Below are positions 1-64,000 of a stretch of 64,000 nt of DNA, piece after piece. Source of the DNA: Siphonodentalium dalli. Lineage: Eukaryota > Mollusca > Scaphopoda > Gadilida > Siphonodentaliidae. Within the stretch, counting starts at the first letter, position 1, and each line of letters opens with the position of its first letter. The notes below the pieces were generated by a model. The model did no database searches and was not told the origin of the DNA. It saw only the letters and a program-made list of their open reading frames with translations. Location: assembly GCA_032622095.1 (NCBI GenBank), contig CP136067.1:91440707-91504706 (forward strand). The letters run 5' to 3'. The position numbers and the translations under genes were made by a program.

Positions 1-202
1 CTGTTTCGAATCGATTTGTAAGCACCGAACTGAAATATATTAGCGCAAAACGGCGTAAAAACAGATTTGACCTCGGCACGTGAAAAGTTGACCTCGCACG
101 GACAAATTAATAGGCCTATGTTAGTCCTGACCCGAAAATACCCCCACATACCAAGTTTCATCGAAATCGGCTTTGACATTTTCGAGTCCATCGATTACTG
201 AC

Positions 203-330
203 AGACAGACAGATACACACACACACACACACAGATCTTTCAAAATATATAATAGATACACATACAACATACATACACACACACATATACATATATACAC
301 ATATAAATGTGGACAGGGCAAGCACACACA
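203..330. repeat. CA/TA microsatellite after a degenerate repeat tail
   Basis: Runs of ACAC and ATAC follow the motif accaagtttcatcgaaatcgg (151-171) and a short GACA run (200-211). That arrangement is typical of dispersed-repeat tails in invertebrate genomes. Short reading frames here are low-complexity and not genes. The same stretch recurs at about 25288-25415. Confidence 0.8.
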
Positions 331-755
331 AGCAAACTTGCACGCAAACGATCATATAACAATTCACTGCATGTATAAGGACGTACATACGAGTATTCAC
401 ACTCAGATGCAAACTTTCATTTAATCACAAGTTTTCCTGGCGTGTGTTTAATTTCAGTTGGTATTGACACGAATATGTCTGAGTCTATCTGGAGACAATA
501 TCAATGATCCAACTTTGGAGCGAGGTACTTACCCGATGTGACAAACGAAGGTCCCCCATGGTGTGGGGCCACTTTATTTGCACATCAGATAATGTATCTC
601 TAAGAAGTTGAACAGGTGATGCTTAAATTGTGGTTGTAGAGTGTTTCGCAAATTGATTGTCAACAAATATATAATTATATGCTTGAAGGTTGTTATTTAC
701 AGAATGTGCCAAGCAAATTAGCGTTACAACTATATGGATAATAAAGGCGCACATG
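331..755 (-). other. No gene; probable 3' untranslated part of the LINE
   Basis: No coding signal is seen. This stretch lies downstream of the LINE stop codon on the minus strand and contains an AATAAA on that strand near 578-583 (tttatt on the plus strand). I could not fix the LINE 3' end or a target-site duplication here. Confidence 0.5.
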
Positions 756-1589
756 TTAAGGATTGACAAGTAGATAGCTATCTACGACGAGATTGATCTC
801 CTTTGTATACTGGGACCACATCCCGTAGGAATTCCTCACCACGAAGAGCGAAAACTCGTTCAGGTTGAGTATTTGTCTCCTGATATCGTCAGACAGGATA
901 GAAAGAAATACCATCACTTGGTCCTTTTGTGTGAGAGCATCAATGAATAAAAAACATGGTATGCCGAAAATGTCAATTAACGAAAACCACATTTGGATTC
1001 TAGACTCTGAAGTCGAAGAACAATCCAGTAAGGCATGCTCAACAATATCAACATAAACTTTGTCACACAGTTTGCAATGTCCGCATTCTGGGGAGGTACG
1101 TGTATGCATGGCCAGAAGCTTCGCAGCAAGCAAGAATTTATGTTTTTCCTGTGGATGTGATCTACAAGATCTCCAAAGAATAGATTTTGACATTATATTA
1201 TGATTTTGTGCGAACGTTGTTAGTGATTCAGAGCTTCTCATGCGCTCTTCACATTCACGATTTTGTATATCGTTAATATGTTGTGTGGTGATTGTTTTCC
1301 ATTCACCTTTGGATGGGAAATTTCCCTGTGTGGCGTAGTTGTGAAGATATGAATATAAATTATACCGTTTTAGTATGGATATAACATCGTTGATAAAAGA
1401 AGATTCATCAGTTGACGTTTGCGAAAGGTGGTCGGCCAATCGTGAGGAGACGATTTCTTGAGACGATTTTCCTTGCGTCATTATACAGAGGTTCCCCCAA
1501 AAACATAGTTTTCGTTTATCAACAATCGATGACAAGGAACCTGTTCCAAGGAGAGATTGGACGACATCAGTTCGGGATCTTGTGGGCAA
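756..1589 (-). pseudogene. LINE C-terminal domain with zinc knuckle, copy 1
   Basis: This frame continues in phase after the TGA at 1590-1592. It contains a cysteine/histidine cluster, C-x2-C-x2-C-x9-H-x4-C around CGHCKLCDKV...EHALLDC, matching the C-terminal nucleic-acid-binding tail of many Jockey/CR1-type LINEs. The apparent start codon is TTG, not ATG, which supports reading it as a continuation. It ends at 756-758. Confidence 0.82.
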
Positions 1590-2255
1590 TCATTGGGTGC
1601 GTTTGAGGCAGAACCTATGTGCTCGCTCCAGAGATGTCAAATTGGTCTCACTGAGCCCACACATTAGTTCTGTCCCATAAAGACTTTTGGGAAAAACAAC
1701 CGAAGAAAATAGTGTAAGGCAGCTGAGTGGGGTATTCCCACCAGCATACATACCGGCGTTACTTAACATGAGATAGACTGATCTAATTTTCTCACATATG
1801 TGACTGGAGAGCTTGCTAGCATGTGACTCACGATGTAAAGGTATGCCAAGGTGTGTAATTTTTTCAGATTCGGATATCGGTTTGTCGTTGAGGATCCACG
1901 TATTTATCGTGCGATTTCTAGCATTAAAATTTGTTTCATTGAACACGACCACCTTACATTTGTCCTGGTTATAACAAAATCGCCATTTCCGGCTATACTC
2001 TCCACATACGTTGCACAACTGTTGTACACCGGTTGCTGTCAGAGACAAAAGCGTCATGTCGTCAGCTTGTGTTGGTGCTACACAGTTTATGGAATTCAAT
2101 CGCAAGCCATGAGGATTTGAAAATAGGTCAGCCAATAGGTCATCAATGAACAGCATGTATAAAAGAGGGGCTAATATTCTTCCTTGTCTTGTTCCTTGGT
2201 TTATGGGGATCAGTTTGGAAGTTAAATTATTAAAGCGGACAGCGTTGTAGACCAC
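1590..2255 (-). pseudogene. LINE reverse transcriptase motifs B-D and thumb, copy 1
   Basis: It contains motif B (NQGTRQGRILAPLLY), motif C as QADDMTLLS in place of the usual YADD or FADD, and the HLGIPLHRE motif, followed by the thumb-like region. The catalytic DD is kept, but the preceding aromatic residue is glutamine. The frame ends in TGA at 1590-1592 and resumes immediately in the same frame in the next block. This is therefore a point nonsense change in a once-continuous frame rather than a natural end. Confidence 0.87.
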
Positions 2256-2439
2256 AAAGGAGAGTTTTGATAATGTGCCATATTTTACCGCAGAAACCTC
2301 TCTGGAGTAATTTGAACAACAATCCGTTTATCCACACTGTATCAAACGCTTTACGTGCGTCGAGAAAGCAAGCATAAATGGGACTGTGTAGCTCTTTGGT
2401 ATATGATATACATTCACTGATTATGTAGGAAGAGTGCAT
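2230..2439 (-). pseudogene. LINE reverse transcriptase motif A block, copy 1
   Basis: This short frame contains FLDARKAFDTVW, RT motif A with the first catalytic aspartate, preceded by a segment typical of LINE palms. It is frameshifted on both sides relative to the neighbouring RT blocks, so it cannot be translated as part of an intact polymerase. Confidence 0.85.
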
Positions 2440-2476
2440 GCTGCTTACCCCTGTCTGAAATCCATGCTGTAGGGAG

Positions 2477-3313
2477 TTAACTTGGATAAGATGTGGGGCA
2501 TGAGATTCCAGACGATGAAATATGATTTTTTTCGAGAATCTTATAGAGGATAGGAAGCAAAGTTATAGCTCTGTAGTTATCAAATTTCGTCTTTGTTTTG
2601 CTGCCCCCTTTGTACAGTGGCACCATGACTCCGATTTTCGCCTGTGATGGTATGTGATTGAATTTCAACATTTTGGTGAACATGTGGGCGATAGTATGTA
2701 AGATATACTCACCTCCATATAAAATGTGCTCATATGATATGGAGTCATGACCTGGGGCTTTCCCTTTGCTTACTGATCTGAGTACATTTTCAAGTTCATC
2801 AGACTTAACATCGTAGCATAAAAGTGAATCAAGATTACCTGACAAATCATTGTGGTCCCGGGATACTATAGCATTAACGTTTTCAAAGTGGGATGTGTCA
2901 AAGGTTCCACTTTGAAGAGGTGAGTAAAGAATTTCGTAATATGCTGCCCATGCTTCTATCACTTCAGGGGGATCACGGAGTGTCTTGGCGTCTACTTCGA
3001 ATAGATGTTGGGCGGGTGCCTTTCTCCGTGCTTTATGAGCATTAAAGGCTCGAAAAAAATTGTCCATGTCTGTTTCAGCAAGGGTGTCAAGTCTTTCGTC
3101 GGCTTTTCTGAGAAACTGTTCATTGGCCCTTCGGTATTCACGTCGAAAGAGGCATTTTGCGTCTTTGTAATTTCGATATACAATGTGAGTGTCATCGCGT
3201 GGACTGTCTGCTTCCAGCCAAATGCGCCGATACGAAGTCATTGTTTTGTGCAGTTCATTCAAATGTTCGTGCCAAAATGGCTTGAGATGGCGATTAAATT
3301 TCTTCGGGGCCAC
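2477..3313 (-). pseudogene. LINE reverse transcriptase, N-terminal block, copy 1
   Basis: This block covers the linker and the start of the reverse transcriptase. The charged N-terminal part (FWHEHLNEL, RREYRRANEQF) resembles the region between endonuclease and RT in Jockey/CR1-type LINEs. RT motifs follow: KGKAPGHDSIS, then PLYKGGSKTKTKFDNYRAI and LLPILYKILEK. The open frame extends upstream of the first Met to about 3420, so the Met is not a real start. It is frameshifted against the block carrying the FLDARKAFD motif. Confidence 0.88.
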
Positions 3314-3443
3314 AAACAGTTGTGAAGACTCTTTTAGGCTGAGTGTAACATCGTCATAAAATTTGTCTAAATCTCGTGTACTTTTAATTGCAAACGTGTG
3401 ATTGATAAAGCCACAGATCCTCGTTTGAAGAGGAGAGCTTTTT

Positions 3444-3764
3444 TCAGTTCGGCCTGGCTGGGTTTACACTTGTCGGTGACGATTCTATTTCCGCCTCATA
3501 TGATATGCACATGTGGATTGGACGGTGATTTGACACATTGGAAGAGTTATCCAAAATTTTAACGCTGGCTATTCTGCGTGTATCAGAAATTGGAATCAGA
3601 ATATGATCTATAATTGTCCCGTGGTTACCACCAGCAGCTACAAATGTAAAGCGTCTGCAGACGGGTTTACTGTTGACAGATTGTATTTTGCATGAGTCGA
3701 TAAATTTTGAAAATGAATTGTTTCTAGCATCGGTTTTTTCCAAGTTACCATTGAAATCTCCCAT
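3444..3764 (-). pseudogene. LINE endonuclease fragment (C-terminal half), copy 1
   Basis: This frame encodes the end of an APE-type endonuclease, the domain that nicks target DNA in target-primed reverse transcription. Visible motifs are GDFNGNLE at the start, the DHI segment in the middle and SNHRPI near the end, the region carrying the family's catalytic histidine. The N-terminal half with the first catalytic residues is absent through 5' truncation. The frame ends by frameshift before joining the reverse-transcriptase block. Copy 2 carries an extra base in this region that shortens the frame further. Confidence 0.85.
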
Positions 3765-4320
3765 GATAATCTCGAGAAGTGTAGCAGTGAAAGTTTTTTC
3801 TGAATGAAACTTAAATTTACCTCGACATTCTGAATGCGCTCGACTAATATGTGTTTTTCTCTCGAGAACAGACTATCTGAATTTTCTCTGAACTCCTGTT
3901 GCAGCCTAACTGGGCATTACCTATCATTTACGTCTTCCATTGGTTGGTATAACTTCTAAACTAAATTGACTACTTTTATCTAATTGGACTAGCCCTGGTA
4001 TGGAAAACTCTAACTGTTATAGCCCGATGTGCGGTTTACTGCCCGCAGCGGGTATTATAGGATGACCAGCGTGATAAAGGTAACGATCATAATTCCAGAC
4101 AGCTGCCTTTACTTTATTTGAGCAATCAAATGACCAATACCACAAGTATACTCAATGTTAATCCCACCTCTCGCCATTTCCGTGTCTGGTGTGATCATAT
4201 GCTCGCAAATAAGATTTATACGGCGAGTAAGACAAGGAGCTAAAGCGTGCACCGCCCAGTTGCATATACAGTTGTGCCCTTCGATAATGTGGTATAATTA
4301 GTCAAGATAATTCGCACTAA

Positions 4321-4608
4321 TTTAAAGGGGTACTGTACACTAAATCCGACAATTTATGGAAACTTCTCCTTTTATACTCAACAGAATATATGCAACAAAC
4401 GAATGAATTTGAGCCATGAATTATTGCAAAATACACTATTTGCTCTATGAACGATGCAAAAAATTATGGTAATTATAATGGAAATGAATATATAGATCAC
4501 ACAAGTGTATTTTGCACCAATCCATGGCTCAAATTAATTAATTTGTTGCATATATTCTGTTGAGTATAAAAGGAGATGGTCGAATTTAATGTATAGTACC
4601 CCTTTAAA
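4321..4608. mobile_element. MITE with long inverted repeats, copy 1
   Basis: The ends are TTTAAAGGGGTACT... and ...AGTACCCCTTTAAA, and inverted similarity continues inward for roughly 120 bp through ctccttttatactcaacag / ctgttgagtataaaaggag. TAA flanks both ends, a candidate 3-bp target duplication of the PIF/Harbinger kind; this assignment is tentative. It has no coding capacity. Related copies lie at 29407-29706 and 23684-24003. Confidence 0.85.
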
Positions 4609-4654
4609 TAATTAGCGATATTATACAACTTGTATAGTATGCCTAAATATGCCT

Positions 4655-5056
4655 CTATACATGTGAACAGTGCGAAGGCAAAGATGAATTGTGAGTCGTG
4701 GTGAGTGATCTCGTAGGTATGTGATGGACCCTATATATTATCATCAGCCATGCATGTGCCGAAACCATACTGGAAGGAATAGTCAGTAGGGAGGCCGTGC
4801 TATGCTGTTCGTTGTGTGTATTGTGTTTTGTGGGTAGCGAATGTAGTAAGACAAATTGCGGCCGTATAAACCCTATTAAATAGTCAGCATTGATACCAAT
4901 AAAACATCTATAAACATATTTGGCAAAGTTATTTTTTAAATATCGGAATTTGGTAATACTGTACGTGCATATAAGGCCATAAGAAAGTACGTCACACGTT
5001 TGTCTAGATTTAGCAAAAACCGCAGCGGAATGTGAAAGAAGCAAGAATAACATCAT
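4655..5056 (-). other. Open frame with signal-peptide-like start; doubtful exon
   Basis: The first ~15 residues (MMLFLLLSHSAAVFA) look like a secretion signal, followed by KSRQTC. The remaining ~115 residues show no domain I recognise and end in low-complexity His/Ser/Thr. It might be a first exon with a donor shortly after the signal, since GT dinucleotides occur near ACGTGTGACGTACTT. No downstream partner exon is evident on the minus strand, where the LINE sits. The identical frame occurs at 29753-30154. It may be chance. Confidence 0.2.
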
Positions 5057-8000
5057 GATTCAAGCCGCCACACACACGCCTTTAATTGACCAATACATAT
5101 CGCATATATACTCTCTTCTATTTCCGACTATTACTCCCTTTCACATGTGAATGTTAATACACTGTAATGGTCCAGTTTTCAGTACTTCACATTTCGGAAG
5201 TGACAGATGTCCTGGCCGGGCATGCCAGCACAATTCAAGTGAACCATACAACATATCATCATGAAAATAGTGAACTTAAATCCGCTATTCCGTTGAATGG
5301 CATCGGCCACAGTGAAAACACATTACCAACGTCATATGTTTGTACATAACCTATTGTTAAAATAGTGGCATGCTCGACTTATTTCGTTTTGAATAATGAA
5401 CTCAATTCTACCTCCAAATAGGTTATCGTGATCCGTGCGAACACGCTGATATGCACTTGCCATAATCCACCAGTGACTTCACTATTTGGTTGTATGTTGT
5501 GTCGGTTGCAGCAGTGCAGTCAACGTGTGCGTTTCTGCTACTCAGTGTGGCAGATATATCACTCACTATACGTGGTATAATCGAACCATGTATGGAATAA
5601 ACACTTAAAAATACCCTGCCAGATCTGACACCATAACACCATAATATCCATGCGTTCTACACCTGAGAAATAACTCGATCGAACTCATCGGTCACTAACA
5701 TGAGGTTTTAGTGGCCAGATATTGACTTTTAAAATATTGTATCATGTTTTGATTTGGTGTCAGTCAGCCAAGGAAACACTCAAAAGATAGCTGCTACCGT
5801 CCAGAACTGTTCGTTCTCTCGAAACCCCGCACATTATCTGCTTACAATATAATTTGCTTTAGGTCGACAATCTGCTCAGAATCGCCCCATTTTGAGTCGA
5901 TAATTAGTCACATTGAGTCGATTTTTAGTCACATTATCGAATCATAATGACTTCGTTGTAGGTTCATGATGAGTGGACAATGACACATCACGACTAATCG
6001 GGTGTATGTTCACACAATGTGTTTGCAATGTGGCCCTCGCTATAAAACGGAATAACGGATACGAGTGAGCCATTGTCTGCTTAATTTATAATCCAAAATA
6101 ATCCAATATGAACCTATATGCACATTAAAATTATGTCGACTATGTGCGTATTTGCGTGAAGTTACGTTGTACGTCGCCCAAAAGCGGCAGATAATAAATA
6201 GTTATAAATTATGATATTTTGTGATCCGTTAGGACGTATTGGTGATGGGCAATTTTGTGGATATCGATGATGCCTGTTATTCACGTACGTATGGTGATGG
6301 TTGTAAATAGTTGTTAATGTTATTGTACCTGGTAAGCAGAATATTGCATCAGGAAATGATGGACTCATTGGTTTGAAACCTGTGGATCTTTAGTAAAATT
6401 ATAATTTTCTTCGACATATCTCCATGTTACCTCCAATTCACATATACCAGGTCAGACACATCCCGCTTTAAACTATTATAGTTATATTTACAAGTATAGC
6501 TAACTGTGGATAATGCAATTTTGTCATTTTGATAAAACAAATTTTGATAAGACATATTTTGACAGAACAGATTTTGACAAAATCCAAAATCATATTTCAC
6601 AAAAAAATGGTTGAAAATCAGTGTCGCAGTAATGCGGTACCATGTTCAAATATATATTTTTTTTTTGCGACAAAATAACATTTCTCGACCCGTGCGAATG
6701 ATAAACCGTGACGACACATAACGAGGAAGTCAATTAACGTTGCATTGGTTCATGTTGCTTATAACAGCGTGGATCCTGGATCCAAGGCCAATATATAAGG
6801 GCTTATACATGTATGTAGTGGTCTGGTTCATGGACTATACATATCCTACGTCCATAGTCTATATGTAAGGTCATGGGTCCTATGACTATGTATGTGCCTG
6901 TGTCCTAACCTAACAATTGTAGGCTATGTCCATGACTAACATATTGGTGACTGGTCCTATGTTCTTCAGATATAGTATAGTGTGTCCGTGACTTACATTA
7001 TACATCTAGCTGTGTGGGTGTTTCGCTTATATAACTATTATGGTCATGTCTCATATTAAACATATAAGCAACAAGTGTTCAACTCTCATTTTGAATTCCC
7101 GATAACTGAACTGGTAGTGGAGCACAACGGATAATTGTACCCATATGAAAACCAAATTTGTAGCACATTCTTGGTTAGGCTCAAACTAACAACATTTATA
7201 ACTGTTTTCGCCATAACAAACGAGTTTAGTTAAAATTACTATAAGGGTGTGTTTACATTGCTGTAGATATGTATACAGTTCTACACGCACACTAGTGTAA
7301 ACCGGTTGATATAGAAATGCGCACAGAAAGAAAACGGTATTCGTTCGTGAGCAAATATCGTGTCCGTTTTTAGTCACGGTCAACACCGAGGCGTTGCGAT
7401 AGGCACATCTGACTTGATTAATTGTTACTCGGGCTTGGCGGGTGTGCTTATTCTTTATTTGTCATTTCAACCCATGTATTTCTGACTGTGTAAGCGAGAA
7501 CCTGTGTGCTGGTGCGTGTGGTGACAAAATAAATGCGTGTGGTGCGAATATTGAACACTGGATACTTAAAGTATATCTTATTAATAGCTAATATATACAG
7601 TATATCTTATTAATAGCTGTACCTTAGTACACTCAGTGAACAACAGGGCGACCGCAAAAGCATAGCATAACAAGGCCGCTATCACTGACGTCGACTAGCG
7701 CAGCATAGCATCTGGGTCATGTTGTTATTATATTCTCACAAAGTTGTGATTAGATGGGAAATTCCGCACATTTCTGTGATAGGGGTCGTATATGAAGTAG
7801 CCATATTTATATTTGTGTAAACTGTTGTTTATTGTGTATTCTATGTGATTTGTTCTCATGCGACTTTCATTTTTTCTTCGAAATATTACCAACTGATCTA
7901 AGAGTAAACTGCTTCGATCTGCTGATAGTTGATTATTTGTTTTTGTCTGGCCTAAACTGACACGACTCATAGTTAATTGTCAATTACCAGAGTACTGATT

Positions 8001-8080
8001 ATCGCGCGTTAACTATCAGTAATCATGTTGTGATCACAATAATCTGCGACACGTGACTTCACACATATCTGTATGCAGAT
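5057..8080. other. No gene seen
   Basis: I see no protein family or RNA gene. The stretch holds short internal repeats: gagtcgat-type motifs near 5895-5940, a degenerate array of 'tcctatgactatgt'-like units about 6830-6960, and a duplicated tatcttattaatagct near 7571-7618. Short open frames lack domain signals. Confidence 0.55.
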
Positions 8081-8089
8081 ATACAGCAA

Positions 8090-8480
8090 TGTAAACATTC
8101 CCTAAATCAGATATGTGTGCATTTTTGTATTTCGGGTATGACCCTGGCAAAATTTACCACTCATATACGTAAGAATGATATGGTATTTTTTATCCAGCTT
8201 AACATTAACACTTATTATAATTTGTTTCAACATAAAAGTGCTACTTGGTGTAGTTTAGTTTGTTAAAGCTACCATAATATCAGTCATATGTGCATTTTTA
8301 GATTTTGGTTGTGTCCGCAGCAACAGTCGCCCAACCTGTAAGTAAGAAATATGGTAATATGTCACTCAGGTCAAAACTGACAACTTATAATTATTTTCAC
8401 CATAAAAATGCTACACGATAAAGTTTAGGTTGTTAGAACTCACCTCGTATCAGTCATATGCATTACATCGATGTCGGGTA
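8090..8480 (+). repeat. Degenerate ~175-180 bp tandem repeat
   Basis: The phrase 'cagtcatatgtgcattttt' or a variant recurs near 8107, 8287 and 8457. The intervening segments share 'ttcaccataaaaatgctac' and 'gtttaggttgttagaac'. A related single unit may lie near 7185-7250. The duplication boundary at 8516 falls just after this array. Confidence 0.6.
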
Positions 8481-8516
8481 GTTGCCTATCAACTTGCTAA
8501 GACGGGCCTGTCGCGG

Positions 8517-9349
8517 TCAAATTAGTGCAGTGAAATAATGTTTATATTTTGTTTTGGTACACTGCACTTGTCATGATATATGAAAACTACCTTTCGTGAC
8601 GATCCGTTGACAACCTGGTCAATAACATCGTCTCCAACGTAGGTTCTGCCGCAGGGATGCCAACTGGTTGCCGAGATCAGGACGAAAACAAATTCATGAA
8701 TGAAAATAGGTGAGGGTGCCTATAAACCTAGATCTGACGTTTTCTTAGAAATGTGTGATTAAACCTAATTATGCGGCATTGCTTTGCATAATCTAATATA
8801 AACGTTACCAGCATTCGGTTTTGATTAAATTTGACGAAAAATCCCGCAACTGGACCTGGGCATAAATAGAGGATATGAAATGAGTGTTTCTCTCATATGA
8901 TATTTATGCAACGAGTCTAAGAATGTTCAGTTTTCTCGAGCCTCCGTTTGTTCTCAGTTTGTGACATTATATCGTATGTTTATTAGATAAATACGAATTA
9001 CATATTCTACTTATCGTATAACAATGTCCAAAACTATATATTTCAATATTATAATTGCGCGAATTTCGGCATCGCGTTGATTGACGCGCACGAATTTGAC
9101 CTGCATTTAGTTAGAGATGCGGCTCGGCCCCGGCTGCCATTCAGCCAATCAGAACACACTTTTTGTCAACAAACGAATCAAATTATCGGAAGGTGATATG
9201 AACTAGTAATTGATATGAAATTGATTTATGACATACTTTCCAACGTAAATAATGATTGAGTCACTAACTGCATCACGTCGAAGGAAACTTGGACTAGAAG
9301 TCAAGCAGCGTAGGTTACGCGGCGTGCAAACAATGTCTGAACCTGTTAT
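8517..9349. other. No gene seen
   Basis: This is unique-looking AT-rich sequence between the duplication boundary and the TRIM-like fragments. No recognisable coding region or RNA is visible. Confidence 0.5.
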
Positions 9350-9592
9350 CTTGATGATTCTGATATCAGTTTGGGGCTATCGTGTATGCATGCTTTGTTG
9401 TCAAAACGTGGCTACTCCCAAATTAGAAATCTTCCGAGTGGGGACTTAAATTTTAGATATGTGTTGGAAAGTGAAAGGGGTGAAATCAAGTGTCACATAT
9501 CTGGGATATTGGGTATAAAAATAAGGGGTGCACATGGAAATTCCAAGCTGAACACCCAAATCAAAGACATATATGGACGTTTCTATTACTGA
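9350..9592 (+). pseudogene. Possible degenerate RING-type first exon of a TRIM-like gene
   Basis: In this frame the translation contains DDSDIS, a C-M-H-A core, a linker with LPSGDLNFR, then GEIKCHI. This resembles the C-x-H-x...C order and 'KCP-C' end of RING fingers in TRIM-like proteins, which act as E3 ubiquitin ligases. The first C-x2-C pair and several later zinc ligands are missing or replaced, and the frame upstream contains stops. I therefore read it as a decayed RING exon. It is placed correctly upstream of a coiled-coil-like exon and a beta-propeller-like exon on the same strand. The assignment is an inference from weak motif resemblance. Confidence 0.33.
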
Positions 9593-9856
9593 AACTCTAC
9601 CAGAGTCAGTCAGACTCTGAATGTGATACATTTCGAATCACGTAGTTTTAAATGATCATATTAAATACCGTAGAAGTATTATGTCACGTGTTTGTACTTA
9701 TACCGATACGTGTTACACTGTATTTGACCACTACCTGGCCACTACTTGTGGCCACCATACCGTGATACTCTGTCTATATATTGTCCATCCAGTAACATGT
9801 CTGTGCTCGAACATATATAGAATCATCACTGTTAACTTTCTTTTGATTTTAAATAG

Positions 9857-10012
9857 CAAAGGCAAGTTGTACCGATACGGAACCAGACAAGGTAACGGCT
9901 TTGATCAAGGACATAACTGGTCGCGAAGAGAGAGTAGAGACAGCGATCATCACACTATTTCTGGATCTTCAGAAGAGAATTGAGACTATGGAAACAAAAA
10001 GTGTGCGCTTTA
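9857..10012 (+). CDS. Putative coiled-coil exon of a TRIM-like gene
   Basis: A 156-bp exon bounded by a plausible acceptor (ttttaaatag) and a strong donor (GTGAGT at 10013). With a 2-base overhang at its start and 1 base at its end, both borders are phase 1, so the exon is symmetric. It encodes about 52 residues rich in charged and heptad-like hydrophobic positions (DKVTALIKDITGREERVET, then LFLDLQKRIETMETK), as expected for the B-box/coiled-coil part of a TRIM-like protein. No B-box zinc ligands are seen in it. The neighbour upstream is a possible decayed RING exon; downstream is a propeller-like exon. Whether the gene is functional is uncertain. Confidence 0.45.
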
Positions 10013-11812
10013 GTGAGTATGACTGCAATAGAGATGTTTCGTTAACTTACATGTATAGCTACGACTACGTTGAGCCATTCGTCGCTAAAAATTGTGTGGA
10101 GCCACAAAATAATTTAGCAAAAATGACGATGACGATGAGCAGCAATGTTGAAGTCGACAGCCCTAATAATGCGCAACGCTATTTTCGTAATTCGTTATTC
10201 GTAATAGCTATATCGGACGACACAACAAACTGACTGAGTGTTTGTATCTTTAAATGCAGTTGTTGTACGAACCGGATACATTCATGCCGTATGTCACATA
10301 ATTAGTACATTAAACGTGGTCATGGCAAGTTTGTTTGCGAAACTACTCTAATTCGTTTTGCAGAAATGACGATTATGATTACTGAATTCAACAATGCTTG
10401 GATAATCATGTCAATGATATTTTCACTTCGCGGGATCTACCATGTCGAAGGGAGATAACGCACTCACAGTGGGTATATATGAAAAATCGAAAAGGTTTGC
10501 AAAACCATCATCGTCAAGAAGAACATGAACTCTATATATACTTTGTTGATAACGTTCCAGTCAATCTAGTGACAATATTTGATTGATTTGTTGATTGGTT
10601 TAGTTTCGCTTTCAGCAACTACGGCCACATCATGGCATTGCCAGTTTTAGTGGTGGAGGAAATCCGCATATCTACGGCTAATCTAACAATGATTTCAATG
10701 GCTGACCATTTGCGCAAAACACCGGCCATGGGCGAGAACATGCAATTCCACCATATAATGAGTTACAAAGTTCACAGTGGAAACATGTATATTTGAACCG
10801 TTATGGCCAGCACTGGAGAGCGAAACGGCTTGGAGTTGTACCCCTAACCGATTGACCCACCTATGCCCTCCAATATTTGAAATAAGTGTTATGGCAACAT
10901 TACTGATATAGTGAACGTCATTTTTATAAACATACATCGTCAAATTAAAAAGCAAATAAATTGCTTCACTTGAAAATCAGTGTTTTTGAATACTTTCCAT
11001 TGCTCTGACGATTTGTAATACAGGCAGTCAGTTACTGAACAGTATGTCTGTAATGTTTACACAACACAGGTTTCTAGGGAGTCAAGGCATTCGAAGTGTG
11101 TGTATGTGAGATAACATGAAAAATATTAAAAATAATACGATATTTTGGAGCTCCTCTATTAAATGGTAAAAAGATTAGAATAGAATATGTTGTATATGTT
11201 TTGATCTTGGGATTCGAACATTAAGTGGGCCTTAAATGTTGGCGGAAGTATTACTTACCCTCTGATATGCAAAGTATGACACTGCTTACATCGAAAACAG
11301 TTGATATACTGATCTCGTTGAACTACCCGTTTTGTTTCTGAAATTAGTGTATTAAAAACAAATCTATAGATAGACGATAGATAGATAGATATATGTTTTA
11401 TTCACATACTAATTAGGTTACATTAAGCAAGAATAATATATCAAAAATCAAGTGTAATTATTGTGAGGGAGTGGCATTACCAGGATTGGCTGTCTACCTG
11501 TCACCCCCGTTGTCAATATACTAACTAATTTATCAATGGCATAACCTTAAGTTGGTGTGCTAATAACGAAATACTGGAATCTATTGAACCCACCACCCTT
11601 CTTGTTGAAATGGAACCACAGGTCACTGTGTTTACCGAGATGATACCAACTGAACATAGGCACATGGATAACACACCCACAATGTATAGTGGGATGACAT
11701 CCAGTCACTTGTTTCTCCGTGGACCAATAATATTCACCACCGTATATGTACAGTTCATATATAATCACAATGTTACTACGATGACTAGTTCTTCTTGTTT
11801 TACATGGTTCAG
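10013..11812 (+). other. Probable intron of the TRIM-like gene; no clear exon
   Basis: I find no convincing coding exon. A good-looking acceptor (ttcgttttgcag near 10363) is followed by in-frame stops in all phases that would fit. A short tetranucleotide-like run (gatagatagata, about 11365-11393) lies inside. Confidence 0.4.
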
Positions 11813-12590
11813 TGAAATCCAGAACAAAGAGATTCGAGGGCAGTGTGACCATCTGTGCTACACGACGTTAAACGGGGCCGCCGCCCTGGCCACAGTGAAT
11901 AGTGCAGAATACTTATCATGTCGGTTGTTGCTGCTAGATGAGAGGGGAGAGGTGCTGGTACAATCGCAAGGAGGAGGTCACATGTCTGATGTTTGCGGGG
12001 TGGGTGACGTCCTTTTGACACCAGATATGTTATCATCAGAGATCCGCCCATACAGAGTAGCGGATCTCTCACCCACTGAATCGATTAGTGTTCGGGTGAC
12101 GTGCAAATCCGTATGTAACCTCGGGAATAATGTAGCCGTTGGCTTCAAGGATAAGGAGGGACTCGGTTTCGTGATGATAGTGAAATATGATGGCAAAAAG
12201 GTAGCTGAATCGCAGAGTCTCGGGTTGGTGCATGACATCAGGGTAACAGTGCTGACTGCATTTGACAGTGTATGCGCCATCAGTGTGTGCATGCTCCCAG
12301 ACAGGTCGCATATACGCGTCCTGTCACCGGACCTCAAAACCATTGTGGGTTCCTGCGACATTATTGATGCGTTTGTTAACGACGTGTGTAGCTTCCAGTC
12401 TGGATTTATCGTTGGGACGTCAAATGGTCAGATCCACATGTATGATGGAACCGGCAAACACATGCGGCAGTTAGATATAAATATAACACGTGTTATGGGC
12501 ATCGCATTCGATCCAAGGACGAACCACCTAGCGTGTATGGAAGATATTGTAGACGATAAGCGCAGGTTACATGTGTATCAGATGGAGTGA
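11813..12590 (+). CDS. C-terminal exon of a TRIM/NHL-like protein (beta-propeller-like)
   Basis: A long open exon of about 255 codons ending at TGA 12588-12590. It is compositionally protein-like and contains repeated strand-like segments (GEVLVQSQG, VMIVKYDGKKVAES, IRVLSPDLK, GFIVGTSNGQIHMYDGTGK) and a final GIAFDPRTNHLACMED. The pattern matches NHL-type beta-propellers that form the C-terminus of many TRIM-like proteins and bind ligands or RNA. A candidate acceptor is ...gttcag at 11812, but its phase does not fit the donor at 10013; another at about 11829 would. The open frame continues upstream of the acceptor by chance. No lesions are seen. An AATAAA occurs at about 13165. Confidence 0.55.
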
Positions 12591-12708
12591 ACTGGACACC
12601 ACTATTACTCACTTTGGCTCATCAGTATTGGAATACCATAAATATCCGTCCATTTCAGATGCTAAAGTTATCGCGGTGTGGTGGAGACATACACTCTTAA
12701 AACATTAG

Positions 12709-12860
12709 TTACTTCAGAGTACCTACGTAGGTACTAAGCTTTGTCCCAGGCTGAGTACCAACTGTTTGGTACTCTGGAGTACCAAAAGTGGTACTCTGGA
12801 GTACCAAACGTTTCGGTATTCTAGAGTACCAAAATGTTTGGTACTCTGGATTACCTACTA
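12709..12860. repeat. Palindromic GGTACTCTGGAGTACC minisatellite
   Basis: Several near-copies of ggtactctggagtacc, each nearly self-complementary, are separated by short spacers such as aaaagt and aaacgtttc. Isolated relatives occur near 12990-13070. This array could form cruciform or hairpin structures. The short open frame across it is repeat translation, not a gene. Confidence 0.75.
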
Positions 12861-13419
12861 AATATTTAGGTTCTATCCGGGCATTGTGCATATAATACCC
12901 ACTCTGCCTTTATGTCACCAAAGTCATGACGCACACGATATGAAGTGCCAAGAAATACACGCTTTCTTGACACACCCATTATAAAGACAGGTACTCTGAA
13001 GTATTTAGGTACTATGCATACTACCTAACAATGTGGTACTCCAGAGAACCACACATATAGGTACTAAGCGGAGAACTTGCCCAGAAATTACGAAACATGG
13101 CCGACGGCAAATTTAATAATGTGGCATGTTAGATTCCAAATGATGCTATGGCGTTTAAACATTGAATAAAGTACAAAACCACATGGACTCCATTTCATAG
13201 TGATAATGAAATAATCCGAATTATACATAAATTACTTTTATTAGTATAGAACCTTGATCGTGATTTTGTACTTAATTCAAAGTTTAATATCTAGATTTCA
13301 GGATTCCCTGTTACCTGCATGTGGAGTAAAATTGTTCTGAATGTCCAAAAATAATTTCTTAATTTGTGTGCAATAATATTAAAGAAACATTATAAATAAA
13401 ACATCTTAAAACAGGTATG
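12861..13419. other. No gene seen
   Basis: Non-coding AT-rich DNA between the minisatellite and the satellite array. It includes single relatives of the TACTCTGGAGTACC motif and one satellite-like phrase (ttacctgcatgtggagtaaaattgttctgaa, about 13312-13342). Confidence 0.5.
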
Positions 13420-15835
13420 GATGAAACACCAATCGATCTAGAATAGCCCGATAAATAAAAAACTACCTTGCGATAAATCGCAAACCTTTGCGAATCGCAA
13501 ACTACGTTGCAATAAATATATGCGATTTAGTGTAAAGGTTTTCGATTGATTACAAAAGGTTTGTGATTAATCGCAATGGTTTGCGATTTATCGCAGATAT
13601 ATTTTTATGCATTGTCACTAATGGACTTGAACCGTATAAATATAAATATAAATCAGACATCTTCAACAGGTCTGGGTAAACCACCAATCGATCTAGAATA
13701 GCATGGTTGGGATAAAATAGACCGATCGTTCTTTGACAGCCAGCATGCATGTGGGATAAGGGGAGCAAACCTTCGCGATAAATCACAAAACAAATTTGCG
13801 AAAAATTACAAACACCTTTGCGATAACTCGAAACCTTTACGATAAATCTCAAACATCTTTACGATGACTCTCAGACTGCGTACTGGGTGATTATATTTTA
13901 CGATTTATCGCAAACATGTTTGAGATTTGTGGCAAATTTTTTTGGCGCTAATGGGCTTCTGTAACCATTATAAATCAGACATTTCCCTGACCTGTTGCCT
14001 GCACGTGGAGTAAAAATTTGTCTGAAATAATCGTCCAAATTTCTTAATTTGTGTGTAAACATTATAAATCAGACATCTTAAACAGGTCTCAGTGAACAAC
14101 CTATCAATCTATAATTGAACGGTAGGGCTAATATAGACCGATCAGTCATTCACAGCCAGATGCATGAATTGTGAGAGGAGCAAAACTTTGCGAAACATCA
14201 CAAACACCTTTACGATGACTCTCAGACTGCGTACTGGGTGATTATATTTTACGATTTATCGCAAACATGTTTGAGATTTGTGGCAAATTTTTTTGGCGCT
14301 AATGGGCTTCTGTAAACATTATAAATTAGACATTTCCCTGACCTGTTGCCTGCACGTGGAGTAAAATTTGTCTGAAATAATCGTCCAAATTTCTTAATTT
14401 GTGTGTAAACATTATAAATCAGACATCTTAAACAGGTCTCAGTAAACAACCTATCAATCTATAATTGAACGGTCGGGCTAAAATAGACCGATCAGTCATT
14501 CACAGCCAGATGCATGAATTGTGAGAGGAGCAAAACTTTGCGAAAAATCACAAACACCTTTACGATGACTCTCAGACTGTGTACTGGGTGATTATATTTT
14601 ACGATTTATCGCAAACATGTTTGAGATTTGTGGCAATTGTTTTTGGCGCCAATGGGCTTCTGTAAACATTATAAATTAGACATTTCCCTGACCTGTTGCC
14701 TGCACGTGGAGTAAAATTTGTCTGAAATAATCGTCCAAATTTCTCAATTTGTGTGTAAACATTATAAATCAGACATCTTAAACAGGTCTCAGTGAACAAC
14801 CTATCAATCTATAATTGAACGGTCGGGCTAAAATAGACCGATCAGTCATTCACAGCCAGATGCATGAATTGTGAGAGGAGCAAAACTTTGCGAAAAATCA
14901 CGCAAACCTTTGCGATAACACGCAAACCTTTACGATAAATCTCAAACATCTTTACGATAACTCTCAGACTACGTACTGTGTGGTTATATTTTTCGATTTA
15001 TCGCAAAGATGTTTGAGATTTGTCGCAAAGGTTCTATGGTGCTAATGGGCTTCTGTGAATATTATAAATGAGACATCTTAAACAGGTCTGGGTCAGGATT
15101 TCCCTGACCTGTTGTTTGAAATAATCTTCAAAATTTCTGAATTTGTGTGTAATTAAAGTAAACATTATAAATCAGACATCTTAAACAGGTTTGAGTGAAC
15201 AACCTATCAATATATGCACAGTCTGGCTAAAATAGACCGATCAGTCATTCACAGCCAGATGCATGAGTGATGAGGGGAGCAAACCTTTGCGATAAATCGC
15301 AAAACTTTGCGAAAAATCGCAAAACTTTGCGAAAAATCACAAACACCTTTGCGATAACACACAAACCTTTACGATAAATCTCAAACATCTTTAAGATAAC
15401 TCTCAGACTACGTACTGGGCGATTATAATTTGCGATTTATCGCAAAGATGTTTGAGATTTGTCGCAAAGGCTTTTTGCCGATAATGGGCTTCTGTGAACA
15501 TTATAGTTCAGACATCTTAAACGGGTCTGGATCAGGATTTCCCTGAACTGTTGCCTGCACGTGGAGTAAAATTTGTCTGATTGTCTGAAATAATCTTCAA
15601 AATTTCTTAATTTGTGTGTAATTAAAGTAAACATTATAAATCAGACATCTTAAACAGGTCTGAGTGAACAACCTATCAATCTATAATTGCCCGGTCGTGC
15701 TAAAATAGACAGATCGGTCATTCACAGCCAGGGGAGCAAATTTTTGCGATAAATCGCAAAACGACTTTGCGAAAAATCACAACCACCTTTGCGATAACTC
15801 CCAACCCTTTGTAAATAGCGTGCGATAAGCAAAAT
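13420..15835 (+). repeat. 350-440 bp satellite array, about five to six units
   Basis: The landmark acgat(g/a)actctcagact recurs at about 13861, 14212, 14562, 14954 and 15393, giving periods of about 351, 350, 392 and 439. Each unit contains 'ttgcctgcacgtggagtaaaattt', 'aatttcttaatttgtgtgtaa' and several copies of GCGATAAATCGCAAA or its complement. Units in the middle are very similar; the edges are more diverged. Repeated short minus-strand frames (for example 14249-14449 and 14599-14799) are products of the repeat. Confidence 0.92.
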
Positions 15836-18800
15836 ACTCAACAATTGGGAGACCATGAACTTTGGTTACTTAACTCATTGAACGTTGCACGCCGGCGACG
15901 AGATATCTCGTCGCCCAGATTTACGTCCCGTCCTTTTCGTTGCCGAATGCTCTGTTTGCGTTCCCTGTACCCATAGGCTATATATCGTCTGCTAATTGAA
16001 AACTAGTATCCAAACATTCTTCGTGATATTATCTATTTCTTATATATTAAAAATCCTGATAGTTTTGTCACATAATTCACGGTTAACTAGAGGCATGCTG
16101 AACGCGTGAAGTGAGAAGACGGCGCCGATTTACGGATCATTATGAAATGTTTCATGGCTTCGTCAGGATTTGTCATGTGACGGAAATGAGATCGTAGAAA
16201 TCGTTGGTTATATAATTTTATTGCTCCAAACCATGGTATGTGAATTTTAATCATTGCTATTAACGATTCAAATAACAACCTGAACATTGTAAATTATAAA
16301 ATTAATAAATAATATTAAAATAATTCAAATTCAATTCCCATCTATATATATATATGCCTACGTGGTTTGATATCATAATCCCGGGTGTGAAATCACTGGC
16401 TAGTCAGCTGATCATCCATGTGTATCGCTCGTTTTGGATACTTGTTGTAGTGAAGATACTTGTTGTAGTGAAGACGGTCCAATTGGTTTATATATGTGCG
16501 CAGATAAGAAATTATTGGTGTTAAATATTACGTACAATGTGTTAGCGAAAATGAAGCAACGAACATCAAAGTTTGATGTGACGGGCGTCATGACGTCGCC
16601 CCAGGGAGGCTGGCCGCCGGGCGATGTAATCCACAAGGAGGCTGACGTTCAATCAGTTAAAACTGACACCATGTTGTTTGCAAAATACCGCTATAGCGCT
16701 CACTAGTCCTCGCTACAAGGAGATGTTGAATGGGTTACCAGAATTATTATCACTCTCCCAAACAAATTGCCACAGTGTTCAGTGTTTTGCTTATCGTACA
16801 CTTCCAATGTGCCGTATCAGTATATGAACAAATGCTAAGATAACACAAATAGAGTTTAATGTATTTAATATATGATAAAGTTCGGTAAAGCCATAGTTAA
16901 TAAATTATTCTCCATTCGCATCTATGCGTCAACGAGTCAATGTCTGATCACCAGAGCCATATAATGTAGAACTTCGCGAATATGGTTTCCAGTTATGTAT
17001 GAGGTTATTTCCTAGCAAAGCGGAAATGGCAGAATCGCTCAGAATGATAGCCACACATGTTTTGATGAACATGATGCATCTGGACATTGGAATGGTTTAC
17101 ATGTTCATGTATGTATACAGCTAAGCTCTAATTGACCCCCCCTTAACGGTATTGGCCACCGATATTACTACGTTGTTGATATTATTAACATTGATTAATC
17201 CTACCATTGCCGACCTTCGAACCGTTTTAAAGTCAACATTATAAACACCACATAGTGTATATTTCTGGCATGGCTTGACGCTGCCTTGGTAGTTGCGAAT
17301 GTCGGTCAGCGACCAACTTCGAATGTTGATTAAACCGTAAACAAATTATTAATTGAAATATTGTTTTGTGTATATATATAGTTAACATGGTGCATGGCGC
17401 TGATGAAAAGCTGGACTGGGTGTTTACAAGGTGGCCATGTGAAAAATTAGTGTGGAGTACAGTGGTCGCAAAATATTATTAATAGTACTGTAGAAAGATT
17501 ACCTGCGGTTGCCACATATCAACCACTTGACCGTGGTTGAACGGCGGTATGGTATAACCGGTGTCATTAACGCCCTACAACCTTGTTAAAGGGGGATGAT
17601 TAATTAGAGCATAGCTGTAGTACGTTACTAAAAGCTTACGATTGATTCAGTGATAATGTGTGTCCCAGAATTGGATCCGTATCTCCGAGATTATCCGCCA
17701 TTCCATAGATATACCAGAACAATATCACAGCATCACAGGCATTTCGATCAAAATAATAGCAGACTCCGTAACTGGGCGACATGTCATGGCGACATGGTTC
17801 TCAAATCACGTTTCGATGAAAATTGAAGAATTTGATCCATCGTCCTTTGCACAGGTACTTGTACGTTGACATGTGACGTCATAACTCCGACTAATTTCTA
17901 CAGAATTGGGTCTCGTAATCCTAGTCACCAGTGGTTGACTCTTGTGAGTTAATTGGACGGTTTATAATTTTGTGAAATTTAAGTATCTGTCTTTCGTAAT
18001 TCACAATACTGTCGTGCATGTCAAATGTAACCCCACTGCTGACTGCACTCAATGACTTTTGAATTTGGTCTGTCTCAGTTCACCGAAAATTGCTGCTTTC
18101 AAGTTCTTCAGAGGAGAATATCAATTATTAGCGCCCGTAAATTTATCGGAGGTTATATATCATCTTGTCCCGCCCATGTACAAACATAATCCACGCAGTG
18201 TTGACAATATTCCAGGTCATTGAGAAGCCAGTTAGGTCCAATTTGATAAAAACGACTCACATAAGCCCACACGCTTGATGTCGAATCCGGTCCATGACGT
18301 TATATGCTAACTATTTTGTAATTTCCGTTCTATTATTCATGGAATCAATACTGTTTAAACTAGTAATCACAGCCCCGTTATAATCCGAATAACGATGCTT
18401 GTAAAATAATTAGGAAATTACCATCAACTAAATAAAAAAGGTTACACAAACATTTATGTACTTTTGGAATCCAGGACATGTCGACCCATTCGACGTAGAG
18501 TAAAACCATCGCCCTATAGGTGGCACGCTGGACAAGAGTCGGGCAGCCCACGCGGTAATGAGGCCAACAATATACGCGTATTAAAAATATGGCAAAATGT
18601 TCCTAAATCTAAGCATTATTGTGAAATTGATAAACGGAAGATGTGCGGAAGGTATAGAGAGTCTTACCAACTCTTGCGAGATAGTTTCAAGAGGATGTAA
18701 ACCATGCATGTAAACTTCGACGACAAAAATTATCACGGGCAGATTAGTCCGGTATAACAATTGTGGATGATTAAATGTGGACGATTAGTTGTGAGACATC

Positions 18801-18952
18801 TCTCTTAAACCGATGCGACGTCCGAGTGGTTCAAGATGAAAAGTGTAATGAATGGGGCATTCACACTGAAAATCGAGATGTCCCCACGACAACGTAAACT
18901 ATCGTTGGAAATGTGGAAAGATAGAAACTTAGATTCTGAACTATCTGGCTGG
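15836..18952. other. No gene seen
   Basis: I see no recognisable family. Noted items are a TA run at 16341-16355, an 18-bp direct duplication (gatacttgttgtagtgaa, about 16436-16471) and short open frames at 17660-17869 and 18464-18700 without domain signals. Confidence 0.5.
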
Positions 18953-20717
18953 ATTCGTCGTCTCCGGTTTAAACCCCCGAGTTTAAACCTGGTTTAAACA
19001 TACATTGGCTGTCCAGCCAAACCGCGTCTAAGTAGGCATTATACTCGTTCAGTTACCAACAAATTGACAATTCGATTTGGTGACATGAGCGTACAGTCAA
19101 ACTACCCTCTTACCCATCGGACCAAAAAGACAAGTCGATATAATGGTTATTAACAGGTCATAAATTATCGCGAACTCGTGCACGCTTATTGAATTTATTA
19201 ATTGAGAAATAAGTATCGCTCATGGACCATTACTCAGATCTGAAAAGGGGCATGTCTATCAACGCGAGTTTCGCGCGCTGTTTAGCAATTTGTTCGTGGT
19301 AGGTTTTCTGCAAGATGATTTACCCGTGAAGACAAAATTTGATGTATTTACTAGTATATATGTATATATTAAAGGGTATAGGAGTTGTATATCTGTATGT
19401 CCGTGTGTCTGTTCGCAACTGTTCTAAAACTGATTTTAAAAATAAGCAAAATTTAATTAATTATTTTGTATCTAACAAGAAACAATATTTAAAATTGATA
19501 TTAATATTTGTTTTAAATTTAATTAAATTTGTTTTTAAATTAAAATGTTCAAATGGTCGAACTGTGCGCAAATGTGACGCAGGCTCCTATCGCATTAAGG
19601 CCCCTCTGACGCTGAATAAAGGCTCCATAATCGAGTCAAACCTGGACCGAGAGGTCAGTCAATTAAAAGCAATTTGCTTATGAGTGCATACCAGGCGCGC
19701 ATCTGAACTGTTTGAGGTGGGCAACCAAACAGAGGCGCAGCTTTTAATACAAAAATATATTACATGCGTTGCTTTTTTTCAATATAATATATTTTCCGTC
19801 ATGCAGAAAATCAAAAAAAGTTCCCAGGTGTTGAACTGGTGGAATATTATGGGAATTTATGGGTGGGGCCAGAGTAGAGCTTTGTGGCATGATATGCATC
19901 AAATGGAGTGATCAAATTTGATTCATATAGCAATATAAGTTCAGGATTGCAAACTATTTGCATATCATATCTGGTCATGCAGTAGCTTCGTTTTGGTGTC
20001 AAAATTAAAACGTTGAACCATTCAAATTAATTCGCAGAAAACACCAGTATTTGTGATTGCCACAAACCACAAAAAAAAAACACAAGATAGTAGTAAAAAT
20101 CATATTGAAGGAACATGGCCATATATACGAGCAAAGCTCGCGTGCGAATGAATCAACTGTGATATAATAACACCAGTCGGCAGCTGCCGCTTAGACACGC
20201 CCTCACTCGAAATAATTTACATTTCCACCATTTGATTGATTGTTTGACAATTATAAACCGTGATGAAGAAAAGACTGAATCGTCATCTCAAGTTTAGCCT
20301 CGGTAAAGCTGGTTTAGCTGGACCGCCGAAATAGATGGTTTAGTTGCCAGTTTAAGCTTATAAAACGCAAACAAAATATCGAAATTGACAAAAACTTATC
20401 CCCACACGCTTTATAGGTGTGAGTGCTTCTCGCTTATAAATTTCCAATAAAAATATGGTCGCTGTCGTAATTATTGATTTTTGTAATCAATCAAACCAGG
20501 CGGTCCGCATTACTAGTAGGAAAGTACGATTAATTATCTCGACGATACAGAGACAATACTGATAAACCACTGGTCTGGCAGGACCAGGTTTAAACCAGAG
20601 ATGACGAATGCGTCACTTAGACCTGCGGTCGCGGGTTTAAACCACGGATTTCGCTGAATCACGGCGGTTTAAACCTAGATGTTTACGTAGACCAGGTTTA
20701 AACCTGAGATGACGAAT
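18953..20717. mobile_element. Candidate non-autonomous element with ATTCGTC / GTTTAAAC inverted ends
   Basis: The left end reads attcgtcgtctccggtttaaac and the right end is its imperfect inverse (gtttaaacctgagatgacgaat). Subterminal GTTTAAAC palindromes cluster near both ends (18967-18999; 20587-20705). Two internal relatives of the end motif occur near 20283 (same orientation as the left end) and 20600 (as the right end). No target-site duplication or transposase is apparent, so the limits are tentative. Confidence 0.45.
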
Positions 20718-20940
20718 CGGGCCTCTAAGATTAGCTCTGACTAACTTATCTTTAAGATTCTGATTCTTCTTATATGCGATTATGACTTTTTTTTCGTGGT
20801 TCAGTCAGTTCTCCTTCCGACATGATCGCCTTCTCTGTGTATATTCGCGCAATTTCGGTGCTGCGGCGATCATATACAAGAGGAAGACAGATCAAGCTGT
20901 TGGGTGGATCTGGTTGATACATATTCATATATATATATAG

Positions 20941-21120
20941 TGTGGTGTTAAAGGCGCGGATGGCCTTCACGGTGGGTATTGCTGTCAAAATATTCACATC
21001 CATTAAAACCGCCATATTCAGAAAGACTATTAAAATATAAACATATACCAATCATAAATATTACGTAAATATTATGTTATTGTCCATTTCGTATGCTTTG
21101 TTATGCTGTTATGTAAACAA
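20941..21120 (-). repeat. Hydrophobic-anchor repeat, copy A
   Basis: On the minus strand this reads gtttacataac...atgattggtatatg...tttatattttaatagtctttctgaatatggcggttttaatg, related to copies at about 21108-21335 (plus) and 34910-35105 (plus). One frame gives a hydrophobic run (VYILIVFLNMAVLMDVNIL) also seen, with changes, in the other copies. It could be a decayed exon encoding a signal or membrane anchor, or a dispersed repeat that happens to be open. In this copy the ATG is out of frame with the hydrophobic run. Confidence 0.45.
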
Positions 21121-21335
21121 ACGCCAAAAACGTTACAGAACATGGCTTTTGTTTACATAAGACAACGTACAGACTTGACTATGGCATACTATTTACTCAA
21201 CATTTATGATTGGTATAAGAAAAAAATATATTTATATTTTAATATTCTTTCTATTGTTAGCAGTTTTAACGAGTGTGATTATTTTAACAGTATACCACGA
21301 AGACCATCCATGCCTTTAAGTGTTGAAGGCCAAAC
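21108..21335 (+). repeat. Hydrophobic-anchor repeat, copy B
   Basis: This is the plus-strand counterpart of copy A, facing away from it, so their 5' parts (gtttacataa) form an inverted pair. Here an ATG at 21208 is in frame with a basic tail (MIGIRKK) and a hydrophobic run (YIYILIFFLLLAVLTSVII), a type II anchor pattern. A TAA follows after about 37 codons. No downstream exon was identified. Confidence 0.4.
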
Positions 21336-21339
21336 TTAT

Positions 21340-23130
21340 TATCCCTGCAGTAGCATAGCTTTAGTTTCCTCGACTGTTTCAGAGGGACTATCTATAAGAA
21401 CATGAAACGAAAGTCAGTGATCAAGACGTGTCCTAGTGAACCGAAATGGTTGGCAACTGGTTTCTACAACTTAAGTTTGTTATCTGATAGATGTAACATC
21501 ATGTGGCAAATGGGTTAAATTTTGGTCTAATCTGCATATTGGAATTTGCAAAACTGACATGTTATAATGTAAATTGCCTGTGCAGAGTAGCAATCCATTT
21601 AATTGTTGGTCCTATATTGAACGCGCGGTTTTGCCCTGAATCAAATTTCCTATCTGAATATATTGGCTGGCGTTCATGGCCTAACGCTTATACCACATAT
21701 ATCTAAACGTATATCCACATATAATTTGGCAAAGTTCTGCTTGAACTGTCTGCATGTTATGTAGCGCCTACACGAAACGTTATCGGGAGCATGTCCTAAT
21801 ACAGTATACAAACAGTATGCGTAACGCAAAACAGTTAAGATGGTGGCGATATAATGTTTGGGAGAGTGATTCGTAGTGACCCACTCAACACCAAAAGTTT
21901 CAGTGGTAATGGTGAGCGAGTGCATGGGTGTGGTGGAGGCAGTTTTATCCAAACCTCACTATACATGTATATTATATACGACCCCGAATCGCAACGACAC
22001 CGCAAACGTTATATATAATAATGCAAAAGGAATCGCATTGTACACACACATGTACGTCTAAAATGTCTATTCGTATTAAGCCACATTGGGCATAGTGAGG
22101 TCGTCACGATGTTGAGTGTTTTGCTTATAGTGCGCTCTTAACGTACTTTATGTGAATCAGTAAACCCGACCGCACACGATTCATCAATGTTATACGCAGC
22201 ATGCACATCATACATTATTTTTGCACAGCATTCGGCAGAGCCAGCCTTTTCTCGTGAAAATAATCACATAACGGTTTATTTTAATGAGCGAAATAAGCTC
22301 ATATAGGCATTATTTAAACTAAAAATACGCTCTAAATGGACATAACACGCGGTTTTGAAAACTGCCCAATGTGGGACTATTTCCATACGAAATAATCCCA
22401 TATTGGCATTAGCTAATCTAACGTTTTTCATCTACAAGACATACCAGATGCACTCTTTTATAATGTGCTACGTGTATCTCTGAGGTCCACGCCACTCAAT
22501 GGAATTCACCATGGGCTTATTTCAGAATCATGTAAGTCAAATATGAACCTATGTGAATATTTAGGTTCAAGATGAACCTGTTTGCTCGGGGATGTTTTGG
22601 GAGATCAAATTGGTTTGATTGTGTTGCGTGTTGCAGCGAATCATGAAATGTCATCCAATCACGTGATTGTCGCATATCAATAATAAGCTCTAGTTTTGAC
22701 CGACCTTGATTGAGACAATTTGAAACAACGCCTCGTTTAAAAATAAAAGTATTTAATGCATGATAGTAAAATCATTAAGATGTCACTCAATAGGCTACAG
22801 TTTGAAGACGTAATACACATAGATTGTCCTCAGCGAATAATGTGATAATATACTACACGTTCTGTGGTGAGAGCTGAACATATTAACATTTTGTTATGTT
22901 GATGACCATCAACCTACGGCACCGGCAAGTTAACAGGCTATCGAATTCGTGCAATATTGTTTAATTAACTTGATTCACATTGCGTATATATTGGAAGATT
23001 ATTGCAAGTGGAATATGAAATAACTTTGTCAACGTGGGCATGTTGTGTGTTGCATGATGCGGCGTGTGAGGTGAATCGCACCATTGTTTCGCGATTGCCC
23101 AAAATAGACTGATCCATGTTTTCAAAAAAA
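21340..23130. other. No gene seen
   Basis: AT-rich DNA without a recognisable coding or RNA gene. Open frames at 21503-21706 and 21674-21952 show no domain pattern. Confidence 0.5.
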
Positions 23131-24045
23131 AATCTCGAGAAGTGTAGCAGTGAAAGTTTTTTCTGAATGAAACTTAAATTTACCTCGACATTCTGAATGC
23201 GCTCGACTAATATGTGTTTTTCTCTCGAGAACAGACTATCTGAATTTTCTCTGAACTCCTGTTGCAGCCTAACTGGGCATTACCTATCATTTACGTCTTC
23301 CATTGGTTGGTATAACTTCTAAACTAAATTGACTACTTTTATCTAATTGGACTAGCCCTGGTATGGAAAACTCTAACTGTTATAGCCCGATGTGCGGTTT
23401 ACTGCCCGCATCGGGTATTATAGGATGACCAGCGTGATAAAGGTAACGATCATAATTCCAGACAGCCGCCTTTACTTTATTTGAGCAATCAAATGACCAA
23501 TACCACAAGTATACTCAATGTTATTCCCACCTCTCGCCATTTCCGTGTCTGGTGTGATCATATGCTCGCAAATAAGATTTATACGGCGAGTAAGACAAGG
23601 AGCTAAAGCGTGCACCGCCCAGTTGCATATACAGTTGTGCCCTTCGATAATGTGGTATAATTAGTCAAGATAATTCGCACTAATTTAAAGGGGTACTGTA
23701 CACTAAATCCGACCATTTATGGAAACTTCTCCTTTTATACTCAACAGAATATATGCAACAAACGAATGAATTTGAGCCATGAATTATTGCAAAATACACT
23801 ATTTGCTCTATGAACGATGCAAAAAATTATGGTAATTATAATGGAAATGAATATATGGCTGGAGTCTTTTTTTCATAGATCACACAAGTGTATTTTGCAC
23901 CAATCCATGGCTCAAATTAATTAATTTGTTGCATATATTCTGTTGAGTATAAAAGGAGATGGTCCCATACATGGTCGAATTTAATGTATAGTACCCCTTT
24001 AAATAATTAGCGATATTATACAACTTGTATAGTATGCCTAAATAT
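23131..24045 (+). repeat. Third, partial copy of the duplicated segment (LINE-free)
   Basis: It matches 3768-4650 of copy 1, starting at aatctcgagaagtg and ending at cctaaatat. The left limit coincides with the 5' end of the LINE in the other two copies, and the sequence to its left (ttttcaaaaaaa) is not LINE. It contains its own version of the MITE. Confidence 0.9.
23684..24003. mobile_element. MITE with long inverted repeats, copy 3 (longest form)
   Basis: Same TTTAAAGGGGTACT ends and TAA flanks as the other copies. At 320 bp it is the longest version: it has the 12-bp cccatacatggt segment (copy 2 has a near-identical one) and a further ~20 bp (tggctggagtctttttttca) in the loop that neither other copy has. 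Confidence 0.85.
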
Positions 24046-24425
24046 ATATATATATATCCTTTATTTTCCTCCGTTACACGAAGAGCTTATCAAACATTAA
24101 ACATCATAATACAAATATTTACACAAGTGGGATGAACAGGTGAAGAAGACATATACAAATGAATACATATTCAGACAGAAATCAAAGTCAGAGCGACAGA
24201 CAGACATACAATGTGCATATACGCAGACAGATATGTCGATTGGCAGATATGCGGACACATGCAGGCGAACAGATATACATACATACACTGACGAGCGGAC
24301 GGATGTACAGACATGTACACAGTCATAGACACACACGCGCGCACCCCCACACACATATATATATAAATACATATATACACATATATATACATACACATAT
24401 ATATACATATATATATATATACTAG
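24046..24425. repeat. TA/CA-rich microsatellite block
   Basis: (TA)n at 24041-24057 and a long GACA/TACA/TATA mixture from about 24190 to 24421 surround a short unique segment (24060-24140). Overlapping frames on both strands are low-complexity. Confidence 0.85.
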
Positions 24426-25084
24426 AATGTGACCCGACTTCGTCCGGGCTTTGACCTTGAATTGTCTATTTTAAAGGCCAAGGTCAAGTGGGGTCACGAT
24501 TTGACCCGTCCAAAACACAGTGCCCGAACAAAAGTGCCCGACAAAAGTACCCGTCGAAATCCATCCGGTTTTACCCGATTTGACCTTGAATTGACCATTT
24601 TGAAGGTCAAGGTCAGGTGGACCAACACCCCAAAAATGGTGGAAATCGGCCCAGCGGATACCGGGAAATCGGCCCAGCGGATACCGAGATACCCTATGCA
24701 TCAAATTTCGTCCGTAAAAATCCGCCAGTTTAACCCGATTTGATTTCCACTGAAGTATATAAACGCGCCTCATATACACACGCTCATTAATTATCAAGTT
24801 TCAACGTAAAGATAAATTACCATCGGTGCCCGAGATATCGCCAAGACGTCTGAAACAGTCAAATGCATCGGCCGGAGAAGAGTTAACGTGATCTAACTTT
24901 ATGACCTCTAACGACGTCATAGAAGTTACGCATTGTTTTTACCCTGATAGAAGATCGTACCACTTCTTCTTAATAATTGAGGCAGATAACTAAAACGGAT
25001 ACATACATATTATATATCGTTGGAAAGAGGAAACACGAAAGATTCTCATAGTGTCATTATTATGACTGGCATGTTATTATTCGC
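24426..25084. repeat. Dispersed repeat with 'aaggtcaaggtcaggtgg' units; no gene
   Basis: Two related units (gaccttgaattg...aaggtcaaggtca near 24450-24490 and 24580-24620) and a tandem 'aaatcggcccagcggatacc' pair (24644-24685) mark a dispersed invertebrate repeat. Nothing gene-like follows up to the start of duplication copy 2. Confidence 0.55.
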
Positions 25085-25840
25085 GCTGTTTCGGATCGAT
25101 TTGTAAGCACCGAACTGAAATATATTAGCGCAAAACGGCGTAAAAACAGATTTGACCTCGGCACGTGAAAAGTTGACCTCGCACGGACAAATTAATAGGC
25201 CTATGTTAGTCCTGACCCGAAAATACCCCCACATACCAAGTTTCATCGAAATCGGCTTTGACATTTTCGAGTCCATCGATTACTGACAGACAGACAGATA
25301 CACACACACACACACACAGATCTTTCAAAATATATAATAGATACACATACAACATACATACACACACACATATACATATATACACATATAAATGTGGACA
25401 GGGCAAGCACACACAAGCAAACTTGCACGCAAACGATCATATAACAATTCACTGCATGTATAAGGACGTACATACGAGTATTCACACTCAGATGCAAACT
25501 TTCATTTAATCACAAGTTTTCCTGGCGTGTGTTTAATTTCAGTTGGTATTGACACGAATATGTCTGAGTCTATCTGGAGACAATATCAATGATCCAACTT
25601 TGGAGCGAGGTACTTACCCGATGTGACAAACGAAGGTCCCCCATGGTGTGGGGCCACTTTATTTGCACATCAGATAATGTATCTCTAAGAAGTTGAACAG
25701 GTGATGCTTAAATTGTGGTTGTAGAGTGTTTCGCAAATTGATTGTCAACAAATATATAATTATATGCTTGAAGGTTGTTATTTACAGAATGTGCCAAGCA
25801 AATTAGCGTTACAACTATATGGATAATAAAGGCGCACATG

Positions 25841-26674
25841 TTAAGGATTGACAAGTAGATAGCTATCTACGACGAGATTGATCTCCTTTGTATACTGGGA
25901 CCACATCCCGTAGGAATTCCTCACCACGAAGAGCGAAAACTCGTTCAGGTTGAGTATTTGTCTCCTGATATCGTCAGACAGGATAGAAAGAAATACCATC
26001 ACTTGGTCCTTTTGTGTGAGAGCATCAATGAATAAAAAACATGGTATGCCGAAAATGTCAATTAACGAAAACCACATTTGGATTCTAGACTCTGAAGTCG
26101 AAGAACAATCCAGTAAGGCATGCTCAACAATATCAACATAAACTTTGTCACACAGTTTGCAATGTCCGCATTCTGGGGAGGTACGTGTATGCATGGCCAG
26201 AAGCTTCGCAGCAAGCAAGAATTTATGTTTTTCCTGTGGATGTGATCTACAAGATCTCCAAAGAATAGATTTTGACATTATATTATGATTTTGTGCGAAC
26301 GTTGTTAGTGATTCAGAGCTTCTCATGCGCTCTTCACATTCACGATTTTGTATATCGTTAATATGTTGTGTGGTGATTGTTTTCCATTCACCTTTGGATG
26401 GGAAATTTCCCTGTGTGGCGTAGTTGTGAAGATATGAATATAAATTATACCGTTTTAGTATGGATATAACATCGTTGATAAAAGAAGATTCATCAGTTGA
26501 CGTTTGCGAAAGGTGGTCGGCCAATCGTGAGGAGACGATTTCTTGAGACGATTTTCCTTGCGTCATTATACAGAGGTTCCCCCAAAAACATAGTTTTCGT
26601 TTATCAACAATCGATGACAAGGAACCTGTTCCAAGGAGAGATTGGACGACATCAGTTCGGGATCTTGTGGGCAA
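25841..26674 (-). pseudogene. LINE C-terminal zinc-knuckle domain, copy 2
   Basis: Counterpart of 756-1589, in phase with the preceding block after the shared TGA, with the same C-x2-C-x2-C-x9-H-x4-C cluster. Confidence 0.82.
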
Positions 26675-27340
26675 TCATTGGGTGCGTTTGAGGCAGAACC
26701 TATGTGCTCGCTCCAGAGATGTCAAATTGGTCTCACTGAGCCCACACATTAGTTCTGTCCCATAAAGACTTTTGGGAAAAACAACCGAAGAAAATAGTGT
26801 AAGGCAGCTGAGTGGGGTATTCCCACCAGCATACATACCGGCGTTACTTAACATGAGATAGACTGATCTAATTTTCTCACATATGTGACTGGAGAGCTTG
26901 CTAGCATGTGACTCACGATGTAAAGGTATGCCAAGGTGTGTAATTTTTTCAGATTCGGATATCGGTTTGTCGTTGAGGATCCACGTATTTATCGTGCGAT
27001 TTCTAGCATTAAAATTTGTTTCATTGAACACGACCACCTTACATTTGTCCTGGTTATAACAAAATCGCCATTTCCGGCTATACTCTCCACATACGTTGCA
27101 CAACTGTTGTACACCGGTTGCTGTCAGAGACAAAAGCGTCATGTCGTCAGCTTGTGTTGGTGCTACACAGTTTATGGAATTCAATCGCAAGCCATGAGGA
27201 TTTGAAAATAGGTCAGCCAATAGGTCATCAATGAACAGCATGTATAAAAGAGGGGCTAATATCCTTCCTTGTCTTGTTCCTTGGTTTATGGGGATCAGTT
27301 TGGAAGTTAAATTATTAAAGCGGACAGCGTTGTAGACCAC
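26675..27340 (-). pseudogene. LINE reverse transcriptase motifs B-D, copy 2
   Basis: Counterpart of 1590-2255: NQGTRQGRILAPLLY, QADDMTLLS and HLGIPLHRE. Ends at the same TGA as copy 1. Confidence 0.87.
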
Positions 27341-27524
27341 AAAGGAGAGTTTTGATAATGTGCCATATTTTACCGCAGAAACCTCTCTGGAGTAATTTGA
27401 ACAACAATCCGTTTATCCACACTGTATCAAACGCTTTACGTGCGTCGAGAAAGCAAGCATAAATGGGGCTGTGTAGCTCTTTGGTATATGATATACATTC
27501 ACTGATTATGTAGGAAGAGTGCAT
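27315..27524 (-). pseudogene. LINE reverse transcriptase motif A block, copy 2
   Basis: Counterpart of 2230-2439, with FLDARKAFDTVW. Isolated by frameshifts on both sides. Confidence 0.85.
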
Positions 27525-27561
27525 GCTGCTTACCCCTGTCTGAAATCCATGCTGTAGGGAG

Positions 27562-28398
27562 TTAACTTGGATAAGATGTGGGGCATGAGATTCCAGACGA
27601 TGAAATATGATTTTTTTCGAGAATCTTATAGAGGATAGGAAGCAAAGTTATAGCTCTGTAGTTATCAAATTTCGTCTTTGTTTTGCTGCCCCCTTTGTAC
27701 AGTGGCACCATGACTCCGATTTTCGCCTGTGATGGTATGTGATTGAATTTCAACATTTTGGTGAACATGTGGGCGATAGTATGTAAGATATACTCACCTC
27801 CATATAAAATGTGCTCATATGATATGGAGTCATGACCTGGGGCTTTCCCTTTGCTTACTGATCTGAGTACATTTTCAAGTTCATCAGACTTAACATCGTA
27901 GCATAAAAGTGAATCAAGATTACCTGACAAATCATTGTGGTCCCGGGATACTATAGCATTAACGTTTTCAAAGTGGGATTTGTCAAAGGTTCCACTTTGA
28001 AGAGGTGAGTAAAGAATTTCGTAATATGCTGCCCATGCTTCTATCACTTCAGGGGGATCACGGAGTGTCTTGGCGTCTACTTCGAATAGATGTTGGGCGG
28101 GTGCCTTTCTCCGTGCTTTATGAGCATTAAAGGCTCGAAAAAAATTGTCCATGTCTGTTTCAGCAAGGGTGTCAAGTCTTTCGTCGGCTTTTCTGAGAAA
28201 CTGTTCATTGGCCCTTCGGTATTCACGTCGAAAGAGGCATTTTGCGTCTTTGTAATTTCGATATACAATGTGAGTGTCATCGCGTGGACTGTCTGCTTCC
28301 AGCCAAATGCGCCGATACGAAGTCATTGTTTTGTGCAGTTCATTCAAATGTTCGTGCCAAAATGGCTTGAGATGGCGATTAAATTTCTTCGGGGCCAC
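27562..28398 (-). pseudogene. LINE reverse transcriptase, N-terminal block, copy 2
   Basis: Counterpart of 2477-3313, with KGKAPGHDSIS and PLYKGGSKTKTKFDNYRAI. Frameshifted against the motif A block, as in copy 1. Confidence 0.87.
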
Positions 28399-28667
28399 AA
28401 ACAGTTGTGAAGACTCTTTTAGGCTGAGTGTAACATCGTCATAAAATTTGTCTAAATCTCGTGTACTTTTAATTGCAAACGTGTGATTGATAAAGCCACA
28501 GATCCTCGTTTGAAGAGGAGAGCTTTTTTCAGTTCGGCCTGGCTGGGTTTACACTTGTCGGTGACGATTCTATTTCCGCCTCATATGATATGCACATGTG
28601 GATTGGACGGTGATTTGACACATTGGAAGAGTTATCCAAAATTTTAACGCTGGCTATTCTGCGTGTA

Positions 28668-28850
28668 TCAGAAATTGGAATCTATAATATGATCTATAAT
28701 TGTCCCGTGGTTACCACCAGCAGCTACAAATGTAAAGCGTCTGCAGACGGGTTTACTGTTGACAGATTGTATTTTGCATGAGTCGATAAATTTTGAAAAT
28801 GAATTGTTTCTAGCATCGTTTTTTTCCAAGTTACCATTGAAATCTCCCAT
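28668..28850 (-). pseudogene. LINE endonuclease fragment, copy 2 (further shortened)
   Basis: Starts with GDFNGNLE as in copy 1, but an extra base near 28682 (ctataa in place of caga) puts the following SNHRPI segment out of frame. This is one of the few differences between the two duplicated blocks. Confidence 0.8.
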
Positions 28851-29406
28851 GATAATCTCGAGAAGTGTAGCAGTGAAAGTTTTTTCTGAATGAAACTTAA
28901 ATTTACCTCGACATTCTGAATGCGCTCGACTAATATGTGTTTTTCTCTCGAGAACAGACTATCTGAATTTTCTCTGAACTCCTGTTGCAGCCTAACTGGG
29001 CATTACCTATCATTTACGTCTTCCATTGGTTGGTATAACTTCTAAACTAAATTGACTACTTTTATCTAATTGGACTAGCCCTGGTATGGAAAACTCTAAC
29101 TGTTATAGCCCGATGTGCGGTTTACTGCCCGCAGCGGGTATTATAGGATGACCAGCGTGATAAAGGTAACGATCATAATTCCAGACAGCTGCCTTTACTT
29201 TATTTGAGCAATCAAATGACCAATACCACAAGTATACTCAATATTAATCCCACCTCTCGCCATTTCCGTGTCTGGTGTGATCATATGCTCGCAAATAAGA
29301 TTTATACGGCGAGTAAGACAAGGAGCTAAAGCGTGCACCGCCCAGTTGCATATACAGTTGTGCCCTTCGATAATGTGGTATAATTAGTCAAGATAATTCG
29401 CACTAA

Positions 29407-29706
29407 TTTAAAGGGGTACTGTACACTAAATCCGACAATTTATGGAAACTTCTCCTTTTATACTCAACAGAATATATGCAACAAACGAATGAATTTGAGC
29501 CATGAATTATTGCAAAATACACTATTTGCTCTATGAACGTTGCAAAAAATTATGGTAATTATAATGGAAATGAATATATAGATCACACAAGTGTATTTTG
29601 CACCAATCCATGGCTCAAATTAATTAATTTGTTGCATATATTCTGTTGAGTATAAAAGGAGATGGTCCCATAAATGGTCGAATTTAATGTATAGTACCCC
29701 TTTAAA
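29407..29706. mobile_element. MITE with long inverted repeats, copy 2
   Basis: Counterpart of 4321-4608 but 12 bp longer (cccataaatggt near its right end). TTTAAAGGGGTACT ends and TAA flanks. Confidence 0.85.
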
Positions 29707-29752
29707 TAATTAGCGATATTATACAACTTGTATAGTATGCCTAAATATGCCT

Positions 29753-30154
29753 CTATACATGTGAACAGTGCGAAGGCAAAGATGAATTGTGAGTCGTGGT
29801 GAGTGATCTCGTAGGTATGTGATGGACCCTATATATTATCATCAGCCATGCATGTGCCGAAACCATACTGGAAGGAATAGTCAGTAGGGAGGCCGTGCTA
29901 TGCTGTTCGTTGTGTGTATTGTGTTTTGTGGGTAGCGAATGTAGTAAGACAAATTGCGGCCGTATAAACCCTATTAAATAGTCAGCATTGATACCAATAA
30001 AACATCTATAAACATATTTGGCAAAGTTATTTTTTAAATATCGGAATTTGGTAATACTGTACGTGCATATAAGGCCATAAGAAAGTACGTCACACGTTTG
30101 TCTAGATTTAGCAAAAACCGCAGCGGAATGTGAAAGAAGCAAGAATAACATCAT
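29753..30154 (-). other. Open frame with signal-peptide-like start, copy 2
   Basis: Identical in translation to 4655-5056. Conservation here only reflects the recent duplication and is no evidence of function. Confidence 0.2.
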
Positions 30155-33100
30155 GATTCAAGCCGCCACACACACGCCTTTAATTGACCAATACATATCG
30201 CATATATACTCTCTTCTATTTCCGACTATTACTCCCTTTCACATGTGAATGTTAATACACTGTAATGGTCCAGTTTTCAGTACTTCACATTTCGGAAGTG
30301 ACAGATGTCCTGGCCGGGCATGCCAGCACAATTCAAGTGAACCATACAACATATCATCATGAAAATAGTGAACTTAAATCCGCTATTCCGTTGAATGGCA
30401 TCGGCCACAGTGAAAACACATTACCAACGTCATATGTTTGTACATAACCTATTGTTAAAATAGTGGCATGCTCGACTTATTTCGTTTTGAATAATGAACT
30501 CAATTCTACCTCCAAATAGGTTATCGTGATCCGTGCGAACACGCTGATATGCACTTGCCATAATCCACCAGTGACTTCACTATTTGGTTGTATGTTGTGT
30601 CGGTTGCAGCAGTGCAGTCAACGTGTGCGTTTCTGCTACTCAGTGTGGCAGATATATCACTCACTATACGTGGTATAATCGAACCATGTATGGAATAAAC
30701 ACTTAAAAATACCCTGCCAGATCTGACACCATAACACCATAATATCCATGCGTTCTACACCTGAGAAATAACTCGATCGAACTCATCGGTCACTAACATG
30801 AGGTTTTAGTGGCCAGATATTGACTTTTAAAATATTGTATCATGTTTTGATTTGGTGTCAGTCAGCCAAGGAAACACTCAAAAGATAGCTGCTACCGTCC
30901 AGAACTGTTCGTTCTCTCGAAACCCCGCACATTATCTGCTTACAATATAATTTGCTTTAGGTCGACAATCTGCTCAGAATCGCCCCATTTTGAGTCGATA
31001 ATTAGTCACATTGAGTCGATTTTTAGTCACATTATCGAATCATAATGACTTCGTTGTAGGTTCATGATGAGTGGACAATGACACATCACGACTAATCGGG
31101 TGTATGTTCACACAATGTGTTTGCAATGTGGCCCTCGCTATAAAACGGAATAACGGATACGAGTGAGCCATTGTCTGCTTAATTTATAATCCAAAATAAT
31201 CCAATATGAACCTATATGCACATTAAAATTATGTCGACTATGTGCGTATTTGCGTGAAGTTACGTTGTACGTCGCCCAAAAGCGGCAGATAATAAATAGT
31301 TATAAATTATGATATTTTGTGATCCGTTAGGACGTATTGGTGATGGGCAATTTTGTGGATATCGATGATGCCTGTTATACACGTACGTATGGTGATGGTT
31401 GTAAATAGTTGTTAATGTTATTGTACCTGGTAAGCAGAATATTGCATCAGGAAATGATGGACTCATTGGTTTGAAACCTGTGGATCTTTAGTAAAATTAT
31501 AATTTTCTTCGACATATCTCCATGTTACCTCCAATTCACATATACCAGGTCAGACACATACCGCTTTAAACTATTATAGTTATATTTACAAGTATAGCTA
31601 ACTGTGGATAATGCAATTTTGTCATTTTGATAAAACAAATTTTGATAAGACATATTTTGACAGAACAGATTTTGACAAAATCCAAAATCATATTTCACAA
31701 AAAAATGGTTGAAAATCAGTGTCGCAGTAATGCGGTACCATGTTCAAATATATATTTTTTTTTGCGACAAAATAACATTTCTCGACCCGTGCGAATGATA
31801 AACCGTGACGACACATAACGAGGAAGTCAATTAACGTTGCATTGGTTCATGTTGCTTATAACAGCGTGGATCCTGGATCCAAGGCCAATATATAAGGGCT
31901 TATACATGTATGTAGTGGTCTGGTTCATGGACTATACATATCCTACGTCCATAGTCTATATGTAAGGTCATGGGTCCTATGACTATGTATGTGCCTGTGT
32001 CCTAACCTAACAATTGTAGGCTATGTCCATGACTAACATATTGGTGACTGGTCCTATGTTCTTCAGATATAGTATAGTGTGTCCGTGACTTACATTATAC
32101 ATCTAGCTGTGTGGGTGTTTCGCTTATATAACTATTATGGTCATGTCTCATATTAAACATATAAGCAACAAGTGTTCAACTCTCATTTTGAATTCCCGAT
32201 AACTGAACTGGTAGTGGAGCACAACGGATAATTGTACCCATATGAAAACCAAATTTGTAGCACATTCTTGGTTAGGCTCAAACTAACAACATTTATAACT
32301 GTTTTCGCCATAACAAACGAGTTTAGTTAAAATTACTATAAGGGTGTGTTTACATTGCTGTAGATATGTATACAGTTCTACACGCACACTAGTGTAAACC
32401 GGTTGATATAGAAATGCGCACAGAAAGAAAACGGTATTCGTTCGTGAGCAAATATCGTGTCCGTTTTTAGTCACGGTCAACACCGAGGCGTTGCGATAGG
32501 CACATCTGACTTGATTAATTGTTACTCGGGCTTGGCGGGTGTGCTTATTCTTTATTTGTCATTTCAACCCAAGTATTTCTGACTGTGTAAGCGAGAACCT
32601 GTGTGCTGGTGCGTGTGGTGACAAAATAAATGCGTGTGGTGCGAATATTGAACACTGGATACTTAAAGTATATCTTATTAATAGCTAATATATACAGTAT
32701 ATCTTATTAATAGCTGTACCTTAGTACACTCAGTGAACAACAGGGCGACCGCAAAAGCATAGCATAACAAGGCCGCTATCACTGACGTCGACTAGCGCAG
32801 CATAGCATCTGGGTCATGTTGTTATTATATTCTCACAAAGTTGTGATTAGATGGGAAATTCCGCACATTTCTGTGATAGGGGTCGTATATGAAGTAGCCA
32901 TATTTATATTTGTGTAAACTGTTGTTTATTGTGTATTCTATGTGATTTGTTCTCATGCGACTTTCATTTTTTCTTCGAAATATTACCAACTGATCTAAGA
33001 GTAAACTGCTTCGATCTGCTGATAGTTGATTATTTGTTTTTGTCTGGCCTAAACTGACACGACTCATAGTTAATTGTCAATTACCAGAGTACTGATTATC

Positions 33101-33613
33101 GCGCGTTAACTATCAGTAATCATGTTGTGATCACAATAATCTGCGACACGTGACTTCACACATATCTGTATGCAGATATACAGCAATGTAAACATTCCCT
33201 AAATCAGATATGTGTGCATTTTTGTATTTCGGGTATGACCCTGGCAAAATTTACCACTCATATACGTAAGAATGATATGGTATTTTTTATCCAGCTTAAC
33301 ATTAACACTTATTATAATTTGTTTCAACATAAAAGTGCTACTTGGTGTAGTTTAGTTTGTTAAAGCTACCATAATATCAGTCATATGTGCATTTTTAGAT
33401 TTTGGTTGTGTCCGCAGCAACAGTCGCCCAACCTGTAAGTAAGAAATATGGTAATATGTCACTCAGGTCAAAACTGACAACTTATAATTATTTTCACCAT
33501 AAAAATGCTACACGATAAAGTTTAGGTTGTTAGAACTCACCTCGTATCAGTCATATGCATTACATCGATGTCGGGTAGTTGCCTATCAACTTGCTAAGAC
33601 GGGCCTGTCGCGG
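30155..33613. other. No gene seen (copy of 5057-8516)
   Basis: Same gene-free content as the end of copy 1. A T-run difference near 31750 opens a short plus-strand frame (31627-31818) that copy 1 lacks, which shows how little weight such frames carry. Confidence 0.55.
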
Positions 33614-34379
33614 ATGTCGCCCCATGTTATAATGGGCAGTAGCGTATAAGGAACACATGTGCCAAGTTTCATTTTTTATCACCTTTTTCACATTTGTGGT
33701 GTTTTCTCCGACAAGCGCGTGAACTAGTGGAAGAGCAAAATGTAACAGGGTCGACGAGAGTCAGTTTTAGAGGCGGTAGGTTTATGGTTTTACAAGTAGT
33801 GGCCACTTATCATTGGTATAATCGCTAATTCCGCATATTGTAGTGAAGGATTGATGTGTGTGCAGTTTTTAAACCGAATTGCTCGCTCCTTCGTAATGAG
33901 AAGACCGAGAAATATGACGTCGAATACGACATTTTGTCTGAATAAATCGTCATATTTTGGGTCATTATGTTATTTTATATCCATATCTGCGAAATACTTT
34001 CAAACCCCCCTTGTTTAATTTGTATCTCTGGTTCGAGAATTATGTATTTAACAATATTGAGTACATTTGGCATATATTTAGGCTGAAAATTTGTAATATC
34101 ATCCCATTATTCCAATGATTGTGAAATATTAAAGTTTTTTTTTTCTACACAAACTGTTCTACATGGAAAAAAATGAAATAACTCAGAAAGCTCAACTCGG
34201 ATTTTAGGGGACTATTCGTGAATACATCCGCGATGTTATGGCCTAAATAATATAAAAGACATCAACTTTCCCCGATTAATGTCCTTAATTTCCACTTTCA
34301 CGTCTATTGTGCCTGTGCTAACTGTATGACCTTTGATTGAACGACAAACTTGAGTAATATCACATTCTCTCACTCTCGC
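33614..34379. other. No gene seen
   Basis: Unique AT-rich sequence after the duplication boundary. It contains a poly-T run near 34135-34144 but no recognisable gene. Confidence 0.5.
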
Positions 34380-34625
34380 TCTATCTATCTCTCTATTGCT
34401 CTACGTCTACATGTCTGAATATGAAGACATGGTTATGGGCCAATGTTTGAGCACTACACAAATATTCATACAGCCACCAATGACCTTTAGTTGAACAATA
34501 CAAATTCAGTAATAGCACATCTATCTATCGCTGTGTCTCTATGTCTGCATGGTTATGGTCCAATGTTTGAGCACTACACACATCTTAAGTGTGATGTACT
34601 GCCGAGTTAAAGGCACGTGAGGCCT
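34380..34625 (-). pseudogene. Degenerate 3' ends of C-type lectin last exons (two tandem fragments)
   Basis: Two stretches (about 34430-34500 and 34545-34620) resemble each other and the end of the lectin exon at 35285-35360 through 'catggttatggtccaatgtttgagcactacaca'. The second also matches 'gtactgccga', which on the minus strand encodes the RQYI part of the lectin C-terminus. The rest of the lectin fold is absent. They look like relics of neighbouring lectin genes. Confidence 0.5.
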
Positions 34626-34819
34626 TAGTTGTCGAAAATATTCATATTTGTTCTAATCACTGTAAACAGAAAAAAAATAAAACGCATACAGTTTCGTTCA
34701 TATATACCATGACCATCACGTAAACATCATGTTATCATAAAGACTTACTATATTTTACCTAAGCAAGAGCCTGATTGTGTTACAGAAGACAGCACAATGG
34801 TACTGGCTAATCACACACA

Positions 34820-34885
34820 AATGGCATAAACGCTCTTTATTAGATCCATATCAGGAATTCACCAACAAAGAACGCTCTTTATGTT
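34820..34885. promoter_or_regulatory. Two AACGCTCTTTAT motifs
   Basis: ataaacgctctttatta (34827-34843) and gaacgctctttatgt (34869-34883). The same core recurs many times in the palindromic element and at 59.6 kb. The reverse complement carries AATAAAGAGCGTT, so a poly(A)-signal role is possible. Confidence 0.35.
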
Positions 34886-34909
34886 TACCATCATAATATA
34901 AACAAACAC

Positions 34910-35105
34910 CAGAAAAGTAACTTTTTATGCTTTTGTTTACATAACAATGGTCAAACATTTGACGATAACATACTGATTATGCGATATTTCTTATTTGTAT
35001 ACGGATAAAGTCTACATTTTGATGTTCTTTCTGTTTGTGGCGGTTTTTGACGGGTGGAAATATTTCACAGGATACCCACCGCCAAGGCCAACCGTACCTT
35101 TAAAT
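34910..35105 (+). repeat. Hydrophobic-anchor repeat, copy C
   Basis: gtttacataaca...ttgacgataacatactg...ctacattttgatgttctttctgtttgtggcggttttt aligns with copies A and B near 21 kb. The frame VYILMFFLFVAVFDGW preserves the hydrophobic character. It ends at 'cctttaaa', where sequence resembling a lectin exon (35105-35155) begins. Confidence 0.45.
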
Positions 35106-35155
35106 AGCAAGGTGCGTCAGCAAATTTGGAGGACCACTAGACCCGGATTGATAAC
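35105..35155 (-). pseudogene. Fragment of a C-type lectin last exon
   Basis: On the minus strand this encodes SKFADAPC, matching KFADAPC of the lectin exon at 35322-35566, and its DNA (gcaaggtgcgtcagcaaatttggagga) parallels 35360-35386. It is cut off by the anchor-like repeat immediately to its left. Confidence 0.55.
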
Positions 35156-35321
35156 TGTAGTAATGATAGATTCAGGTATTCATACCGCCAACAACGACGT
35201 TTAATTGAACAATAGCATTGAGTAACATCATATTCTCTCACTTTCTCACTCTTTCTCTCTCTGTCTATGTCTGTATGCAGGTCTGATTGTGGAGCCATGG
35301 TTATGGTCCAATGGTTGAGGA

Positions 35322-35566
35322 CTACACAAATCTGAAGTGACATATGTACTGCCGAGGGTAATCGCAAGGAGCATCAGCAAATTTGAAGGACTGATCAGTC
35401 AGTGGATTGTAATGCCAGAGTCCACCGCAGTCTCCGTCGCCATTTGGTTGTCCATCGTGCCAGATCAAGTCTGTTGCTGCTGCTGTGTTGTCACTGTGTT
35501 TCCACACGCCCCCTTCCTTCATCACGCCGACCCAGAATATCCCGAAAGTCAGCGGCCTCAGTAGAC
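35322..35566 (-). CDS. C-type lectin exon 3 (C-terminal half of the domain)
   Basis: Acceptor tacgtttag, then FWVGVMKEGGVWKHSDN, IWHDGQPNGDGDCGGLW and KFADAPCDYPRQYICHF, ending in TAG at 35322-35324. The sugar-site triplet is QPN, between the usual EPN (mannose-type) and QPD (galactose-type). The later WND-type motif is replaced by FAD. Sugar specificity therefore cannot be predicted. Confidence 0.85.
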
Positions 35567-38500
35567 CTAAACGTACGAAATAGGCGTTAATATAGCCATC
35601 ATATAACTAGCTACTAATATATTTGAATATACTTGTGTCTGTATTAGTATAGAGTTGTGTTTAACTTAGCACAATGTTCTTCCAAAGTAACATGCCCATT
35701 GCACAAATCAACAAACAAATACTCCAACCTCGAGAAATATATATTGAAATATATCCACCAATTTACTAATGACAGTTTTGGCAGTAACGACGCCAATTCT
35801 CGAACTGAATTGACCTTGCGGTACCGTTTCTGGTTTCCTGAATTATCTTAAATACTACGTTTCGTTATATTGAACTAGAGGTCAAGACATGCTTGCGACA
35901 ATTTGGGATTCCCATAAACAATTTATTGGTAAGTGAATAATCGTATCTGTTGTCATTAAAGCGAGTAAATTGTTGTAAATTCTCCTGAGCAATTCAACAG
36001 CTTGTGATAGTGGGATTTGGTTTACGCGATGTGCGTGCTACAAGTTTGAATTGTTCAGTGAAATATAATAAATATATAGGGCATGACTTTTTACGCAATG
36101 TGCGTGCTACAAGTCTGGATTGTTCAGTAAAATATAATAAATATATAGGGCATGGCTTGTCGTTGATTGTGCGGTTATAATGCCCAGCAATTAAGAATAT
36201 CAACACACTACGGGGTTTGTCCATTCATTCGTACAAGAGTTACGTTGCATTTGTGAATGCTGTACCTGCACGAACAGTTTACTTTATAACTCAGATGTTG
36301 TTCGTCGGATTTTTTTGTTTTAGTATTATGATAGTCGATTTTGTGAGAAAAAAATACCCATTTAATAAGGGTTTCGTCCATTCATTCTTGGAGTTACGGA
36401 CCTTGTCGGAAATGTTTACACAGTACAGAAAATTTGCATTGTTCATTCAGTATAAATGGTCAGAATTGTATGTTAGTCGTCGGGCACATCCAGACTTGTA
36501 CATTGATGTTGCCGTTTTATAAATTCGATAAAAGATGGATAATCCAAAACCGTATTTCACGAAATCAGTTTCGCACTAATTCGGTATGACGATGGCACAT
36601 GATATGGAAGTCAGTTAACTTTCAATTTGTCAAGATAGTATTATGATGTTAAGGCAAATTATAAAGACATATTTGCGTATCGCTTTAAGAAAAGAAATAA
36701 GCTGGTGCAAAATGTAACATGTTTGTTTTGTCTGCATCGTATTTGGCTTCGTGACGTTTGTTATTCCGCAAATGAAGTTCCGCGATGGAGGAACATTGTG
36801 ATGCGGATAAATTTCAACTCAGCGCCAACTTTAATATACGCATATATTTTATCTCACTGGACTATATATGTAAGCCTCGTCCAACGATGTGGTTTGTTGC
36901 TACTTGGTATTCACTATTGATGATATCTCCGACCCCAACAAGATAGTATGTTTCCTAATTTTAGCACAACCATTATACATGTAGTCGGGGACAAATTCAA
37001 ATATCTAATTTTTTAACATGCATGTTATTGCGGTGAGGTAATTTGAATGTTATCTCCGCCTTACTGGAAAGTGTTACCTTTTTTGTCCAACATGTATTTC
37101 TAATCGACATGTCTGAAGCGAGGATTTATCAAGTTCCTGTCTTCACTGATCGCAACATCGCTTCGATGTGTTTTGCCAATTTACGAACCCAATTTTCAGT
37201 TTGCTTTCGTTAGAAAAAGTACTCAATTGTTCACTATTAACGTTATATTATTGTGAATTGTTGTACAGTATGTTATCTGAGACAGCATTAAACACGTTCG
37301 ATACATATAACAAAACATTTTTCACGGCTTTTCGTAGACTATGCCAACATATTATTCATCGGTGGGAGAACAGTTACTTCACATCCGGCTCGGAACTATG
37401 TTTTGTCATAGTCAACTCCAATCCGTGCGCTATTTATACAAATATCTCCATAAAACACAATTCACCTGGATATGCTTGGTCCAGTGCGTTGAATATGTCG
37501 TATGGGCTACTTCCCTTCAGTGAGAGGAGCTCTCCCCCTTTATCTGTGCACTCGTCCTTCGCCTGTTGTCTGTCATGTGAATTTTGTAGAGTTATCATCC
37601 ATGCTCCATTCTCGGCAGAGATGTAGTGGTACAGCTGTTTCCCTGGCGTCAGCACTAATCGTGAAAATAAAGATAAAACAAATGGTGTTCGTGATTCAAA
37701 TTAAAGGTCGTGCACGACTTTGATGGCGACTAATTGGGGTAGTCGCATAGTCAGTTTATCCCTGTTTGTCCTTGGGGCAGTCGCATAGTCAGTTACATTC
37801 CATATTTTACATTGACATACTATAAGCAATAATACACAAGCTGTAACAACAGAATTTAATGCAGATTGTTCAATGTTCATGCAAAAGTGAATATCTTTGT
37901 TTATATATATACATCAGGCTGGTTCAACTTCTGGAGATAGGGTAAGGTATTGAGTCATCGTACAAAGTATGCAGGTAATACATGTGATTATGTAGAATCA
38001 ATTATTGGTTACTATTCCAATGGATATTCTCATTACAAAAACGGTGAGACGATATAGTGTATTGCTGTACAGCTGTGAAAATAATACAGTTTTCTTTATA
38101 GGAAATCAGTGGTGATCCGCAAAATAAAGCTGCAGAATGGACAATATGTAGTCCAATGCCAGCTATTTTTCTTCCAGTATAGCTCTTTCATTTAAATAAA
38201 AAGGACAAGTAAATAGAAAGTGATCAGCATCTTCGATTTTGTATCCATGCACAGTTACATTTGGGATTTCTTGTTATATATTTTGTTAGTTTGTCTCCGT
38301 TGAAATCACTACATCTGTTTCGGGGTCTATTCTGTAAAATGTTATCTTCTTCTTCTGGTATCAATGTCTTCAGTATGGGTTTACAATATTTGAAAGTATG
38401 GAGATCGAGGTACATTGTTGAGCTACTTTGTCCAGACAGATCGAACCCATTGAAGGGAAGAAACTACAGTTTGTGTGTTGAGAACCAGGGGTAAAAGTTC

Positions 38501-39008
38501 GAACGTAACTAGGGTTTCTAAATTCATATCTATGTTTAGTTATTTCTCCTGTTGTTGGGGGGGGGGGAGTTTATCCAATATATATGGGTGTGCGTTTCTT
38601 GTCATTATTCGGTATGTACATGTAAGGCGTAAATTGTGTCATTCTCGATGTTGTGAGAGGGTGTTTCATCCAAGTTCACGTAGTAAATTAACGTTTGAGA
38701 CATATTTGCTAAGGCCACTAACAATTCGTGCTGCATCATAATGTAGATCGTCCAGATTTTTAAGGAGGTACGTTTTTGCATTATTCCAAGATATCACCAT
38801 AGTCAATTAATGGTAAAACAAAAGTATTATACATCAAATCTAAAGTACGTCTATTTAAAGTATATTTCATCTTTCTCAGTCAGTTTATCCCTGTTTGTCC
38901 TTGTTCGATTCTCGGTTTGTTACCGGCCGCTAGATTGCCCGTGGCAGGCAATCACGGACAAACCGCGATAAGGACTGTGATGAAAATAGAGTGGTGCCTA
39001 GCCATCAT
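35322..39008 (-). CDS. Secreted C-type lectin gene, three exons
   Basis: Inferred gene on the minus strand: signal-peptide exon about 39008-38960, first lectin exon 37654-37466, last exon 35566-35322. The product would be about 160 residues: a signal peptide plus one C-type lectin-like domain, which in animals binds sugars or other ligands outside the cell, often in immunity. Four canonical cysteines are visible: KDEC in exon 2, then GDCGGLW, DAPC and YIC in exon 3. The exon 2 donor (CAG|GTGAAT, one spare base) fits the exon 3 acceptor (tacgtttag, two spare bases). Intron 1 holds a LINE insertion. The first donor is weak, so the signal exon is the least certain part. Confidence 0.75.
35567..37465 (-). 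other. Lectin intron 2; no other gene seen
   Basis: Holds a 69-bp tandem duplication (36021-36156), an open plus-strand frame at 36217-36522 without domain signal, and a stretch near 36540-36640 distantly similar to 6580-6740. No further exon was recognised. Confidence 0.5.
36021..36156 (+). repeat. 69-bp tandem duplication
   Basis: Two units of 'ttacgc(g/a)atgtgcgtgctacaagt...aaatataataaatatatagggcatg' with a period of 69 bp, differing at a few bases. Confidence 0.9.
37466..37654 (-). CDS. C-type lectin exon 2 (N-terminal half of the domain)
   Basis: 189-bp phase-1 exon: acceptor ttttcacgattag, donor CAG|GTGAAT. It encodes LTPGKQLYHYIS, then AKDECTDKGGELLSLKG and YDIFNALDQAYPG. These are the first beta strand, the first conserved cysteine and the alpha-helix region of a C-type lectin domain. 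Confidence 0.78.
37749..37774 (+). repeat. Target-site duplication, copy 1 (26 bp) of the intronic LINE
   Basis: The 26-bp sequence starting agtcagtttatccctg and ending gtccttg occurs here and at 38878-38903, flanking the LINE fragment between them. Confidence 0.88.
37775..38877 (-). mobile_element. 5'-truncated LINE fragment inside lectin intron 1
   Basis: The minus strand encodes the end of a non-LTR reverse transcriptase polyprotein: LRKMKYTLNRRTLDLMYNTF and LPLIDYGDI near 38875-38790, then AARIVSGL, RELGW and, after a frameshift, DADHFLFTCPFYLNERAIL (about 38220-38165) with a final IIFTAVQQYTISSHRF-like tail near 38095-38045. These are the typical post-palm and zinc-knuckle segments of Jockey/CR1-type LINEs. 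It differs from the LINE at 756-3767. Several frameshifts and stops make it a pseudogene. The 26-bp target duplication gives exact limits. Confidence 0.87.
38878..38903 (+). repeat. Target-site duplication, copy 2 (26 bp) of the intronic LINE
   Basis: Identical to 37749-37774; marks the 5' (truncated) end of the minus-strand LINE fragment. Confidence 0.88.
38960..39008 (-). CDS. Signal-peptide exon of the C-type lectin (probable)
   Basis: ATG at 39008 begins MMARHHSIFITVLIAV, a typical short secretion signal. A phase-1 donor is needed to join exon 2; the only candidate giving that phase is a weak GT at 38959-38958. An in-frame TGA at 38954-38952 means splicing must occur before it. The position upstream of the lectin exons on the same strand supports it, but expression data would be needed to fix the exon end. 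Confidence 0.5.
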
Positions 39009-39149
39009 GGCTTGTTATTTTAATGTGGTACAGTTGGCAGATTACAATGGGGAAAAGTGGTGAAAATAGATGGTATTTGAAGTGCGAAGTGTATGTCCTA
39101 TCTGTTTTGGTGATCCTCCCGCACTATCACGATCTCAAGCGGGGGTGAA
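39009..39149. other. Putative lectin upstream region
   Basis: Short region between the lectin start codon and the satellite array. No clear TATA box was recognised on the minus strand. Confidence 0.3.
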
Positions 39150-39672
39150 GCGGCGCCACTTATGATGGAAATTGGCGAGTAAACAAATTCGCATCAAAGT
39201 TAAAGCCCCCCCCCCCCATCTCTCACCCAAAACGGTACCAAATGGTGTATTTAAACGATTAGATTCCTCGTATCACAGAGCACAATAATTATCAATATGT
39301 TTGAAATCGGCGTTAAACACACAGGGTATATCAAATTTTGGTGTCGCTCTCACCTTCGACTCGAATGGCCCCACTGTTGCCATATTTAAACCACGCAATC
39401 AGACTCCTGATGTCATGGAGATGATTATTCATAAGTTTGGTGCTAATCGGCGACTAAACAAATTTTATTAAAATTTAGCCCACCCCCCCCCCCCATCTAT
39501 CGCAAGCGGCACCAATATGGCGTCTTTAAATAGCACGATTATATTCCTCTTACAATGTATAAGAATGTGTACCATTTGGTGGAAATCGACGCTAAAAATA
39601 TGTGTATCAATTTGGGTGCCCTCTCCCCTTCAGTGGACCAGTGATTCGAACGACGCCACTTTTGACAGCTTC
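39150..39672 (+). repeat. ~138-bp satellite array, left part
   Basis: The phrase tgg(c/a)aatcggcg(a/c) or variants recurs near 39164, 39302, 39441 and 39578. Alternate units carry poly-C followed by 'catctctcaccc', giving a ~277-bp higher-order period. The last unit is broken after gacagcttc (39672) by the large palindromic element and continues at 58832. Confidence 0.8.
39667..39672 (+). repeat. 6-bp target-site duplication (left)
   Basis: AGCTTC immediately precedes the AGCAGCATG terminus; the same six bases follow the opposite terminus at 58832-58837. Confidence 0.85.
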
Positions 39673-39866
39673 AGCAGCATGTGGGCTTCTGCGGGGGCTG
39701 ATGGTATGGGACCCCTTCTCCTATAGGTTTGTATGTCTATGGCCCCATAGTATGGCAACGCCCCCTTTCCTATGCTTTGTGCGGGTCCATAGTCTTACAA
39801 ACTCCTCCTTTTTTATTAATTATTATATATCGCTCCTCCTTTTTCTCCTTCCCACGCAATTTTATC

Positions 39867-39965
39867 TTCTGGAACAATCTAGAAATTTTTTTTTCTGGAA
39901 CAATCTAGTAAAATATTTGTTTCTGGAAAATTCTAGAAATTTTTTTCTACAACATTCTAGTAAAA
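39867..39965 (+). promoter_or_regulatory. Heat-shock-element-like minisatellite in the terminal repeat
   Basis: Four 26-28 bp units of the type TTCTGGAACAATCTAGAA. The unit at 39921-39938 (TTCTGGAAAATTCTAGAA) is a perfect alternation of four TTC/GAA blocks spaced by two bases, the consensus bound by heat-shock factor; neighbours keep two or three blocks. Related units occur at 40389-40406 and 40446-40463. The mirror sites in the right arm are at about 58540-58635. Function is inferred from sequence only. Confidence 0.45.
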
Positions 39966-40635
39966 TCCATAATGTATTCGTGTAATAAAATTCATACTTG
40001 TATAAGGCCTCTTTAAAATTTATACCTGTAAAGCCCCAATGTTAATTTCACACGGTACACACATTGGCTTCTCACGCTATGATAGCATCTATCTATTTAC
40101 CGTTCTCCACGCATATAATTTAGGCAGTAAAACTCATTTCTCAAATCTTCTGGCTCTAAAACCCTTCGGCCCCTTTAACTTTTATACCTTTCGATAACTA
40201 AAAAACATTATTGATCTCACAGATTTATTAACTGCTCTGTACCTGGTAGTAAACACATTCCACGAGGCACGCTTTATCTCTAACAATAACAGAGCATCAT
40301 GGAATATATTCTATAATGGCTGGTTTACTCAATGCCAGATGTGCACTAAACACGCCAGCATCTATCTATTTACCGTTCGCAATTTTATCTTCTGGAACAA
40401 TCTAGTAAAATTCCTAAAAATATTCCTTCCCACGCAAATTATTCTTTCTGGAATAATCTGGAAATTTGTGTCTTCTACAACATTATAGTAAATCCATAAT
40501 GTATTCGTTTAAGACACTTCATACTCGCATATGGCCCTTTAAACTAACAATGCTGAAGGCAGGCGCACCTTTGTCTGTTAATTAACTTCTAAGCACGGGG
40601 GGAACACAATGCACCTACTGCAGGGCACAGAGCTC

Positions 40636-40855
40636 TCAAGCTAATAACACAACATATAACCATTCTGGAACATTCTCCATGCCGACGGGGATAAAGCGGT
40701 GAGACAGATTAATGAGATTATGCATACCACTAGGTGATAAAACATTTAAGCCTGCACTAATTTGAATAAAAAAACATTCAGGGGCCGGTATCATTTGCAC
40801 ATATTGGTTAGGAAAAATAAAATGCCTTTCTAGCTGCCTCTGAAACAATTAATAA
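40636..40855 (-). other. Possible exon preceded by a strong splice acceptor
   Basis: On the minus strand, taattgtttcag is followed by an open frame of about 70 codons (QLERHFIFPNQYVQM, PSGMHNLINLSHRF, ending VPEWLYVVLLA and stop). It has protein-like composition but no family I recognise. In the right arm the same region (about 57680-57867) carries deletions that break the frame. Confidence 0.25.
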
Positions 40856-41775
40856 AATTAAAATAATCTACAAAGTTCTCAGCACGTGGGAGACCATCTA
40901 GGTATTAAATACACATCTAACTCCAAGCAGCCAACATATGCTTACAGAGCATAACCCATGCAATTTAACTCTCACAAAAGTTATACCGCGAGCGGAATGA
41001 ACCCTGAATACATACTGACTCCCCAGTATGTATCCCTCCTAATGGTCAACTGTTATGGTACAATTGATTAAATCATCACTAACATTAGTTAAGCTTTTTC
41101 TCTAAATACCCCTTTAATATCTGTAATCGAACTATTAGGAATCAATCAATGCCTTGTCAATAGATATTTGAACATTTCAAATAAAGTAAATCCTACACAC
41201 AATTTCTCGAAGCTTCGTAATTAAACACATGTTTAAGTCATTTAATGCCACGATACGTCTGTCATTCAAATGCATGCTCCTAATGGCTTCTGCATCTGTG
41301 GAGACTGAGAGATAAACAAAATTAATGTTTCTGTAGAAATTAAGGTTTTCTAGTGTGTCACTACTTCAGATATGGTTCAAATAGCATACAAATCACCGCA
41401 TTTTGGTCACATACCTTAAAGGTACACGTCATTTATGCATTTAAACCTAATTCCGCGTATACATCAATCATCTCTTTATTTTCCAAATAGTTTGAATGTA
41501 CCTAGTTTTAACAAAGATTTATGCAATCTACATGCTTTCATTCATATAAAATTTACGAAATGTATGTTAAACGACAACAACATTGTAACAGACTGGCCAC
41601 TTACCTTCAATTTATAGGTCATATTAGCCTGTACATTTATGGGAGACAGACATACATAATATAATGCATTGGCACAGTGTTAGTGATAATAATAAGGTGT
41701 CATTACTTCAGAAATGGTTCATATAGCATACTGTTGTACCCGTGGTCACGTACATTAAATGAACACGTCACTTAA

Positions 41776-43290
41776 GCATTTAAACCTAACTCAGTGTATC
41801 TATCAATAAAACGCTCTTTATTTTCAAATTTGTCTGAATTGTACTAAATTTACATTTAAAATCAAGCATTTAAACCTAATTCCGTCTATCCGTGAATAAA
41901 AAACGCTCTTTATTTTCAAAATTTGTCTAAATGTCCATCGTTTACTAAATTTATATTTAAAATTAAGCATTTAAACCTAATTCCGTCTATCCGTAAATAA
42001 AAAACGCTATTTATTTTCAAAATTTGTCTTAATGTCCATCGTTTACTAAATTTATATTTAAAATTAAGCATTTAAACATAATTCATCGTATCTATCAATA
42101 AAACGCTCTTTATTTTCAAAAACGTCCATAGTTTTAACAAAGATTTTGCAATCTACATGCTTTAATTCATATAAAATTACCAAGTGTGTGTTAGACAACA
42201 ACATTATAACATATTGGCTTTCAAGTTACATATGCATGTACATTCGATGCACGAGGAAACATTGTAGGAAATGAAGGTATTGATGTGTCATTACTTTAGA
42301 AATTGTTCATACAATTGACCGTATTTTGATCACATACCTTAAAGGTACACGTCACTTTGTCTATAATCAGACAATACATTACACGTAGGGTTAAACATGT
42401 CCATCGTAGTAAGCTTATTTACTTCAGAAATGGTTCCAGTAGCATACTATTGCACCCGTGGTCACATACCTTAAAGGAACACGTCACTTAGGCATTTAAA
42501 CATAACTCAGTGTATCTATCAATTAAACGCTCTTTATTTTCAAAATTTGTCTTAATTGTACTAAATTTACATTTAAAATCAAGCATTTAAACCTAATTCC
42601 GTCTATCCGAAAAATAAAACACACTCTTTATTTTCAAAATTTGTCTTAATGTCCATCGTTTACTAAATTTATATTTAAAATTAAGCATTTCAACATAATT
42701 CATCGTATCCATAAATAAAAAACACTCTTTATTTTCAAAAACGTCCATAGTTTTAACAAAGATTTTTGCAATCTACATGCTTTAATTCATATAAAATTAC
42801 CCAGTGTGTGTTAGACAACAACATTATAACATATTGGCTTTCAAGTTACATATGCATGTACATTCGATGCACGAGGCAACATTGTAGGAAATGAAGGTAT
42901 TGATGTGTCATTACTTCAGAAATTGTTCATACAATTGACCGTATTTTGATCACATACCTTAAATGTACACGTCACTTTTGTCTATAATCACACAACAGAT
43001 TACACATAGGGTTCAACATGTCCACCGTAGTAAGCTTATTTACTTCAGAAATGGTTCCAATAACATAGTATTGTACCCGTGGTATCACATACCTTAAAGG
43101 TACACGTCACTTTTGTCTATAATCAGACATTACATTACACGTATGGTTAAGCATGTCCATCGTAGTAAGCTTATTTACTTCAGAAATGGTTCCAATAGCA
43201 TAGTATTGTACCCGCGGGGTCACATACCTTAAAGGTACACGTCATTTGTGTCTATAATCAGACAATACATTACGCATAGGGTTCAACATG
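41776..43290 (+). repeat. Nested tandem repeats in the left arm
   Basis: ~101-bp units start near 41866, 41967 and 42068 (gcatttaaacctaattccgtc...aaaacgctctttattttcaaaa). A larger 619-bp segment is duplicated (42121 and 42740). Further 'catacctta aaggtacacgtcact' units continue to about 43250. Many units include the AATAAA...CTCTTTATTT motif. Confidence 0.8.
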
Positions 43291-43873
43291 TTCACCGAAG
43301 CAACCTAATCCAAAAGCAACGAACACCCATTACTGAGTCCCGCTGTTACACACAACACAATTACTCTGGATTAAGGTCTTCCAGTAATGAGTTATGGTTG
43401 TATACTTTAGAAATGGTACCTATAGCATAATATTGTACCCCATTGATGCACATCACGTTTCATGTGAATTACATGAGCAGGTAACTCAATTCTCTGCATT
43501 TCGAATGGAGTTGGGTATTTTTGTATATTATATACAGCGTTATTTAGCTTAGAAATGGTTGTTATTTTATATCAATATGCCAGTTTATGTCACAGACAAA
43601 ATGCGTACTCACTCTTCACATAGACTAATATGTAAGCATTTGTATCATTTAGAATGTCAAAATATGGTCTAAATCAGTCGCAATAGCTATATATGGCCAC
43701 TTACCGTTCAAGTTATAACCCCATTAAAACTATGCTTCAAATGTAAATTATATGTAACTTGAATATGATCGGTCCCCAGGCCCTTTTTAGGTCATAGGTT
43801 CTAACCGACCATCGTTCATACTCGAACGCGTGTGTATATGATAGCTATGGTAATGGTAGATAAATCTAGAGAG

Positions 43874-44373
43874 TTACGTAGACCCACTGCCTACATCAAT
43901 ATATATATATATACAATATACATGCACTGGCCGCAATGGGTTCCCGTTACTAGCATATAGACATGAAGTATTAAAGTTATACACCTTCATCAGCGCGCTC
44001 TTAATGAGTTTTGAATTGGCATACGGGTACGAATCCAAACCATTCCGATGTAATTTATCGGAATGCCAATCATAACCATCTGCACAGAGAAAGCTAGTGG
44101 GGACGATACACACTGTTTGCGTATTGACTAGACAAATTGAGGTAAAGAAGCACCCTGATGTATCAAAGGTATATTTCAAGGATTTTTAATCGGCAACCAA
44201 TATTGAATATATTTTTGTTGGGCATGGTCATATGCACCACTGTGTTTCATATAAAACAAAAAACTAGTGGGTGGTGAAATCACCGAAGGCCAATATTCCC
44301 GATGGTAAGTTATTTTTAGCATATGGGATACATTTATGACTAAATCGGTTATAGGAAATGAGGTAAATTGCAC
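43874..44373 (-). other. Two adjoining open frames in the left arm, unknown
   Basis: One frame (44373-44176) starts MQFTSFPITDLVINV and ends IKNP; an overlapping one (44179-43874) contains CADGYDWHSDKLHRNGLDSY. The right arm has the same pair (54764-55009 and 55000-55239) with small differences; there the first frame runs longer because TGA is CGA. They might be parts of one decayed gene. No family recognised. Confidence 0.3.
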
Positions 44374-44517
44374 TTTATTATTTAAAAGGAATAACGCTAT
44401 ACAAGCTTAAACACACAAACCATGAGTTTTATCAACTTATTACGTGTAGCATATTTGGAGTTTAGTTATGTTCATCAAACACTGGTAATTGACACCTCTG
44501 TCTGTATATTTTTGTTA

Positions 44518-45114
44518 TTACGATTGGGTCCCGTGTTCACCCTTTTTAGTTGTAAGCGAATAGTCTCCATAGCTCCAAATCGTTCCGAATGTCCAAACTA
44601 ATTCACTATCTAATTCTGAAATAGGTTTAGTTGTGCTTACAATGTAATCCAAAACTAGTTGTTCATTGAACATCTTTTCAATCGTGAAAATAGGACAAGG
44701 TTCCCTCATAATAATGTAACCATAAATTGATGTAACTTCTTCGAATTCCAAACAATAGTCATTAAAAACCGTGCTACGGTATTCAGCGAAGCGGGCAAAG
44801 TTATCACCGATAAGTACACGAATCTCATACATGTCTTTTTTAGTAATACCACTAAATATCCAACACTCAGAAAACAGTTGATCCAAAGTATCCAGTAAGA
44901 TATCTGATTCAAATTCTGATCTCTCCATCAAAGCATTCAATCTCTTTCTACCATCATCAAAATTTCCTTCTAGAAGTTCCGTAATTATTAATTTACTCTC
45001 CCTTAAGAACCATGTATGTTGTAATTCTGTTTTCATGTCTCCATGTATCGTTGACGCGTTAACTAACTCCTTGTAAATTTTCTCAAGCATTTATGTGGGT
45101 AATATTTCATCCAT
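44518..45114 (-). pseudogene. ~198-codon uncharacterised gene, left-arm copy with nonsense lesion
   Basis: The minus-strand frame from ATG 45114 is interrupted at codon 8 by TAA (45093-45091) and is then open from an internal Met to 44518 (190 codons). The N-terminal pattern ILPTEMLEKIYKEL resembles the start of an F-box (LPxEILxxIxxxL), so an ubiquitin-ligase adaptor-like role is conceivable. The rest (WFLRESKLIITELLEGN, WIFSGITKKDMYEIRVLIG) has no family I recognise. It has acidic, helical-looking composition and no membrane segment. The right-arm copy lacks the stop but has a one-base deletion, so neither arm encodes the full frame. It is the longest non-repetitive frame in the element and the best candidate for an element-borne protein. 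Confidence 0.5.
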
Positions 45115-45399
45115 AATTCCTAATTTACAAAACCATCTGTTTATTCGAGTAAATCCGCTAACTCACATGTCATTGGACATGAGTTCCTCATATAATTAAC
45201 ACAATCGGTTGTTCGTACCCATACCTAGTGAGCTTTTGATCTATAATAGCTATCGGTAAAGTATTTAGTTCTTATTATAATATTTATAACCAATCAAAAT
45301 CCGTTGCTGAATTTAGCTATACGAGGACAAACGGAATGATAACATCCGTTCAACAACTTGGTATTCCAGTCATAGTCATAGTTCATTTCATATTATTAC

Positions 45400-46115
45400 T
45401 CTAAAATCTCCATTACATGGAGAAAATAAAGAGCCCATCTGATGTAAACTAGTATATAAGTACTTAGTGATTTATTTTCATCAATTATATGTATTGTTAC
45501 TCCTATAAATATAGTCTGTTATACAGAGGATACATCGCCCACGTGACAGTGTCGTGTCACGAAAGGTCTACTGTGTTCAAAGTATATAAATGCGTGTCAG
45601 GTTTATGTATATGTCCCTGTTTCTTAAAGCAAATCCAGTACATATACGTGCGTTAAGACACGTGCAATTACCACTAGTAAATCACGTATAAAAGCTCTTT
45701 AATGCATAGTTAAACTGTTGAGTTTTCACACGCATTATATGTCTTTTTTATGGACTATATACGTGGTATATGTCATTATATACAAGAATGTAATGTAATC
45801 ACGTGCGCGTATTAATTTCATATATTCTTCTCAAAACAACTCAGCACAACGCATCAATTCTGATGTCTATGGCGGTTCAAACAGTGTACACTTTCAGTGT
45901 TGTTACCGTTTAATGCATACCATACTCATTTATGCATAATAACGCGGGTCTACATCGTTGCTATATACCTATATACGTCCATATTTCTTAAAGTATAGTA
46001 TCTATACGTACATCATGGCGTATAGTAAACCCCCCTTTCACTGGTAAATCACGTATAAACGCTCTTTATTGTATAGTCAACTAACCATTTCTACATACAC
46101 GCTGTTCTGTGGTGG
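45400..46115 (+). repeat. ~367-bp tandem duplication with TATA-like/CTCTTTA motifs
   Basis: Both units share 'tttcttaaag', then 'gtaaatcacgtataaa(a/c)gctctttaatgcatag' (45677 and 46044). The unit may include a core-promoter-like TATAAA or, on the other strand, AATAAA. The mirror copy is in the right arm at about 53040-53700. Confidence 0.6.
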
Positions 46116-47039
46116 TCTGTTGTGTCTTACCATTATACCATTATATGTAGAAGGTAATGTGGTCAAATATGTTTAAGTCTGATTTTGTGTCAATGTGCCT
46201 GTTATTAATCTCATCAATTGGGTCGTTTATAAGTCGTCAAACATGATGATTTCTAATCATCTAATAGGTATTATAAAAAATGCCTACTTCACAAATATTT
46301 TGAGTGCATTTCAGTGTATGTTTCGTGCTCTGTAAAAACGTGATTTGACCGCTAGTGATGTAGTGAAATAACGTATTTTATAGTTGTCAAATACGTACTA
46401 AAAATATTGTCAATTTATGACTCATCTAATGAATTTTCCACACCTAGTGTCTACAATATGTTTATATATTGTGACTCATTACTACGATTGCAGTATGTCC
46501 ACGTATGTCAGATATTACATAACCTTGATAACTATGTTTAGAAATACCTGGTATATGAGATCATATTGTAGCAGACAGAGACTGGAATGCGACTTGCATC
46601 TACCATCACGTGCGTTCGAATGAAGTTACATGTACGATATGAGCCATTAATTGTGTCGATGAGGTGTTATATCAGTATATTCATGCAATATTCGTAAATG
46701 ACAGCAACATATCTTTTCCCTCCCATTATCAAGCGAGATTTTGTGATTAGCTGACAAACATGGCATTTCGAATATATATAGCCTATTGGACACTTACTTC
46801 AAATGCTAAAATTGCCTCTTCAAAATAGTTAAAAGTACACATTTTTATTTCGAATTTCATTGTTTACGGTTAATTTCCTGTTATGAAATTGGTCCTTTTA
46901 TAAATGCTTAATACGCAGTTACAAAAAGCCCTAATTGACAAACATTTTAAGCGCTATTATGACTATATTTGACGAATAAAAAAAACGCCATTTGACCTAG
47001 TACAACAACGTGAAATGACTACTTTTTAAACGCGAATTT

Positions 47040-47408
47040 GAAACAAAACTAATATACAAAAGAATTTTAAACTAAAATAATAAGTTTGGTTGATGGACGT
47101 AGTACAACAACGTGAAATGACTACTTTTTTAAACGCGAATTTGAAACAAAACTAATATACAAAAGAATTTTAAACTAAAATAATAAGTTTGGTTGATGTA
47201 TAGTTTGGTTGACAGCATTTTCACACACAGAAGCGTTATGATACAGTTTCACCACTCACACAGAAGCGATCTTATACGGTGTAGCGGTATGTTACAGAGT
47301 TATCGTTCTTTTCGAGGCTAAAAAAAGCGCAGGCCGGCCCCCTCCCTCTCCCCCGTTTTAAAAGGGGCGGGGTTAAGGGGAGCGATCGCGCGTCACGAAA
47401 AAATGTTA
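47040..47408 (+). repeat. ~110-bp tandem pair and GC-rich box at the inner end of the left arm
   Basis: Two copies of 'acgtagtacaacaacgtgaaatgactactttt...' (about 46997 and 47097) are followed by a GC-rich stretch (gcaggccggccccctccctctcccccg) and gcgatcgcgcgtcacg. The mirror image lies at 48800-49215. The contrast with the AT-rich surroundings is strong. Confidence 0.75.
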
Positions 47409-48798
47409 CCCCCATTTTACACATAACCCTTCTACATATTTACCACAATTCTACTTTTACCCTTACCCAATATAACCCCCTCCCTTCCGAACTTCTTAGC
47501 CATCATCTTTATGCTACTTTGTGCATCATTCATGTTCTTTGCCCTATGTCCCTGTCATTTCCTATAAGTTTACACCATTTTGCATGTGTTCTCCTTTTTA
47601 CTACTGTATCCTTAATACACAAACCCCCAAATTCATACACATATACGTAATACTTTCCATTCATTCTCTGCTTTATGTTTACTCTTTTGTCGCGTTACAT
47701 CCCCTATGTTTTCGACCAACTGCTTACACTGAAATTATATATATATATGTCCCATTTTACCCATCTCTTCTCCTCTCCACCCCCAGTTCATATGATTTAG
47801 TTATACTTTTACCCCTATGGCCCTCTTTTCTCACTCCCTCTGCTTTCCTCTACCTGGTGCCATTTTATTTTCTATACCAATTAAGCCCCTTGACGGCTCT
47901 TACCCATAATTACTGTCTGCAATCATGGTTACCCCTCTCCTTCCAAAGCAAAACCCCCACATTTCATATGATTTAGGTATATACTCAATGATTATTCTTA
48001 TCTCATCTACTTTAATTATGTACATGTTCCCCACCCCAGCTCTCTGCTATACACCTCTATTCATTTTGCCCTATACCCCATTTACCTTTCTCCACATAAC
48101 CACCTTTCATTCTTTTTTACCTTCCCCTTTTGTACCTCTAAACACTTTGTTCTTCCCACAACAATCCCAATGTTTTCCTAGGAAAGTAATGCTTACTAAT
48201 CAATGTTTTCTCCAAATTATACCCTTCTGCTCCCATTTACTTGCCTCTCACTCTACCCGTCGCCTTCCCCTCTTTACACATGTATAAACCTCTGTTGAGT
48301 GGCTTTTCTTAGCCTCCTATACTCTTCGCTATACACCTCTATACACTCTCCCACTGCCCCTTTACCCTTTGTTCCATAAGCACCTTTCATTCTTTTCATG
48401 TCTCCCTTTTCCATTTTTATACAACTTTTATTTTACCTCTGTTCTACACACAACAATCCCAATGTTTTCCTAGGAAAGTAAGGCTTACACCTCAATGTTT
48501 TCTCCAAATTATACCCTTCTGCCCCAATTTCTTGCCTCTCGCTCTCCCCATCTCCTTCCCATTTTTGCACCATCTACATGTATAAACCTATATTGAGTGG
48601 CTTTTCCTAGCCTCCTAAGCTCTTCACTATATGTTAATTCATATATTAAAAACCATGAACAGTGTACACTACCTAATCCATTATCATCTCCAATTAATAC
48701 ACGGTCATATCATCCCATCACCATTTCCCACACTCCATTACCCCTCATACTGTGTCGTTTCTCCCATCCATTTCATCTGCCTTATACTTTTCTTCTAT
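47409..48798 (+). other. Unique polypyrimidine loop of the palindrome
   Basis: This 1.4-kb stretch is strikingly rich in C and T on the plus strand (ttacccc, cctcccttcc). It contains a ~290-bp tandem duplication ('acaacaatcccaatgttttcctaggaaagta' at about 48159 and 48452; 'tatacacctctat' at 48049 and 48331). Open frames at 47521-47976 and 47925-48287 encode Pro/Leu/Tyr/Ser-rich low-complexity sequence caused by the base bias. I do not regard them as genes. Confidence 0.7.
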
Positions 48799-49555
48799 GA
48801 CATTTTTTCGTGACGCGCGATCACTCCCCTTAACCCCGCCCTTTTAAAACGGGGGAGAGGGAGGGGGCCGGCCTGCGCTTTTTTTAGCCTCGAAAAGAAC
48901 GATAACTCTGTAACATACCGCTACACCGTATAAGATCGCTTCTGTGTGAGTGGTGAAACTGTATCATAACGCTTCTGTGTGTGAAAATGCTGTCAACCAA
49001 ACTATACATCAACCAAACTTATTATTTTAGTTTAAAATTCTTTTGTATATTAGTTTTGTTTCAAATTCGCGTTTAAAAAAGTAGTCATTTCACGTTGTTG
49101 TACTACGTCCATCAACCAAACTTATTATTTTAGTTTAAAATTCTTTTGTATATTAGTTTTGTTTCAAATTCGCGTTTAAAAAAGTAGTCATTTCACGTTG
49201 TTGTACTACGTCAAATGGCGTTTTTTTTATTCGTCAAATATAGTCATAATAGCGCTTAAAATGTTTGTCAATTAGGGCTTTTTGTAACTGCGTATTAAGC
49301 ATTTATAAAAGGACCAATTTCATAACAGGAAATTAACCTTAAACAATGAAATTCGAAATAAAAATGTGTACTTTTAACTATTTTGAAGAGGCAATTTTAG
49401 CATTTGAAGTAAGTGTCCAATAGGCTATATATATTCTAAATGCCATGTTTGTCAGCTAATCACAAAATCTCGCTTGATAATGGGAGGGAAAATATATGTT
49501 GCTGTCATTTACGAATATTGCATGAATATACTGATATAACACCTCATCGACACAT

Positions 49556-52490
49556 ATAATAGCGAGTTTGCGATTTCAAACGGGTACGGGTACCGGTACG
49601 GGTACTGGTAGCTACCCGTACCGGTACACGTTTTGAAATCGCAAACTGTTTTACGGGTAGAATTAAGCATATCGACGGGTAGTGTATGGTGAGCCAATTG
49701 CATCACAATATATATGATGTAGAGAAATTGTTATCCGCATTCGCTTTCTTGGCCGACGTTATACTTGTTGTTATGGTTATATGATGGACATCTGCGTGGA
49801 TAATGGATTGCATTAACCAGGGACCAGGCGAAAGTGGAAGGGGTTGGCGTCTTTCTTTGACTCATTTTGGTAACATTTTCAATAATTAGCTTTCATAAGT
49901 AATTTCCCAGACCGTTCGAGTGTCGTCTTGAACAGATGGAATTTTCTGACTCAGAAAATATGTTATGATAGCCCAAATATACAATTACGCTAATTTAATA
50001 ATCCAACCATTATTCGGTGTAAAATGTGTTGGTTTAGACCCAGGGTCCAAGAATGTCCTACATGCATGCACTTTTAGTCAGATATAAGACCGAAATTGCC
50101 CCTTATATTAGTTGGGGAATATTTAGTCATATAACTGGTAATGGGTTGGAATCTTTCGAATGGTCGGGCAAGGGAATATTCATCCCAAGAACTTGGATAT
50201 TTGTCTGGGTCTAAACCCGGATGTAGGTAGAACAAGAGCTACACTGGGCGTGCAAAATACCCCCTCTCTTGGGTCGGCGGAAACTGGTAAAAAATGGCAT
50301 AACTCTAGTAAAAATTGGCGGACGGAACTCAAATTTGAACTTGACCTGTGTTTTGGTGGGAGAAAGTAATATAACAAATTATCATTGAATCCGATAAGCT
50401 CTAGTAAAGTTATCATCCGGAAAACAAATTTCAGGGATTTTCTAAGTCAAATTACGTCAAATAAGGGGCATAACTCCGGTGAAAATTGGTGGACGGAACC
50501 CAAATTCGAACTTGATCTGTCTTTTCTCCTAATAAACCCACATACCAAATTTGATTGAAATCGGTTCACTCTAACTAACTCTGCCAGAACCCAAGTTCGA
50601 ACTTGACCTGTGTTTTGGTGGGAGAAAGTAATATACCAAATTTGGATTCATTCCGATAAACTATATTAAAGTTATCATCCGGACAACAAATTTCAAGGAT
50701 TTTCTAAGTCAAAAAACGTCAAATAAGGGGCATAACTCCGGTGAAACTTGGCGGGCGGAACCCAAATTCGAACTTGAACTTACTTTTCGGCTAATAAACC
50801 CACATACCAAATTTTATTGAATTTGGTTCACTCTAACTAAAGTTATCATCCGGAATCCAGGTTAACGGACGAACGCCCGGACGGACAGACCAATACTATA
50901 ATGCGGCCGTTTTTTTCAAACGGGCGTATAAAAATCAAACTTGTTAAATATAAAGGGTGTTTAATGGTACACTATTCATTATATGGTTCGAATAAAGAGC
51001 GTTTGCTTCACGTCTATGCGAAACAAAGAAAACAGCTAAAAGTCGATCTGATGACGTAAGATTGTGCCGACTATGAGGTGTGTATATCAGTATTTGGTGT
51101 CACTATCGGCCACTACAATATACAACAGTCTTGGGGTTCAAATGCGCCATGTCCGTTCAAAAGTCAAATATCTATATTAAAATGAGAAATCAGTCACCAC
51201 CACATAAGGTACAATAACTGAACGGTTGTATTCAATCGTGTAACACATTCACGGTGTACTTATGCACAAAGGGTCGATAGGGGACGTGGTGAGAGGGTGT
51301 GGTGTATCACCCCAACTTTTGTCAACAGTTGGATATTGCATATACCTAACACACCAAAACATACGTTGAAATTATTCTGTCATTCAGTTTGATTTTCCAA
51401 AAATGTATTAGTGCGTTTTTTTTTTTTAGTTTTAGACCAACATTTGCAAATATTCCTACTTTTGGTAGAAAAACATTCGGGATTTATGGTCAACAGCAGG
51501 TTGGAAATATCCAACAAATGTAAAGCTTGAGGAAAGTCAATAATTTATCAATTTTCATGTTCAGATTTCAAAACGTTCTCACACCAGACCGAACCATGAT
51601 CGACCCGGTATGCCCTGGTCTAACCACATTCAGTGGCTCGTCAATACTGATCATTGATTTGTGAAAAACAAACCAGGGCGTGAATTTGCCTGGTGTTAGA
51701 CCACTAGATGCCATGATTTTGCAATTTCCAGGTTCATATCTACAAAACTGTTCTCGTACTGCATGGTCGGCAAGGTGGAACCCCCATCACAGGAATTCTG
51801 CAACAAGACTACTGATCCATTTAGAACAGTCCACAATAATATTCAGGACAGTGAAGGATCAGTTGCATGGGGGGAATCAGAGCCCAACGGCGTGCACAAT
51901 TTGAATTACGCACAAACCTCTGTTTGGTGTGGTTTAAGGGGGTGTATAGTTGGGAATTTGAAGGTGGACACACCTTCTCAACGCGGAGACCCCCTATAAT
52001 TACGTCCCTATGTCGAGACTGCGTATAGCACCGCCAACTCACTCTCTTAATCATAACATGTCGAGAATCCCGGGGTTAGCCCCCCCCCCCCCCAAATCAC
52101 ATTCCCAAAAAATAACATGTCATTACTTGAGTGAAGACAGTTGTCAGTAAACAAATCGGCGTTCCATAGTTATCTTAGTGTTAGAAGCCGCCTCGATACT
52201 TTGAACATAAAACATGGCTTACATGACAAATGTATCAATGAGATTTGGCAATTAAATCGTGCAATAAATAGATTAATGCATAGCTGACTGTTATTTCGTA
52301 GAACTAATGTACTTTTGAGTGAGAAAACTTTAGCGAAAGACTACCAGTCAACGGGATACATCTACCCGTTCCAAATCCCTATCGCTTTATGTGCTGCATT
52401 CAAAGTACGCAAATGACCGTGACGATTTTCACCGATCTACCTGGATCTACCGGTACCCGTACCCGTCCGACGGGTATCGCAAACTCGCTA
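49556..52490. mobile_element. Insertion nested in the right arm, with TAGCGAGTTTGCGAT inverted ends
   Basis: The corresponding left-arm site (46641-46656) is empty. The inserted segment begins TAGCGAGTTTGCGAT and ends ATCGCAAACTCGCTA. The left end is itself a near-perfect hairpin (agtttgcgatttcaaa ... ttttgaaatcgcaaact) with GGTACCGGTACGGGTACC-type repeats in the loop. The interior includes three units of a ~170-260 bp dispersed repeat (ggcataactc at 50296, 50467 and 50729). No transposase is seen. The target duplication is unclear (possibly TA). Confidence 0.75.
50240..50935 (+). repeat. Dispersed repeat units with 'ggcataactc...cggacgga'
   Basis: Three related units contain ggcataactc(t/c)(a/g)gt, a 'ggcgg(a/g)cggaac(c/t)caaatt(c/t)gaactt' segment and 'aagttatcatccgga'. 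The last ends in acggacgaacgcccggacggacagacc, the sort of tail seen on widespread invertebrate repeats. Confidence 0.6.
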
Positions 52491-54023
52491 ATGGCTCATA
52501 TCGTACATGTAACTTCATTCGAACGCACGTGATGGTAGATGCAAGTCGCATTCCAGTCTCTGTCTGCTACAATATGATCTCATATACCAGGTATTTCTAA
52601 ACATAGTTATCAAGGTTATGTAATATCTGACATACGTGGACATACTGCAATCGTAGTAATGAGTCACAATATATAAACATATTGTAGACACTAGGTGTGG
52701 AAAATTCATTAGATGAGTCATAAATTGACAATATTTTTAGTACGTATTTGACAACTATAAAATACGTTATATCACTCCATCACTAGCGGTCAAATCACGT
52801 TTTTACAGAGCACGAAACATACACTGAAATGCACTCAAAATATTTGTGAAGTAGGCATTTTTTATAATACCTATTAGATGATTAGAAATCATCATGTTTG
52901 ACGACTTATAAACGACCCAATTGATGAGATTAATAACAGGCACATTGACACAAAATCAGACTTATACATATTTGACCACATTACCTTCTACATATAATGG
53001 TATAATGGTAAGACACAACAGACCACCACAGAACAGCGTGTATGTAGAAATGGTTAGTTGACTATACAATAAAGAGCGTTTATACGTGATTTACCAGCGA
53101 AAGGGGGGTTTAATATACGCCATGATGTACGTATAGATACTATACTTTAAGAAATATGGACGTATATAGGTATATAGCAACGGTGTAGACCCGCGTTATT
53201 ATGCATAAATGAGTATGGTATGCATTAAACGGTAACAACACTGATAGTGTACACTGTTTGAACCACCATAGACATCAGAATTGATGCGTTGTGCTGAGTT
53301 GTTTTGAGAAGAATATATGAAATTAATACGCGCACGTGATTACATTACATTCGTGTATATAATGACATATACCACGTATATAGTCCATAAAAAAGACATA
53401 TAATGCGTGTGAAAACTCAACAGTTTAACTATGCATTAAAGAGCTTTTATACGTGATTTACTAGTGGTAATTGCACGTGTCTTAACGCACGTATATGTAC
53501 TGGATTTGCTTTAAGATACAGGGACATATACATAAACCTGACACGCATTTATATACTTTGAACACAGTAGACCTTTCGTGACACGACACTGTCACGTGGG
53601 CGATGTATCCTCTGTATAACAGACTATATTTATAGGAGTAACAATACATATAATTGATGAAAATAAATCACTAAGTACTTATATACTAGTTTACATCAGA
53701 TGGGCTCTTTATTTTCTCCATGTAATGGAGATTTTAGAGTAATAATATGAAATGAACTATGACTATGACTGGAATACCAAGTTGTTGAACGGATGTTATC
53801 ATTCCGTTTGTCCTCGTATAGCTAAATTCAGCAACGGATTTTGATTGGTTATAAATATTATAATAAGAACTAAATACTTTACCGATAGCTATTATAGATC
53901 AAAAGCTCACTAGGTATGGGTACGAACAACCGATTGTGTTAATTATATGAGGAACTCATGTCCAATGACATGTGAGTTAGCGGATTTACTCGAATAAACA
54001 GATGGTTTTGTAAATTAGGAATT

Positions 54024-54619
54024 ATGGATGAAATATTACCCACAGAAATGCTTGAGAAAATTTACAAGGAGTTAGTTAACGCGTCAACGATACATGGAGA
54101 CATGAAAACAGAATTACAACATACATGGTTCTTAAGGGAGAGTAAATTAATAATTACGGAACTTCTAGAAGGAAATTTTGATGATGGTAGAAAGAGATTG
54201 AATGCTTTGATGGAGAGATCAGAATTTGAAACAGATATCTTACTGGATACTTTGGATCAACTGTTTTCTGAGTGTTGGATATTTAGTGGTATTACTAAAA
54301 AGACATGTATGAGATTCGTGTACTTATCGGTGATAACTTTGCCCGCTTCGCTGAATACCGTAGCACGGTTTTTAATGACTATAGTTTGGAATTCGAAGAA
54401 GTTACATCAATTTATGGTTACATTATTATGAGGGAACCTTGTCCTATTTTCACGATTGAAAAGATGTTCAATGGACAACTAGTTTTGGATTACATTGTAA
54501 GCACAACTAAACCTATTTCAGAATTAGATAGTGAATTAGTTTGGACATTCGGAACGATTTGGAGCTATGGAGACTATTCGCTTACAACTAAAAAGGGTGA
54601 ACACGGGACCCAATCGTAA
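54024..54619 (+). pseudogene. ~198-codon uncharacterised gene, right-arm copy with frameshift
   Basis: Starts at ATG 54024 with MDEILPTEMLEKIYKEL, open through GITKK, then shifts frame at a run of five A (54297-54301) where the left arm has six. The downstream part is open in another frame (54305-54619) and ends EHGTQS and stop. It has no codon-8 stop, unlike the left-arm copy. F-box-like N-terminus as noted there; otherwise unknown. Confidence 0.5.
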
Positions 54620-54763
54620 TAACAAAAATATACAGACAGAGGTGTCAATTACCGGTGTTTGATGAACATAACATAACTCCAAATATGCTACACGTAATAA
54701 GTTGATAAAACTCATGGTTTGTGTGTTTAAGCTTGTATAGCGTTATTCCTTTTAAATAATAAA

Positions 54764-55239
54764 GTGCAATTTACCTCATTTCCTATAACCGATTTAGTCA
54801 TAAATGTATCCCATATGCTAAAAATAACTTACCATCGGGAATATTGGCCTTCGGTGATTTCACCACCCACTAGTTTTTTGTTTTATATGAAACACAGTGG
54901 TGCATATGACCATGCCCAACACAAATATATTCAATATTGTTTGCCGATTAAAAATCCTCGAAATATACCTTTGATACATCAGGGTGCTTCTTTACCTCAA
55001 TGTGTCTAGTCAATACGCAAACAGTGTGTATCGTCCCCACTAGCTTTCTCTGTGCAGATGGTTATGATTGGCATTCCGATAAATTACATCGGAATGGTTT
55101 GGATTCGTACCCGTATGCCAATTCAAAACTCATTAAGAGCACGCTGATGAAGGTGTATAACTTTAATACTTCATGTCTATATGCTAGTAACGGGAACCCA
55201 TTGCAGCCAGTGCATGTATATTGTATATATATATATTGA
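54764..55239 (+). other. Two adjoining open frames in the right arm, unknown
   Basis: Mirror of 44373-43874. The first frame has 81 codons and ends ASLPQCV; the second starts about 55000 in another frame. No recognised family. Confidence 0.3.
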
Positions 55240-58200
55240 TGTAGGCAGTGGGTCTACGTAGCTCTCTCGATTTATCTACCATTACCATAGCTATCATATA
55301 CACACGCGTTCGAGTATGAACGATGGTCGGTTAGAACCTATGACCTAAAAAGGGCCTGGGGACCGATCATATTCAAGTTACATATAATTTACATTTGAAG
55401 CATAGTTTTAATGGGGTTATAACTTGAACGGTAAGTGGCCATATATAGCTAATACGACTGATTTAGACCATATTTTGACATTCTAAATGATACAAATGCT
55501 TACATATTAGTCTATGTGAAGAGTGAGTACGCATTTTGTCTGTGACATAAACTGGCATATTGATATAAAATAACAACCATTTCTAAGCTAAATAACGCTG
55601 TATATAATATACAAAAATACCCAACTCCATTCGAAATGCAGAGAATTGAGTTACCTGCTCATGTAATTCACATGAAACGTGATGTGCATCAATGGGGTAC
55701 AATATTATGCTATAGGTACCATTTCTAAAGTATACAACCATAACTCATTACTAGAAGACCTTAATCCAGAGTAATTGTGTTGTGTGTAACAGCGGGACTC
55801 AGTAATGGGTGTTCGTTGCTTTTGGATTAGGTTGCTTCGGTGACCATGTTGAACCCTATGCGTAATGTATTGTCTGATTATAGACACAAATGACGTGTAC
55901 CTTTAAGGTATGTGACCCCGCGGGTACAATACTATGCTATTGGAACAATTTCTGAAGTAAATAAGCTTACTACGATGAACATGCTTAACCATACGTGTAA
56001 TGTAATGTCTGATTAAAGACAAAAGTGACGTGTACCTCTAATGTATGTGATACCACAGGTACAATACTATGTTATTGGAACCATTTCTGAAGTAAATAAG
56101 CTTACTACGGTGGATATGTTGAACCCTATGTGTAATGTTTTGTGTGATTATAGACAAAAGTGACGTGTACCTTTAAGGTATGTGATCAAAATACGGTCAA
56201 TTGTATGAACAATTTCTGAAGTAATGACACATCAATACCTTCACTTCCTACAATGTTGCCTCGTGCATCGAATGTACATGCATATGTAACTTGAAAGCCA
56301 ATTTGTTATAATGTTGTTGTCTAACACACACTGGGTAATTTTATATGAATGAAAGCATGTAGATTGCAAAAATCTTTGTTAAAACTATGGACGTATTTGA
56401 AAATAAAGAGCGTTTTTTATTTATGGATACGATGAATTATGTTGAAATGCTTAATTTTAAATATAAATTTAGTAAACGATGGACATTAAGACAAATTTTG
56501 AAAATAAATAGCGTTTTTTACTCACGGATAGACGGAATTAGGTTTAAATGCTTAATTTTAAATATAAATTTAGTAAACGATGGACATTAAGACAAATTTT
56601 GAAAATAAAGAGCGTTTTTTATTCACGGATAGACGGAATTAGGTTTAAATGCTTGATTTTAAATGTAAATTTAGTACAATTCAGACAAATTTGAAAATAA
56701 AGAGCGTTTTATTGCTAGATACACTGAGTTAGGTTTAAATGCTTAAGTGACGTATTCATTTAGTGTACGTGACCACGGGTACAACAGTATGCTATATGAA
56801 CCATTTATGAAGTAATGACACCTTATTATTATCACTAACACTGTGCCAATGCATTATATTATGTATGTCTGTCTCCCATAAATGTAGAGGCTAATATGAC
56901 CTATAAATTGAAGGTAAGTGGCCAGTCTGTTACAATGTTGTTGTCGTTTAACATACATTTCGTAAATTTTATATGAATGAAAGCATGTAGATTGCATAAA
57001 TCTTTGTTAAAACTAGGTACATTCAAACTATTTGGAAAATAAAGAGATGATTGATGTATACGCGGAATTAGGTTTAAATGCATAAATGACGTGTACCTTT
57101 AAGGTATGTGACCAAAATGCGGTGATTTGTATGCTATTTGAACCATATCTGAAGTAGTGACACACTAGAAAACCTTAATTTCTACAGAAACATTAATTTT
57201 GTTTATCTCTCAGTCTCCACATATGCAGAAGCCATTAGGAGCATGCATTTGAATGACAGACGTATCGTGGCATTAAATGACTTAAACATGTGTTTAATTA
57301 CGAAGCTTCGAGAAATTGTGTGTAGGATTTACTTTATTTGAAATGTTCAAATATCTATTGGCAAGGCGTTGATTGATTTATAATAGTTCGATTACAGATA
57401 ATAAAGGGGTATTTAGAGAAAAAGCTTAACTAATGTTAGTGATGATTTAATCAATTGTACCATAACAGTTGACCATTAGGAGGGATACATAATGGGGAGT
57501 CATTATGTATTCAGGGTTCATTCCGCTCGCGGTATAACTTTTGTGAGAGTTAAATTGCATGGGTTATGCTCTGTAAGCATATGTTGGCTGCTTGGAGTTA
57601 GATGTGTATTTAATACCTAGATGGTCTCCCACGTGCTGAGAACTTTGTAGATTATTTTAATTTTATTAATTGTTTCAGAGGCAGCTATTTTTCCTAACCA
57701 ATATGTGCAAATGATACCGGCCCCTGAATGTTTTTTATTCAAATTAGTGCAGGCTTAAATGTTTTATCACCTAGTGGTATGCATAATCTCATTAATCTGT
57801 TTCACCGCTTTATCCCCGTCGGTATGGAGAATGTTCCAGAATGGTTATATGTTGTGTTATTAGCTTGAGAGCTCTGTGCCCTGCAGTAGGTGCATTGTGT
57901 TCCCCCGTGCTTAGAAGTTAATTAACAGACAAAGGTGCGCCTGCCTTCAGCATTGTTAGTTTAAAGGGCCATATGCGAGTATGAAGTGTCTTAAACGAAT
58001 ACATTATGGATTTACTATAATGTTGTAGAAGACACAAATTTCCAGATTATTCCAGAAAGAATAATTTGCGTGGGAAGGAATATCTTTAGGAATTTTACTA
58101 GATTGTTCCAGATGATAAAATTGCGAACGGTAAATAGATAGATGCTGGCGTGTTTAGTGCACATCTGGCATTGAGTAAACCAGCCATTATAGAATATATT

Positions 58201-58539
58201 CCATGATGCTCTGTTATTGTTAGAGAGAAAGCGTGCCTCGTGGAATGTGTTTACTACCAGGTACAGAGCAGTTAATAAATCTGTGAGATCAATAATGTTG
58301 TTAAGTTATCGAAAGGTATAAAAGTTAAAGGGGCCGAAGGGTTTTAGAGCCAGAAGATTTGAGAAATGAGTTTTACTGCCTAAATTATATGCGTGGAGAA
58401 CGGTAAATAGATAGATGCTATCATAGCGTGAGAAGCCAATGTGTGTACCGTGTGAAATTAACATTGGGGCTTTACAGGTATAAATTTTAAAGAGGCCTTA
58501 TACAAGTATGAATTTTATTACACGAATACATTATGGATT

Positions 58540-58635
58540 TTACTAGATTGTTGTAGAAAAAAACTTTCTACAATTTTCCAGAAACAAATATTTTACTGGA
58601 TTGTTCCAGAATTTTTTTTTTCTAGATTGTTCCAG
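58540..58635 (-). promoter_or_regulatory. Heat-shock-element-like units in the right terminal repeat
   Basis: Mirror of 39867-39965. Here the four-block site is reduced to TTCTACAATTTTCCAGAA (one GAA lost, 58567-58584) and neighbours read TTCCAGAA and TTCTAGAT. Confidence 0.4.
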
Positions 58636-58831
58636 AAGATAAAATTGCGTGGGAAGGAGAAAAAGGAGGAGCGATATATAATAATTAATAAAAAAGGAGG
58701 AGTTTGTAAGACTATGGACCCGCACAAAGCATAGGAAAGGGGGCGTTGCCATACTATGGGGCCATAGACATACAAACCTATAGGAGAAGGGGTCCCATAC
58801 CATCTGCCCCCGCAGAAGCCCACATGCTGCT

Positions 58832-58837
58832 AGCTTC
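58832..58837 (+). repeat. 6-bp target-site duplication (right)
   Basis: AGCTTC directly after the CATGCTGCT terminus, matching 39667-39672. Confidence 0.85.
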
Positions 58838-59240
58838 AAGCCACACCATTATACTCCTAATACCATGGGGATATTTATGTATAAGTGTTATGGCAATCGG
58901 CGACTAAAGAAATTATTCTCAAATTTCTGCCCCCATCTCTCATCCAAACGGCACCTATTTGTCGTCTTTAAATCACACAATTATATTCCTTTTGTCATGG
59001 TGTAGAATGATTCAATTTGGTGGAAATCGGCGCTAATTTTTTTTTAGCAATTTCGGTGCCCCTCTCCCATTACGTGGATCCCTGACTCCAACGGCGCCAC
59101 GTTTGACATATATAAACCACACCATTATATTCCTTAAATCATGGGGCTGATTATATATGTTTGGTGGCAATCGGCGACACAAACAATTGATGTCCCTCCC
59201 CTTTTCTGCCCTCCCCCGACAACAACAGCGTCACTTTATA
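58832..59240 (+). repeat. ~138-bp satellite array, right part
   Basis: Resumes the unit broken at 39672: 'aagccacaccattatactcc' continues as in the intact unit 'aaaccacaccattatattcc' at 59117. tgg(c/a)aatcggcg occurs near 58890, 59021 and 59164. Same orientation as the left part, unlike the element's inverted arms. Confidence 0.8.
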
Positions 59241-60360
59241 ACATTATAACCCGCACCATTATCTTTCACGTAAATAGTATAAACCCGTTATACCTCCTTT
59301 GTTTCATCTAGATGGTCCACCGTGGATTTCTATGGAACACACAGAGACAGATATTCGCAAATATAGATATAGATATCTTCAGCTGCGGGTGTGAAAATGT
59401 TTGACTTGATTCGGCCCAACGTTACGTTTTGTATTTCTTAACACTGTATGTTATACAGTTTATAAGAATAAACAATTCAATTCAGGAACCCACCCTTTAA
59501 AGATCGGAGCTATTATAAATAGTTGTTTTTAAATAGTGTATACGTAATGTATTATTATGTTCTATATCATGCAAATATTGAAACGTGGCAAAACTGAATC
59601 ATAAAGTCTATAATAAAGAGCGTTATTTTGTTATCTTTGTGTAAAAAATAAAGAGCGTTATTTTAACTTATTTCAAATATGAAGTTTATATGAGAATCAT
59701 TAAACATGCGCGATGATGGGATACCATTTCGTATCTTACACACTCTTATAATAAAATATATTATTATCCATCCCTTAACTAACACTATTTCTGATTGGGC
59801 AAAAGCTGCCACGTGATAATCCGTGACAAAGTCATATTGAACTCCCGATTGTCGTATTGGAGTCCCAAGTATGCAATATTACTTGTTTTAACGGGACTAT
59901 GTGACGCCACAAATTAACTATTGCGAAATGAATCGATGAAATTGTGATGCGTTCGCAACACTGGTGGATTTAGCAGAAATTTAGTTTTTTTTTATTTCCG
60001 TGTGTACTCTTCCAAATCATGCTTTCTGATGATCAAATACAGGCTTTTATACATAACTAAGTGCCGGCAAATACCAAAAGTAACCACTAAAGTTTTATTC
60101 CCAAAATTTGGATAAACATACAATAAAAATATCATTATACATTATGACTTTTTACCACAACCTGGACTCGTACAAGAAAAACACATACTGTACACAACAC
60201 TGTATAATAACTTTATAGTATCAACCGGAATATAGCCATATATATCTTGGCGCTAAATAAATAAAATAGCTGATTCCGCAAACGTACCCCTAGTTTCATA
60301 AATCTAAAGGAGATAATTCATCAGCCCGGGTTACTATAATGGTTGATTCAGATATTGTTT
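59241..60360. other. No gene; two AATAAAGAGCGTTATTTT motifs
   Basis: AATAAAGAGCGTTATTTT occurs twice about 36 bp apart (around 59612 and 59648), the same core as in the palindromic element. Otherwise AT-rich DNA without a recognisable gene. Confidence 0.45.
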
Positions 60361-60379
60361 CGATCTAAATCCGTTGTTT

Positions 60380-60960
60380 TTATCCCAATCCGAAGACATT
60401 TTGGTGGGGGATATAACAATGGGTTCCGTCAGTCTGCCATTCCGTCTGTCTGTCCGTCCCGAAAAGTTTTTCCGGTGTTATTTCGAACAATTAAGTGTTT
60501 TGGTATATGAGTTCACAAGGAGAAGATCTGAACCGAGTTCAACAATTAGGCTCGGTCGGACACGGTCACCAGCGTCACGGCCCTTGGATTGAAATGGGGA
60601 GTTATTTCGTACAGTTTTGTCATGTGAGTTCATAAAATGAATACTGACACCGGCCGTACATTTTAAGCGAGTTACGGCCGGTGGATCTGATGTATTGGCG
60701 CTAAGCACCAAAAACAGTAAGTTGTCCAGGGTTTATTTCTAACATCTAGAATACGAACAGTTGTCAACGGATTTGAAATAGTTTGGTATGTGAGATCACA
60801 TGAGGAGTTTCTGAAACGAGTTCGCAAAGGACCACACATTTTTACCAGAGTTATAGTATTTTTAGCTATCTTTTGAAAATATCATACATTATGGGAACGT
60901 TCTGTCTAAGTGTGAATTTGGGTCTGGTCCGAACATTTCTGACTTAGTTATGCCCCTTGC
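60380..60960 (+). repeat. Degenerate dispersed repeat ('gtctgtctgtccgtcc')
   Basis: A cgtctgtctgtccgtcc tract (60440-60458) is followed by related units containing 'ttggtat(a/g)tgag(t/a)tcaca(a/t)gagga' near 60500 and 60783. The layout is typical of a diverged invertebrate repeat. Overlapping short frames are not genes. Confidence 0.5.
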
Positions 60961-61773
60961 CTACTCAGAATGTTCTCCATCGAAGAGGAAGTTTTTTTAG
61001 TAACATAAATAGTTTCTTCATGACCAGAAATTTAGACTCCTTTCTTCTTAGAAAAGCCGACGCCACATCTTTTCACCCAAGCAAATTCGTCCATAACACA
61101 GAAGCAAAGTTTGATTCAATGATTGATCCCAGAATATAGTCGGTAATTTCTAAAACAAAAAAATAACTACCTTATTCGAGGGACATAACACAATTGTATC
61201 CAACGAGGGCATAGTGATAGTCACATACTAAGATGAGAGTATTTTGATGGTCGTTTCTGACCGTTGATAATCCACGCGTCCAATCGGTCGGACACATGTG
61301 TAAGATGTCAATTCAACCGATATCAATCTCAACCATTGTCACGCGTCCCAATATTTCATCTATTTCACACCAAAACTAATCGTCGCTATATATTTTCACC
61401 ATCGAAATGGCACTAAATTACGTCATCGCATTGTTGTGTGTTTGTTTTGTGTTTGCTGTTGTTTTTTTGTGATTGATATTTTGAATTTATATATAATACT
61501 TTTAATTACTAAACTGATTGTCGATAAATGGCCCGGTCATTTGATGATAAATGATAACGTGTAACTTTGCAGTTCAAACTAACGAAATAGTGAGTTGCCT
61601 CAGTATCAAATATTACATGACAAATTCGATAAATACTCAATATTTTAGAGACTCGCAAAGAAGTTTGTAGTGTTTTATACTGTATCCGGGTTAATTATGT
61701 CATGTTCTCTCGACAATAGTAGACAGTATTTGTTTGTGTACTCACACTGCATGTGACCAATTTACTCACCGTC
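60961..61773. other. No gene seen
   Basis: AT-rich DNA; the short frame at 60957-61139 has no domain signal. A GTGAGT donor-like site lies on the minus strand at about 61770-61765, just past the PAN-like exon. Confidence 0.45.
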
Positions 61774-61992
61774 CTAAGCCGCGACACACGCAAGGCTACT
61801 TCCAGTGCCCATGTTATGTGCACTCGTGACCGACAGTGGCCAATCATAAAGGAGGCATATCTTCCTGTCTGAGTCGTGGATAAAAGACACACACTTTGCC
61901 TTGGTGCAGCCCGTGGCGCAGTCTATGTAGTGACTTCTTGAGATTGTTTCGAATGATCCAGGCCTGCTCATTCTGTCGAGCGCATTGATTCT
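61774..61992 (-). CDS. PAN/apple-like domain exon (partial gene)
   Basis: The minus-strand frame encodes SFETISRSHYIDCATGCTK, AKCVSFIHDS, RKICLLYDW and ends SSLACVAA with TAG at 61776-61774. The C-x3-C-x4-C-x-S-F...C-x-L pattern is that of PAN/apple-like modules in secreted or membrane invertebrate proteins, which mediate protein or sugar contacts. Candidate acceptors lie at ...aatgagcag (about 61957) and ...attcttgag (about 61993). Upstream the frame runs on to 62346 without domain signal, probably intron or 5' flank. The rest of the gene was not found, so it may be a fragment. Confidence 0.5.
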   Translation of the reverse strand, partial: RINALDRMSRPGSFETISRSHYIDCATGCTKAKCVSFIHDSDRKICLLYDWPLSVTSAHNMGTGSSLACVAA

Positions 61993-64000
61993 CAAGAATA
62001 TACATGCACGATAAAAAAAACCATGACTGTGCATGACGGTGACGATCACTATGACGTGAAAGTAAACGCAAGCACGTGCTATGTGTATCGCTACCGACAT
62101 GGCTGTATGTAATGCACAAGCGTTGAAAGCCGTTGCGTAAATCACATAATTGGAAAATGCAACAACGGTAACTGGCCTGTTCTGAATGTATGTGGTCCCC
62201 AAAGGTCGAACTAAGTCTACGGAATGTACACGCAACTCGCCGGTATTAAGTAGTTCTTCAATTCCGAAAATGACGAAAGCCGTTGAGTAAATCACAAACG
62301 TGGTTTGTACAATATAAAACAATCCATATGGTTCTTGATAATTCAAGTCCCAGGATTGTACAGCTATTATGTAGTTCTATAATCATTCAGTAACGCACGT
62401 CATTGTTGGAATAAACAATTTTACATGAGCCATTGAGTTGATAGTCAGTTGAACTGTATCTCATGTTTTTGCCAAGCTGCTGGAACAACTGAGGAGGGGT
62501 GGTGCATTGGACCCAGTCAATAAATACGAAGTTGGCATTATGATCACGTGGGGTGGTTCACCAATCGACAATGAAGTTGAATCTACGACGAGTTTATGAC
62601 GTCTGCTATATCAACAATATTTTATATTCCAGTCTAGTTTACTGGTATCAAAGTTCCTTTCATCCCAAGACAAAGATTGTCGCTAATTTAAGTCAACTAT
62701 ACATTTCAATTGTCAACAATTAAGGGACAAAGTCACGGAAACTGGCACGCTTATGTGATCCTGTTGTGACTATATACGTATTATTGATCTGTGCATTTCA
62801 AAAGTATTCGTCGATATTGTGCTTACACGTTTGTGTGTATATACCTGTCAGATGTCGCGCCTTGTTTAGAATACTATACGTTGTGTGGTTTCTTTGGGGA
62901 CTGTTGTCAGAGTATAGAGTGTGCATTGTATTTATGTTTTTATGAGTCGTAGAGCGTACATTGTGGTGGCGATATAACTGATGTTCTGTATGAAGGAGTA
63001 TATCGGTAGGCGATCAGAATATCATTCATTGTCCAATCAAAAATATTTGTATCAACCAGATCATGATAAAAATATTTAAAAAAAACATCGCTTGCAACGC
63101 CATGTACGCACGTGGAAGACTTTTGAAGACGGGTAACACTTGTGTATGCATTGCCTCTGGTATAGCCTTTGGACTACTAGGACAAAGATGATTGCCATTG
63201 TATGTTTTTGAAAGTCTGGTATCTCTTACCTTGATAGCAAACTTGATTCCAGAGTTTAAAATACCTCAAATAGGGACCGAATTGCCAATTCCCTCACGAG
63301 AATAAGAGATGCCTAAATATTGGGGCATTTTAAATTAAGTTATGTTTCAAACTGTCTTGCAAATTATGAACAGAATTTAGTAAAATAAGTGGTTTAAACA
63401 AATAAAAAGAAAGCACTTTTCAGGTATAGGTCGATAGAGAGTTTGACATGAACTATTTTCTAAAAATAGAACATTATCTAGGTTATGAACCCAGCTATTG
63501 CATGAGCTCTGTCTACGCTCTGAAATCATCATTACTGCATGCCTGCGAGATAATGGATCAAACATTTTCATTGTATATTCTAGTGTTTGTTGGTAGCAAT
63601 TTGCAGAACCATTTGTTTATCAAATTAACAATAAAAGACAACATAAATATTGTTCAACGACGTTTGCAATAAATTTGACATTCTCCCAAAACCTCACTCA
63701 ACAAAAAGCTTTTCCGGCGAATCATGTAAATTCCTATCTTTTTATTTTTATTATAAAAGATGCATAATCTCTCCCCGGAATCATATGCATTACTTATGTG
63801 CATGAAATAATAATTCCGCGTCGGATGAGACGTCGTGTTGAGCTTGAGTTCTGAGATTTCATGATAACTTCTCTATAATCTGAATACTATTATCTCAATC
63901 TTCGTTTGAAACTAAGACAGAAAGTTCTCATATTTTAGAATATATGACAAGAACATAACGTTTCCCGGAAGACATATAGGCGGCATGATTGATGTTGAAT
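61993..64000. other. No gene seen
   Basis: AT-rich DNA. There is a weak internal duplication ('gccgttg(c/a)gtaaatcaca' near 62127 and 62279). Short frames such as 63448-63672 lack recognisable domains. The window ends without a gene boundary being visible. Confidence 0.45.

What the first reader, a model, noticed from the sequence alone, without database searches (positions are those of the whole stretch)
39673..58831. Giant palindromic element: 7.7-kb inverted arms, 1.4-kb loop, 6-bp target duplication
Seen directly: AGCAGCATGTGG... ends, exact AGCTTC flanks and mirror-image content over almost all of 19.2 kb. Known: Maverick/Polintons are 15-20 kb with 6-bp duplications and long inverted repeats, but those repeats are usually up to about a kilobase and the interior encodes polymerase, integrase and capsid genes. 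Here the repeats have grown to nearly the whole element and no core gene is recognisable. This could be an undescribed class of very large non-autonomous, fold-back Maverick-like elements mobilised in trans.
Basis: partly seen in the sequence, partly recalled or inferred. Interest (0 to 1): 0.92.

Follow-up and report, generated by a model that had tools for sequence, protein, structure and literature searches.

The report
Giant palindromic Polinton-derived mobile elements
An animal genome, probably a mollusc's, holds many copies of a mobile element, often 16-19 kb long, that is almost entirely one sequence and its mirror image; it appears to descend from virus-like Polinton transposons, lacks their replication genes and probably moves by borrowing them.

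Summary
Window 39673-58831 is a near-palindrome with arms 98.8-99.0% identical, a 1.4-kb loop and exact AGCTTC flanks. It is no assembly fold-back: 12 of 12 elements with both ends read have (AGC)2 termini and an exact 6-bp duplication, at 11 sites. The arms carry a 190-214 aa gene whose homologue (53-57% aa) lies beside protein-primed PolB in a Polinton of the same genome, which also has integrase, PC4 and TBP. Relatives with similar outer arms carry a Pox_A32-type ATPase and PC4. The layout recurs: of 57 adjacent arm-gene pairs within 12 kb, 52 are minus-then-plus and none the reverse; ATPase pairs 27 of 27; no scored PolB locus is in such a pair. Substitutions private to an element and shared by both arms show that one arm derives from the other. 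Best reading: Polinton-derived non-autonomous palindromes, mobilised in trans, like inverted-duplication defective genomes. No PolB or integrase was found in them, and no autonomous element with the same termini was identified. New variant of a known kind.

The parts
39667..39672 (.). left target-site duplication AGCTTC
39673..47406 (+). left arm of the palindrome (7.7 kb), starting AGCAGCATGTGG
   Evidence: self-BLAST and alignment
44518..45090 (-). 190-aa open frame in the left arm (214 aa in other copies); homologue of the gene next to PolB in a resident Polinton
47407..48799 (.). loop between the arms
48800..49563 (-). right arm, inner piece (pairs with 46643-47406)
49564..52488 (.). nested 2,925-bp insertion with its own short inverted ends; no match in the left arm or in the fetched pieces L009-L034
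52489..58831 (-). right arm, outer piece (pairs with 39673-46649)
53976..54619 (+). second copy of the gene, in the right arm, split over two frames (53976-54431 and 54299-54619)
58832..58837 (.). right target-site duplication AGCTTC

Best explanation
The element is a non-autonomous derivative of a Polinton/Maverick in which one end of the genome is present twice, in mirror image. SHOWN: (AGC)2 ends, exact 6-bp target duplications and near-identical arms at many loci; a gene in the arms that is homologous to one in a resident Polinton; gene pairs in the same mirror layout in diverged subfamilies; and sequence of one arm derived from the other. INFERRED: the palindrome arose when protein-primed strand-displacement replication folded back or switched template, giving a genome with the same end (origin and, probably, packaging signal) at both termini. 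Its displaced strand can self-anneal over more than 7 kb into a panhandle, which restores a double-stranded end and lets differences between arms be copied away. PolB, integrase and perhaps capsid come in trans from autonomous Polintons in the same genome, and the integrase inserts the element with a 6-bp duplication. It would behave like an inverted-duplication defective or satellite genome of a Polinton.
For: 12 of 12 elements with both ends read begin AGCAGCAT, end ATGCTGCT and have an exact 6-bp duplication (11 sites; E4/E6 share one). The arm gene matches the gene beside PolB in L035 at 53-57% aa, E 1e-64 to 2e-60, in the 14 matches that span it; that element has PolB (176.8 bits), integrase plus chromodomain (56.3, 32.4), PC4 (55.4) and TBP (110.4). 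E13/E14 share most of the outer ~3.4 kb, have mirrored arms of about 5 kb (over 98% identical), a PC4 frame in each arm (50.1 bits, one copy scanned) and an ATPase over the Pox_A32 cut-off in the loop. Adjacent arm-gene hits within 12 kb: 52 minus-plus, 3 minus-minus, 2 plus-plus, 0 plus-minus, among 150 hits. ATPase: 27 of 27 adjacent pairs minus-plus, among 91 hits. PolB: 2 neighbour pairs under 25 kb among 69 scored loci, both same-strand. Inner arm segments of nine copies: 106 element-private substitutions shared by both arms, 247 in one arm. E13/E14 differ from E1 in the inner arm on both sides in mirror, which is easiest if one arm is copied from the other. Seven of ten E1-type copies are 16.2-17.8 kb once nested insertions in E1 and E9 are subtracted, near the 16,862 +/- 1,678 bp of intact vertebrate Mavericks (PMC8097293, passages).
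Against: No autonomous element with these termini or arms was identified. The one Polinton read beside the arm-gene homologue shares with the palindromes only that gene (69.5% DNA over 583 bp) and a distant PC4 (30% aa); its termini were not reached. None of 40 TIR hits has one of the 69 scored PolB loci inside within 25 kb, but only 69 of 1,596 PolB and 40 of 231 TIR candidates were scored. E12 contributes 49 of the 106 shared private changes; without it the count is 57 against 235. Own partner as nearest neighbour, by segment: 18 of 22, 13 of 21, 14 of 19, 10 of 18, 8 of 10 arms, so homogenisation is partial. E2 and E8 lack the E1 loop. Sizes are not uniform: E8 12.9, E13 12.9, E14 11.4, E2 19.2, E4 21.3 kb, and further TIR pairs 1.3-17.7 kb apart, so a packaging-size rule is weak. 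Host gene conversion after insertion could explain arm identity as well.
Confidence: 0.72

Rival explanations
1. Assembly fold-back artefact: one arm was duplicated in mirror image by the assembler.
For: Long palindromes are a classic place for assembly error (general knowledge).
Against: Different contigs and flanks carry the same structure with exact 6-bp duplications in 12 of 12 elements; the arms of one element differ by 0 to 3.2% in the segments compared; a nested insertion sits in one arm only in E1.
Confidence: 0.02
2. Ordinary fold-back transposon of another superfamily (Foldback/Galileo/P, Mutator-like or similar) that picked up a Polinton gene.
For: Long inverted arms with internal tandem repeats resemble Foldback and Galileo elements; no integrase was found in the E1-type copies.
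Against: Constant 6-bp duplications and doubled-trinucleotide ends fit Polintons; Galileo and Foldback duplications have other lengths (recalled). Relatives with similar outer arms carry A32-type ATPase and PC4; the arm gene sits beside PolB in a Polinton.
Confidence: 0.08
3. Polinton-derived, but the palindrome is kept uniform by host gene conversion in the chromosome, not by replication of an extrachromosomal panhandle; each subfamily is one old inverted duplication that spreads by simple trans-mobilisation.
For: Inverted repeats in chromosomes convert (general knowledge). Most private changes are in one arm (247 against 106).
Against: The mirror layout recurs with different gene content: the 214-aa gene in the arms, PC4 in the arms with ATPase in the loop, and ATPase pairs, which suggests repeated formation. 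The inner arm differs between E1 and E13/E14 on both sides in mirror.
Confidence: 0.25
4. Two Polintons integrated head to head, or an inverted duplication made at the insertion site.
For: Would also give mirror-image halves.
Against: In 12 of 12 elements a single 6-bp duplication encloses the whole element, and loop sequence of E1 recurs in E3, E4, E5, E6, E7, E9, E12 and E15, so the palindrome is the unit that moves.
Confidence: 0.04

Closest known systems
Polinton/Maverick (adintovirus-like) elements
   Same: 6-bp target duplications; ends of a repeated trinucleotide starting AG (here AGC twice; AGT twice in many vertebrate Mavericks, PMC8097293 passages); 16.2-17.8 kb in 7 of 10 E1-type copies after subtracting nested inserts; a homologous gene; relatives with A32-type ATPase and PC4
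   Different: inverted repeats of 7.7 kb against 46-1,447 bp in intact vertebrate Mavericks; no PolB, integrase, capsid-like or protease-like match in the fetched copies; mirror-image genome
Foldback / Galileo / Tetris-type fold-back transposons (seen in the listing only)
   Same: very long arms with internal repeats and a short middle
   Different: other superfamily and duplication length (recalled); the arms here hold a Polinton gene
Inverted-duplication defective genomes of protein-primed replicons (adenovirus incomplete particles, palindromic derivatives of yeast linear plasmids; both recalled, the searches listed no paper that I used)
   Same: same end at both termini, mirror halves, dependence on a helper's polymerase (for the present elements inferred)
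   Different: those are extrachromosomal by-products (recalled); here the palindromes are integrated, multi-copy and split into diverged subfamilies
Teratorn (PMC6431247, passages)
   Different: a herpesvirus with a piggyBac-type transposase, 41-182 kb, 18-bp TIRs (and the title of that section)

Membership tests
Polinton/Maverick | 6-bp target-site duplication | tested here: met
   12 of 12 elements with both ends read, 11 sites
Polinton/Maverick | termini 5'-AG... with a short repeated motif | tested here: met
   AGCAGC...GCTGCT in 12 of 12; compare (AGT)2//(ACT)2 in PMC8097293
Polinton/Maverick | terminal inverted repeats of about 0.05-1.5 kb | tested here: not met
   7.7-kb arms in E1; the range 46-1,447 bp for vertebrates is from PMC8097293
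Polinton/Maverick | protein-primed DNA polymerase B | tested here: not met
   frames of L035, which include PolB, against E1 and L009-L034 by tblastn at E 1e-3: no PolB match; a divergent or split PolB could be missed
Polinton/Maverick | retroviral-type integrase | tested here: not met
   integrase frame of L045 searched the same way: no match
Polinton/Maverick | A32/FtsK-type packaging ATPase | tested here: inconclusive
   not searched with the ATPase in E1 itself; no E1-type place is among the 91 listed ATPase hits; present in relatives E13/E14 (PF04665 27 bits, cut-off 22.8)
Polinton/Maverick | capsid and protease genes | tested here: not met
   capsid-like and protease-like frames of L045 gave no match in E1 and L009-L034; capsid is my reading of a frame without Pfam match
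Non-autonomous Polinton derivative | same termini as an autonomous Polinton of the genome | tested here: inconclusive
   40 of 231 TIR candidates scored, none with a scored PolB locus inside within 25 kb; the termini of L035/L045 were not reached
Foldback / Galileo | duplications of 7-9 bp (recalled) | tested here: not met
   6 bp in 12 of 12
Defective-interfering genome | replication by, and interference with, a helper | not testable with these tools
   needs experiment

The most novel reading that the evidence does not exclude
An animal genome carries persisting lineages of palindromic satellite genomes of Polintons: inverted-duplication genomes that replicate by panhandle formation with a helper's protein-primed polymerase, re-create one arm from the other, may be packaged by the helper's capsid, and have spread far beyond one-off replication errors. 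Several gene combinations (the 214-aa gene, PC4 plus ATPase, ATPase in both halves) were turned into palindromes separately.
Probability: 0.35. Interest if true: 0.9.

Novelty: new variant of a known kind. Interest (0 to 1): 0.75.

Why it matters
Whether Polintons of animals behave as viruses, with extrachromosomal protein-primed replication and particles, is open (the abstract of PMC8097293, seen in the listing, says that particles have not been observed). Inverted-duplication genomes are a by-product that such replication could be expected to give (inference), so abundant integrated ones would be a record of it. They also give a testable helper-satellite system inside an animal genome, and show that a mobile element can consist almost wholly of inverted repeat and still spread.

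Tried and rejected
Loop orientation as a sign of arm recombination: dropped, because in a palindrome the orientation is set by the loop alone. A divergence gradient from tip to loop: dropped, because the outer segment is also the most variable between elements. Selection on the arm gene: among ten open E1-type copies 9 synonymous and 25 non-synonymous distinct changes, ratio about 0.7; between the diverged groups 0.35-0.42; this does not tell whether selection acted in the palindromes or in autonomous ancestors. Structure of the 214-aa protein: poor model (mean pLDDT 43.5), not used. Homologues of it in the 5.8-billion-protein set: none at E 0.001 among 76 candidates. Virus contigs: no relative of the ATPase confirmed. 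Rfam: nothing at gathering score in the window. PDB by sequence: only weak zinc-finger matches for the ATPase protein, none for the capsid-like frame. PHROGs: no strong match for the arm gene or the ATPase. L034, fetched as a possible autonomous relative, shares about 1 kb with the end of E13 and gave no match to the L035/L045 frames. Nearness of arm-gene hits to scored PolB loci: 1 of 150 within 30 kb, at 27.5 kb; ATPase hits: 0 of 91 within 20 kb.
Full report
OBSERVATION. Self-comparison of the window shows an inverted repeat with its ends at the stated coordinates. Alignment gives left arm 39673-47406, loop 47407-48799 and right arm 48800-49563 plus 52489-58831; identities are 6264/6342 and 755/763; inverted 16-mer matches number 12,238 against 0-5 in five shuffles. 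A 2,925-bp insertion (49564-52488) lies in the right arm only, and the left arm has a 617-bp extra tandem block. The flanks are exact AGCTTC repeats.

COPIES. The genome holding the window has 2.23 Gb in 9 contigs; the first 1,000 bases of the element gave 61 matches, 40 of 248 candidates scored. I read 14 paired loci out of that table (E1-E14). Of the 13 other than E1, 11 were fetched (E2-E9 and E12; E13 and E14); E10 and E11 were not. With E1, 12 of 12 have AGCAGCAT...ATGCTGCT termini and a matching direct duplication of exactly 6 bp. E4 and E6 share flanks and duplication and are probably one insertion later duplicated, so 11 sites. Two further loci (E15 = L033, and L034) were fetched from one side only.

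ANATOMY OF THE FAMILY. Long pieces of the E1-type copies match the E1 arm mostly at 96-98.5%; the outermost part can be lower (79-94% in E12, E9 and others), and loop sequence recurs in E3, E4, E5, E6, E7, E9, E12 and E15 but not in E2 and E8. E9 carries a nested retrotransposon in one arm (RVT_1, 135.9 bits). E2 and E4 are internally rearranged, and E15 and E8 have one long arm and only about 0.85 kb of the other. E13 and E14 share most of the outer arm up to about position 3,393 of E1 and then differ, in mirror image on both sides.

GENES. The E1-type arms have one clear conserved frame, 214 aa in ten of the fetched arms used (frames), in E1 at window 44518-45090 on the minus strand as 190 aa; the right-arm copy of E1 is broken. 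It has no Pfam match over cut-off and no homologue in the protein set. In E13/E14 each arm has a 203-aa frame (PC4, 50.1 bits, cut-off 25, in the copy scanned) and the loop encodes a protein, 467 aa in the piece held, with a Pox_A32-type ATPase match (27 bits, cut-off 22.8) and zinc fingers.

LINK TO POLINTONS. PF03175 gave 69 scored loci of 1,596 candidates, all over the cut-off; one listed match has a stop inside, the others none. Around one of them (L035 and L045, overlapping pieces read apart) lie PolB, a 218-aa gene, PC4, TBP, a frame with a sub-threshold adenovirus-endoprotease match (20 bits, cut-off 21.3), a 420-aa frame without Pfam match that I take for a capsid protein by size and place only, and an integrase with chromodomain. 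The 218-aa gene is the homologue of the arm gene in the palindromes (53-57% aa in the 14 matches that span it; lower or shorter for broken copies), and its PC4 is a distant homologue of that of E13/E14 (30% aa). The other frames of this Polinton, PolB and integrase among them, gave no match in E1 or in L009-L034.

THE MIRROR LAYOUT IS COMMON. The arm-gene protein gave 151 matches, 150 of them listed, 150 of 1,606 candidates scored. Among the 150, adjacent hits within 12 kb are 52 minus-plus, 3 minus-minus, 2 plus-plus and 0 plus-minus; the 52 hold 104 hits. 28 of the 52 are in the E1-like group (69% or more) and 24 in a group 62-68% identical. The 9 hits of a third group (58-61%) are single. 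E1, whose right copy is broken and not listed, and E2, whose two copies are on one strand, are not among the 52. The ATPase protein gave 91 scored of 4,303 candidates: 16 at 91% or more are all single, as expected for a loop gene; of 75 at 85-86%, 54 form 27 pairs under 12 kb, paired without a strand rule, all minus-plus, 2.2-3.0 kb from start to start, 23 with equal identity. As a contrast, the 69 PolB loci hold two neighbour pairs under 25 kb, both on one strand. I did not read the arms of the 62-68% group or of the paired ATPase group, apart from one 809-base piece, so palindromes there rest on gene pairs alone. One gene of the 62-68% group lies 11.3 kb inside a terminal repeat like that of E1 (89% over 140 bases).

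ARM COPYING. Arms whose nearest neighbour is their own partner, ties taken as listed: outer segment 18 of 22, mid 13 of 21, in1 14 of 19, in2 10 of 18, in3 8 of 10 (arms without a partner in the segment left out). For the inner segments of nine E1-type copies, 106 private substitutions are shared by both arms and 247 are in one arm; E12 supplies 49 of the 106. Private changes found in both arms need copying between arms, or formation of the palindrome from a template that already had them. Either way one arm derives from the other after the copies' lineages split.

MECHANISM. End-motif repeats suit the jumping-back of protein-primed replication (PMC8097293, discussion passage). Fold-back of a displaced strand would give the same end twice. 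A genome with two identical ends could keep every signal needed in cis and need only proteins in trans. This is inference from anatomy; inverted-duplication genomes of adenovirus and palindromic linear plasmids are recalled, and the searches listed no paper that I used. Seven of ten E1-type copies with both ends fall at 16.2-17.8 kb after subtracting nested inserts in E1 and E9 (mean 17.1 kb), close to intact vertebrate Mavericks, but other copies and TIR pairs run from 1.3 to 21.3 kb, so packaging is only a suggestion.

WHAT IS MISSING. No autonomous element with these termini was identified. Of 40 TIR hits none has a scored PolB locus inside within 25 kb; two have one outside within 25 kb. 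Searches score only the best candidates, and most genome queries did not complete because the machine was busy. Trans-mobilisation, panhandle replication and packaging are not shown.

VERDICT.

Noticed in passing
L045:812-1366 (+), within C2:222990501-222996500: A resident Polinton encodes a TATA-binding-protein homologue (PF00352, 110.4 bits, two stretches) next to a PC4 protein: a virus-like element with two transcription-factor genes.
   Followed up: partly
window 1-8516 and 25086-33613: An 8.5-kb direct duplication, 99.7% identical, with long frames that look to me like a retrotransposon's; the one frame scanned had no Pfam match.
   Followed up: no
window 49564-52488: Nested 2.9-kb element with short inverted ends and two 262-bp tandem copies inside; family not identified.
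   Followed up: partly
G000 C7:123919291-123920615: Two inverted terminal-repeat matches spanning 1.3 kb: a possible miniature element with the same ends.
   Followed up: no
G000 C5:75039445 and C5:75046429: Two PolB matches in the same orientation 7 kb apart, perhaps a tandem or overlapping Polinton.
   Followed up: no
L044, C8:142627301-142632800: A second Polinton type with a longer PolB frame (about 1,312 aa), an integrase (62.2 bits) and an ATPase-like frame (Adeno_IVa2 21.2 bits, cut-off 21).
   Followed up: partly
window 61774-62373 (-): Frame with a PAN-domain match just under the cut-off (19.6 of 21.4 bits).
   Followed up: no
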